64,000 nt of DNA from Tetrahymena thermophila SB210 (taxonomy: Eukaryota; Ciliophora; Oligohymenophorea; Hymenostomatida; Tetrahymenidae). Each line of letters opens with the position of its first letter. Positions within the stretch are counted from its first letter, which is position 1. Of the stretch, positions 1-64,000 are shown in pieces. A program made the position numbers and the translations under genes. The stretch spans positions 186,001-250,000 of the forward strand of contig NW_002476578.1 in assembly GCF_000189635.1 (NCBI RefSeq). The letters are read 5' to 3'. The notes below the pieces were generated by a model. That model worked only from the letters and a program-made list of their open reading frames with translations. It was not told the DNA's origin and searched no databases.

Positions 1-1395
1 TTTTCTTTCACAATTGGCAAAGGTTAGGTTATCAAAGGATGGGATTTAGGTAATATTCAAGAATTTGATTCTTAAAATCAGAGTCTGCAATAAAATTTAT
101 TTAACAAAAAGGTGTTGCTACAATGAAGAGAGGTGAAAAGGCTGTCCTTACCTGCACAGCTCCTAATGCCTATGGTGAAACTGGAAGTCCCCCTAGAATT
201 CCTCCTAATGCTACTTTACAATTTGAAGTTGAATTGATTGACTTCCGCGAGAGAACTAAAACAAAATGGGATTACTCATTAGAAGAAAGAGTTGAAATTG
301 CCAAAAAATACAAAGATGAGGGTAATGACGCTTTCAAAAAAGGTGATCTTGAAGAAGCTGATGTTTTATACGATTAATGTATTGATTACGTTGATTTTGG
401 TGAAGATGTTAATGGTTCTCTTGAACTTAAGTTCACTGCTTACCTTAACCAAGCAACAGTAAGAATAATTAAATTTACTTTTTAGAAAACAAAAATTTAA
501 AAACAGCTGCAAAAAATAAATCAGCAACAATAGAATTATTTTATTTTTAATTAAATAGGTTTATAATAAATAAAAAAAATGGGACAAAGCTATTAAGAAT
601 TGCACTATTGTTATTGAAAAGCAACCTAATAACATCAAGGCTTACTTCAGAAGAGGTACTGCTAGAATGAATTATGGTTTCTTAGATGAGGCTAAAGCTG
701 ATTTCCATAAAGCACAAGAATTAGATCCTAACAATGCTGAAGTTATCAATTCTTTGAAAGTTCTTGCTTAGAAGTAAAAAGAAGCCAATGAAAAGCAAAA
801 GAAAATGTGGGGTGGCCTTTTTAAAAATTCATATTATGACGACTAAAAATAAACTATTGTAGAATTCTCTGATCCTAGTAATCCTGTTGTTTTCTTTGAT
901 ATTCAAATCGGAGAAGAAGAACCTTAGAGAGTTGAATTTGAGCTTTTCAAGAATATTGCTCCTAAAACTGCTGAAAATTTCCGTGCCCTTTGCACTGGAG
1001 AAAAAGGTACTGGCGTTTCAGGAAAGCCTCTTCATTATAAGGGATCCATATTCCACCGTCTTATTAAAGATTTTATGATTTAGGGAGGTGATTTCACTAA
1101 CTCTAACGGTACTGGAGGTGAATCAATTTATGGCGCCAAATTCCCTGACGAAGACTTCAAAGCAAAGCATACTAAGAGAGGTTTACTCTCTATGGCTAAC
1201 AGTGGTCCTAACACAAACGGAAGTTAGTTCTTTATCACCTTTAAAAAAACAGAATGGCTCGATGGTAAGCACGTAGTTTTTGGTGCTGTAACTAAAAATA
1301 TCGAATTCCTTGATAAACTTGAAAACTCTCCTTGCGAAGGCGAAAACCCATCTCCAAGCATTAAAGTTGTTGACTGTGGTGTCGTTAAAGCTTGA
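1..1395 (+). CDS. FKBP-TPR-cyclophilin dual immunophilin (5' partial)
   Basis: Exons 1-49, 112-458 and 559-1395, with GT..AG introns at 50-111 and 459-558 and consistent phases; the 5' end lies outside the window. The first part is the C-terminal half of an FKBP peptidyl-prolyl isomerase domain: it has the VIKGWDLG core and ends in the usual FEVELIDF strand. Three TPR units follow (about 290-770). Basic/Asn positions of the Hsp90/Hsp70 carboxylate clamp are visible ([23 protein letters not shown]). A complete cyclophilin domain ends the protein (about 860-1392), with [22 protein letters not shown] and the Trp of [11 protein letters not shown] that favours cyclosporin binding. TAA/TAG at several sites are read as Gln; the stop is TGA at 1393-1395. 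The domain order matches the FCBP class of double immunophilins. The probable role is chaperone-linked prolyl isomerisation in the cytosol. Confidence 0.95.
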
Positions 1396-3272
1396 TGAAG
1401 CTAATTAAAAAATATTTTCAAATTTAATTTTAGATAAATTCAATACACAAAAATATATAACTAATAAATAAATAAATAAACTAATTATAAATTAAGTAAT
1501 TTATTTATAAATTTACATTTATTTTTTGCAAAACATACATAAATAAATAAATTAATTAATTAATTTTGTAAAAATAATAAAAAGTATTTGATTCTAAAAT
1601 GTTCATCTAATTTATTTAAAAATTAATTTGTTAATTATAAATAAATTGATTTATATATTTTTAAGATTTCATTAGAACTAATAATTAATTAAACATAGAA
1701 TAAAATTATGGTCAATAATTTTTCTAGAATTTTTAAATTAAGAATTAGTTAAAAAATTAAAATTCCTCTTTGTTATCTTTTGTTTATTAATATATCTTTA
1801 TTATTATATTATTGACATGAGGAATTTCTCTAAAAACCATAAATAAATATATTATTTTAGCATTTAAATTATTTAAATATTTTAAAGTATTTTTTTACAG
1901 TAGCTTTATTATGATATTAATAAGTTATTCTAATTAAAAAAAATATTATTAAAAATCAGCTAGATTTAGTTAATTAAATTATTTTGTAAATACTTATAAT
2001 TATTGTAATAGTTTTAAATTTAATTTTTTACCTCAAGTTTTTTTTAAAAAGAAATCTATCTTTATTTCAGATAACTTTTTTGAAAATTATTTTTGATATA
2101 AGTGAAATGAATCTTTAAGAAAATATATAATTTTTAGATAACAAGAAAGAAAAAATATTTATTATAAATTAATAAATAAATTTTATGTAATCTATATTTT
2201 AGATAAATATTAAAATATAAATTATTAATATTTCACAAAATTAATTTATTAAATTAAAAAAAGACTTCCTAGATAATAATATTATTTTAATTTTCTTGAA
2301 TTGATAGACACAATTAAATTTGACCATAATAAATTTAAAAGATAGTATAAATAAAGCTTTCTTTATTTTAATTAAAATAACAAAATATAAGCTTACTTAA
2401 TTTATCAAAAGATGTATTTCAAAATCCTTAAATTTATCTTATTCATATTAATAATTTAAAGTTTACTCGCTAAGTGTAACTAACCTTAACAAAAGAATCT
2501 AAATTTAATTCTTAATTAAAATTCATAATTTTTTTCTGCGTCACTAAGAAAATATTACTAAAATTAAGTTACTGTGAAAAAATAATTGTCATTAGATTTA
2601 AGAGTAAACAACAAGAGTCTTTTTTCTAATGACAACTCTTTATTATAGAATAAAATTAATAACTGAGATAGTTTTTGTGGCAAATAATTATTTTATATTC
2701 TCTTAAATAATTAAAACCAATGAATCAATCAATAAATAAATATTACACTTTGCACTTAAAATATTACATGAAATAAATTAATAGATAATTTCAGTATAAA
2801 TAAAAATAAAGCAGATTTGAAATCATAAGAACTTTTTGATTCTAAATGAATATCTTTGTGTGAAACGAAAATTACAGTAAAAGTTTAAGATTTTTTTTGT
2901 CATCTTCAATCATTAAACACATTTTAATAAAAAATGATATCCACTTAAATATTTTTTAGGTAACAATATATTTATTTTGTTTGCTTAAAATAATTTTTAA
3001 AAAAGAAAGACCATTTTAATTAAAAGAGTTATTTTTTTATATTGTTATAATAAAGATTTAAGATACTACTAAAAACATTAATTTAAAAGAATTACAGAAG
3101 TTTTATAAGTTTATATGTATTAATAGGAAATTTATTGCTTCTTTTTGAGCATATTTTATACTACTTTTACATTTTTTGTACATAAATATTGGCTTTTTGC
3201 AGAAAAGTGCATATTTAAATTACTAAAATTTCATATTTAATCTATATCTATCTATCTATTTATTTTTTATCT
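1396..3272. other. AT-rich intergenic spacer
   Basis: About 1.9 kb of A/T-dominated sequence between the convergent ends of the immunophilin gene and the minus-strand gene at 3273. I see no frame with family-like composition on either strand, no tRNA and no clear repeat beyond short AATA/TTAAT runs. It holds the 3' untranslated regions of both genes. Confidence 0.6.
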
Positions 3273-4232
3273 TCAATAAGGCTTACTAGTATCACCAGCG
3301 AAATTTACAACATCTTATCCAACTCTTCTTACTCTGCTTTTGTGTTAATCAGCTTGGGTTCCTTGTTGCTAATTATTAGCTTGAGTATTTGTGGTTGTAT
3401 TATTTGTTGTGGCATTAGTAGAATTAGTGTTAGTAGTAGTAGTAGTAGCTGCTGTTTTTGTTTCAACTTACTTTACTGTTGTTTGGTTTTATTCATCAAT
3501 AACCTTTTATTCACTATTTTCCTTGTAATAGTAATCGGAGGTGTCGGCTACTGACCACTTAGGTGTGTCTTCAACTTGATAATCGATTTCACATACCTTA
3601 AAGAATTTGGCACTCTTAGTTTAGACAGGAATCAAACTAGATTATTTCCATTTAATACGGTTATTAGGTTGGGCGCAAAATTACCCATTATCAAGCTTGA
3701 TAATGTTGAAACTTTTGTGCTCGTGAGGAATCTCAGACCAAGCAGTGTTAAGGATGCCAGGGTCAGAGTGAGTGTGGTCAATTGTGAAAAGATACTAGCC
3801 AGGATAAGTCTTACCATTTTTCATAAGAACTTCGCAACGAAGACTAGCAATATTAACTTTGTTGACTACTGTGAAATCATAGCTGAAGCAATTCCATAAT
3901 TAGAGGTGATCTAAAGGGAGCAAGTTATCGAAATCAACATCCTTTTTCCATAAGAAAGCAGAAATAGGGAGCTTATCATATAAGGCACCGTATTCAGTGA
4001 AAAGAGTTTCAAACAAGAAAGCTCTGTCTTTCTTTGACTTAACAGTAATCCAAACACCTTCTTCTAATTCGCCGTGACCTTCTTCAAATTAGGTAACGTA
4101 TTCTTTTCTAATAAAAACTTCGGTGGGAGGGACATTGCCAACTAAGTAAGCGAAGTGATACTTCATAAATTGGCTGGTCAATTTAGGGGCAGAAACCTTA
4201 TTAAAGGTGCTTTACATTAATTTTTTAAACAT
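3273..4232 (-). CDS. Unknown ciliate protein with Thr/Asn/Gln-rich tail (full-length copy)
   Basis: A single-exon frame of 320 codons from ATG (complement of 4230-4232) to TGA (complement of 3273-3275), open only with TAA/TAG as Gln. The N-terminus MFKKLMQSTFNKVSAPKL is basic and Ser/Thr-containing, which could be a mitochondrial presequence. The first 220 or so residues are compact and aromatic-rich (FLWKKDVDF, YLFTIDHTHSDPG, IKLDNGQFCAQPNNRIKW). The last 90 are low complexity (polyThr, Asn/Gln) and end in a short basic stretch. I do not recognise the family. Codon use is better than in the surroundings, and two shortened relatives lie at 19.9 and 25.6 kb, so this is the intact parent. No transmembrane segment is seen. 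Confidence 0.85.
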
Positions 4233-7200
4233 TTCTCTTTCTTTTTGTACTTCTTAATAAATATATATGTTTATTGCTTTAATTTATTATAATTAACTTT
4301 CTGTTGACTTTCCTGATTGGATATTTATATTCAATAGCACCTAATTAAGATTTATTATTTCGTTTAAAAGCAATAAAGTAAATAAAATTAAATTAACATC
4401 TCTGTTTCATTGTATGTATGATTGTTTTCTGGTTAATATTTGTTTTCTGTTGATATCTTACAACTCTTAATCAAAAATCAAATTAATAGCTCAAACAAAT
4501 TATTTAGTCTTGCTATTCTTATTCAATTTCTAATCCAAGAAAAATCTTTGCATGATTCTTTCTAATTAATTAATTGCATTAAAATTAGATTTATTTAAAA
4601 AATTTTTGCTTTTTCTAGGATGAAGTAAAAAAAATATTTTATCATTTTGATAAATCTGCTATTTTAAAAATAGAAATAAAGCATATAAAAATGTTCTTGT
4701 TTTTTATTTTATACTTTAAGTCAATTGGTTTTTTAATTTTATCCACGATTACAGCTGAAACAAAGAAATTAAAGGAATTAACAATATACGTAAACTAATA
4801 TTTGCTGATTGATGTAAAAGAATTAATTTTGTAATTATTTTTTATTAAAATTTACTTGCAAGCAAATACAATATTCAAATGTGATTTTAGGAAAAATATC
4901 TTTTATAATTTGTTTTATTGAGTTAAAATTTTTTTATTTTGTACAATTTAAACCTTTTATTTAATGACTTTTCTTTACATCAAAGCTAAGAATATAATGA
5001 TGCAATAAAGGAATTACATTAATTACATTCTATATTCTTTTATAATTTTTAATTCGCTTTACCATTTTGATTTAGCTATTTTTCTGGATATTAACAAATG
5101 AACAAAAAAGACATCTTTCCCTCACAACCATAATTTTTATTAAAAAAAATAACCATATTAAAATTTCTGAAAAAAATTAAAAAATATAAAAAATGAATTA
5201 AACAAGCTTTTTACTAACATGTTTATACTTAAAAAAGAGATTTCGTGGTTTCAGAAATAGTAATTTAGTTTTTATTGACAAAATTTAATTTTACCTTTAC
5301 TACGAATTATCAAAAATAAATATGATGCTTTTAATCTTAATTTATATTTTAGCTGACTTATTATCTTTCAGATTATATATAAGAAATTTTTGAGTACTTT
5401 AATTAAAAAGCTAATTATTCCTTTACTAAAAGGCAAATCAAACAATTTATCTTTTATAATTGATTGTAAGGACTAGCAGATTTCTTTTGATAAAATAAAA
5501 AATCTCTTAAAATTACTTATCAAACATAGCTGATATAAATGAGAAACATTTAAAGTCAACATAACATTAACTGATTTATAGAAAATTTTTATTTGTAAAA
5601 ATAAACATTTAATTCTTGTATTTCTTTCATTATTTTAAGATTTAATCTAGAAATTAAACTGAACTTATAATGATAAATAACTTTATTAACTTATTATCTT
5701 TTTACAATTTATTAAATGATCTTTCAGTATTTATATTCTAGATAAATTTATTTCCCTTATTTTATATCAATCCAAAATAAATAAGATAATTGCTCTTAAG
5801 CATTTCTTTTTTTAATTTCAATAAAATAATTTAAAAAAGCTGTTTAAAAATAATTTAAAGATAAATTTACAAAAATATTATAAAAGATTTTACATACTAA
5901 AACAAGTAAAATAAATTTACAAAATGTAAAAACAAAATTAAATAAATATATATCTGAGTAATTATGATTGGAAATTTTGTAATCAATATCTTTCTTTATT
6001 TTTTCTAAATTTAATCAATTACTATTATTGAATCTTTTGTTTTTTTAAAAGAACTTTATCGAAATTTAGAGTTTGTATGTGTTTGATTCAACTCATATCA
6101 AATTAATTAAACCTTATTTTTATCAAAATTTTATGAAGTTACTCTTATCATATCTTTTTTTTCTATATAGAACATTCATCGAATATTTAATTTGATCAGT
6201 ATTTGTTTTTGCTGTATTAAAAGTTATCATTATTTAATTTTTGATGAGGATTTTAGTTGAATATTTTTTATTCAATAAATAATTTTAGAAATTTGTATCA
6301 AAAAAAAGAGTGAATGCTAAATTTAAAAACAGCTTTGTATATTTATTATAAGCTATTAAAAAATTGTTAAGATTAAGATAATAAAATAATTATTTTTATT
6401 TTTCTCTGCTATTTTTTAAATTGATTCTTGAATTAAAATATAATGATCTATTAAATTAATATATTTAATAAATATTAATAATTGCCTATTGTTAATGTAA
6501 TATAAATTACGCAGGCAACAACAATATCTAAAAATATTTAAATTAATAAATTTCAAACATATTTAATTTATTTAAAATAAATAATTTTAGTTAAATTAAT
6601 CAATTTATTTTATTAAATTACTAAAAAGTTCTTATTAGGATAATTCTAAGTTAAGGAGATTTTAATTTAAGAAGAAAAAATTTAAAAATAATAATTTTTA
6701 ATGACTCTTAAATTAGAATAAAATTTAGATAAAATACTTGAAAAATTTAAGAAAAATAAAATTTTTTAGCAACATTTATTGAATTGTTAAAAAACAAACT
6801 TTAAACAAAAATCCTTCAAAAAATAATTAATTTATATTTGCTATATTATATATTATGATATAGTCATATTTTGTAAATTTATATAAATTGAAATAAATTA
6901 AATATTAATTTATTTTATTTCTACAAATAATTAAAATTTTTTTTTTTAATTTAAATTTTTCAAAAGTATGGGTAGTCCCACAAATCTACCCTCCACCCCC
7001 CCCCCCCCCCCCCCGTTAATTTTATTAAAGGAAGATATATATATGTAAAGCAAAAAAGAGGAATATTTTCAAAAATATGCATAATTTCAGATTATCAAGA
7101 AGAAAATAAAATCTGATATTTTTTCCTAACTTTTTCTTTTTTGAATCAATAATTTTTTTCGATCAAAGAAGATTGATTGATAGAAATTTTTTAAGGTGTT

Positions 7201-7496
7201 TAGTCAGTCTTCGTAGAATCAAAAGAAGCAAGAAGATATCTAAAAATAGTTTTCAAAACTTAGCTAGATTTCAAAATCTGAGTAAAAATAGTCGCTCCTT
7301 GGTAGGACAAAATATTATTTATGTTAAAATAAAAAGTACAATATGATTTCTCACAAATGTTTTAAATTATGGAATAAAATTTCTCAAGATAAATAAAAAA
7401 TTAATAGAAATTTAGGAACCAATTTATTTAAGTAAATAAAGCTTTTTATTTTTTAAAATTTCATAAGCCATTTGTTAACATACAAAAATATCATAT
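4233..7496. other. AT-rich spacer, partly shared with 20.3-22.3 kb and 26.3-28.0 kb
   Basis: No gene seen. Blocks of this spacer are recognisably repeated downstream of the other two copies of the 3273-4232 gene. Examples are the stretch after 4232 with TTTATTGCTTTAATTTATT and the 7.4-7.7 kb stretch with AACATACAAAAATATCAT, which recurs near 22.1 kb. It is therefore part of a segmental duplication. A 19-nt C run lies at 6996-7014. Confidence 0.6.
6996..7014 (+). repeat. Homopolymer run of 19 C
   Basis: Nineteen uninterrupted C residues in a region otherwise about 85% A/T. It is preceded by GGGTAG..CTACCC, a 6-bp inverted repeat at about 6970-6990. It is not a telomere repeat (ciliate telomeres of this group are CCCCAA). 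It may be slippage-prone or mark a low-quality assembly spot. Confidence 0.9.
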
Positions 7497-10374
7497 TCAT
7501 AAACATAAAAGTAGTAATAAATTTATCTTTAAATTATTATCATAATTCATTGATTCAGATTTCACTTTTATAATAAATTAGTGTAAATTACTAAAAATGT
7601 TTAAATATTAAAAAAATTAACAAAAAAAGAAATTTTAATCTAATAAAATAAGTGTGCTTTATGGTTTTAAATTCATTTTTATAATTAAAAATAAACATAA
7701 TAAAAAGCAAATAATGTACTTTTCCTCAATATAAAGTTTCAAACTTGAGAGATTAGTGCACTTTGCTAAAGCTGAACGTAAACCTGATGCACCAACTGTA
7801 CTAATTTAATTCGATCTTTTTAAATATTGAAGAAAAAATATATTATTAATTAGTTATTTATAAAGAAAAAATGAACAAAAAATATGAAATTAATTAATTA
7901 ATAATAAATAAAAATTTTGAAAATAAAAAATGAGTTAAATTAACAAACTAAGAGAGAGAGAGAAAGAAAAAAACAAGGACAATAAAAAAATAAAATAAAA
8001 ATAAATCTAATAAATTGGAGATCTATTGTTTTAAATTTATTTTTAAAATAAAAAATCAATAACATAATACAAAATGAAAATAAAAGAAAATAAAGTTAAA
8101 TAAAAAGCTATTTAATAAATTAAAAGATCCTTAATGTTTTAAATTTTTTTTATAATTAAAAATATCACTATCCGAAACAAATAAACTGTTTTACTTAAGG
8201 TCAAGTACTAAATTTGAGAGGTTAGTGCAATTTACCAAAGCAGAGCCTAAGCCTAATACACCAATATCACCAATTTAATTACTACTTTTAATATATTTAA
8301 GAAAAAATATATAATTAATTTAATAGATAATTAGAAGGAAAAAATGAAAAAATAATAAGAAATGAATTAATTAATAATAAATGCAAGCACTAAAAATAAA
8401 AAAATGTGTTGAATTAATAAAGAAATTTAGAAAAAAGAAAAAAAAAGCAAGCAGAATAAAAAGATAAACAAAAGTAAATAAATTAAAAGACCTTTATTGT
8501 TTTAAATTCACTTTTAAAATTAAAAATATCACATTCCAAAAAAAATTAACTGTTTTTACTCCAGAAAAAGTATCAAATTTGAGAGATGAGTGCAATTTGC
8601 TAAACCAGAACCTAAGCCTGATACACCTATATCACCAATTTAATTTCCACTTTTTATAAATTTAAGAAAAAAATATAATTAATTAAATAGTAAGTTAGTT
8701 AGAAGGAAAAAATTAATAAAAAATATGAAATGAATTAATTTTTAATAAATAAAAATGCTAAAATAAAAAATGTGTAGAATTAATAAAGAAAGTTTGAAAA
8801 TAAAAAAAACACAAGCACAATAAAAAAAAAGTAAATAAATTTAAAGACTTTTATTATTTTAAAATTATTTTTTAAATTAAAAATATCACAATCCAAAAAA
8901 ATTAACTGTTTTTACTTAAGAATAAGTGACAAATTTGAGAGATGAGTGCAATTTGCTAAACCAGAACCTAAGCCTGATACACCTATATCACCAATTTAAT
9001 TTCTACTTTTTATAAATTTAAGAAAAAAATATAATTAATTAAATAGTAAGTTAGTTAGAAGGAAAAAATTAATAAAAAATATGAAATGAATTAATTTTTA
9101 ATAAATAAAAATGCTAAAATAAAAAATGTGTAGAATTAATAAAGAAAGTTTGAAAATAAAAAAAACACAAGCACAATAAAAAAAAAGTAAATAAATTTAA
9201 AGACTTTTATTATTTTAAAATTATTTTTTAAATTAAAAATATCACAATCCAAAAAAATTAACTGTTTTTACCTAAGAATAAGTGACAAATTTGAGAGATT
9301 AGTGCAATTTGCTAAACCAGAACCTAAGCCTGATACATCTATATCACCAATTTAATTTCCACTTTTTATAAATTTAAGAAAAAAATAGAATTAATTAAAT
9401 AGTAAGTTAGTTAGAAGGAAAAAATTAATAAAAAATATGAAATGAATTAATTTTTAATAAATAAAAATGCTAAAATAAAAAATGTGTAGAATTAATAAAG
9501 AAAGTTTGAAAATAAAAAAAACACAAGCACAATAAAAAAAAAAGTAAATAAATTTAAAGACTTTTATTGTTTTAAAATTATTTTTTAAATTAAATATATT
9601 TCATAACTTAAATCAAAATTAACTGTTTTTACCTAAGACGAAGTTCCAAATTTGAGAGATTAGTGCAATTTGCTAAACCAGAACCTAAGCCTGATACATC
9701 TATTTAATTTCCACTTTTTATAAATTTAAGAAAAAAATATAATTAATTAAATAGTAAGTTAGTTAGAAGGAAAAAATTAATAAAAAATATGAAATGAATT
9801 AATTTTTAATAAATAAAAATGCTAAAATAAAAAATGTGTAGAATTAATAAAGAAAGTTTGAAAATAAAAAAAACACAAGCACAATAAAAAAAAAAGTAAA
9901 TAAATTTAAAGACTTTTATTATTTTAAAATTATTTTTTAAATTAAATATATTTCATAACTTAAATCAAAATTAACTGTTTTTACTAAAGACTAAGTTCCA
10001 AATTTGAGAGATTAGTACAATTTCCTAAAGCAGAACCAATATCACCAATTTAATTACCTCTTTTTAAATATTTAAGAAAAAATATATAATTAATTAAATA
10101 GATAGTTAGAAGGAAAATATGAAGAAAAAATAAGAAATGGATTAATTAATAATAAATGAAAGCACTATAAATAAAAAAATGTGTTGAATTAATAAAGAAA
10201 TTTTGAAGAAAAAAAAAACACAAACACAATAAAAAGAATTCGCTTTTAAAATTAAAAATATCACAATCCAAAAAAATAAACTGTTTTTACTAAATGTAAA
10301 GTTACAAATTTGAGAGATTAGTGCAATTTGCTAAACCAGAAACTAAACCTGATGCACCAACTGCACCAATACCA
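7497..10374 (-). CDS. LRR protein, 3' block of eight one-repeat exons
   Basis: Eight exons on the minus strand, 5'-to-3': 10291-10374, 9985-10059, 9633-9713, 9272-9361, 8916-9005, 8560-8649, 8195-8284 and terminal 7497-7815. Internal exons begin with 1 nt and end with 2 nt of a split codon, so all are interchangeable in phase. Donors read GTAAAA and acceptors AAAAAG. Each exon encodes one leucine-rich repeat of the pattern NQIGDxGASGLGSALANC followed by TNLSNLTLxL. Lengths of 90, 84, 81 and 75 nt differ by whole codons only. The terminal exon runs into TGA at 7497-7499; the earlier TGA used by the sister gene at 22.3 kb is TGC here. Probably continuous with the block at 16042-18912. Function unknown; LRRs imply protein binding. 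Confidence 0.75.
8560..9984 (-). repeat. Four near-identical ~356-bp exon+intron cassettes
   Basis: Exon starts at 8560, 8916, 9272 and 9633 are 356, 356 and 361 bp apart. Intron sequence (for example AGTAAGTTAGTTAGAAGG and GTGTAGAATTAATAAAG) is repeated essentially letter for letter, as conserved as the exons. That implies very recent tandem amplification or gene conversion of a whole exon+intron unit. Cassettes elsewhere in the arrays share only the exon and splice-site neighbourhoods. Confidence 0.9.
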
Positions 10375-10597
10375 CTTTTTATTTATTTTAGAAAAAATAT
10401 ATAATTAATTAATTAGTTAGTTAGAAGAGAATTAAATAGATAAAAAATAAAAAAATAAAAATAAAAATAAAAATAAAAATAAAAATAAAAAAAATAAATT
10501 AATTTAAAAAATTAATTTTTAATAAAAAGAGAAAAAGAGAAAGAGAAATAAAAAGAGAAAGTAAAAATAAATCAAATATTATATTCATTCAAATCAT
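10375..10597. repeat. Simple-sequence junction (AAAAAT)n
   Basis: Short runs of AAAAAT and GAGAAA mark the boundary between the LRR cassette array and the three-gene block. No gene is seen here. Confidence 0.6.
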
Positions 10598-12340
10598 TCA
10601 ATTTTATTGTTATATTTTTTATTATTTAGTTTTCAATTTAAACTAAGTTTTTTCGATTTAAACTTATTCTTGAATATTTTAACTATGAGCATTATCAAAT
10701 TGTTAAATTTAATTATATTATTATTCGGGATAATATTGAGAATAATTTTATTCATCATATTATTAATTATTATAAAATTAAATACCTTACATTTACATTT
10801 ACATCTATAAATTATACATTTAGTTATATAATTGATTATAATTTTAAATCATTTCTTATGGTTATAAAGATTTAGATTCGGAATTACAATTAGAATTAGA
10901 ATTACAATTACAATTACAATTAGAATTGCATTCGCAATTTGATTCACAAGAACATTCAAAATTACAATTACAGTTAGATTTAGAATTAGAATTACAGTTA
11001 GAATTAGAATTAGAATTAGAATTAGAATTAAATAATTAATAATGAATTATATCTTAATTAAATAATTTATTATCTACACATTCAGTAAAATTACCTTCAA
11101 AAATCAATTTAAACTTATGTCTCAATATGAATAATAAATAAGGTAATCTTTCATTTTATAAAAATTACTATAACTATTAATCTTGTTATAAAATTCTATT
11201 AGATTCTATTCTATCTGAGATACAATTTTTCATCTTATTTAATAAATAAATAATTTATTTATTTTTATTAGTTTTAGTTTAATATCTTTTTCTTGTAATT
11301 TAATCAATTTTATCTATACCAGTTTCTTTAAATTATTGAGTTTTTCTATTATTATAAATTATTCCAAAATCTGTTATAATATCAAGTAAATCTTGAGAAG
11401 AAATATTTTTATAATCCAAATATTATCTTTAAATTGTTGAATTTAAAATTTCAATTAATCCATAAATAATTTCATTACAATTGAATAATTTTCTTATAAA
11501 TTTCAATAAAATACTAGCTTCTGATAGTAATAAGAAACTAGTTTTTGTAATAAAACAATCATCTTTATTTTAAATCAATTATGTAATATAATGTTCAAAA
11601 CATTCTGAATCTAATTATTTTTTAATTTCTTTTCCTAATCTTGGTAAAGTTATACTTCTAAATAATTTTTTAATTAATTTATTCATAAAGAATTCAAATT
11701 ATTCATATGATACAATTGATCCTATTAAACCTGAAGCAATTTATAATGATTCTTAACTAAATCTCAGTTAATTGAATTAACAAATAACATCTGATTTTTA
11801 AAATAGATTATCGAGTTTAGGAACAATTAATTAATTTTATTCTAAATTCCATATTTTATATTATTTTTCTTCTGATTCGATTTTAAACATATCAGAAACA
11901 TCAAATAATTTTTCTTTTCTTTTGTTAATATATTTTTCAACATAATTTTTAATTAGATTTGAAATATTATTTCCTTGTATTTAATCAAGTATTTTCTTTA
12001 CATTATCCTATGAAATTCCATTTTGAGGCAATTTGAAAAATTCTTATAATGAAACATATTTAATGTTTACTTAGAATGTATCTTGTATTTTTTGATTTAA
12101 AATTCCGAAGGTTTAATCATCGTGTGAAATTGTACCATTTTTTACAATATCTCTTGTTCTTGGAATGTTATTGAAAAAGTTAGTGTTTATGTAATTTTTG
12201 TTAACTTCAGATAATGATCCCATATCATGTCCTTATTCGATCTTATGTATTTTTTAAAATAATGATTTAAAAACATTATAAGAAATAACTTTGACATATT
12301 CTTGATTAGATTGAGTTTGAGAAGAAACCAAAGAAGACAT
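10598..12340 (-). CDS. Unknown protein with Asn-Ser/Cys-Asn repeats and Gln/Tyr-rich tail
   Basis: An intronless frame of 581 codons, ATG at complement 12338-12340 and TGA at complement 10598-10600, packed with TAA/TAG Gln codons. Residues 1 to about 430 are ordinary globular or helical sequence (FNNIPRTRDIVKNG, ITLPRLGKEIKKQL, LPYLLFILRHKFK). A repeat of alternating Asn with Ser or Cys follows (NSNSNSNCNSNS, CNCNCNSNSN). The C-terminus is rich in Gln, Asn, Tyr and Met (MQMQMQ, SQYYPEQQYNQ), a prion-like composition. I do not recognise the family. It sits first in a block of three same-strand genes that interrupts the LRR arrays. No transposase motif (DDE, RT) was noticed. Confidence 0.8.
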
Positions 12341-12986
12341 TTAAAATAAACTTTTTGTTGTATTAATAGAAAATAAAGTTTTGTGAAACTAAAATTTGAT
12401 TTTTTTTTATTTTTATTTTTATATAAGATTTATTATATAACTTAGTAATAAAATTATTTCAATTTTTTTAATAAAAGTAAACTTTAAAGATTTTATCATT
12501 AAATTGTAATAAAATGTCTAATATTTACAGAGTTTAATATGGATTATAAAAATTATCAAACGATTAGAAAAAATAAGCTGAAAATTAATATGATTTCAGA
12601 ATAAAAGAAATAGAGAAAAATTAAGTTTTTTTAATTGAAAAATTAATATAATATGTAAAAAATAAGCTAAATTTTGATATATAGAGATATGCACTTATTT
12701 TTATATTTACTAAAATTGTTACTGATATGATTTATGAATTTTTAGTCATTTATATGGAAAAGTTTTTATAATTTATGAAGAGAATTAGTTTTTTTTGATT
12801 TAAAAATTTAAAAAACTATAAGTTTTTTATTTTTTTTGTTTATTTTTTTTATTTTTTTTTCTTTTTTTTATTTTTTTTTTTGTTGTTTTTTTTTTTGTTT
12901 TCTGATTATATAAGATTTCATCAATTCAGACTATTTGTCATCAAAAAGTATCTTTTATAATTTAGAGTTGAATAATCAATTCATTT
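12341..12986. other. Intergenic with long poly-T/T-rich tract
   Basis: No gene seen. The T-rich tract at about 12812-12902 (T8-T12 runs broken by A, C and G) is nearly identical to the tract at about 14440-14525, including the flanks TTTGTTGTTTTTTTTTTTG and the CATCA/TTCAGA sequence after it. Both tracts lie just downstream of the stop codons of the two paralogous genes to their right, marking a tandem duplication. Confidence 0.6.
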
Positions 12987-14234
12987 TCAATACTATTTTA
13001 TATGTTTAATTTCATTGCCAAATATTACAGTATTCAATTATTCAGATTTTACAGCCTACTTTATTTCTCGCGTTAATTCTACACGAAAATAAATACCATA
13101 AGTTTGAAATGTATTACTTTCATTGAAAAAGCTTTTTAAATATATTTTTTATTATTCTTTATTTTTTATAATAAAACTAAACCCTTATTTATCAAGTTAC
13201 TATTTTTTCTCAACTGACAGACAATTGTATAGATTGTAACATTTCAATTCATCTATTGATTCATCGTTTAAGATTTTTTTCAACAATGGATATCTTTTTT
13301 TGAATAAAGAGACACGTTTTTGTTCATTATGATCTTATTTTGCATGTGTCATTCTATCAACAGACTTAGATCTTTTCGATCTATTTTTATTCTTATTTTG
13401 ATAAAGAAATTTAGCCATTTCCTTTGGTTTTTATAATTCTTCTTTATTTGAATCCACTGTAAAATTTATATAATATTATATTTTTTTATGATCTTTTTCG
13501 TATTTAAGAATAATTTCTGGAATGATGTAAAAAATACCATCGAAAAAGGTAAAAACAAGCTAGAATTTTTACATATTTTGTTAAAAATCTTTCCAATTTT
13601 TTTCAACAAAAGATTCTACTGATTGGACAATATAATTTGACAGAAAATTAAACATCATTTCTCTCTATATTTCAAATTAAGATTTAAAATGAGATAACAA
13701 TTCATCTTCTTGTTTCTAAATATCTTTATTATATTCTAACATATTTTCTTCTCTTTCCAAAAAACGACATAAAAGAGTTTATAATTCATCTTTTTATTCC
13801 TTAGCTTTAGAATCTTATAAATCAAGTTTCACTTCAAATTTGGATGGTTGTTCTTTGATATTCTTACTGTTGAATTCACTAAGAAGTTTTGTTGTTTCTT
13901 CATTTTGGTTTGAAAATTTCAAAGCATTATCTCTTATTATAGATGCTAAAACTTCCAAGCATGATTTTTCTTATTATTAAGGTTGCTATTAAGGTTGCTA
14001 TTGAGGTTGCTATTGAGGTTGCTATTAAGGTTGCTATTGAGGTTGCTATTAAGGTTGCTATTGAGGTTACTTTTGAGGTTACTCTTGAGGTTACTATTAT
14101 TATTTCCCCTTATTTCCCTTAATAAAATTAAATTTTTCTTCATAAAGTTTTAATTCCTCTCCATTGAGTTCACTTAAGCTTGTAATATTTTTACCAGAAA
14201 GAAGTCTGATCATACTTTACCTCAAAATATCCAT
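12987..14234 (-). CDS. Unknown protein with N-terminal Pro-Gln repeat; paralogue of 14604-15722
   Basis: An intronless 416-codon frame, ATG at complement 14232-14234 and TGA at complement 12987-12989. The N-terminus (MDILRQSMIRLLSG) is followed by about a dozen tandem PQQQ tetrapeptides from a 12-bp repeat, in which Gln codons mix CAA, TAA and TAG. The rest is a charged, helix-prone segment (LEREENMLEYNKDIQKQEDE) and a C-terminal region with YYINFTVDSNKEE that aligns with YYQIIFTINFQEE in the next gene. I do not recognise the family. A plausible upstream ATG in another frame stops after 20 codons, so this start is preferred. The neighbour to the right is a diverged tandem duplicate. Confidence 0.8.
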
Positions 14235-14603
14235 TCGAGCTTATTTTTTATTCTATATCGAGGAATCATTTTACTGATTTTCATGTTATTTATTAGGATT
14301 ATCCTAAATATTTTATTTTTTATTTCTTGTACTTTTATCCATTATACTGTAATACTGTTTATTTCTATTCTTTTAAATTTATATTAATGTTTCACAATTG
14401 TATTTTTTCAATTTTATTTTATCTAATCTATAAATTAAAACTAAAAGTTTTTTATTTTTTTTGTTTATTTTTTTTATTTTTTTTTCTTTTTTTTTATTTT
14501 TTTTGTTGTTTTTTTTTTTGTTTTTTGATTAATATAAAAATTTCATCATTCAGATAAAGATCTAAAATCTAAACTCTGTTTTAAGCATATCATAATTTCA
14601 TTC
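14235..14603. other. Intergenic, T-rich tract repeated from 12.8 kb
   Basis: About 370 bp with no gene. It contains the second copy of the T-rich tract (about 14440-14525) and serves as the 3' flank of the gene to its right and 5' flank of the gene to its left. Confidence 0.6.
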
Positions 14604-15722
14604 TCATTTTTTTTTTAATTGTTTTTCAGCTGATTCGCTAATTATTACAGTATGTTTCATTATGAAATCTTCTGTAGTGTATCTTATGACTAAGTTGCCT
14701 TCATTGTCATATAAAGAATTTATTTCTACTTTTTCTTTGCCTTTGAAAGGAGAAAATTCAACATCATTATTTTAAAGTATAGTCTTCAGTTCATTGGAAA
14801 GATGATCTTATATTTTGTAATCTTCTAAACTTTCTTTAAATTTAAGATCATCTGTCAAAAGTAAGCACATAGTATTTGGTTAAGAAAATACATATTTTTC
14901 ATCATTTTTAGATTCCTCTACATTAGATGTCTCTATAGGTATTTCTGTCACAGGAATTTAATCTGTAGGTATATTTTCCGCCTCGCTAACCTATTCTTTA
15001 GATTCTTCTACATCGGAGCCATCTACAACGGATTTATCTACAACGGATTTATCTACATTAGATTTCTATTTAGGTATTTCTTTTTCTTCTTAGAAATTTA
15101 TAGTGAATATTATTTGATAATATATTTTTCTATAATCTTTTTGTACCTACCAATTCTAAGGGATTTAAAATTCTTCTTAATCAAAATCATGAGCAACTTT
15201 AAATCTGGTATCAATCTAAATTGTATCGTTTAAATAACAGAAAACAAATTATAATCTTTCTATAAGACAAAAGACATATTATCTCAAATATTAATTTGTT
15301 TCATCGCAACTATAACCAAAATAATCGTGGCATTAATTAATTTGTTTTCCAAACATAACAAAATATCTACTTATGAATTCAAACATGAGCTTATTTTTCA
15401 ACCCAAAGTATTTTGTATATTCCTAATTTAATTCTTTCTCTCCTTATATTTCTTTCCCTTTTTTCAATTTATCTATTAATTCAGCTATTGTTTTTTCAGT
15501 ATTCTCAACTTCTTAAGATACTAAATCGAGATCTAATTTTTATGTAGATTACAATGAATGATTACTCTTGCATAATTTTTTGAGAATTTCCTTTGCTTCC
15601 TATTTGCGATTGAATTTCTCATTAGTAAAGAATTTAAATTAAGCTATCATGAATTTAATATTTTTCTATTATATCCATTCTATAAATTCTACTCTGCCAG
15701 AAAGTTTCTAAATATCCTACAT
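14604..15722 (-). CDS. Unknown protein with acidic Val-Asp repeats; paralogue of 12987-14234
   Basis: A 373-codon frame, ATG at complement 15720-15722 (MQDIQKLSGRVEF) and TGA at complement 14604-14606. The same frame stays open upstream through a 12-bp GQKT repeat to about 15900, with no other ATG. The true N-terminus could therefore come from an upstream exon, conceivably the LRR cassettes at 16042-18912. Features include a charged helical first half, a central CHDYFGYSCDE segment, and VDKSVVDKSVVDGSDVEES repeats. The YYQIIFTINFQEE stretch aligns with the neighbour at 12987-14234. Family unknown. Confidence 0.75.
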
Positions 15723-16041
15723 ATTTTATTTAAGTGCTTTTTATTTTTTAGTCTCTCTTTCAGATTATTCTTCATAATCTTTTATAGTATTAATTCCAAA
15801 TTAATTTTGGTCCTACTATGTTTTTTACCTTATTTATTCGGTTTTTTATTCGGTTTTTTATCCGGTTTTTTATCCAGTTTTTTATCCCTTATTAAAAATT
15901 TGTTAAAAATGTTTTTTAAAAAGTATAAAAAAGTAGCCCTCCAAGGAAAATACTTGGAAGGCGAAAAAATAGCAGGCAGAGAGGTTTTTTTCTGCTTACT
16001 GATCTAAAAATGCTCCGATTGTAAATTCTCTGTGTTTTTAC
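15723..16041. other. Hairpin-rich spacer with 12-bp repeats
   Basis: Holds a five-fold 12-bp repeat (GGATAAAAAACC on the minus strand, about 15833-15892). Two consecutive hairpins follow at about 15933-16000: GCCcTCCAAG pairs with CTTGGAaGGC, and AGCAG pairs with CTGCT. On the minus strand the hairpins are followed by TTTTTT. Either an untranslated or intronic stretch, or a small RNA gene; undecided. Confidence 0.45.
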
Positions 16042-18912
16042 TTAAGGGATATATCAACATTTGAGAGATTAGTGCAATTCCCTAAACCAGAGCCTAAGTC
16101 TGATGCACCTTCATCACCAATTTAATTTTTACTTTTTTAATATTGAAGAAAAAATAAAAAAATGAATTAATTAGAGGTAAAAAAATGAAGAAAAATATGA
16201 AATAAATTAATTAAAAACAAATTTAAAAGTTAAAAATAAAAAAATAAATTAAATTAATAAAGAAAAAATGAAAGAAAGAAAAAAAAAAGAAACACAAGCA
16301 AAATAAAAGTTAAAAAAAATAAATAAAATAAATTAAATGAGCTTTTTCATTTTAAATTCATTTTTATAATTAAATAAATCACAATCAAAAATAAATAAAC
16401 TATTTTTACTAAAGGTTAAGTCTCAAATTTGAGAGATTAGTGCAATTCCCTAAACCAAAGCCTATGCCTGATGCACCAACAGCGCCAATTTAATTATCAC
16501 TTTTAAATATTGAACAAAAAATATATTATTAATTAGTTAATAGAAGCTAAAAATTTGAATGAATTAATTTATAATAAATGCAAAAGTTAAAAATAAAAAA
16601 TTAGTAAATATAACATACAAAACAAAAAACACAAGAACAATAAAAAGAAAAAGAAAAATAAATAAAATATTAAAAGAGCTTTATTGCTTTAAATTCATTT
16701 TTAAAGTTAAAAATATCACAATCCAAAACAAATAAACTGTTTTTACTAAAGTGTTAGTGCCAAATTTGAGAGATTAGTGCAATTTGTTAAAAGAGAACAT
16801 AAACTGGATGCACCTTCATCACCAATTGTATTCGAACTTTTTATTTATTGAAGATAAAATATATTACTAATTTGCTAGAATGAAAAAATGAAGATAAAAT
16901 ATGAAATGAAATTATTAATAATAAAAAGTTTAAAATAAAAAAATGAGTTAAATTCATTAAAAAAGTTAAGAAAAAAAAACAGAAGGAAAATAAAAATGAA
17001 AAAGAAAAATAAATCAAATAAATTGAATTAGCTTATTGCTTTAATTTTGTTTTTAAAATTAAATATATCATAATCTAAATCAAATAAACTATTTTTACTT
17101 AAGGTTAAGTTTCAAATTTGAGAGATTAGTGCAATTTGCTAAAGCAGAACTTAAGCCTGATGCACCAACTGCACCAATTTTATTATCTCTTTTAAATATT
17201 GAACAAAAAATATAATATTAATTAGTAAATAAGTTAGTTAGTTAGGAGGAAAAAATAAAGAAAAAATATGAAATTAATTAAGGGTAAAAGTTAAAGTTGA
17301 AAATAAAAAAATGATTTTAATATAAAACAAAGAAAAAATACACAAACACAAGAACAAATAAATCAAATAAATTAAAAGACCTTTACTGTTTTAAATTCAT
17401 TTTTAAAATTAAAAATATCTCAATTTAAAACAAATAAACTGCTTTTACTCAAGGATAAGTTCCAAATCTGAGAGATTAATGCAATTTCCTAAAGCAGAAG
17501 CTAAGCCTAATACACCTATGTCACCAATTTAATTTAATCTTTTTAAATATTCAAGAAAAATATATTATTAATTAATAAATTAATTAGTTAGCTAGGAGGA
17601 AAAAATGTAGAAAATAAAAAGAAATGAATTAATTAATAATAGTTGCAAATGATAAAATTGAATAAACTAGTTATAGTAAAAGAAAGTTAGAAGAAAAAAA
17701 ACATAAAAAAAATAAAAAAGAAAAAGAAAAGTAAATAAATTAAAAGACATTATAGTTTTAAATTTATTTTTTAGTTAAAAATAGCTTAATCTAAAACAAA
17801 TTAACTGTTTTTACGTTAGTTTAAGGGACAAATTTAAGAGATTAGTGCAATTTTTAAAAGCAGAACTTAAGCTTGATGCACCTTAATCGCCAATTTTATT
17901 ATACCTTCATAAATATTGAAGATAAAATATATAATTATTTATTTAATCAGTTATGAAATAATAAATAATAAATACAAAAGCTGGAAATAAAAAAATGATA
18001 TTAAAACAGCTTTATTGTTTTAGTAATTCATTTTTAAAATTACAAATATCACAATCCAAAACAAATTAACTATTTTTACTGAAGGCTAAGTGTCAAATTT
18101 GTGAGATTAGTGCACTTTTCTAAAGCAGAACCTAAACTGGATGCACCTTCATCACCAATTTAATTACCACTTTTTATATATTGAAGAAAAAATATATTAC
18201 TAATTAGTTAGTAGGAAAAAATGAAGAAAAATGCATTATTAATGAATAAAAAGAAAAGTTAAAAATAAAAAATGATTTTAATGAACAAAGAAAAAAAAAA
18301 TCAAAGCACAATAAAAAAGAAAAAGAAAAATAAATCAAATAAAAAGCTTTCAAATAAATTAAAAGAATTTTATTGTTTTAAATTCATTTTTAAAATTAAA
18401 AATATCACAATCTAAAGCAAATAAACTGTTTTTACTCAAGTACAAGTGTCAAATTTGTGAGTTTAGTGCAATTTGCTAAAGCAGAACCTAAGCTTGATAT
18501 ACCAACTGCACCAATTCCACGAAATGCTTCAAATTCACCAAGAAGACTAACATAATATAAACTTTTTAAATATTGAAGAAAAAATAAATAAATAATTAAT
18601 TAGTTAGTTAGGAGAAAAAAATGAAGAAAAAATATGAAATTAATTAATAGTGAAAGTAAAAGTTGAAAATAAAAAAAAAAGAGTTAAATTACCAAAAAGT
18701 TAGAAAAAAAATAAACACAAACACAATAAAAAAAAATAAATCAAATAAATTAAAAGACCTTTATTGTTTTAAATTCATTTTTTAAATTAAAATATCACAA
18801 TCAAAAAAATAAAGTGTTTTACCCAAGTCTAAGTGTCAAATTTGTAAGATTAGTGCAATTTGCTAAAGCAGAAAATAAGTCTTATAAACGTTTATCGTCA
18901 TAGAATTAGTTA
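16042..18912 (-). CDS. LRR protein, 5' block of nine one-repeat exons
   Basis: Nine exons on the minus strand, 5'-to-3': 18823-18912, 18436-18561, 18080-18169, 17815-17904, 17449-17538, 17099-17188, 16747-16836, 16410-16499 and 16042-16131. Eight are exactly 90 nt. That at 18436-18561 is 126 nt because its 5' part is replaced by a longer in-frame sequence (LLGEFEAFRGIGAVG). All have the 1-nt/2-nt split-codon phase and GTAAAA donors. The repeat motif is GASGLGSALANC followed by TNLSNLTL. The leftmost exon still has a donor, so the gene continues, either to the gene at 14604-15722 or across the three-gene block to 10291-10374. The 5' start exon is unresolved; a possible piece lies near 19430-19470. 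This sequence is like the array at 22337-25124. Confidence 0.7.
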
Positions 18913-19893
18913 CTTTTTAAATATTAAACAAAATATATTGTATTAATTTGTAAGTTTGAATGAAAATATGAATAAAAAATATGAAATGAATTAATTAATG
19001 AATAGTAAAAGCAAAAGTTAAAAATCAAAAAATGAGTTAAATTAACAAAAAAAGAAGAAAAAATATAGCATAATAAAAACAATAAGAAAATAAAATAAAT
19101 AAAAAGTTATCAAATAAACTAAAAGAGCTTTATTGTTTAAATTCATTTTTAAAATTAAAATTTCTCAATCCAAAATAAATAAACTGTTTTTATCAAATAA
19201 AAGTGTAAGAAACCAAAAATGAAGAAAAATAACAGAAAATAATAAATGGATAATAAACAATTAAAACTTGGAAGTGAAAATTTAGTTAAAAAAGCTAAAA
19301 AATATTTTTATAAATAAAATGAATGAAAATTGAAGTAAATTTGTTAGAAAATTATTTTACAGATAAATTGAAAGTTAAAACAAATAAATATTAATGATAA
19401 TAATATTTATAAATTAAATATACCTAAGATTAATATGGAGAACCTAATGAGATTAGAGTGAAGAGTTTAAAAACTTTTTTTATTTATAAAAATAAAATTA
19501 AATAATATTAATAAAAAATTTATAATTACTTCTTCTAATTCTTCGTAGTATTTAATCTTTTACATAGTTTTTATAAAAAAATATTGAATATCATTTTATG
19601 GAAATTTAATTAATTAATTATAAATGGAAAAAAAGAACAAATAAATTGTAATAATTATCAAATATGAATTTATAAATTTGCTTTTAGGAAGAGATAATAC
19701 TAAAAAGTTTGTGTAACATCATTATTTAATCTTAATATTTCTATTTTAAACACGCGCTTAAAAATATAGTAGGAATTAGTTATGGGTAGTTAAGTGTTGA
19801 AAAAATTCTAGTAATTGTTGAACTTAAATTTTATACCCAAGACCCAACGCAAAAAATTTAATTTATACCCAATAGGGTTGCCTTGTATAAATC
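18913..19893. other. Decayed cassette remnant and duplicated 5' flank
   Basis: Near 19180-19200 a cassette remnant keeps intron-like sequence, but its donor and LRR exon are gone. The stretch 19380-19860 is closely repeated at about 25340-25860 (both contain GATTAGAGTGAAGAGTTTAAA). It probably contains the promoter and first exon of the LRR gene, which I could not define. Confidence 0.5.
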
Positions 19894-20328
19894 TCAATAA
19901 TTTATTTTTATTTAATAAAATTTAATTACTTCATGAACTTTACTTTTTTCTACTTAGCTTAACTAAGCTGTATTTGCGGTTGTATTATTTGTTGTGATAT
20001 TACTAGAATTAGTGTTAGCAGTAGTAGTAGATGCTGTTTTTGTTTCAACTTAGTTTACTGTCGTTTGGCTTTATTCATCAATAACCTTTTATTCACTAGT
20101 TTCCTTGCAATATTAATCGGATGTATCGGCTACTGATTACTTAGGTGTATCATCTACTTGATAATCAATTTCACATACTTTAAAACTCTTATTTTAGACA
20201 GGAATCAAACTAGATTATTTCTATTTAATATGGTTATTAGGTTGGGTGAAGTTATATTTCATAAATTGACTTGTCAATTTAGGGTCAGAAACCTTTTTAA
20301 ATGTGCTTTACATTAATTTTTTAAACAT
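19894..20328 (-). pseudogene. Internally deleted copy of the 3273-4232 gene
   Basis: An open frame of 145 codons (ATG at complement 20326-20328, TGA at complement 19894-19896) whose first 25 residues (MFKKLMQSTFKKVSDPKLTS) match the full-length gene. It then jumps directly to the FTQPNNHIK segment, losing about 160 residues in frame, and continues through the KVCEIDYQVDDTP and Thr/Asn-rich parts. Its last residues differ from the parent. The reading frame is intact despite the deletion, so a short product is possible. I call it a pseudogene because the conserved core is gone. Confidence 0.65.
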
Positions 20329-22336
20329 TTCTCTTTTCTTTGTACTTATTAATCAAAATATATGTTTATTACTTTAATTTATTTTCTTTAACTTTCTATA
20401 ACTTTCCTAATTGGATATTTATATTCAAAAAGATCAAATAAAGATTTTTTATTTTCTTGAATTGCAATAAATTAAATTATATGAACATCTCTATCTATTT
20501 GATTGTGTGTTTGTTTTCTGATAAATATTTGTTTTCTGCTGATATCTTATAACTCTTAATAAAAAATCAAATTGATAGCTCAAAGTAATTGTTTTGCCTT
20601 GTAATTTCTTATTCAATTCGTAATCCAAACAAAATTCTTTGCATTATTTTTTTAATTAGTTGCTGATTAAAATTATATTCATTTAAAACATTTGTGCAAA
20701 GATAATAAGCATAAAAAAATGTTCTTATTTATTATTTTAAACTTTAAGTCTGTTTTGATTTAAAAGATTTAATTTTGTAGTTATTTTTTAGTAAAAATTG
20801 CTTATAAAAAAATAGAATACAAATGTAGTTAGTTTTAGGAAAAAATATCTTTTATAATTAGTTTTATTGAATTAAAATTTTTTTATTTTGTATACTTAAA
20901 ACCTTTTATTATAAATTTAAAATAAATAAAAGCAAAATTTGAATAAATATATAAATAATTATGATTGGAAATATTGTAACCATCTTTCTTTATTTTTAAA
21001 AAAATTAATCAATAACTCTTATTACATCTATTTTTCTTTATAGAACTTTATTGAAATTTAGAGTTTATCTATTTTTGAATTATTAATAAAAATTCGCTGA
21101 AATTCATTTTTTTTCCTTCAATATTTCTCGAATTTTTAAGTATTTACTTTATTTCATTCATATTTGAAATAAAAACAAATTTTCAAAGATTCCATTGATT
21201 TATTTTTTTAACAAAAATTGACTCAATAAGATTTTCTTAAATATTCATTAGAAAAACATATCCAAAATTAAAAAGGCAATTAATTCTAGTAAAATAGTTA
21301 TATTTGTTTTTTCTGCCATTTTTTTAGTTGATTTTGAATTAAAATATGAAAATCTATTAAAATAAATTTAACAAATATTAATATGAATGTTCTTTTAAGA
21401 TAAAAGTTTGAGAGTGAGTATATGTTTGTTTTTTAATTAGCTTATCAAATTCGCATGCAAAAAATTTTTAATTTATAAATTAATAATTAGTTAATGCATT
21501 TCTAATTCATATTTCAAATATTTTCTTTGTTAAAAATTGTATTTTCAATATCTTTTTTTGTTATTTTGAAAATATTTATTTTTTCTAATAATTTGTATTT
21601 TATTTAATGTCCTTTTTTGCTATTTTTTAAATATAAAAAGGAATTATTTGCCTACTATTCCTCTACAAAATTTTTATAAATTTAAATTTAACATCTTTTT
21701 TACTCAATAGAATTAAAATTATATCACTCTTATTTTAATTGAGAAAACAAATCAAATTTATTAAATTAATATGTTTTTAATTTATCTTTAGATAAATTAA
21801 TTTTTATTGCTTAAAATAAATGTAAATTCATTTAATGGTTTTTTTAATAGTAATTCAAATGAATGAATGAATGAATGAATAAATAAATAAATAGTTAGTA
21901 GTCTTAAATATCTTCAAGATTAAGTCATACTAAATTTTCTCTTTAAAATTAAAATAATAACTATGAGCCACTATATAAAGGATAATTAGAATGCAAACTT
22001 AGTAGAATATAAACCCATTTTATCAAATATACACGTATTTCTGTGAACCAATTTATTTGAGTAAAACTAAATTTTTTATTTTTTTATATTTAATAAGCTA
22101 TTTGTTAATATACAAAAATATCATATTGATAAACATAAAAGCAGTAATAAATTTATATTTAAATTATTATTATGATTCATTGATTCAGATTTAACTTTTA
22201 TAATAAATTAGTGTAAATTACTAAAAATATTTAAATATTAAAAAAATTAACAAAAAAAAAAATTTTAATCTAATAAAATAAATGTGCTTTACTGTTTTAA
22301 ATTCATTTTTATAATTAAAAATAAACATAATAAAAA
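20329..22336. other. AT-rich spacer, second copy of duplicated region
   Basis: No gene seen. Homologous to the spacers after 4232 and after 26293, and in its right part (22050-22280) to 7410-7640, the 3' flank of the first LRR gene. An (ATGA)n/(ATAA)n microsatellite lies at about 21859-21893. Confidence 0.6.
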
Positions 22337-25124
22337 TCAAATAAACTACTTTTCCTCAATATCAAGTATCAAATTTGAGAGATTAGTGCAATTTGCTAAA
22401 GCAGAACGTAAGCTTGATGCACCAACTGCACCAATTTAATTCGATCTTTTTAAATATTGAAGAAAAAATATATTATTAATTGGTTAGTTAGAATGAAAGA
22501 AAGAAAGTAAGAAAAAATGAAAAAAAAATATGACATTAATTAATTTATAATAAATGAATATGTTGATATAAATGAGTTAAATTAACAAACCAAGAGAGAG
22601 AAAGAAAAAAACAAAGACAATTAAAAATAAAATAAAATAAATCAAACAAATTGGAGAACTATTGTTTTAAATTTATTTTTAAAATTAAAAAAAAAATAAC
22701 ATATTAACTGTTTTTACCTAATATGCAGTAGCAAATTCGAGAGATTAGTGCAATTTGCTAAAGCAGAGCCTAAGCCTGATGCACCTATATCACCAATTTA
22801 ATTACCACTTTTTATTTATTGAAGAAAAAATATAAAATTAATTAATAGTTAATTGTTCGAAAAGAAAAATGAAGAAAAAATATGAATTAATTTTTTTAAT
22901 ATATATATAAAATGAAAATAAAAGAAAATGAAGACAAATAAAAAGCTATTAAAAAAATTAAAAGAGCTCTAAAGTTTTAAATTTATTTTAATAATTAAAA
23001 ATATCACAATCCGAAAGAAATAAACTGTTTTACTGAAGGTAAAGTGTCAAATTTGAGAGGTTAGTGCAATTTGCCAAAGCAAAGCCTAAGCCTGATGCAC
23101 CTATATCACCAATTTAATTACCACTTTTTATTTATTTAAGAAAAAACATATAATTAATTTAATAATGTTTTAAATTCATTTTTCAAATTAAAAATATCTC
23201 AATCTAAATCATTTTACTCAAGGAGAAGTGTCAAATTTGAGAGATTAGTGTAATTTTCTAAAGCAGAACCTAAGCCTAATGCACCTATGTCACCAATTTA
23301 ATTTCCACTTTTTAAATATTGAAGAAAAAATATATAAAAATACAGATAATTAGAATAAAGTATCTCGCGCTTATGTAATGGACTTTAAATTTCAAAAACT
23401 ATAAATTTGTTAAAAATCCATTATTTTTTATGCAAGAGATACTTTATTCTAACTATCTGTATAGTAAGAAGAAAAAAATGAAGAAAAAAAAAATTAATTA
23501 ATCAATTAATAATAATTGTATATGATAAAATTAAATAAATGAGTTATATTAATAAAGAAAGTTAGAAGAAGAAAAAACATAAACACAATAAAAAAGAAAA
23601 AAAAAATAAATTAATTAAAACACATTTATTGTTTTAATTTCATTTTTTAAATTAAAAATATCGCAATCCAAAAAAATTAACTGCTTTTACTTAAGGTAAA
23701 GGGTTAAATTTAAGAGATTAGTGCAATTTGTAAAAGCATAACCTAAGCCTGATGTACCTTCATTACCAATTTCATTTCCACTTTTTAAATATTGAAGAAA
23801 AAATATATAATAAATTATTTAATCAGTTAGAACGAAAGAAAGAAGAAATAATAAGAAATGAATAAATTAATAATAAATACAAAAGTTGAAAATAAAAAAT
23901 GGTATTAAAACAGCTTTATTATTTTAATTTCATTTAAAAATTTTTTAAAATATTGCAATCTAAATCAAATAAACTGTTTTACCTAAGGCTTAGTGTCACA
24001 TTTGTGAGATTAGTGCAATTTGCTAACGTAGAACATAAACTGGTTGCACCTTCATCACCAATTTGATTGTCACTTTTTAAATATTGAAGAAAAAATATAT
24101 TAGTAATTAGTTAGAAGGAAAAAATGAAGAAAAATACGTTATTAATGAATAAAAAGAAAAGTTAAAAATAAAAAAATAATTAAATTAACAAAAAAAAAAA
24201 AATTAAAGCACAATAAAAAAGAAAAATAATTCAAATAAAAAGCTTTCGAATAAATTAAAAGAAAGAGCTTTAATGTTTTAAAATTATTTTTATAATTAAA
24301 AATATCATAATCTAAAACAAATAAACTGTTTTTACTCAAGGCTAAGCGTCAAGTTTGTAAGATTAGTGCAATTTGCTAAAGCAGAACCTAAGCTTGATGC
24401 ACCAACTGCACCAATTTTATTTTCAAGACCAAGAAAAAATATATTACTAATAAGATAGAAGGAAAAATTAAAGAAAAATATGTTATTAATAAATATAAAG
24501 AAAATTTAAAAAAAAAATGATTTAAATTAACATAGAAACAAAAAAAAAATCAAAACACAATAAAAAAGAAAAAGAAAAATAATTCAAATAAAAAGCTTTC
24601 TTATAAATTAAAAGAAAGAGCTTTAATGCTTTAAACTCATTTTTAAAATTAAAAATATCACAATCTAAAGCAAATTAACTGCTTTTACTTAAGTCTAAGT
24701 GTCAAATTTGTGAGATAAATGCAATTTGCTAAAGCAGAACCTAAGCTAGATGCACCAACTGCACCAATATTATTGTCACTTTTTTAATATTGAAGAAAAA
24801 AGAAATAATTAATTAGTTAGTTAGGAGGGAAAAATGTAGAAAAAAAATGAAATTAATTGATTGTAAAAGTAAAGTTGAAAATAAAAAAAACGAGTTAAAT
24901 TACCAAATAATAAGAAAAACAATAAACATAAACACAATAAAAAGAAAATAAATCAAATAAATTAAAAGTTTTTATTGTTTTAAATTCATTTTTATAATTA
25001 AAATATTACAATAAAAAAAATAAAGTGTTTTTACCAAAGTTCAAGTGTCAAATTTGTTAGATTAGTGCAATTTGCTAAAGCAGAACCTAAGTCTGATGCA
25101 CCTTTATCACCAATTAATTTGTAA
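22337..25124 (-). CDS. LRR protein built from nine one-repeat exons (second gene copy)
   Basis: Exons on the minus strand, 5'-to-3': 25035-25124, 24689-24778, about 24336-24425, 23983-24072, 23691-23780, 23218-23307, 23034-23123, 22718-22807 and terminal 22337-22445. Internal exons are 90 nt with identical phase, and each encodes one LRR (GDIGASGLGSALANC followed by TNLSNL). The terminal exon ends LILDIEEKQFI and TGA (complement 22337-22339). The exon at 24336-24425 has no AG acceptor because the normal CACTTTTT is replaced by CAAGACCAAG; it is probably skipped, which keeps the frame. The 5' exon is unresolved. The gene is a duplicate of the LRR gene at 7.5-18.9 kb, without the three-gene block. 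Confidence 0.75.
23341..23461. mobile_element. MITE-like inverted-repeat element at a TA site
   Basis: A 121-bp element inside an LRR intron. The left end TACAGATAATTAGAATAA and the right end (reverse complement TACAGATAGTTAGAATAA) form terminal inverted repeats that continue for about 30 bp (AAGTATCTC), with partial pairing to about 45 bp. The TACAG..CTGTA ends and TA flanks are typical of Tc1/mariner-type elements. No transposase fits inside. Neighbouring cassettes lack it, so it inserted after cassette amplification. Confidence 0.75.
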
Positions 25125-25648
25125 CTTTTTAAATGTTGAATAAAAATATTTTATTAATTGGTAGGTTTGAAGGAAAAAATGAATATAAAATTTGAAATGA
25201 ATTAATTAATTAATAGTAAAAGCAATGAGTTTAACTAACAAAAAAAGAAGAAAAAAAATACAAACATAATAAAAAAATAAGAAAATAAATTCAATAAAAA
25301 GATATCAAATAAAATAGAGAAGAAAATTTGTATGAGAAAAATTATTATAGAAATAAATTGAAAGTTAAATACAAAAAAATATTAATGATAATAATATTTA
25401 TAAATTAAATATACCGAAGATTAATATGGAGAATCTAATGAGATTAGAGTGAAGAGTTTAAAAACTTTTTTTATTTATAAAAATAAAATTAAATAATATT
25501 AATAAAAAATTTATAATTACTTCTTCTAATTTGTCATAACATTCTATCTTTTACATAGTTTTTATTAAAAAAAATAATGAATAGCATTTTATGGAAATTT
25601 AATTAATTATAAATGGAAGAAAAAAAAACAAATAAATTATGAAAATTA
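25125..25648. other. Duplicated 5' flank of the second LRR gene
   Basis: No gene resolved. 25340-25640 repeats 19380-19690 with few differences. It probably contains the promoter and first exon of the LRR gene at 22337-25124. Confidence 0.5.
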
Positions 25649-26293
25649 TCAAATATTAATTTATAAATTTGCTTAGGAAGAAATAACACAAAAAATTTTG
25701 TGTAAAATCATTATTTAATCTTAATATTTCTACTTTAAACATGTGCTTAAAAATATAGTAGGAATTAGATAGAGAAGGGTAGTTAAGTGTTGAAAAAATT
25801 CTAGTAATTATTGTACTTAAATTTTAAATTTAATTAAATAAAAATAGAAAATAGAAATTTATACAAAGCCACCCCATTCGGTATAATCATCAACTTCACT
25901 TTTTTCTACTTAGCTTAACTAAGCAGTATTTATAGTTGTATTATTTGTTGTGGTATTAGTAGAATTATTGTTAGCAGTAGTAGTAGCAGTAGCTGTTGTT
26001 TTAGCTGTTTCAACTTAGTTTACTGTTGTTTGATTTTGTTCATCAGTAACCTTGTATTCACTAGTTTTTTTGCAATATTAATCGGAGGTATCGGTTACTG
26101 ACTACTTAGGTATAACATCTACTTGATAATCGATTTCACATACCTTAAAACTCTTATTTTAGGCAGCAATCAAACTAGATTATTTCTATTTAATATGGTT
26201 ATTAGGTTGGGTGAAGTGATATTTCATTAATTGACATGTAAATTTAGAGGCAGAAACCTTATTAAAGGTGTTTAACATTAATTTTTTAAACAT
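25649..26293 (-). pseudogene. Second internally deleted copy of the 3273-4232 gene
   Basis: ATG at complement 26291-26293 (MFKKLMLNTFNKVSASKFT). It has the same in-frame loss of the core as the 19.9 kb copy, with the same junction (HFTQPNNHIK), then the KVCEIDYQVDV segment and a Thr/Asn-rich tail. The frame stays open to TGA at complement 25649-25651, but the last 80 or so codons are low-complexity spacer sequence, so the original stop seems lost. Both deleted copies share the junction, so the deletion predates their duplication. Confidence 0.6.
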
Positions 26294-28366
26294 TTCTCTT
26301 TTTTTTGTACTTCTTAATCAAATTATATGTTTATTGCTTTAATTTATTTTAATTAACTTTCTGTTGACTTTCCTGATTGGATATTTATTATCAAAAATAT
26401 CAAATAAAGAATTTTTATTTCCTTAAATAGCAATAAGTTAAATTAAATTATATGGATATATCTATCTATTTAATTGTGTATTTGTTTTCTGATAAATATT
26501 TGTTTTCAGCTAATATCTTGCAACTCTTAATCAAAAATCAAATTGATAGCTCAAAGTAATTGTTTAGTTTTGTAATTTCTTATTCAATTTGTAATCCAAA
26601 GAAATTCTTTGCATGATTTTGTTAATTAATTGCTGATTAAAATTATTTTTATTTAAAACATTTGTGCAAAGATATTAATCATAAAAAAATGTTTTTGTTT
26701 ATTATTTTTATACTTTAAATAAGTTGGCTTTTTAATTTATCCTAGATTACAGCTAAAACAAAATAATAAAACTAATAAATTTTAAAGTAAACTATTGTCT
26801 TTTGTGATTTAAAAGATTTAATTTTGTAGTTATTTTTTACTAAAAATTGCTTACAAAAAAGCACAATACAAATGTAGTTAGTTTTAGGAAAAAATATCTT
26901 TTATAATTAGTTTTATTGAATTAAAATTTTTTTATTTTGTATAGTTAAAACTTTTATTTAATACCTTATCTCTTCTTTTAAATGCTGTAAAATAAATTTA
27001 CAATAAATAAAAGCAAAATTTGAATAAATATATAATTAATTATGATTGGAAATTTTGTGCAAATTCATTTTTTTCCCTTCGATATTTCTCGAATGTTCTA
27101 AATATTTACTTTATTTCATACATAAGTAAAAAAAATATTAATAAATTTGGAAAAAAAATAAATTTAATTAGTATTAATATTAGCTAATTGTTAATCTAAT
27201 ATATAATATGTAGGCAAAAAAAAATATCTAAAAATATTTAAACTAATAAATTTTAAACATATTTAATTCATATAAAATAAATAATTTTAGTTGAATTAAT
27301 TGCTTTATTTTACTTAATTAATTGAATAAAGTATAATATTTTTACTTTAGTTATCTTATTTAGGTTTTATTGAAGAAATATCTCTGAATTAATTTGTTCT
27401 TTTCAAAGATATAAGTTTGAGAGAGAGTATATGTTAGTTTTTTAATTAGCTTATCAAATAAAATTTGCATATTAAAAAATATACTATAATAAAATGTTTA
27501 ATTTATTTTTTATAAATTAATAATTCAGTTAATGCATTTCAAATTCATATTTCAAATATTTTTTTGCTAAAAATTGTATTAGTTATTTGGTAAATATTTA
27601 TTTTTTCTAATAATTTTTATTTTATTTTAATGTCCTTTTTTACTACAATTTTTTAAATATAAAAAGGATTATTTGCCAACCATTCTTCTACAAAATTTTA
27701 AAAAATTTTAACATTTTTTTACTCAATAATATTAAAATTATATCACTCTTATTTTTGCTAATTTAATTAAGAAAACTAATGAAAGTTATTAAATTTTTAT
27801 ATTTTGAAATGATCTAAAATGTAAAGTTTAAATTTTCAAAAATTTGTTAAACTTTAAAGTTGAAAGAAAAATGAATAAACTTTAAAAAAAAATATGATAG
27901 ATTAATAAACAATAAGACAAACAAAATTCTTAAATAAATTAATTTTATTACAAAAAATAAGTGTAAATTCATTTAATGGTTTTTTGAATGGAAATACAAA
28001 TAAATAAATAGTTAGTAGTCTATAATATCTTCAAGATTACGTCACAAATTATATCACTTAAACTCATAATAAAGACGAAATTTAATGATCAGCTTATTTG
28101 GCAAGAAAATTAACTAAATTTAATTAGGAAATAGAAATAATTAAATAAGAAGTGAATAAGATAAAGGAGAGCTTTTATATTAGTAAAGTAAAAAAAAAAA
28201 GCAGAAAGAAATTTAGATTGCAGCATACTTGTTAGTATAAGCTACTAGTTTGTTGCTAAACTGATCAAACTCAATTTTTTCATAAAATAGTATTTTTTCA
28301 CTATTGTTCTAAGCTTGCTTTATAATATGATTTTTTTAATGATTTAGGGCTTTAATAAAATTTGAA
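26294..28366. other. AT-rich spacer, third copy of duplicated region
   Basis: No gene seen. Similar to 4233-6600 and 20329-21900 in its first 1.5 kb (for example ATGATTGGAAATTTTGTG and GAGAGAGTATATG). The similarity fades before 28.1 kb, giving the right boundary of the segmental duplication. The last 300 bp are the upstream region of the lipase gene. Confidence 0.55.
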
Positions 28367-30959
28367 ATGGTTTTTGGGCTTATTGCTCATTTTATTGAAG
28401 TAATAACAAATGAAATTGTGGAGGATGTTTAGATAGTAAAGGAAGTTTTAGCTTATCATATTAGCGAATTCTCTGAATACCGCTATCAACAAAAAGAGAT
28501 GAGAAAGATAAAGTAGAAAATGAATTACTGTGATAGCTATGAAGAATGGGTCAGTTATTCAATTTAACATGATAGTTTGAAAGATATAACCTTATGGAAA
28601 AAAGATCCTACTTCACCAAATTATAATTTTGAATATATCTAGCATTTGCGTGATTAACTTAAATCAGATAGGTTAAATAAAAATGTTCTTAAGATCATCC
28701 ACACTCTCAGATCACATGCTTTCAGAAATATTGGAAATATCTTAGATCCTCTACTTTATAAAGAATGCTTCAATGGAACTAAAGATTTAATTGAAGATTT
28801 CTAAAATGAAATAGATCTTTGCATTTAGTACATCGCTTCTACTTCTTAATTATCTGTAAGAAAAAAAATGGAATTCTTCATAGAAATGAGGCATGCTGTT
28901 GGGAGAACTGCACTAGTATTAAGTGGCGGTGGACTCATGGGAATGTATCATGTTGGTGTTGTTAAGACCCTCTACGAATAAAAATTGTTGCCTAGAATTA
29001 TCAGCGGTAGCTCTGCTGGAAGTATTATAGCAGCTTTCATATGCACCAGAAAATATGAGGAGCTGCCTTCTCTTTTCTTAACAGATGGAATCAACTGGCA
29101 AGCATTTTAAAAAAGAGATCCTAAGTAATTAATCTAAATTTATAAAAAAATTATTTGTGTTAAATCAGAAATTTTCTACTGAATTTTAATTACCTCCTTT
29201 CTTTTAAAAACATTTAGTTAACTCATTTACATATTTTTTATATAAATAGAGGATAGATGATACGTAAGCTTAAGAGATTCTTCAAAGAGGTATGCAAACA
29301 AATATATTTTTTTAATTACCTTTGTTTTCTTTTCTCTTACTAGCTCAATTTACTTCCTAACTTACTTACAATCATAATTTTTATTTAAAAATCAATCAAT
29401 CAATTTATTTATTTATTTGTTTTCTAATTAATTTAATTCTTTAAAATTTTTGTAATTCAGTAAAAATATGAAGAAATAAATGGAAAATAAAAATAAAATT
29501 TTAAAAGGAATATGTTTCTTATTTTACACTTACATCTCAATAAAAATATGAAGCAACTGAAAATAGAAATAAAAATTTAAAAGGAATATGTTTCTTATTT
29601 TAAATGAATATAAATATTTTAGGGAGTTCTACTTGATGTTAAAGTACTTTATGAGTTTACAAGATAAAATATTGGAGATATTACTTTTTAGGAAGCGTAT
29701 GATAGAACTGGATTTATTCTGAATATTACAGTTACAGGACAAGGTACTCATGATAATGACAGAGTTTTGAATTATTTAAGTGCTCCAAATGTTATAATAT
29801 GGTCAGCTGTTTGTTGCAGCTGCGGTATCCCTTACATTTATGGACCCAGTGATCTTCTCTGCAAAAATGAGAAAGATGAGATTGTACTTTATCTTGATAA
29901 AAAGAAAAAATTTGTTGATGGGTCAATTGGAGCTGATCTTCCCATGCATCGCTTATCTGAATTCTTTAATGTAAATAGTTTTATAGTCAGTTAAACAAAT
30001 CCTTGGGTCGTACCATTCATGGATAGAGGAGAAAAGCATCCTATTGTATATCTTCCTTTCGTTAAGTTATTCAACATTATTAGAAAACTCCTTAACTCAG
30101 AATTAAAGCACAGAGTCTAATAGCTTTCAGACTTTGATCTTCTACCTGGAGCTTTAAGTAAATGGGTTAATATAGTCTTGCAGGTTTTATTTTTTCTACT
30201 TTTATTTTATAAGGTTTTCTACAAGTTAAACATAAAAGATTTTAATTTTATTTAATTAAAGAATAAAAATAGCTGAAAGTTGAAAGTTATTTTTATCTCA
30301 ATTGAAATTAAATATTTTATTTTTTTAAATAAATTTTAAACAAATCACAAATTAAATATAAAAACTAAAATAATTATTGTTTTCATTCATAGTTGTTTTC
30401 CTTACAACTGATATTTATTAAATAAAATAAGTAAATTTTTTACAATTAAAAATGACTTTTTTATCAAATATACTAGACTTACGTGGGCCACATCACAATA
30501 GCTCCTGTACCAAGATGGAGTGACTATGCAAATGTATTGGAAGTTCCAAAGTCTAGCGATGATTTTGAGCATTTTATGTTAGGAGGTGCTAGAAAGACAT
30601 TCTCAAAGATTCCATACATCAAAGCCTACATGAGGTATGAAAATAGCTTAACAAGAGGTTACAACAAAATAAAGCAACAGCTAGCAGAAGATTCTGGACC
30701 TATAATTCCAGTCTAAGATCCTGATGAGTCTTATGACAATGAAAGTATATTCATGGATGCCTTTGAAGAGGAAGAAGATATTAGAGACAAAAGAATTAGC
30801 CTCGGGAAGAGTAAATCCATTTATGAAGACTCTAAAAGAGTTAGAAATTTCTCTTTCATTATTCCAAGAACTAAATCAAAAGAAGTTCTTGAAAAACTAA
30901 ATAAAATAGGAGTAAAACCTGCTTTAGTAAGAAAGAATTCATCCTCCTCAAAAGAGTGA
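28367..30959 (+). CDS. Patatin-domain triacylglycerol lipase (SDP1/TGL3-4-5 family)
   Basis: Exons 28367-29124, 29250-29289, 29623-30183 and 30477-30959; 613 residues, TGA at 30957-30959. The N-terminus ([13 protein letters not shown]) is hydrophobic. The DUF3336 lipase region follows ([20 protein letters not shown]). The patatin core has the oxyanion loop [19 protein letters not shown], the nucleophile elbow GSSAGS (Ser) and the catalytic Asp in [20 protein letters not shown] spliced to [11 protein letters not shown] and ITFQEAYDRTG is characteristic of the TAG-lipase branch. The C-terminal 100 residues are acidic, then basic and Ser-rich, possibly regulatory. In this family the enzyme hydrolyses stored triacylglycerol at lipid droplets. 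The ATG follows an in-frame TGA upstream, supporting the start. Confidence 0.93.
29455..29605 (+). repeat. Tandem ~75-bp duplication inside lipase intron 2
   Basis: Two adjacent copies share AAAAATATGAAG and AAAAGGAATATGTTTCTTAT, the second just before the exon-3 acceptor. This lengthens the intron but changes no coding sequence. Confidence 0.75.
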
Positions 30960-32579
30960 TGTGATACAGAAAATATTAATTATATAATTTATATCTAACA
31001 AGTTTACTTTTACTTACAATTTGATAGTCATTTACTTATTTCTAAATAAATAAATATAATTAATTTCATTATATTACTAAAAACTTTATTATTAAATAAA
31101 TATCATTTTGCATTTTAAACAGAATAAATAAGTATGTGTGTTGATCTTCATTTTTTTATTTCAAAAAGATAAAACATTTATAAATAACGATTCTTTGATG
31201 TTAAAGTCCCTTTAAAAATATAAACAAATTCTGAAAAATTGATAAATAGATTAATAAAAAATTTAATAATTATTATTGAAAAGGAGGATATAAAAATATA
31301 TTATTTTTAATTCAAGATATTTATTGGTTTATTTGTAACTTCATAAAATTTGAATTTTTAAGTAAAGTCCACAAAATAACCCTAATAATAGGAGGGAATG
31401 ATTAATTAAAAGTTAAAATATATATGAACATATTTTTTAAATCATTCATTTTATTATAAAAGGCAAATTTTATTTTTAGTAATTTTAAAAATGTTATGAA
31501 ATAATTTTTTGAAAGTAATTAATTATTAAATTAAATGCCATTTAATAATACATTTCTAAAATAGTTCTAATTTATAAATTTAAGTTAATAGGAAGACTCA
31601 TAAAAAGTAATTCATTTATCAATTCGAGAGAGAGTTTTTTTATTAGTTAAGAGAATTAAGAATATATATTAAGATAGAATCAAATTATTTTATAAAATTA
31701 ATTTAAAAAAATTTAAATATTCTAATTGATTAAATTATTATGTTGATTTAAATTGGGACATTCATTTAAATGCTAATCAAATTTTATTTTTTATTTTAAC
31801 CTTCTTCTTTGTTTTGTTTTTTAAACTTTATTGAATTAATATAATTATTTTTAGAACTGAAAACTATAGATAAATAGATAGATAGATGCTGGAATTAAAT
31901 TAAAAGTTAGAACAAATTTTTAGATAAGTAGGTAGCTAAGAAATAGATAATTCTCATAATAACAAAAAAAATTTTGATTTAGATTAGTTCTAAAAAAAGT
32001 GCCATTTATTTATTTTTGAATAATAAAGAAGAACTTGCTATAAATAAATAAATATTTTGTGATACCAGTCATTTAAAATGATGATTAGAGATTTGCTAAT
32101 GTAATTTTATCTCTCTGTCGTGAATATTACACATAATATAAATGAGCTAGTTATCAAAAAGACTATGTAAATGAAAAAAAGAAAGTGAAAATCTCAATCT
32201 CTTGGTAACAAATTTTTATTTATCTTTTTGTTGCTTTAATAATATTTTTAATAATAAGTAAGTGAAAAAAGCAATCGTAAACTAAAAGGATTAGTACAAT
32301 TTTTACTTATTTATCAATTCTTTAAAAAAGTTAAATTGGTAAAAAATTAAAAGTAAAAAATTAATCTTAACATTTCCTTATTTTATTAGAGAAACAAACC
32401 TCTTCTTTCTAAGCTATTTTCAAAATCTATTGGCAGCAAACAATTAGCTTTTACCAGATAGAATCCACTGTTGAATATTAATCTGATACTGCATTTATAC
32501 AAGACAATAAACGCTTTTGCTTCATTAAAAAAAAAAAAATCATAAAAAGCTAAATAAAAGTAGTTAGTGAGTTCATAAA
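30960..32579. other. AT-rich intergenic spacer
   Basis: About 1.6 kb with no supported gene; short GATA/TAAA repeats (near 31870). It contains the lipase 3' flank and the promoter region of the sphingomyelinase-like gene. Confidence 0.6.
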
Positions 32580-34569
32580 ATGAAGACATAAGATTTTAAA
32601 TCCAACCAAAAATCTGGCGATATTGAATCACAAATGCCTAAATAAGGTTAGAAGGAACAAAGATCAAATAAGGAAAATTCACCTGAAAGATCGTAGCAAA
32701 ATATTTGTAAATCCATATTATATTTTTCACTGAAATGACATAGTAAATTTGAGATAACATTATTTTTAATCCTTTTTTATTGAAAAAACAAAAAGCAACG
32801 AGCTCAAACAATATTGATAAAATAAACAATACTTTAAATAGCTCGAATTTTGAAATTGGAGACAGATTGCCAATGCAAAAAATCTAAGTTATAAAATAAA
32901 ATTCATCACCAAAGAACAACGTTATCTCTAATTATTTAAGCTAAGGAATTAGGTCTGTTCGTGTTCTCACTTATAACATCTTTCTAAGACCTCCACCAAT
33001 CAAGAACAATAAAGACGACTACAAAAATGAGAGAACTAAGCTTTTTCTCAATTCAATAAGTGACTTTGATATTGTTTGTCTTTAGGAATTGTTTGGTTTT
33101 CTCAACCAACGCAAACACAAAATTATATTCAATGCTATGAAACAAGGATTCTTCTATCATGCAACATCACCTTCTCCTTCCTTTTTTAGCTCCTACTTGG
33201 TAGATGGAGGATTAGTAACAATTTCTAGATTTCCCATCATAGAAAAGTCGTACAGACCTTTTAAATATGGAGTCCTCTCAGATAATTTATCATAGAAGGG
33301 TGTTCTATACACAAAAATTTAAGCAAACGATTCGTATATTCATCTTTTTAACACACATCTTCAAGCTAGTTACGTAGGTGCTGAAAATAATGTGGTAAGA
33401 GACTATATTAAACAATATTTATACTAACTAATTAATTAAAAGCATACTATAAAATTAATTAATTTTCATTCATATTACACTAAAATTGATAAACAAAATA
33501 TATTTAAGCATCATTTTTCTTTTCCAAAATTATTAGAAAGCTACAGTTATCACAAGAGTAGACCAACTTATTTTGATAAAAGACTTCATAAAAGAATAAG
33601 TAAAAAAGCACAGAGAAAAGGAGAGTGATATTATTATGATTTGTGGTGATTTCAATGTTAATGCTCGTCCCTAAACTTATCCTATTCATTATTTAAATGA
33701 TGTTCCTGATATTTAAGTAACAAAATTATAATAAACCTTTCTTACTAGAAACATTACAATGTTTAACCTAAAAATAAAAGGAATATATCAGAAAAATAAA
33801 CCCAAAAGAATTTAGTGAGTATGACATCCTTAGATACATTCTATCTGACTTTGAAAGTATAGAATTCATAGATACATTAAGGGTAATTCAAAAAATTTAT
33901 TTTCAATTAATCAATTTAATTTGATTTCGATTTAAAAATTTTTTTTTTTAAACTAATTTTTGATTATATGTAAATTATCAAATAGAGAAAATTTAAAGGT
34001 GAGTCTCCCATTACTTATGCCGATACTTACATTGATAGGGAAACTTAATAAGAACTACCAATGGAAGAGGCTCTAACAATAAAAGAGGATTTACTCCAAA
34101 AATCATGCTTAGACTATATTATTCAATTGAAAATTCCGATTGAAGCAAAAGAAGTATAAGAAAATAACAACAACAACAACAATAACAACGAAAATGAAGA
34201 AGTAAGATAATAAATAATACATTTGCTACTAAATTATAATTATTAGAATGCGACAGTTTCTTGAATTTTATTTTTATCAAATTAAAATAGGATGATATTG
34301 AAGAATTCAAAATGAAAAAATCAAATGCGCAATCTCAAAGTGGATTTGTTTTTGATTACGAATAAGTTTTCTTAGAAAAATTCTTTGTAAAAAACTAACC
34401 ATTTACATAGTTAAGCGATCATTATGGTGTTTACACAACCCTGAGATACGTAAATGTAAACTAAAAAAGTAGTTTCCAATTTAAAGAGTCTGTTATATCT
34501 TCTTAGGATAAAAAAAATATAGATAATAAAAATTAGCACAGCTTTAACAATGCAAGTTTGAATGAATGA
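32580..34569 (+). CDS. Neutral-sphingomyelinase-like phosphodiesterase (endonuclease/exonuclease/phosphatase fold)
   Basis: Exons 32580-32706, 32754-33394, 33537-33716, 33781-33882, 33986-34201 and 34291-34569; 514 residues, TGA at 34567-34569. The catalytic fold shows its motifs in order: VRVLTYNIFLRPP, DIVCLQELFGF (metal-binding Glu), GGLVTISRFPI, FNTHLQASYVGAENN, ICGDFNVNARP (Asp/Asn) and LSDHYGVY (catalytic Asp-His). The spacing fits neutral or bacterial-type sphingomyelinase rather than DNase I or synaptojanin. Extras are a Ser/Gln-rich N-terminus and a poly-Asn insert before the last exon. The likely reaction is cleavage of sphingomyelin or a related sphingolipid to ceramide. The first intron and the start of exon 4 are the least certain borders. 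No transmembrane helix seen. Confidence 0.88.
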
Positions 34570-35917
34570 ATGAGTAATTAAAATTGTTTTCAATGAGATC
34601 ATTTATAAATCATAATGAAGTTTGAATTAAAGCTAAAACTAATAAACTAAATAAATATACAAAAATAATAATAAACAACTAAATAAAGCATATATAATAA
34701 ATATAATCAATCTAACAATACTACTATTTTCTTATACTCTTTATTTGCTGAAATTTCGTTTTGAAATAGAACAAGTTTCCACATATTTTTACTACAAATT
34801 ATTGACAAGTGATAATTATCAATAAATCTATCTTAACTACCTTATAATTAGAGATTACTAAGCCTTTTTTCTTAATTTGCTTTTAATTAAAGAAATATCC
34901 TGAATTAAAAATTTTTTCTAATTAGAAATAAACCAATTCTCATGCAATTGAATGATTGATTGATTGATCTATCTATCAATCAATAAATCATTTAATAATT
35001 AACATTTAAAAAATGTATCCGAAAAATATGTAAAAAAGAGCAACTTCACAAAAAACTATTTATATTAAAATTAATAATAAATATTTTATAAGATATTGTG
35101 CTAAATTACAAGTTTTGCATAGAGTTTCTTTTTAAATTAATTTTTACCTTCGAAATCCAAATTTCTTTTTAAAATTTGTTTTATTTTATTTAAAAATTTG
35201 AATTTTTTTCTATATTTTTAAATTCAAGTCAATGTAATTTATCTGATAAGAAAAAATTTCAATAAAAACACAATCAACACTTTTAAATTAGAGCAGATTT
35301 CTTTAAGAATATTATTAAATGAATTAAGAATTTTAATCTTCTCTTTTTCTGATCAATTCTGAAATTGATGAATATTATGTATGAGTTGATTAATCAATAA
35401 TTTAAAAAAAGAAAAATTTAAACAAAAATTTGTTTGAATTTAATAATTGTAATTATGAATGAGTTCATTAAATAAAATTTGAATATGAAAGTATTATTTT
35501 TTTAGAATTAATAAATAATTAAGCTGAATTATAAAAATTACAAATCGTAATATGAACATTCAATAAATAATCAAAATACTATTTAAATAATAATGTATTC
35601 TATAAAGCTTATGGCTAAATTATTTAGATAAAGAAAGCTCTTAATATATAATTGAATATAATGAGATAGTTTGCTGATTTCTAGACAATTTACAATTAAT
35701 TTTGTGATATTTATTTTATACAATAGATAAGTCAATAAATAATATTATAAATAAATAATATATTTAAATAAATTAATATTCATAATTTACGTTTAGTAGG
35801 AATATACAAAAAATTATTGATTGCTTAGATGGTCAGGAATCTCCTCAAAATTTAATATTTGTTAACTTATAAAATTTAAACGATAAGTTTACTCAACTTA
35901 TCAATCATATAATTCAT
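34570..35917. other. AT-rich intergenic spacer between convergent genes
   Basis: No gene seen. Includes a (TTGA)n/(TCAA)n imperfect palindrome at about 34950-34985. Confidence 0.6.
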
Positions 35918-38900
35918 TCATTGATTCTCTAATTGTTTGGAAGGCTTTTTTCTTTAGCCTGATTGAGATGTAAAGGCCTTTCTTATAATATTTGAGTTTT
36001 TAGAAAGATAAATATTTGATAACGAATTAATATTTTATGAGCTATTTAAAAAGTTGTTTGGTGTAAATGACTGAACCCAGTCTTATTGGAGATATTTATA
36101 ATGAACAGGGTAGTTGTTAGAGTAATTTGCAGAATTGGGGTAGTTTGATACAAGAAGTGAAGAGTTATTTTAGAAATTACCAGCCAAATTTGCTTACAAG
36201 TTGTTTTGTAAATTGTTGATTGAGATGAAATTACTCATATCATCTGTTGAAGTACTTGATACATTTTTGTTTAAGCTGTTTATCTTTGGCGTGTACAGAG
36301 TATTTCTTAGTTTTAAAACAACCTCCTGAGAGTTTTCTTTTGTTTTCTGCTTTTGTAGAGCTATTTAAAGTTATTTATTAAGTATTTTATCTGTCGTAGA
36401 GTAGTTTCTTGAAGTTGGATTTGCAGAAAATGAATGTGCATTTTGGTTATGGTTTTCTTCTATCAATGTGTTGCTTGATATTTCATTTCTAAAACCCTAT
36501 TGAGATTGGTTTCTCCTTTTGAATAGAGCATTTGTTGATTAATTGTTTTTGTTTTTATTAATGTTAAAGTAATATTTTAATTCTGAATTGTTTTTCGTGG
36601 TGGAGCTTTGCTATGGCAAAAAATATTTATTATGAAGATCTTGCTTCTAAAGCTCTTTTCTTTCCTTTAAATTGATTTCTCTTCTAACTGTAATTAGTTT
36701 AAATTAATTATTTTATTTATATTAAACTAAAATAAAAAAATTTACTATTGTAAATTGCATTCGTTTTTATATTTTAGAATTCAAACTTCTAGAATTCTTT
36801 AGCTAACTTTGAGCTTATTTTGTTGTTTTCTTTCTTGATAATATCGCTGAATTTCTCTGCAAAATCATTTTATTAGACATTATTATCCACTATTTTTTAT
36901 GTAAATAAGCATAATCAAAATTATAATAATAAGAATTAATTAATTACATTTATTTATTTTGAATAGCACATCTTAATCTAAAGCGAATTATCGGTAAGCA
37001 GATTTTTCCTATTTGCTGCTGTCTGTTTCTGCATTCTATATCAATCTGTGATAAACTATTTTCTTTTTCTTTTCTTCTTATAATTTTTTCTCTCTTTCTA
37101 CATTGTCTTTGTTGAGATATTCATCATATTCCTTTCTTTCTACCATTTTTAAATGATCTCTTTCTTCGTCTATGAAATCCTTTTAAATTTAATATAAAAA
37201 ATTCATCATTTAAAAACTAAACAATAAAATTTATTTATTTATTTACTTCTTCTGTATATTTTAAATTATTTTTATCAAAATTGTTTGATCCAGGACGATT
37301 TGAAATTTAATTTTATTGTTAATTAGGCTAGTTGTTGACATCTGTCATTGAATTTGTAGATTAAAATGCATTTGGATCTTTTTGATTTCCATTAGAATTA
37401 GAAATTTATACACTGTTCTATTAAGAACCTAAATTAATCATACTGTTATTGTTTCCTCCATTTAGATTTTAGTTAGATTAACTAATGTTGTTAAAGATGC
37501 TTTAAAAGGATTATCCAGATAATGGAGAAGCTATTTTTCTGGCCATATTTTTACGTAAATCAGATATTTCATTTATAAATTTATAGATTGCTTGCTTTTT
37601 ATTTACCTGGTCTTAGGTATTATTGCCTAAGTTATTTTAAGAAGAAGGAGGAGAGTTAATTAATAATTTGCTTTTGTCGATTTGCGAAGAGATTCTTGCA
37701 AATCTTTATAAAGCGTCTTCTTCTTCATTCTTTCTATATTTTAATTGCTTATCATAGGCATTCATGTAACTCTTTATTATGAAGTCGCTCTTTGGCAAAC
37801 TCAAAATTCCTCCTGTAGTTGGAGGATTATCAGAACCTTGGACATTATTTCTTATTTCAATATTTCTTTCCTTTAATTATTATATGATAAAATTGATATA
37901 TCCGTCTATCAGCAAATACAGGCTCTGAAAATTTGTAAATATTTAATTCATTTTTTCAATTAAAATTTTGAGAGCTTCCTCTTTTATTTGTTAGAGTATG
38001 TCGCTGTTTGAAATTTCAGGAAAACTCTCAAGAGTTCTGCTAATAAATTATTTTATAAATTACTCATGTAACATATATCTAGCCATTTTATCTTATAGAA
38101 TTTCTTAACATATCTAATTGATATTTTATTCTTTTTCTCTTTCTTATGTAGATTATTTCTGCAAATTATTAGTATTTTAGTGAATAGATTACTCTTTTAT
38201 CTTATCTGTAAATAAAGATATAGGTGGAGGAAGTGTTGTTTGATCATCTTCAACCATTCTTTGACTGGAACTTATGTTAATTCCAAAGTTTTCATCAAAA
38301 TTTAAATAGCTTAGCTACCTTTAAGACCCTCTTTTAAACGTTTATTAGGATGTTTTAGAAGCTTCTTTGCCTTAGCTAGTAGACTAAATTTAAGAATTTT
38401 AATGACTGAATTAAGATATTGAATTCTACAAGTTGGGTATATTTAAATAAGTCTATTTTTGATTGTTAGTTGCTATGTTTGATTATGGAGTATCTTTTAT
38501 ATTTGATGCAGAATGCTAAAGTTACAAACTCTATCCTTAGTTAAAATTAGAATGAAAAGAAGAATGACTTTTTTAAAACGAGTAGCCAGATACTTAATAA
38601 GTGTGAAAGCCCATAACTTGCTCATTTATTTTTTAAAATTCTTTCTCAAGAGACTTTCCATTCGTTGCCAATGCAAACAAATCGGAGCTGCTCTTTAGAA
38701 GCTACGTAGTGACATACTCAAATTCAAAATATAAATTTGTTTTCTGCTATAATTAATCAATCTTAAAGTCTATCAAAGGAACTATTAAACATATCCTCTC
38801 AACATACTCTACCAGATTTAAGTAGCTCTTGAAAATAAATTTCTATAAATTCTCGTTTTCTTTTTCTAACTGTAGTGTTTCTTTATTGTACTCGCTAAAC

Positions 38901-41390
38901 ACTTCAACATTAATTGTAGATGTCTTTTTAATTAACAATTATACAAATTAAAAGAATAAATTAAATCAATTATTTAATAACAAATAAATAAGTTTTTTCA
39001 ATAAATTGAATTCTTAAAAAATTAATTTTAAGAAATAATTTACAATTTCTTTGTTTGTTTTATTATCAATTTTGGAAATAAATCCTGAATCCATAGCAAT
39101 TTTTTAATTAAGAAATTCATCAACTATTTCTTGTTTTGTCTGTATTTGTGGCTTTGGTTGTACCTCATTTAAATAATTTGCTTAACCTTCAAAAATAATT
39201 TTCATATCAGGATATTTAGTTTAATTTTATTAATTTATTTAATTCTCCTAATTTTAATTCTCAACAAAAAAATTTTGTTCCTTGATTAATTTGATTTCAT
39301 TTTCTAATTCTTAAAGCTCTAAAGTAAGAAGCTTTTTTTGTTGAATAAATTCCTCACATTAACTTTTTTGAAGTAAATTTTTGAGAGAAAGTTGTTAATA
39401 AAACTCCATAATTTATTCCATGACTGGCTCTATGTTTTCATTATGATCAAAATAATACTGATGTATTTTTTCTAAAACTTCTTTTCTGTCGAAGTTAGGT
39501 GGCTCAACTTCATAGTCATCTAAATAATTTGCTGTCACGTTTTCCAATATCTTAAGTTGTTTTCTTTTAGACTTTTTACTAAGTCTAATTGGGGTTGATA
39601 CTAAAGGACTCATAATAGAAGAATTTTGTGCACTCCTTATTATTTTTGACTATCCTAAGGTATTATGTTTGTTAAAATCTGCTAGATCTTTTTTGCTAGA
39701 ATTTTAATTCTGTAAATTCCCAGATGGACTTTATATGTTAATCTGAGTCCCAAAAACAGTAGAAACACAATTTACACTTCCTTCGTTTAAATGCCCATTT
39801 TCATGATTTTTATTTGCCATTTATGAAGGAGTTTCAATACTGTTATGCTCAATCTCAATGTAGTTTTGAATAATATTATCTGTTTATCCCTTCAAAAATA
39901 TCCTATTTAATAGTTTAAGAACATTTATAAATAATTCTAACACCAAGAAGAAATTTGCTTACTTTTCTATTTCTTCAAAAGACCATAAATAAAGACCAAC
40001 AAAGTAGGATTCCTTTTCTCTCTTTTCATATTTTTATTTTTCTAAATCCAACTAAGCTATCTCTTTTTCCAATTGTATTATTTAGCTTTTGCTCTCCTAA
40101 GATATTTAAACAAATTAAATTAATATTTTCATCAAATAAATAGAAGGCTTATTTAACCTAATAAATAAACATTTTCAATTTCAAAATAAAATGTATTTAT
40201 TAATCTTCTCTACCTCTATTTTTATTTGAACATTCGACAAGAAATACTCTTCTTGCTCGTTTTCTGCCTTGAGCTGCTAGCTAATCCCAATTTTTTTATC
40301 TTTATATTGCTTATACAATTTGCCAACGTTTTAAATTTATTCCTTTGCTTACTCTACATTTTAATTAACAACCCTCTTTTTATAAGAATAATTTTTATAG
40401 ATTTAGTACAATAATCATTTTCAAAATACTTTATTATCATTAGCTTGAAGTTCTATCTAAAAGATATCTTTGTACTTCTAATCTGCCAAATCATTCATCC
40501 TCTTTAATTGATTTACCTTTCTTCTATAATCTTCCTGATTTGATGAAAAAATTCAATATATAATTTAAAAAATCTTTTATAATTTACAATAGAATGCAAC
40601 AAATTATTTTTCATAGTAATTATTTAATCATGTCTTTCATTTTCATTAAAAATATTTTATTCACTCTCACTTATAAGCTAATCAATATCTTCGATATGAT
40701 TCTTTATCGTACTTTGATCATAAACTGACTTAGCAGGCATAAATTAGGTGCTTTTAGAGCGATAATAGCTCTTAGAAAACCCGTTTTTAGAAAAGTTAAA
40801 AGATTTCTTAAAGTTTCTTTCATCCATTTGGCTTTGCTATTCTTAGCGAGACATTAAAGAGTTTCTAGTAGCGAAGAATCCATTAGTTGCTTACATATTT
40901 TAGCTGTTTAGATTGTTTTGAAATTAAGAGTTTGATGTTAACTTGTAAGTTGATTCCATTGATGTACTTCTATTCAAGGCATTGTTATTTCTTTCCTAAA
41001 TTAGAAGCTTATCTAAGCTAAGCCTTTTTTGCTCATTAATAGTTTTTAGTTTGTCTAATTCTTTTTTGAACTATTTTTGATTAAAATAAAATGAATTTGA
41101 AACCAAATGTAATATATAAATAAATAAATCATTAGTAAGCAAATAGGATTTGTAAAAATAAATTTTATAGGAGCAATTACATCATTATCTTAAATCTATA
41201 TTTTAGGATCTAAATCAAGATTGCTATTGGATGAAATATCTGTTTTTTTGTACGTCTCAAATTCCTTTCTCAACTAAATTCTTTTTTCATTGATTTGTTA
41301 ATCGTAAGCCTATTGTCTCTTCCTAATTTCCTCTTCTTCTTTCTTTTAGCGCTCTTTTTCAGTTATATTAAAGTTGACTCTGCTTTTCAT
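35918..41390 (-). CDS. Large Gln-rich coiled-coil protein, unknown function
   Basis: Starts at ATG (complement 41388-41390, MKSRVNFNITEKERQKKEEE) and ends at TGA (complement 35918-35920). The first exons are firm: 41181-41390, 40588-41070, 40430-40534 and 40214-40375, all with matching phase. Several more follow, with introns near 40.1, 39.0, 37.2 and 36.7 kb that I did not fix to the base. The sequence alternates heptad-like charged helices (QKKLLTLELQELENEIKLI, LRKEFETYKK) with Ser/Asn/Gln-rich linkers. No catalytic domain recognised. Size, helices and the start with basic/acidic repeats suggest a structural, perhaps cytoskeletal, protein. It could be two genes, but I see no TGA-ATG boundary inside. 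Confidence 0.75.
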
Positions 41391-42215
41391 AGGTCTAAAT
41401 CTTATTGCACTTTTCCAACAATATTCTGAAATGTGATTTTAATAGAATTAAGTTGCGTATTTCTATTGTATTATAAAGTAGGTAGTGCAAATAATAATAT
41501 TTATTGTTGGTCAAAATCAATCTAACTAAATACAAACAAACAAACAAGTATTGAATAATTAATTAATTCTATTGAATATATCAAATTTAATCTTTTAACT
41601 TCCAATATTCAATATTGATTGTAGTATCTATCTAACTTTTATTATTAAATTTACAACTAATTTTTCAAAAAAAGCTAAATAGCTTTTATGGTCAGAGTTT
41701 TTTTACTAATTTTTTTTTTTTCAAGTTAATTAAAATTATTTGCTTGAAAAAAATTTATTCCTACTACAAAAAAAAAAAACAACCCAAAATGTAATTTTTA
41801 AATAAACATAATTATTATTAATTCTTTTAAACTATAATTTAATTTAAAAGTAAAAAAACTTTAATTGAGAAAGAGTAACATCGAGTAGTTAAGCGAACAT
41901 TTTTTAAATATTCTATATTCAATCTCAAATAAAATATATTAATAAATTAAGTGTGTTAATAAATTTCGTTTCTTATTTAAAAATTAAATTTAGTCTAAAA
42001 TATTTTCTTTTCAAATTATCTATCAAAAAGATAAAAAAATAAATAAAAAATGAATGAATGAATGAATGAATGAATTATTGCTAAAATGAAAAATAATTTT
42101 GTGGAAATTCTAAAACTTTTTTCAAGCAATAATAAATATCCTGTTTATTATTTTGTCAAGATATGTTTTATTTGTTAACGAAAGTTCTTCAAATATTTGG
42201 ACAAATTTATTGGTC
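41391..42215. other. Intergenic spacer upstream of tRNA cluster
   Basis: Divergent region between the coiled-coil gene and the tRNA genes; A/T-rich, with an (AATG)n microsatellite at about 42049-42073. No gene seen. Confidence 0.6.
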
Positions 42216-42288
42216 GGGGATCTAGCTCAAATGGTAGAGCGCTCGTTTAGCATACGAGAGGCACTGGGATCAATGCCCAGGTTCTCCA
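42216..42288 (+). tRNA. tRNA-Ala (AGC), copy 1
   Basis: A 73-nt cloverleaf: acceptor GGGGATC with GTTCTCC, D stem GCTC/GAGC, anticodon stem CTCGT/ACGAG with anticodon AGC at 42249-42251, and T stem CTGGG/CCCAG. The alanine identity pair G3-U70 is present. There is one T-T mismatch in the acceptor stem (position 6-67). A discriminator A and a T6 run (pol III terminator) follow. Internal A and B boxes are intact. No intron. Confidence 0.95.
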
Positions 42289-42364
42289 ATCTTTTTTATT
42301 TTTTAATTAATAAATATTTAGTTTTAAAAATAATATAAGAAAAAAATAGCGAAAAATATTGTTC

Positions 42365-42437
42365 GGGGATCTAGCTCAAATGGTAGAGCGCTCGTTTAGC
42401 ATACGAGAGGCACTGGGATCAATGCCCAGGTTCTCCA
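42365..42437 (+). tRNA. tRNA-Ala (AGC), copy 2
   Basis: Identical over all 73 nt to copy 1, anticodon AGC at 42398-42400, followed by TTTTTT. Flanks differ from copy 1 except for a few bases, so each copy probably has its own terminator and is transcribed separately. Confidence 0.95.
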
Positions 42438-42518
42438 ATTTTTTATTTTTATAAAAAAAATAAAAAAATGTTTAGATTAAACAATAATAGATATAACTTT
42501 GATCTCAATATATTGTAA

Positions 42519-42591
42519 GGGGATCTAGCTCAAATGGTAGAGCGCTCGTTTAGCATACGAGAGGCACTGGGATCAATGCCCAGGTTCTCCA
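42519..42591 (+). tRNA. tRNA-Ala (AGC), copy 3
   Basis: Third identical copy, anticodon AGC at 42552-42554, followed by TTTTTT. Spacing between copies is 149 and 154 bp. Confidence 0.95.
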
Positions 42592-42784
42592 ATTTTTTAT
42601 AAAAATAAATACTTTTTTCTTAATAATTTAAAATCAAATAAGAAAAAAAAGAAGCAAAAAGATTTTGGTGAACTTAAAATTATAAAAATACAAAAGATAT
42701 ATACACAAATTATTAAATCTACAAATAAGATTTTTAATTATATGATTGATGAATGGTATTTAAGCTGTTTCTAATTTTTTTAAT

Positions 42785-43513
42785 TCAACTTAATGTGATT
42801 CTAAAAAATAACTCGAATAAAATGCATGTGTAAATAGGGATAGTCAAGTTGTCATCAAAGTAGTATTTACGAGAGTTAGGGCCTATTTCAGCCAAAATAG
42901 AAATTAAAAAGCAAGCTATAGAATAATGTAGATAGCTAGTATTGTCTAATCTTTGGTAATGCAAGTAGTCTAAATAAACTAATCTGAAAATAACTCCACA
43001 AATAGTGCAAATAATACCACACCCTAAAGTACCTGAGATACTCTTTCCTTCCATAAATTGCAAGGACTTAAAATAAATCCCGCATAAACTAGCAAATGGA
43101 TCACCAAAACTTAAGAAAAGAATACCGATCAATGCAATAGGCTTGTCAAAGATAGCAAGACTTAAAAATACACCTAATAAAAAGAAAAATGCTCCAGGGA
43201 GACCCTCAATTTCGTGAGGTCTTAGCAAAAACTTAAAAGTGTTTAAATACATTTAATTAAATCTTTCATTTTTCTTCCTAAGAATGTGAACACACAAGAA
43301 ATACAAAAAACCACAAAGTGAGCCATACAAAGCGAGTGTATCAGAAACAAGAATTGCTATAATAAGAATGACCAATCCAGAACCTAAATGCTAAATTCTC
43401 CTAATTAAGTGGAACTCATTCGAGTTTTAAACATCATCATTCCTTTTTATAAACTTCAAGCTGTAGTTAAAGCCTACAACAAGAGCAATCATGCCCAAAA
43501 TTTCAAGAATCAT
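42785..43513 (-). CDS. CTP-dependent diacylglycerol/dolichol/phytol kinase family membrane protein
   Basis: A single exon of 242 residues, ATG at complement 43511-43513, TGA at complement 42785-42787. A TM start (MILEILGMIALVVGF) is followed by RRIQHLGSGLVILIIA, and further TM helices separate the family motifs: LRPHEIEGLPGAFFFLLG, LSFGDPFASLCGIYF, MEGKSISGTLGCG, and an acidic DDNLTIPI near the C-terminus. This pattern belongs to the SEC59/VTE5/DGK1 group, which phosphorylates a membrane lipid alcohol with CTP. The short length favours a DGK1- or VTE5-like member over full dolichol kinase, but the substrate cannot be read from sequence. Probably in the ER membrane. Confidence 0.85.
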
Positions 43514-44945
43514 TTTCTAAAAAACTAACTAACTAACTAGCTAACTATTAACTTATTTATTTGATATTATTAGTTTAATAATATTAATCTAAAAAATTAA
43601 AATTAATTAGTAAATATATTTAAATTTCTCAATTTAATATGATACTTACATGGTAAAGAAAATAATTAATATGAATGTAACATTTGTAATATTCTAAACT
43701 AATATTGAACCTTTATTTTGAATTTTATAAAATTTATATCAGTATTATTCATACAATTTACCATCTATACTAAATTTAAATACCAAAAGGCTAAATAAAC
43801 AAATTAATAATATAATTCTAACATTTACATGTTCAAATTTATACCCATTTCTTCTATATTTTTATATAAGTATCATAAAGTTTGTAGCATAAAGCTTAAC
43901 AAATATAAAGTTTCTATAATTATTTTTATAATCAAAATAAATAATAAATTATAAAAATTGTATGTTTTTTAAAAGAATTCAATTTATCAAATCATCAAAA
44001 ATAAATAAATGTGTAGATAAAAACTCTATAAATTTATTATTTATAAATCATACAATGAGTTATAATAAAAATATTTAAAATTTTCAAAAAATTTATCTTA
44101 TTTTTCTTACTATTTTATCACAAAAAACAATAATATTATTAATTTCAAATTTAATTATTCTGTAATAACTTTATAATTATTTAAAGATCTAAATTAAATT
44201 TTAAATTCATAAATTTTGCAAATAAGCATAATTGAAATCTTTTAAATTTTATCAAGGAATAATCAAAATAGATACTCATTACAAATTAAATCTTCTAATA
44301 TTAAATCTTCTAATAAATGTATTGAAATAGAAATAAATAATAAATAGAAATTAAAGCTCATTAACATATAATTAATTTATTTTTGTTTAAAATATTCAAA
44401 TAAATTTTATTTAATAGTAAATAGATATTTTAAACATGAAAACAAAAACAAAAAATTAACATTGTTTTAATCAATTTTAGATAATGAAAAAATAATAAAC
44501 TTGATAAAAATATTAATAAATTAATTAATTGATTAACGAAAATTAAAAAAAAAAATTAAATCTTTCGAATTATAAATTTACAAAAAAAAAAAAGCGTAAT
44601 ATTAGCTTAAATTTCTTTTCTTAAATTTAATTTGGTTTTTTATTATTATTTGTTTTTGTTTCTTTGTCTATTTTTTATTTTATTTTTATTTATTTTTGTT
44701 TTGTATTTTAATCTCTATCTTTTATTTTACTTTTTGTTTGTTTGTTTGTTTATTTATTTATTTTCTTGCTTGATTAATTTATTATTTATTTATTTATTCT
44801 TTTTAATTATTATCTCTCATTCTTTTTGTTTCTTTTTAATTTTTCTTTTTCTTTTTTTTCTCACTTTTTTAAAATTAAAAATGTGCATCATCATATTAGC
44901 TCTCAATCTCTGTCTGAATATCTAATTCAAAAAATATTTTTTATA
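43514..44945. other. AT-rich spacer with T-rich pyrimidine tract
   Basis: No supported gene. The pyrimidine-rich strand at 44630-44870 gives long Phe/Leu-only translations, which is composition, not coding. Confidence 0.6.
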
Positions 44946-44949
44946 TATT

Positions 44950-45435
44950 TGGGAAGAAGCCTAATTAACAGGTCTCTCACTGTGGGAGTGGAATTTCAAA
45001 GCAGTGCATTCGCTATGAGTCCACCTCCTCAGGATAAGTTTGCTAATTAGGTATAGAGAATGGGGGTTTTAAAGAGCTCAAAATGAATTATTCAAACTCG
45101 GTATTTTGATTATAATTTCATCTTGAACCCTCCTTCAGATTTTTTTTTTATTTCGGCAAACAGCATACTCTGTTAGGCAAAAGCTCTCCACTCCATAATA
45201 AATATCTTATAAACGAATAAATTTATCACCCATTTGAAGCCTCATGACATTATTCTTCAATGATAAATTTTAAAAATTCATTTAAGATAGCGAAATCAAA
45301 AACTTTTTCCTACGACTGTTTAAAAACTTCAAAGATTGTTGTATGGAGTGGTACTTTCACCCAAAGAATAGAGGTTATTTGATCTGAAGCCCGAAAGGAT
45401 CGTTACTTTTCATTTTTTAGATCCACTCAGTAGTT
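44950..45435 (+). ncRNA. Candidate structured non-coding RNA (GC-elevated island)
   Basis: GC content rises clearly above the roughly 20% of both flanks, but no open frame of family-like quality exists on either strand. Self-complementary segments include GCCTAATTA (44958) with TAATTAGGT (45044), CCACTCCATA (45189) with TATGGAGTGG (45342), and GAGTGG with CCACTC (45345/45423). A TATATA element lies at about 44941, and T-rich sequence lies near the 3' end. The ciliate RNAs considered (telomerase, U1-U6, SRP, RNase P/MRP) were not matched by motif. Strand is a guess. Ends are approximate. Confidence 0.4.
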
Positions 45436-46851
45436 TGCTTTATTTTTTATTTATTTAAAAAGTTTTTTTAATTATTAAATTGGAGAAAATAAAAAATTTT
45501 CTTCTTCGTTTAATTAATTTCCCTTTTTTCCTTTGGAAATTTAAATTTACAAATCAAAAAAAAAATTAAAATTTAAATTTTTCCACTAACTTTGAATTAA
45601 AATCGTATATAGTAAGTTCAATAATTTGAATTAATCCACAAGTAGGGAATCAAAAAATTTGCTTTTCATTTTACAATAGACTCTAAATAAAAGCATATGA
45701 ATAAATAAATAAATAAATGAATTTGTTTGGAAAAAAAAAAATTAAAAAGAAAACAGTTATTTGAGAAAAGATTGAATTGTTTTTTAGTTCTATATAAGTG
45801 CTTGATGATGCATATGGATGGATGAATAGAACAGAAAAAAACAGAAATTACATCTATTTTAAATATTAATAGTTATTCTACTTATTTATGGTGATTATTA
45901 TGATAATAATAATAATTAAGTTTGTTAATAATTATATGATAAATGATAATATATGTATTTATATATATGTATGTATATAGATAGATAGATAATTTTAGTT
46001 TTAATCAATCATTATAATTTAGACTTGAGACTAATCTTCTTAACAGACAGACAAACAGCAATCATTCATTAATTCATTCATTCATTCTTTGTAGTAGCCT
46101 CTAATTTTATTAAAATTAACTATTGAAGGATATTCAATACAGCACATTAAGATGCATGCATACCTGCACTCCCTTTTTGTAATGAGTTTATTTAGAAAAT
46201 TTGATTTTAAAAAAATCAATTATCTATTTATATTACTAAAAGAGCTAGCTAGTATGCCAATTTTGAGCTATGCTAAAGAAAGTATAACTAACTAATCTTA
46301 ATTGTGAAACTAACTAAATATTTGTAATTGATTGATTTATTGTATTAAAAGCGTTTTTTTTTTTTGTAATACTCTCTTTTAATTGCTATTGCCTACACAT
46401 ATTTTTATTCAGAGGATATTTAAATTACAAGCTAGCTAGTTAGTTAAGTAACTGGCTGAAGGAAGAGTGATCTTCTTTTTTAAAAAAGAAAATAATATTT
46501 GTGTTTTTGTTTGTGTTAGTTAAATGTTTGTTTTGTTTAAGTGTTTATATTTAGTTAGCTCATAGCTTAATAGGTTCAGCGTTGTAAAAAAGTAAGTAAC
46601 GAAGTAAATAAGTAAGTAAGCAATCAATCTAGCAAAAGAGCAAATACGTAATTATTAAAGAGATAAATTGATAAACGAATGGGCTAAGTAGAATAAAGAT
46701 ATATAGAAAAGTAAGTTAAAAGGTTGATTTTAAATAGGATGGAAGAGTCTCATAGGTATAAAGGAGATAGATAGATAGATATGTTAAATTAAGTACATCA
46801 CTTTTTATATTATAAACCTACGAGTTATTCACCTTATTTACATAGGATAAA
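45436..46851. other. AT-rich spacer with tetranucleotide microsatellites
   Basis: Several short GATA, ATTC, TAGT and AAGT repeats (about 45975-45990, 46065-46087, 46596-46620, 46768-46782). No gene seen. Confidence 0.6.
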
Positions 46852-47688
46852 ATGAAAGATTTTCAAATACGCTTAAGCCACTTCTTCTTTTCATTTTGCT
46901 GCTTCCCATTGTTGGTATTTGTATTTATATTGGTCGAAACGAATGATTGCTATCCTACGGCATAATTGTTGAAAGTCAAATTGAGAAGCACATTATTTTT
47001 ATTAAATTATTGAGGAGGTTGCTTCTATTATTAGCTTGTACCTTATGTTGCAGAGGATTATACTGTATTAGAGTAGTACCCATTATTTTTACTGAGAGCG
47101 CACAAAGGCTCTTCCTAAATAAGACTTCCATTTAACAATCCAGGATTTGATAAATTATTTTAGTTTCCAAAGCTAGAATTTGTTTAATATTATAAATTTT
47201 CCTAATTTTGATTCTTTTAGAAGCTGCTTCCATTCAAAAATTGGCTATTATTCATAATCTATGGCTTATTGCTATCTTTATATGGAGAATTTATTGAAAT
47301 ATTAGTTATTACTGCATTTGAAAAGTTTGCTTATGTCAAATTAAACTAAGAGCCATTATATACGATACCTTATTGCTATCCATTTTATAGATTTTATTGA
47401 ATAGGTAAAGTTTAATTACCACTAAGCAGAATGCCATTGCTGGGATTACCAACATTGTTATTATTATTGCTGTTTATTTTTATCTATGAACCTAGTTACA
47501 TCTATTGGGATTGTGGCTAGGAATTTTATAAAGTTGCAGTTTAGCTGTTCTATGTATTAGCAGGGAGTGTCTAAGCAGTAGTTTTATCTAATTTTATAGA
47601 AATAACTGTAGGGATTTCCTCCTCAACTTTCTTACTTGCCTATATATAAGAATAATTAATTTAAAAATTGATAAAAATACTATGTTGA
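46852..47688 (+). CDS. Putative membrane protein with two in-frame TGA codons
   Basis: Exons 46852-47181 and 47221-47688 form one frame from MKDFQIRLSHFFFSFCCF (signal-like) to TGA at 47686. There are TGA codons inside at 47011-47013 and 47398-47400. Hydrophobic segments (WLLFIIYGLLLSLYG, LLLLLLFIFIYEP) suggest several membrane passes. The first TGA can be removed by an alternative phase-0 intron from about 46915 (GTATTT) to TTATTAG before CTTGTACC at about 47033. For the second I found only a weak donor. Alternatives are a pseudogene, recoding, or a missed intron. Family unknown. Confidence 0.5.
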
Positions 47689-47834
47689 TCATATTTCAAA
47701 AAAACAAAGATCTTTCTTTATCTTAAGCATTTCATCCAAAAAATTTTTAATTTTATGAAATGTTTGATTAAAAATTAAAGTTTTTTTTTTTAAGGTTTAG
47801 AGGATTTAATTTTTGTTTTACTCTAACGAATGAT

Positions 47835-49339
47835 TCATTTATTGTTTGATTGATTGTTTTAATTATTTATTTATTAATTAATGAATTCAATTTTAAATAC
47901 GGTTCCTTAGAATTAATCAAATTTTAAACCTAAACACTCTCTTAAATTCAAAATAATATTGTTTTATATATTTATATTTATTTGCTTATTTGTTTGTTTG
48001 TTTGCTTGCTTGATTATTTATTTGCTTGCCTTTTATGAAGATTTAAAAAAGGTATTTACTTCTTCTTTTTCAACTTCCATTTTATTTGTTACTTTTGGTT
48101 TGGCGTGTACTTCGGTCATTAATTTTGCATACTTAAAATAAGAATCATAGTCTTCCATGAAGAGTTTTCCTGCTTCTTCATTCAGTGCACTTTCTGGGAA
48201 CGGAATGATCAGTAAACATTTGATAACCTATATTGATATAATATTAAGAATGTTATAATATTCATGCTGATATGATCAAGTGCTTAAGATCACAAAGTTT
48301 GTTTTAAAAGGATACTAATAATGATACTTATAGAATAAATTTATTGCTAATCGAATTATTTATTATTTATCCCTTTTAACTATGCAATAATAATTTTTCT
48401 ACATGAAGAATAAAAAAATAAAAAATAATGGGCTCACCTCGAAAATATTGTAAAATGACCAACTTTAATGATTCCAATCTTTTTTTAAGGTGTTAACGCA
48501 AATCTCACCCTTCTCAGAAACGTTAGGGTGGAAGATCTTAGTAATAAAATAACCTAATATTTTAAAAATTTATATGATTTTTTAAATTTTTTTATGAATT
48601 TTTTTTCATTTGGCTCAGCTAGCTTTTTGTAATTAATTAGCTTATTTCTTTTGAAGAAATAATACAAAATCAACCTCAGAAGTCAGTCTCAAAAAGCTAA
48701 CACAGAAGAATGAAATAAAAAAACAAACTCAATTAATTAATCCTACCTTTGGGTGGACTCTTAGGAAAGTCTTAAGGAAGTACTAATTTACATCTAAACA
48801 ATCCTCCTTCGTATGGCGTTTTAACTATTAAATACAAGAATAACTCTAAATATGACAGTTTTTCTTTAAATTTTGCTTTTTTATTGCTTGCAAACTATAT
48901 TATTTTATGATTATTTTCTCATAAAACTAACTAAACTCTAGCAGTTAAAAATTAAGTAAATAAATGTCTGCATGATCGATCTATAAAATAAACGAGATAT
49001 TTACCTGGACCTTCAACATCGGCTTGAATATCAAAAATATCTGCATCATTAATCACTATCTTAACACCTTATATTTTTATAACATAATAATTCAACTCGC
49101 TTTTTCTAAAAATCTTCCTTTTTAAAAGCAAATTTTATGTTTGTTTTTGATGAATTATATCTCAATAATTAGCTAATTTATTACCATCAGGAGCTTTAGT
49201 CTTTAATTAATTTAATTGCCTAGTGACTGCTATTGTAACTCTGGGATTGCTTGGCCCTTCTGAATTCTATAAAAATAAAAAGAGATTGTTAAGTCTTGTT
49301 GTGGTATGGTAAGATAAGTATTAAGTAAGTAAGTACCAT
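47835..49339 (-). CDS. UBE2S-type ubiquitin-conjugating enzyme E2
   Basis: Exons on the minus strand: 49337-49339 (ATG only), 49185-49266, 49005-49067, 48747-48824, 48438-48553 and 47835-48227; all phases agree, 244 residues. The UBC fold is clear: [35 protein letters not shown], the active-site Cys in [12 protein letters not shown], then [30 protein letters not shown] and LMTEVHAKP match E2-EPF/UBE2S, which extends Lys11 ubiquitin chains on APC/C substrates in mitosis. The C-terminal extension is basic and partly made of a tetranucleotide repeat (QANKQTNKQ), so the exact stop is less certain than the core. The first exon holds just the initiator codon. Confidence 0.9.
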
Positions 49340-50810
49340 TGTTTTTCTGCTTTCTCTCTTACTTTTATTTATTTGTTGTTTTGCTTATGTTATTCTTTGA
49401 TATTATAAATAGTAAAGAAATTTTTTGTATTAATACTATATATATTTTGTTTAATTCTTTTGATTTTGATTGGCTTTATAAGCAGAGTTAACAATTAACC
49501 TTTATCTTCTTATTATAATTATAATTATTAATTTTTTTTCTTATTATTTTGCTTGAATCACTTACTTGATTCTTTTTTTCTTTTTTCCTTTTATCAGCAG
49601 CAGTTTGCTGTTATTGATATTCCTTAATTATTAAAAATTTTTCTTCTTAAACGCTTATTGATTCTATTTAGGAAAGTGATTAAAACTTATTTAATCAAAT
49701 TATAAGCAGATTAATATTCTGAAATCAAATATGTTGCTACTTATATAGATAAATAGATGAATAAATAAATAGGTCAGCCAAATAATTTATTTAATAGTTA
49801 GAATGATAAATAAATAAATACTGTATTCCTTACAAATGGAATTTAAAAATATTGAAATTTATTGGTTTTGTTTAATAAATAAAACCTATTAATTTGTAAA
49901 TTTTATGACACTGTATATTGAATATTTTAAGATTCACTCTATATAATCTACATTCAAATATAAGATTCAAAGACTTTTACTTAAACAATTGATTAAGATT
50001 TGACGAAATAATTATCTTAATAAAAATATTTGCCTTAAATTAATTAAATTCATAGCATATCCTTGCTAATCACTCTAGAATTTATTTTTATTATTTTGAA
50101 ATAGAAAACCACAGGATAAAATCTAGTTATCAAATAAAAATTAATATCATAGATTATTATTAGTTATTGAATAATAGCAATTCTACTTTTTAAATATTGA
50201 TCATTATTAGCATTAAAATTAAAATTTAATTAATTTTAAAATATGATTTGTTGCTTAATTTATCTTCAAACATTATATATATTAATTTTTTAGCTTGTTT
50301 TTACCGTTTATTTTTTGTATTTCTGATAAATAATTTTGCAATTAATTAAATTAAAAAATAAATAAGATTCAGTAAAAGTTGTAATCAATTTATCTTTTAT
50401 ATAGAAACTTGCTTATAATATTTAAAAATAATTTATTATTTTCGTTTTTTACTGAAGTATTGTTGCTAGATTTTTGCAATGCTAATTTATTTAAGAATTT
50501 ACAATTCATAGCAAAATAGTAGTATTTTTTCACTGAATTATTTAAGAATAATAAAAATATTAAGAAAATATTAAGATATATCAGAGTTATTTGTTAATTT
50601 ATTTACCTCTATATCTATCTATTTATAAATATATATATCAATTTTTTTATTGTTTAACTTAAATATTAAATAATTTATTAATTTATTTATTATCTTTTAT
50701 TTGATTAAGATTATTTACTTTCAAAATCAGTAAAACCATTATAAGTTATATAGATTTCTAATATAAATAAGATTTTAGGTAAGTAATAAGATTCAATAGG
50801 CAAAGCTGCT
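49340..50810. other. AT-rich divergent spacer
   Basis: Promoter region between the E2 gene and the LRR coiled-coil gene. A/T-rich with TAAA/TATA runs; no gene seen. Confidence 0.55.
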
Positions 50811-53800
50811 ATGAGTCTACATAACTCTAAACAATACGTAAGGAATTTTTATAAATATTCATTAAATAATTGTATTCATTTTATTTTAACTTACTATTTT
50901 ATAGATTTCCAGTAAAAGCCCTTTCAAAGGCCCATTTCCAGTATGATTTATTAATGATGTTGAAGATAAATTAAAGACTTTGCTAAAAAATTATTAAAAT
51001 AGCTTTCTTAGTTCCTTGAAGAAAGACATTAAGATATATAAGGAAACCATTTAGTGTTTTAAAATCACAATATCGATGAAATTGATGAGCTCTACATGGA
51101 TATGTCAAAAATAAGATCTATTGATCTCTCATCAAACAGACTCAAATCTCTAAAAGGGATTCAACAATTTTAAGATTTAAGAAACTTAAATATTTCAAAT
51201 AACTAAGTACATTTTACAAAAGAAAACCAATAGCTATTGATTGATTCATTTATATTTATTTTATTATAGATTTCAGATGTAAGCGAACTTTTCTATCTTA
51301 AAGAGTTGCAGAATTTATAGATCCTAAATTTGAATAACAATCCAGTTGTTTAATAATAAAACTACAAACTCACTTTAATGACTATTCTACCTAAATTATA
51401 GGTTTTAGATAGTAAAGTAAATATTTAAATTTAGAGATATAATTTAACATTTTATATTAGATACAATTAATTAATTGTGATTTTTTATTTTTATAAAAAG
51501 AAATTATCTTAGACAGATGTAGAAGAAAATACAAGATAAGTCAAGTTTATGAACAACTAACTGAATTTACTTTATGAGAATTATTTGAAAATAGTGGAAT
51601 TACAATCTGTAAGCAAAGTTTTTTAGATAAAAATAGAAAATATTTTAAAAATTAATTATAAGTTTTATATTAAAAAGATATTATTAAATCTTAAATAAAT
51701 TTAATAAAATTTCAAAAGATAATTTAAAGATTGCTGACACATAAAGAATATATATTCACCTTTGAACCTAATGTTATGAATCCACCATTTAATTTGTAGA
51801 AATTTAGGAAAATTTTTAGCTATGGAGATACTATAGATGAAAAAGCTTAATAAGAAATCAAAACAAATTTATTAGCTGACGTTTAAACAATTTAAAATGA
51901 AATATTGAAAACGTAGGACTTTATTTTTTTTAAAACTCTTGTTTTTTAAATAAATTATTTAGTTAAAAAATAGAAGAAGCATTTGCAGAAATGGAAAGGA
52001 GATAGATTGATAAAATCTAGTAATTAGAGAATACTGTGCTATAAAAAGTTAAAGAGTACAAATACAACTGTCTCGATATTGAGATTTTCCATAAGCTGAA
52101 TAAAAATAATACCAAAATACAGAACTTAAAAGTAAATTAAAATTAATATTTTATTTACCAAAACTAACACTCTAAAGAAGCTATTGATATTTGCTAGATT
52201 AAAAGCTGTTTAAAATAGATTTTAGAATATTTAGGATTTTATTCAATATCTTATTAATTTTAGAAAAGAATTATAAAATTAATATTTAATTATTTACCAA
52301 AATTAACACTCTAAAGTTTATTCAATATCTTATTAATTTTAGAAAAAAAGGATTTTATTCAATATTTTTTTAACTTTAGAAAAGAATTATAAAAATAATT
52401 ATTTAATATAGAAATTTATAAACTTTACAAGATAAGAGTAGAAATAAGAAGTAGTTGTAGTAGGTAATAAAGGGAAAATATAAAGAAATAGAAAAGATCA
52501 ATAAAATATTTATGTTGAAGATAGCTAAAGTAGTTAGTCTTAATAGAATAAAAACGAATAAGGTTAAATTTAATAAGATTTTTAAACAGATGAAAGCTTA
52601 AGAGGATCTTTTTAAAATTAAACTTTTACTGAAAGAGACCTGAAAAGATTAGCGAACATAAATAGTAAATGGATTTAAGTTGGCTGTGTTTAAGTTTTTT
52701 TTAATTGAATAGGGGATAAATCTGATTCAAATATGAGTGAAATGAATGTCAGAAATATGTCAGAGGAGGAAAAAGAACTTCTTATAGAGAAATTAGCTGG
52801 TTCTTTGAAAAAATATATAGGAAAATCAAAAGAATTTGAGAAATAGTATGAAAAGGCTTTACTGCAATCTTCTAATGATCAAGAAATGCTCAGAAAAAAA
52901 GAAGAAGAGTTAAATTGTATTATGGAATTACAACAATAAATCAAGCAAAAACTTGAAGATTACGGAGTGCAAAATATAGATGAGTGCTTTTAAACTCTTT
53001 AAACATAGTTGGAATAAATCAAAGAACTCAGATAACTACTTGAATAGCAATAAATTGAAGAGGAAAACACACTAAAAGCAGATTACTTTTCTAATCAAAG
53101 ATTAATGCAAAGATCTTTAGGATAATTGTATTTCTAAACAAAAAAAAATAAAATGGTGAAAACTGTTGTTGAAAAGAGCAATAAATACAGAAATCTAAAA
53201 ATTCTAAAATTATATCTCAGTCATTGGAAATAATACCATGTTTTTTCAAAAATAAGAAAAACAAAATAAGAAGACTTGCTTTAGAGAGTTTATGTTGGCT
53301 GTTTTTTTGCTTTAAAGTTTAATGTAAATAGGAAAAAAGCATTAAAATAATTCTAAGAAAAATTCGAAAAAGGATTAGCAGTAATTTAGTTTCGTTTAAG
53401 AGTATTTGTTTATAATCAATAATATATTTTTATATTAATAGGAAAAAGCATTTAGGAGTTTGTTTATATTTTTAGTTTCTAAAAAAAGAGAGAAGCAGGA
53501 TGAAATTGCTGCAGATGAGAAATACTCTTTTCTACTTTTGAAGAAAGGTTTCCAATCACTCTTTTATAATCATCTGCAACATTCAAATAGGAGAGATCCA
53601 TTATATGAATAAAAAATGTAAATTGCAGAGGACTCTAACATTAAATAAATTTAAATCAAAGTTCTTTCTCGTTTTCGAGATGCATGTGAAAATTAAAAGT
53701 ACAATAAAAAGAAAGTTATAGCCATGACTTAAAGAATACAATGGGCAATGCTTAAGTATAATTTTAGAGAGTTTAAGCTTGAAGATATCAGAATGAAGAA

Positions 53801-56240
53801 ATTAACTAGCAGAGCAGACAAGTTTTTAGGAAGAAGAGTAAAATTAATATTTCATCAAAATTCTTTTAATCAAATATTTAATTAATTAGTAAAAGTATTG
53901 GCTTAGGGAAGCATTTAATGCATGGAAAGTTGATTTTCATAATTATTTATATGAAAAATAATAAGTAAACATGCAAATCTCAAAGTTTTAATTGTAAAGT
54001 GTTTTTAATACATTTAAGAGAGGATATAAAATGTCTTGTCAGCAAACTGCAAACATATAAAATTATTAGAGAAGAAAAGACTTGCTCTTATACAGCCAAT
54101 ATTTTGCAATAATTAAAAAGTTTTCTAAATAATAAATCAAAGTAAAGCAATTTGCTAAAAATTACAATACCAAAAAACAGCAATAATCTTTAAAATAATC
54201 GCTTTAATGCATGAAAATACATACTTAACTGGTAAAAGAGAAAAAAATACTTGACAAAAAAGTTAAAAAAATAATATTCACAAAAGTTATACAAAATTTA
54301 AGGTAAGTTTAAAATACCAAAGTCCTTTAAAAGTAAAAATTGAAAAATGTCTTCAAGATCTAAAATTCTTAAAAGATATTCTTAATTAAATAAGCCTTAA
54401 AAAAATGGAACAAAGAAGCTAATAGAGACAGAAAGCTTGAAAGTGCTTTGAAATTCTATTAAAAAAATGTAATTTTTTTTATTTATTTTGAATAGCTTTT
54501 TAACTTTATTTAAAATAATAAAAGCAATATTAAAAACAAGGCTACTAATTTATATCTAATTTATTACAAAATGGGAATAAACTGAAAAAGTAGCTGAACA
54601 ATCAGCTTGATGAAAAAAACATTCAACTAATGAGGGAGAATTAATACCTAAATGAATAATTAATAGAATAACAAAAGCAAATCTATTTAATTAATGAGGA
54701 ATATTAATAGCAGGTAGTTAAATCAGAATAACTTGCAAAATATAACCTAGAGAAAGATGTTTTAATTTAGCAATTAATCAAGTAAAATAATGATCTCAAA
54801 GAGATTAACATCCAACTGACAGAAGTTGCTGAGAAAAGAGAAGAAAACAATTAGAATTTGGAGAGCAACTTAAACATCATCTAAGACGAATACGAGTAGC
54901 AGATTAGAAACTTAAAGAATGTCTAAATCTAATTCGATAAAGAAAGAGATCTGCTAAATAGCAATATCTAAAATTTAAATATTGAGCTCAATGCAAAAAT
55001 AGAAGAAATAAGTGAGTTTAAAAGCATAACAGCAGCAAAGAATGAAGATTTTTACTAAGAAATAACCCAACTAAAGAACAAAATTTTAGCTTAAGATAAA
55101 ATAATTGCAGAATACGAAGAGATGACAAAAAGCTTGTCAAATACAGTAATTAATATTTATTTATAGGAAATAATTTAGTGAAAATATTTTATTAAGAACA
55201 AAGAAGTAGAGAGCTTAAACATTCATCTGAATGTAAGGGTAGAGTCTTTGCAAGAAAGAATTTCAAATTTGCAAAAAGAATCAGCTATGCAAGTTTCTTC
55301 ACTTGAGAAGTAGTTAGAATTTGCTAACAGAGAGAGATCAAACTTGATTGCACAAAACACTTCTCTGATGAATTAAAATAAAACTTTTTAAGCAGAATTA
55401 AATCAGCTAAATCAAAACCTAAAAAAAGAGGAGTTTAAAGTCTCTCTTCTCAGAGAGTAAGATTATGACAAAACTTCGTAATTTATACAGTTGGCCAAAA
55501 ATATTAATTCACCTAGCAGTAATTTTTATAAATCTATATTTATCAATTAATAAATTTTAATAAAAAAGGAAAACAAGCATCGTCTCCATTAAGATTTACT
55601 GGAAGACTAAAAACTCTTCCTGAAGATTCTTTGATAGATGAAAGAGTTCTCAATACATCTCATTCAAGAATAAACACATTAATACAATAAAAAACAGACA
55701 GAAATTTATTCACTTAACCAATTACTTAGGAAAATGGAATTTAAAATCCAAATAACAATTCTATATCATAATTTTTCTCCCATAAGGTTCCCCAAATGAA
55801 TCAAACTTAACATAATTCTATAAAAAAAGAAGTCTCTCCTTTGAGGGAATATCTAACTGACATGAAATTCAGGGCCTCAGTGTTTATAAAAACAATTGAC
55901 ATGGATGAAAAAAGTAAAAAAATAAATATATTTTTATAATAAATTGAAGTTAACTTGAAAAATGATTAATAGATAAAAAAAGCATAAGAAACTCACCATA
56001 AAAAGGCTGTATTTCCCCTTAAAAGACCTCATCACCACAGCTATATAAAAGCCAAAGAAATTTATAGTACAATTTCATAATTCAAATAAAACAAGTTTAT
56101 TTAATTATATATAATATATTGAATAAAGGAATCAATCACAAACAAGTGTGATAAAAGATGAAATTCAAAGAAGATTGAACAATTTAGACTATAAATTTAA
56201 TGAGGATATCAAAAAATTTTAATCTTAGCAATAGCAGTGA
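50811..56240 (+). CDS. LRR plus coiled-coil protein, centrosome/basal-body type
   Basis: First exons are 50811-50837, 50905-50940 and from 51003; many short introns follow, and the end is TGA at 56238-56240. The N-terminus has SDS22-like LRRs (IRSIDLSSNRLKSLKGI, LRNLNISNNQV, LQILNLNNNPV) capped by MTILPKLQVLD. A glutamine-rich coiled coil follows (EEKELLIEKLAGSLKKYIG), then Trp-containing helices resembling SFI1/IQ-type centrin-binding repeats (LYLSHWKQYHVF, YWLREAFNAWKVDF). A second long coiled coil (about 54.5-55.5 kb) and a Ser/Pro-rich tail complete it. The order recalls LRRCC1/CEP97-class centrosomal proteins, so a basal-body role is a reasonable inference. Internal exon borders were not all resolved; two adjacent genes cannot be fully excluded. 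Confidence 0.72.
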
Positions 56241-56926
56241 GAGATAAAATTGAATTATTTTAATAAATAAACTCTAAATTTTATATTTAATTTTACTCAA
56301 TTAATTAATTAATTAATTAATTGATATAGTAATAATATTTTATATAGATTGTTTTAATTAATCTATTCATTCATTTAGCTTATTTTTTATATTAATCTAT
56401 CTTTCTTTCTTACATTTTTTCCATAAAAAAATATTTAAAAATTTCACTAAATTCTTTCTCTTAATATTTTACAATTTATTTGAAATAAAATGCATTCATT
56501 GATTATATTTTTCTTAATTCATAGATAAAAAATTCAAAAAATATAAAAAAATATCTAAACTCAACTTACTTTTCATGATTAATTTAAAAATAAATGAGTT
56601 GCCTTTAGAATACTTAAAATTTTTTGATAAATTAGTTTGATTGAATAAACAAAATGTAGTTTTATATGTAATATTTAATCAAACACTATGAAAATATTAT
56701 TATCAATATATAATAAACGATTATTTTACTAGTAATTTAATTAAAAAAAACACAACATAATCTATTTATTTTGTGTATTTTTTATATGACATAATTTGTT
56801 TTATTTAGTGACATAATGATGAAATATTAAGAATTTTGAGTTTAGTTTAATTTTAATAATTCAAAAGATAAATAAATAAATAATCATTAATATAAATAAG
56901 CGCAAAAGAAAATGTAAACTTAATAA
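56241..56926. other. A/T-only intergenic spacer
   Basis: Contains (TTAA)n at about 56300-56322. No gene seen. Confidence 0.6.
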
Positions 56927-58759
56927 ATGAATTTTTTTAAAGCTGGAAACTACAAGATGTTTGGGAGTTTAGAACACAACAAGAAAAATGAGTGCTAGGA
57001 AATAATAAATAACTAATTGCTAGATTACATATTCTTTTCCGATTCAATGATTGCAGAAAATTGCTGTATAAAAAAAAATAAAATAAATAGATTTATATCA
57101 GAAATACACTCAATTTAAAATGATTAATATGAATAAATACATAATTTTTATAGAGCGGATAATGGCTATTTATTGATATTAAATAAGAATACGCATAGAA
57201 ATTTACATAATTATTTGGAGTAAAATAAGTTTCCTGCAAATAAGGTATGTTTTGCAAAAATAATAGTGTCAATACTTTAAGGGCTGATTAATATTCATTA
57301 AAAATCGATTATTTATACATGGTAATTTTTATTTAAACATATTTCTAAGTATTCCAATTATTTAAATAATATTAAAAATTAGTATTTCGCCATACAACTT
57401 AAAATTAGATGCTAAAGATAAAGTAATTTTTAAAGAAAATACCTATGAAAGAATATTTTAAGATTATACTTCAAATGAGTAGTAGAAGCTATTTTTAGCT
57501 CCAGAAATTTTAGAAAGAAAATAATACGGATTTTAAGCAGATCTTTATAGGTAAAAATGAAAAAAAAAAATAATTTTTAATGTTAATTATCATTTTTATA
57601 AATAATTAAATAGCTTTGGGGTTTTGCTTTTTTATATGATATACAACAGACACCCTTTTTATTTTTCTTAAAATCTATAAAAAATTAATAAATAAGAGTT
57701 AATTGATAATATTAAATAACAGAAAATAAACTTTGATTAAAATATTGTAGTTCCTATATGTTTAATTGATTTTATCAAAAGACTCTTGCATTATGATCCA
57801 TAAAAAAGAATGAGCTGGTATTAAGTTTATAGACATCCTTTCTTAAGACATTATATAGAATAGTTAAATGATTCATAATTTTCAAGCTCATACAATATCT
57901 AAGAAGAAGAAAATTTAAGAAATTAAAAAGATAAATTACTAACTTAATAAAATTTATATTAAAAAGAAATATTTTAAGAAAATAAAATTCCAAATATAGA
58001 ATTATATTAATAAAATCTATAAACCATTTCTCTTGAAAACAATAAAAAGCAATAAAATATTATTTAATAGAAGAGAAATGAATAATAACCTAAATAATAA
58101 GCAGATATTGCATAAAAAAATTTAGATGCTATCTTTGATGTAATTTAATTTTATTTTATTCATATTATTATTAAAGTATTTTATTAAAATAATAGAAAGC
58201 AGAATTTTTAAGCAAGTTTACTAAAAGCGTGAAGGAGCTCTAAAAAAAAATCTAAATAGACAGTACTTTTATAGTTTAGTACAGTTTAATATGGTAGGCA
58301 ATTCATATTTTAAATTAGATTTAAAGCATAATTAGCAAACAAAATACTGTTAATAACTTTTAAGTTCAATATCTTGATTAATTGATTTAAGATGAAAATA
58401 AAGTATAATCATTTTAAATGAAAGTTTAAGAAAAAATAAATAAATTAAATAAAAAATAAATAAAAATTTTAGGAAATAATTAAGCAATTAAAAATCTGTT
58501 TCATCCTACAACATTTTAAACTGAATACAATCAAAATTTAACAAAATATATTAATACTGTAAAGACAAGACTAGAATAACATTTTGAAACTGATGATAAG
58601 CCTAGATTATTTGCTCATATTATGCTTGCTTTTGAGGCATTAAATATTTAAAAAAATAATTAGCAAGATAAGAAATACTTCAAAGAAATCTATATAAACT
58701 CAAAAAATTAACCTCTTGACTAATGGGAAAAATTAATTAATTAAAAGCTTTAAAATTGA
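56927..58759 (+). CDS. Pseudokinase-like protein, tandem paralogue 1
   Basis: Exons 56927-57321, 57383-57550, 57614-58139 and 58196-58759; 550 residues, TGA at 58757-58759. The kinase C-lobe is recognisable: ILQGLINIHQKSIIYT, LAPEILERKQYGFQADLYS, FGVLLFYMIYNRHPF, IKRLLHYDPQKRM and HPFLRHY. Catalytic residues are missing: the HRD-K-N loop reads YTCISPYNL and the DFG site reads KVIFKEN. The N-lobe lacks a visible glycine loop and VAxK lysine. Two introns fall at the same codons and phase as in the kinases at 59.5 and 62.3 kb. Probably a catalytically dead regulatory or scaffold homologue. The C-terminus is Gln/Asn-rich and helical. Confidence 0.85.
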
Positions 58760-59480
58760 TGTATTTTGCTCAAGCTTTATTTATATATCATATATAAATA
58801 AAATATAAAATTAACTAAACTAACTTAAATGTATATGTGTCAATCTGTCTGTCTGTATCTTTAAGCAATGCAGAGGTTGTTAACTATTTTGTAAATGCTT
58901 TTTTATTTTATAATATAATCAAATATAATAAATTAAAATTATTTTATATTTTTTTTATAGAATATTTATCAATATTTAAAACAAAAAAATTTCTGTCTAT
59001 AAAGTATGTTTCAATTTTAGATTTAAAAATCACTAAAAATTGTTAAATAATTTGAATATTGATTGGATTGATTTATGGTGCATAAAAAATTTTTTAATAA
59101 AAATTAAATGTTATCTAACATAATTTTATCATCATATAAAATTTTTAGAAATGCCACATCTCTATCTCAGGTTTTCAACACTTGCTTGTAGATAGATTAT
59201 AGATATATTAAATATTTGTGATTGATTGATTATCTAAGAATAAATAAGAAATTATAAAATTTTAAATATTCTAAAAAGTGTTTGTAATTTTGTATGAAGA
59301 ATTAATAAATAAATTATTTAGAATATTAGATTTTATTGTTGCTGGTAAAAAATCAATTGATAAGATCAATAAGTAAATAAATTAATAAATAATTGTTTGT
59401 GAATACTTAATTTCAAGTCTCAAATAGAAAAAAAAAAGATAGATAGATATATAAATAGATAGATTGATAATTGATAATTA
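58760..59480. other. AT-rich spacer between kinase paralogues
   Basis: No gene; promoter of the next kinase. GATA repeats lie at about 59440-59462. Confidence 0.6.
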
Positions 59481-61461
59481 ATGAGCAATAATTATTAGTA
59501 GTATTAAATAAATGGGAAGTAATACAACTTAATCAAAAGGTTAGGGCAAGGTTAATTTGGAGATGTTTTTCTTCTTGAGGACTCTGCTTAAAATAAGTTC
59601 GCTTTAAAGATAATAAAAAAGGATAAGCTATAAAAGATTCCTTAACTTCTTTAGTACACTTAGAGTGAAATTGAGATTATGGAATAAATAAAACACCCTA
59701 ATATAATGGAGTTAGTGTCTAGTTAAAAAATGGATGGCACTTTTTTTTTAGTTTTAGAATATTGCGAAGGAGGAGATTTAAGATAGCATATTCAATCTCT
59801 TATAAAAAAGAAAGAGTTAAGTTTTGAATAAATATCTAGGGAGTTTTTAGAAATACTAGATGCATTTGATGTATTACATTCTAATCATATAATTCACAGA
59901 GAGTAAAATTACTTTAACAAAACACTACTTAATTAATCTGAATTATAAAATTTAGCGTAAAGCCTGATAACATTCTTTACAAGAATGGACATCCAAAAGT
60001 ATCTGATTTTGGTTTCTCCAAAAACATCTAACAATAGGATGATATTGCTGCTACAACTTTAGGAACTCCATAAACTATGGCTCCAGAAGTATTGGAAAGA
60101 AAGAATTATACTTATTCAGCAGATATATATGGGTAATTAATTAATTTTGTAATCTATCAATCTATCTATTTTCATAAAATTTCATAATACAATTAAAAAT
60201 AGGTTAGGATTTATTTTATATTTCATGATTTATCAAAAATATCCTTTTAATTCAGTTCATTATGAGCTGATTGTTGAGCAGATAAAAAAACAGAAAATAA
60301 ATTTTCCAGAATCAGGATTGCACGTTGATGAGGACATCAAACAAATCATCAAAAGAATGCTGAGCTATAATCCATAACTTAGGCCATCAATTGATGAAAT
60401 AAGATAAATACCATACTTTAAAAAACTTAGAAAAGAGGAGGAACAAAATATCATCAAAATGAATATGTCAAAACTTTCAATTTAGGCCTTATAAATAGTT
60501 GATAATATAAATTAAGGTCTATAAAAAATTTAAGAGCAATTATATTAAGAAGAAAAGATAGAAAATTAATAAAACGAGGAAAACTAAGAAGAAATAAATA
60601 AAAATCAGAATCTATTCAACACTTAAAAATTAAATTATTATCAAATCAACTTAGAAAAACTGTTAGAATATTAAAATAAAATGTTAAAACACGAATAGTA
60701 ATTAGAATTTTACGACTAAAGCTTTATATACACTGCAGATGATTAAACAAATGTTATGCTCAAGTAGTAAATTTAAGAAGGTAAAATGTACTTGCTTTAA
60801 TTCAAACAGATAATTTAAGTAAATATTAAATTTGATATTTATTACAATTTTTCTTTAGGTTCCTTTATTTCTATAAAATAAATATACCAAAAATATATTT
60901 TATGATTTCAATTATTTTTAAATAAATAAATAGATAAATTAAATAATAGATCAAATATTAAATGATTTGCTTAATAATTTTAAATCTAAATATGAGGAAG
61001 AAATTAAATAGTTTGCTTTATTTCTCTATCAATACTTTTATTAAATAGAAAAACATATTTAAGTACAACTCTAATCATAAGAAATTTAAAAATGTTTAAA
61101 TTATGATTTGCATTTGTTAAGTGAATATTAAAGCTTTGAGGAAATGATGTAAAAGAAATAAAGTTCTGTATCTGAGAGTTCTCTTTTCAATGAACCTTCC
61201 AAATTAAGCAATACTCAAATAGAAAAAACTATTTAATACTGTCAATTATTTTAGAACGCATACTATGAACTCTCTTAATAATAAAAAGATGATAAAAATA
61301 AAGATGAGTACTATTTATTTTAACTTAATCTGAGTATACTAACCTTCTTCCTTTTAAATAAAATAAACTTAAATAATTTTAATTTCTCTAATTATATTGA
61401 AACTATATATTCTTTAAAATAAGAAGAAAACTCTTCATTGGTTTCTCTATTCCAACAATGA
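59481..61461 (+). CDS. Serine/threonine protein kinase, tandem paralogue 2
   Basis: Exons 59481-59902, 59956-60132, 60203-60818 and 60934-61461; 580 residues, TGA at 61459-61461. All kinase signatures are present: glycine loop LGQGQFGDVFL, FALKIIKK (ATP lysine), a Glu in helix C, LVLEYCEGGDL, HRDVKPDNI, KVSDFGFSK, MAPEVLERKNY, then QLRPSIDEI. The HRD Asp codon is split by intron 1 (GA/C). The C-terminal half is glutamine-rich and coiled-coil-like (LEKLLEYQNKMLKHEQQLE). The hinge and substrate loop fit a Ser/Thr kinase of the ULK/CAMK-like side of the tree, but the family is not assigned. Start chosen at 59481 because it directly precedes the domain in frame. Confidence 0.92.
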
Positions 61462-62296
61462 TACTGTCTCTAACCATCATCCAGAAAACAAAAAATGGGA
61501 AAAAATGTATCAATCTTTCAAATAAATGACGCTCATTGTAATTAAGCTAATTAAAATAAAAAATAAAATCTTAAACTCTTCCTTTCCTTTATATTAAAGC
61601 CTTTCTATTTATTAAGTATTTAATAAATTTTATATATAATAATATCTCATATTCACTTAAATATATAAATAAATAAATGTTTGATTCTTGTGTTTGCTAC
61701 AATGATTTAAAAATAAATTTTTTATTCTTATTTAATAGATTGCAACTAGCTTCTAAATTATTAAAGTTTTATCAATTTAAAAGTATTTTTAATTATGATA
61801 AATATTTTTCTGTTTTAGTAAATTATTTGAAATTTTGTTCATCTACTTTAATTTTCTTCTCTAATTTATCTTTATAATTAATTACCAATTGAAAAAAGAC
61901 TTTTTTGTTATTAGCTAGAATAAAAATAATATACTAAAAGCTTAATGAAATAAATTAATAAGCAATTAATCTAATAAAATTTCATTTATATTATTTTATA
62001 TCATTCTGCTTGAATAAAAATAGGTTTAACTTTTAAAGATAATTTAACAAATTAGATTATCTCAAAAAAAAAATAACTATTTATTTGTTAATCAAGTATT
62101 TATTTTATTTTATTTTTTGAATTTAGCTTTTGCTATAAAATAATCTTATCATTAGATTTTGCTTTTATATCTATATTTTTTAATACCTTTCTGATTATAA
62201 TACATAAAATTAAAAAAATATTAATATCTGTTAGAATATTTGTAAATTAGAAAAGATATTGATAAAATTCCTATTCTTAATACTAATTAAAGAAAA
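61462..62296. other. AT-rich spacer between kinase paralogues
   Basis: No gene seen; a short open frame at 61677-61877 has only A/T-driven composition. Confidence 0.6.
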
Positions 62297-64000
62297 ATGA
62301 ATATGATATTTATTCCAGGTACTCTACTCTAGAGCAAGAATAACACATACAGGATAATTAAAACTTTAGGTAAAGGACAGTATGGCACAGTCTATCTAGC
62401 TATAGATTCGAATTAATAGCAGTAATTTGCTGTTAAATAGATTTTTAGTTAATCTTTAATAAATAAGAAACTCAATGAATTACTCAATTAGGAATTAACT
62501 ATCTAAAAGATTATTAAAAGCTAGCATACAGTATAAGTTATAGAAGACTTTTTTGATCAGAATTTTAAAACTCATATAATCATACAAGAATACTGCGATG
62601 GAGGTGATTTAGAATAGTATGTAAAAAAATATAAGTACCTTCCTGAAGCTTAAGCGATCTCATACTTAAAATAATTACTTCAAGCTTTTAAGGAATTACA
62701 TTTCCATAAATGTATGCACAGAGAGTAAATAAATAAATATAAATACACTTAAATAAATTTATACAATTTTAGTAAACAACTTAATCTCATTTATTTTTAT
62801 ATATAGTATCAAGCCCAGTAACATACTTATCTCCTAAGGATTGATAAAGCTTGGAGATTTTGGATTTGCAAAATAATTGAATGATTAAGATATAACTAAA
62901 ACTGCTTTAGGAACAACTATTACTATGGCACCAGAAGTATTTTACTAACAAGAGTATAGTTACGAAGCTGATATGTTTAGGTAAATTAATTAGCTTTTAA
63001 TTAATTTATTTATAGTCATAACTTTTATTTTGTTCAATTAAATAAAAATAAATATATTTTATTTAAAATAGTTTAGGCATTGTATTTTATTATATGCTAT
63101 TTGGGCAGTATCCATTTAAACCTCAAGGTTTGAATCCTGAGACACTCTTTTTGTAAATAAAAGAATAAAACATTAATTTTAACTTAAATGGAGTAACAAT
63201 AAGTAGAAATACTCAAGATTTAATAAAATAAATGACAGCATATGATAGAAAATAAAGAATAACATGGCTAGGAATATACTAACATCCAGCATTGCAAGAG
63301 TAATCCAGATTCCCTCAAGAAGTTATGAGATATGGTATGGTATAAACTGATAACGTTTTTAATAGAGGAATTAATGAAGAGTTTTATTAATAAAATGGTT
63401 AAGCCCTATATCAGCAAGTTTTCAAAAACCAAAATGATGCTCTTGCTTATTAATTCATCTAAATAAAATTTGAAATTTAAGATAATTTACCAAACCAGCC
63501 TAATAAGCCTTTTAACTAGCAAAATATTAACTTTGTAGAAGAATAAAACAAGAAGAAACTTCAATAGTAAGCAGAATAACAAGAGAAAGAAAAAAAAATG
63601 ATCTTATAGCAAAATGAATAAGAATTAGAAAAATAGAAAATGATCTTATAGCAAAATGAATAAGAATTAGAAAAATAGAAAATGATCTAATAATAAAAAG
63701 AATAAGAAGAATTAAAATAAAAAATTTTATAATAGCAAATGCAAGAAGAATAAAATAAGTTGTAGCAGCTCATTTAGCAAAAAAATCAAGACTTTGAATT
63801 AGGATTGCAGAAATATTTCCACAAAAGAAATGTAAAATAACTTTAATAAATTAGCATTTTTCAACCTATTTATTTATTTATTTATTTATTTATTTATTTT
63901 AAAGACAAATTGCATACTGATTTAGATGCTTAACTCAATCAGAAATCTAAAAGATTTTAAAATTAATTATTAAATTCCTGCGTTTTTGACTTGCAAAAAG
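62297..64000 (+). CDS. Serine/threonine protein kinase, tandem paralogue 3 (3' partial)
   Basis: Exons 62297-62724, 62807-62980 and from 63072; the gene runs past the window. Kinase motifs are LGKGQYGTVYLA, FAVKQIF, IIIQEYCDGGDL, HRDIKPSNIL, LGDFGFAK, TMAPEVFYQQEY and IVFYYMLFGQYPF. Introns split the HRD Asp codon (GA/T) and the Ser after EADMF, the same two positions as in the 59.5 kb kinase and the 56.9 kb pseudokinase. The C-terminal part is a glutamine/lysine coiled coil including a 42-bp tandem repeat. A possible intron at about 63832-63903 (TTTA repeat) precedes the last visible coding sequence, so the end is uncertain. Confidence 0.9.
63595..63688 (+). repeat. 42-bp in-frame tandem repeat in kinase coiled coil
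   Basis: Two exact copies and the start of a third; the unit encodes KMILQQNEQELEKQ, fourteen residues or two heptads. Copies keep the same TAA/TAG Gln codon choices, so the duplication is recent. Confidence 0.9.

Follow-up and report, generated by a model that had tools for sequence, protein, structure and literature searches.

Exon cassettes with hypervariable codons in leucine-rich-repeat gene arrays of Tetrahymena thermophila: a candidate modular recognition surface

The closest described relatives of the locus presented here are found in Tetrahymena itself. Xiong et al. (2019; PMC6564038) reported thousands of young leucine-rich-repeat (LRR) genes with exons of exactly 90 bp and an extreme bias toward phase-2 introns, the group III genes carrying from 1 to 51 such exons each and being placed in pericentromeric or subtelomeric regions of the germline genome. 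Intron lengths were reported to peak at ~257 bp in T. thermophila and ~232 bp in T. malaccensis, and the young genes were described as subject to extensive ectopic recombination, with exon shuffling proposed, an association with the REP non-LTR retroelement, and recognition of bacteria suggested as a possible function (PMC6564038). Many of these genes are expressed according to RNA-seq, and a figure legend presents arrays with RNA-Seq support. In the accessible part of that paper's text the term "alternative splicing" is absent, and "positive selection" and "hypervariable" have no uses in the accessible part of its main text. The window analysed here, which is a single 64-kb stretch of a 101.0-Mb genome in 445 contigs, has in common with the group III genes, as described in the accessible text, the 90-bp exons, phase-2 introns, tandem arrays and REP association; its arrays comprise at least three exons with DNA-level repeats that include the intron, and the intron median of 258.5 nt (220 introns in the larger set described below) lies near the published 257-bp peak of T. 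thermophila and not near the ~232 bp of T. malaccensis. The architecture of the locus was thus already published for Tetrahymena in 2019 (PMC6564038). Besides the intron length, a telomerase fragment encoded in the same genome fits T. thermophila: it agrees with residues 152-253 of PDB chain 2r4g_A, a T. thermophila protein, at 101 of 102 residues, the exception being the first one aligned.

A second system, the ROCO LRR genes of brown algae, is described in the accessible part of its report as having shuffled, uniform phase-2 exons, positive selection at four sites of the concave face, and splice variants (PMC11378527). Uniform phase-2 LRR exons are found in both systems, but the algal exons measure 72 bp and encode a 23-residue LRR, as opposed to 90 nt and 30 residues in the Tetrahymena locus. 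The per-codon hypervariability and the lack of detectable linkage across introns described below are added here and are absent from the literature found; a literature search for introns more conserved than exons returned nothing. In the variable lymphocyte receptors of lampreys, LRR modules occur in variable number and present a variable concave face, and these receptors are assembled somatically, whereas the Tetrahymena arrays already stand in the assembled genome.

A search of the window with a profile built from its own exact 90-nt exons recovered 26 LRR cassettes with E-values from 1.3e-13 to 7.7e-27, every one of them on the minus strand; the best non-cassette match on either strand had an E-value of 4.9. 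The cassettes form three arrays, A (nine cassettes, 25124-22337), B (nine, 18912-16042) and C (eight, 10374-7497), bearing out the initial annotation, which had described 26 LRR exons in three minus-strand arrays. They reach both ends of the range it assigned, 7497..25124, but the interval of ~16.03-10.61 kb inside that range holds three other ORFs and no cassettes. Its statement that almost all exons are 90 nt long agrees with the exact length found in 20 of 24 internal exons, the remaining four being 126 nt (18561-18436), 84 nt (10374-10291), 75 nt (10059-9985) and 81 nt (9713-9633), all multiples of three. The common GTAAAA donor is likewise present in 24/24 internal cassettes; the terminal cassettes A9 and C8 have GGAAAA at the donor place and stay open to TGA at 22337 and 7497. 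The claim of a shared AAAAAG acceptor was overstated, as this hexamer precedes 21 of the 26 cassettes, with TAAAAG in three, ATGAAG in one and no AG at 24425 in one. The uniform phase of 1 nt in and 2 nt out (i.e., phase-2 introns), read from the open frame, holds in the 25 cassettes with an acceptor. With TAA and TAG to be translated as glutamine in ciliate style, an in-phase TGA occurs in 0/23 cassettes with both splice sites, compared with 19/23 and 11/23 in the other two frames; these counts and the profile E-values rule out chance repeats. The features are as follows.

25521..25556, minus strand: array A putative cap exon 1, begins ATG TAA AAG, gene model common to array B
25415..25464, minus strand: array A putative cap exon 2, phase-2 end
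25035..25124, minus strand: A1 cassette, 90 nt
24689..24778, minus strand: A2 cassette, 90 nt
24336..24425, minus strand: A3 cassette, 90 nt by profile boundary, without acceptor AG
23983..24072, minus strand: A4 cassette, 90 nt
23691..23780, minus strand: A5 cassette, 90 nt
23218..23307, minus strand: A6 cassette, 90 nt
23034..23123, minus strand: A7 cassette, 90 nt, preceding intron 94 nt
22718..22807, minus strand: A8 cassette, 90 nt
22337..22445, minus strand: A9 terminal cassette, GG replaces GT donor, open to TGA
19530..19565, minus strand: array B putative cap exon 1
19424..19473, minus strand: array B putative cap exon 2
18823..18912, minus strand: B1 cassette, 90 nt
18436..18561, minus strand: B2 cassette, 126 nt, in frame
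18080..18169, minus strand: B3 cassette, 90 nt
17815..17904, minus strand: B4 cassette, 90 nt, acceptor ATGAAG
17449..17538, minus strand: B5 cassette, 90 nt
17099..17188, minus strand: B6 cassette, 90 nt
16747..16836, minus strand: B7 cassette, 90 nt
16410..16499, minus strand: B8 cassette, 90 nt
16042..16131, minus strand: B9 cassette, 90 nt, donor present, next cassette 5.7 kb off
10291..10374, minus strand: C1 cassette, 84 nt
9985..10059, minus strand: C2 cassette, 75 nt
9633..9713, minus strand: C3 cassette, 81 nt
9272..9361, minus strand: C4 cassette, 90 nt
8916..9005, minus strand: C5 cassette, 90 nt, unit 98.6% identical to C4
8560..8649, minus strand: C6 cassette, 90 nt
8195..8284, minus strand: C7 cassette, 90 nt
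7497..7815, minus strand: C8 terminal cassette, GG replaces GT donor, open to TGA at 7497

Array A appears to be a complete gene, its predicted model joining two short cap exons, nine cassettes and a stop into a protein of 304 residues. The missing acceptor of A3 suggests that this cassette should be left out of the model, and the frame is unchanged when it is. Array B has cap exons similar to those of A and no terminal cassette, and the unspliced reading of B9 is open across the 731 nt examined. On the minus strand of the window the cap start motif occurs at 25556 and 19565 only, with none for array C, and among the matches listed in the window the strong ones to the cap region are the A and B caps, again with none for C. 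Self-comparison reveals a tandem unit of ~6 kb, made up of a leader, gene U, an LRR array and a tail, present twice in clear form and a third time in part. B and C may represent opposite ends of a single array, with ~5.4 kb and three other ORFs between them; there is an even chance that they are broken halves or fragments and not genes. Their complementary incompleteness (cap exons without a terminal cassette in B, a terminal cassette without a cap in C) and their position within one tandem unit, interrupted by the other ORFs, speak for such breakage; against it, the cassettes of both are in frame, lack an in-phase TGA and have odd lengths that are all multiples of three.

Despite unequal totals, array A has colinear cassettes in common with B and C, the pairing by position being A1-B1, A2/A3-B2, A4-B3, A5-B4, A7-C7 and A9-C8. 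C2-C6 resemble close tandem copies, introns included, with 98.6% identity between C4 and C5 over 360 nt, and A2 and A3 are similar neighbours. These three observations lend support to the proposal that cassettes are gained and lost without disturbing the frame. A 100% match between A6 and A7 was an artefact of overlapping query windows and was disregarded.

A larger set was assembled by adding to the window 20 further stretches (~182 kb, denoted by L numbers) around some of the best genome matches listed, so that cassettes were sampled through their similarity to one window cassette. The window and these stretches together gave 277 profile matches at E <= 1e-3, of which 258 had both splice sites under a rule that tried the 90-nt boundary first; 11 of the others lacked an acceptor, four lacked a donor and four lay at a stretch edge. 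Among the 258 cassettes, 250 are exactly 90 nt and 256 are a multiple of three in length. An in-phase TGA is present in 2/258, compared with 217 and 215 when the other frames are read, and the two TGA-bearing exons are the 91- and 89-nt exons, both in L012. Two of the 258 cassettes, in L018 and L021, are truly split by the retroelement described below and satisfied the splice-site rule only by chance; removal of the eight cassettes with odd acceptors leaves 250, with 242 exactly 90 nt, 248 a multiple of three and two with an in-phase TGA. Exon lengths in multiples of three, together with the constant phase, imply that the reading frame is kept.

The exons are far from uniformly conserved. In the 250 exact exons, a single base accounts for 85-100% at most positions, and for 70-100% at most of the 60 intron nt flanking either side; bases are strongly mixed at codon 1, at the first and third nt of codon 28 and at the two final nt of the exon, with intermediate variability at codons 3, 6, 7, 15 and 26. 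Fifteen exon nt are more variable than any of 44 near intron nt (splice dinucleotides excluded). For pairwise comparison 15 nt were chosen, namely codons 1, 6, 7 and 28 and the junction codon, which is split by the intron. The contrast between these and the other nt was followed through 17,807 comparable pairs among 246 cassettes, and it persisted after gap events were counted, which disposes of gap-hidden mismatches in the AT-rich introns as its cause. Where flanks differ by 0-2% (16 pairs), the chosen nt differ at 0.18-0.19 per nt and the other exon nt at 0.02-0.03; where flanks differ by 2-4% (189 pairs) the chosen nt reach 0.42, with a plateau of ~0.5 at greater flank difference. In 22 non-overlapping pairs with flanks at <=3%, the rates are 0.276 per nt at the 15 chosen positions, 0.039 at the other 75 and 0.019 in introns, and 91 of the 155 exon differences fall within the chosen nt, where 25.8 are expected; the figures for <=3% pairs were unchanged after removing the eight odd-acceptor cassettes. 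Pairs drawn only from between stretches (12, <=4%; L009 and L010 being one contig) give 0.461 at chosen, 0.067 at other exon and 0.031 at intron nt. When positions were picked on one half of the loci and counted on the held-out half, they held 45/76 differences (9 pairs, 12.7 expected) and, in the reverse split, 41/71 (12 pairs, 11.8 expected), which rules out post-hoc codon choice as the source of the contrast. The chosen nt exceed the introns in 21/21 stretches, with a median ratio of 7.8 from 1 to 8 pairs per stretch. Between loci, synonymous codon differences amount to 6% at 18 conserved codons, and amino-acid differences to 82% at codons 1, 7 and 28. Within the window, the near-identical C4 and C5 show four exon differences, all of which change an amino acid, and one difference in 238 flanking nt.

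The best Pfam match of the array A protein is LRR_6 (E 1.8e-17), and at E <= 0.01 its only Pfam matches are to LRR families, unlike the brown-algal ROCO proteins, which are described in the accessible text as carrying a ROC-COR GTPase domain (PMC11378527). Its sequence relatives in the PDB include 5irm, Ran GTPase-activating proteins and axonemal LRR chains. We take 5irm to be NOD2. By general LRR geometry, residues 26, 28, the junction residue and residue 1 presumably line the concave sheet, and codons 6 and 7 presumably fall just past the concave strand. Codons 28, junction and 1 are accordingly predicted to lie on the concave strand; for codons 6 and 7 such a position is not clear. With residues 28, junction and 1 on the concave face, the intron would fall inside that face.

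Linkage between variable positions was assessed in 250 exons joined by 220 links, a count that precedes removal of links with a non-90-nt exon. Within exons, linkage is strong between codons 6 and 7 (z 23) and clear for codons 1-3, 1-7, 26-28 and codon 28 with the last two nt (z 3.4-5.6), slight for 7-28 (z 2.0, p 0.03), 1-6 (z 1.8) and 7-15 (z 1.7), and non-significant for 1-28 (z 1.3). The linkage between codons 7 and 28 indicates that exchange within the exon is not free. Across the intron, linkage was not detected either between the last two nt and the next codon 1 (z 0.1) or between codon 28 and the next codon 1 (z -0.5), so the residues that meet there carry no detectable memory of each other. 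Adjacent cassettes are alike at codon 1 (z 3.2) and codon 7 (z 2.6), as expected for tandem copies.

Exposed LRR positions are commonly variable, and such variability could arise by relaxed constraint, under which exposed residues are free, the remainder is held by purifying selection and homogenisation, and there is no selection for diversity. A gene-level Ka/Ks below 1, with a median of ~0.4 for the youngest LRR genes in the accessible text (PMC6564038), is compatible with this explanation and speaks against diversifying selection. Freedom from constraint would nonetheless have to account for variable nt that exceed the flanking introns by ~8-fold (median, 21 stretches) to 15-fold (22 closest pairs), and that also exceed nearby synonymous sites (pN 0.29 vs pS 0.02). 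The composition of the variable codons is a further difficulty: codons 1 and 28 together with the two final exon nt have a GC content of 40%, as against 17% in introns, and the residues abundant at codons 1 and 28 are Asp, Asn, Tyr, Ser and Gly, where intron composition would give Phe, Leu or Ile. A base and amino-acid make-up so unlike that of introns argues that these codons are not simply drifting. The data therefore appear to favour selection for diversity over simple relaxation, which we regard as unlikely.

The synonymous changes within the variable codons complicate this picture. A path-averaged count in pairs at <=3% gives a pS of 0.33 and a pN of 0.29 inside these codons, and a pS as high as pN is not predicted by plain amino-acid selection. 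Single-nt changes in codons 1 and 28 number one synonymous and 21 non-synonymous (37 pairs; the counts are few), which suggests that the high pS may stem from multi-step codon changes. All three nt of codon 1 are changed in five of 22 close pairs, where 2.1 are expected under independence, and this excess suggests that short conversion tracts are also moving codons between cassettes. The decay of linkage with distance points the same way, and it is possible, if rather doubtful as the whole explanation, that ancient codon alleles are moved about by short gene conversion while the introns and the rest of the exon are homogenised. Against this, beside the variable codons there is little synonymous rise at codons 2, 4, 5, 8 and 27 (0.009, 0.017, 0.063, 0.076 and 0.065), a counter-point softened by synonymous differences of 0.12, 0.168 and 0.111 at codons 9, 25 and 29. 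Selection and conversion-tract processes are inseparable with the present data.

The raised path-averaged pS would also be expected of targeted mutagenesis of the variable codons in the style of a diversity-generating retroelement, in which variation is adenine-directed. The first- and second-position adenines of codons 2, 18, 21 and 24, outside the variable codons, are 96-100% constant, indicating a process that is not adenine-directed, unless selection hides such variation, and the single-step changes are almost all non-synonymous. Adenine-directed mutagenesis is thus unsupported in the LRR cassettes, with the proviso that selection could hide some of it, and targeted mutagenesis as a whole is very improbable.

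The locus is probably a small cluster of young group III LRR genes with 90-bp exons that carry a modular, diversifying recognition surface. Each cassette pairs a 90-nt exon, bounded by phase-2 introns, with an intron of ~258 nt and encodes one 30-residue LRR. Copying and exchange in the germline nucleus would alter the number and order of repeats, and diversifying selection for the recognition of varied partners would alter the concave-face residues (28, junction and 1). The predicted position of the intron within the concave face means that swapping a cassette would bring new residues side by side. The sequence evidence supports modular diversification of the recognition surface as a candidate function. 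In the overall interpretation offered by the initial annotation, frame-neutral gain and loss of cassettes is supported, and the role in diversification, which that annotation had only proposed, is strengthened by the hypervariable codons.

Insertions interrupt several of the cassettes that lack an acceptor. In five full copies the insertion is an element of ~400 bp with a short-repeat tail, lying between 11-13 bp duplications of cassette sequence that surround AAATTGGTGAT, corresponding to exon codons 3-6. In the window and the 20 stretches, themselves chosen for their LRRs, 8/8 strict tail matches lie at AATTGG at exon nt 9 in a single orientation, and a looser ninth match, in L013, is at the same exon position; inside the 64-kb window there are no strict tail matches. 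Genome-wide, AATTGG follows the other end of the element by 0-4 nt in 22/29 exact copies, the surrounding context having been seen for a minority of the 22, and of the other seven exact copies the one in L014 occupies an altered LRR site. Matches to the whole element number 41 and occurrences of the tail motif 166, and 169 copies were reported for the 54-bp tail of Tt.REP (PMC6564038); we infer, solely from the likeness of these copy counts, that the two tails are the same. LRR introns are spoken of as REP targets in the accessible text of that paper, and "target site", "site-specific" and "SINE" have no uses in the accessible part of its main text (PMC6564038).

The L014 copy of the element contains a box-B-like sequence, GGTTCGAATCC. 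No tRNA was found by a tRNA scan of six retroelement loci, the three tRNA genes of the window were all that an Rfam scan detected in the window, L014 and L024, and the L014 copy did not match a loose box-A pattern. An origin of the element from a tRNA is therefore not established. Since the loss of a cassette leaves the frame intact, insertions may be tolerated through skipping. The LRR exon might then be both a hypervariable recognition module and a retroelement landing site, at which insertions are tolerated and cutting feeds the reshuffling of cassettes; we consider this improbable. If it were true, a single-celled eukaryote would possess a recognition repertoire that is encoded in the germline and driven by a retroelement.

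The near-identical introns beside every exon provide an internal yardstick for change at single codons, and the positions it singles out include those of the predicted binding face. Should comparisons of orthologues and strains bear this out, Tetrahymena would offer a tractable laboratory model of how a large receptor-like repertoire evolves by exon swapping in a unicellular eukaryote, and such a model case would stand beside that made for brown algae.

Gene U, which belongs to a tandem unit of ~6 kb (leader, gene U, LRR array and tail), is present in the window as three copies adjoining LRR arrays; a Pfam search of two of the copies returned no match.

Window 3273-4232, minus strand: gene U, longest copy
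Window 19894-20328, minus strand: gene U, without residues ~29-186 of the longest copy
Window 25649-26293, minus strand: gene U, without the same residues

Elsewhere in the genome, a retroelement of ~400 bp occupies one fixed insertion position within the 90-nt LRR exons, as do AT-rich relatives with a similar tail. Target duplications of 11-13 bp flank it in five full copies, and genome-wide AATTGG follows, at a distance of 0-4 nt, 22 of the 29 exact copies of its end. The retroelement is absent from the window; the sampled stretches outside it with such insertions are:

L014, 9.25-9.65 kb: retroelement
L017, 7.33-7.78 kb: retroelement
L021, 5.0-5.4 kb: retroelement
L024, 6.4-6.8 kb: retroelement
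L027, minus strand: retroelement
L009, L013, L018 and L026: retroelement or AT-rich relative

The window also contains three similar tandem tRNA-Ala (AGC) genes (42216-42591, plus strand) and an isolated piece (44674-44882) that is 71% similar to the region of B9, the last array B cassette, with its upstream intron, and lies on the opposite strand to it.

Arrays B and C are separated by three ORFs, tested parts of which had no Pfam match at E <= 0.01.

Window 14604-15722, minus strand: first ORF
Window 12987-14549, minus strand: second ORF
Window 10598-12499, minus strand: third ORF
L036 4577-5710: LRR cap region copy and ORF relative, on contig C106

C106 carries distant relatives of the first two ORFs, in conserved order. 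It also carries a copy (82.6% over 155 nt) of the LRR cap region, the two short exons that open the array A and B gene models, ~0.6 kb upstream of the relative of the ORF following array B; no LRR cassettes were found in the stretch holding both. Because this cap copy lies near the ORF relative, and because the reading frame of B9, if left unspliced, is open towards the next ORF (window 16131-15400, minus strand), cap, LRR cassettes and ORF may possibly form a single fusion gene.
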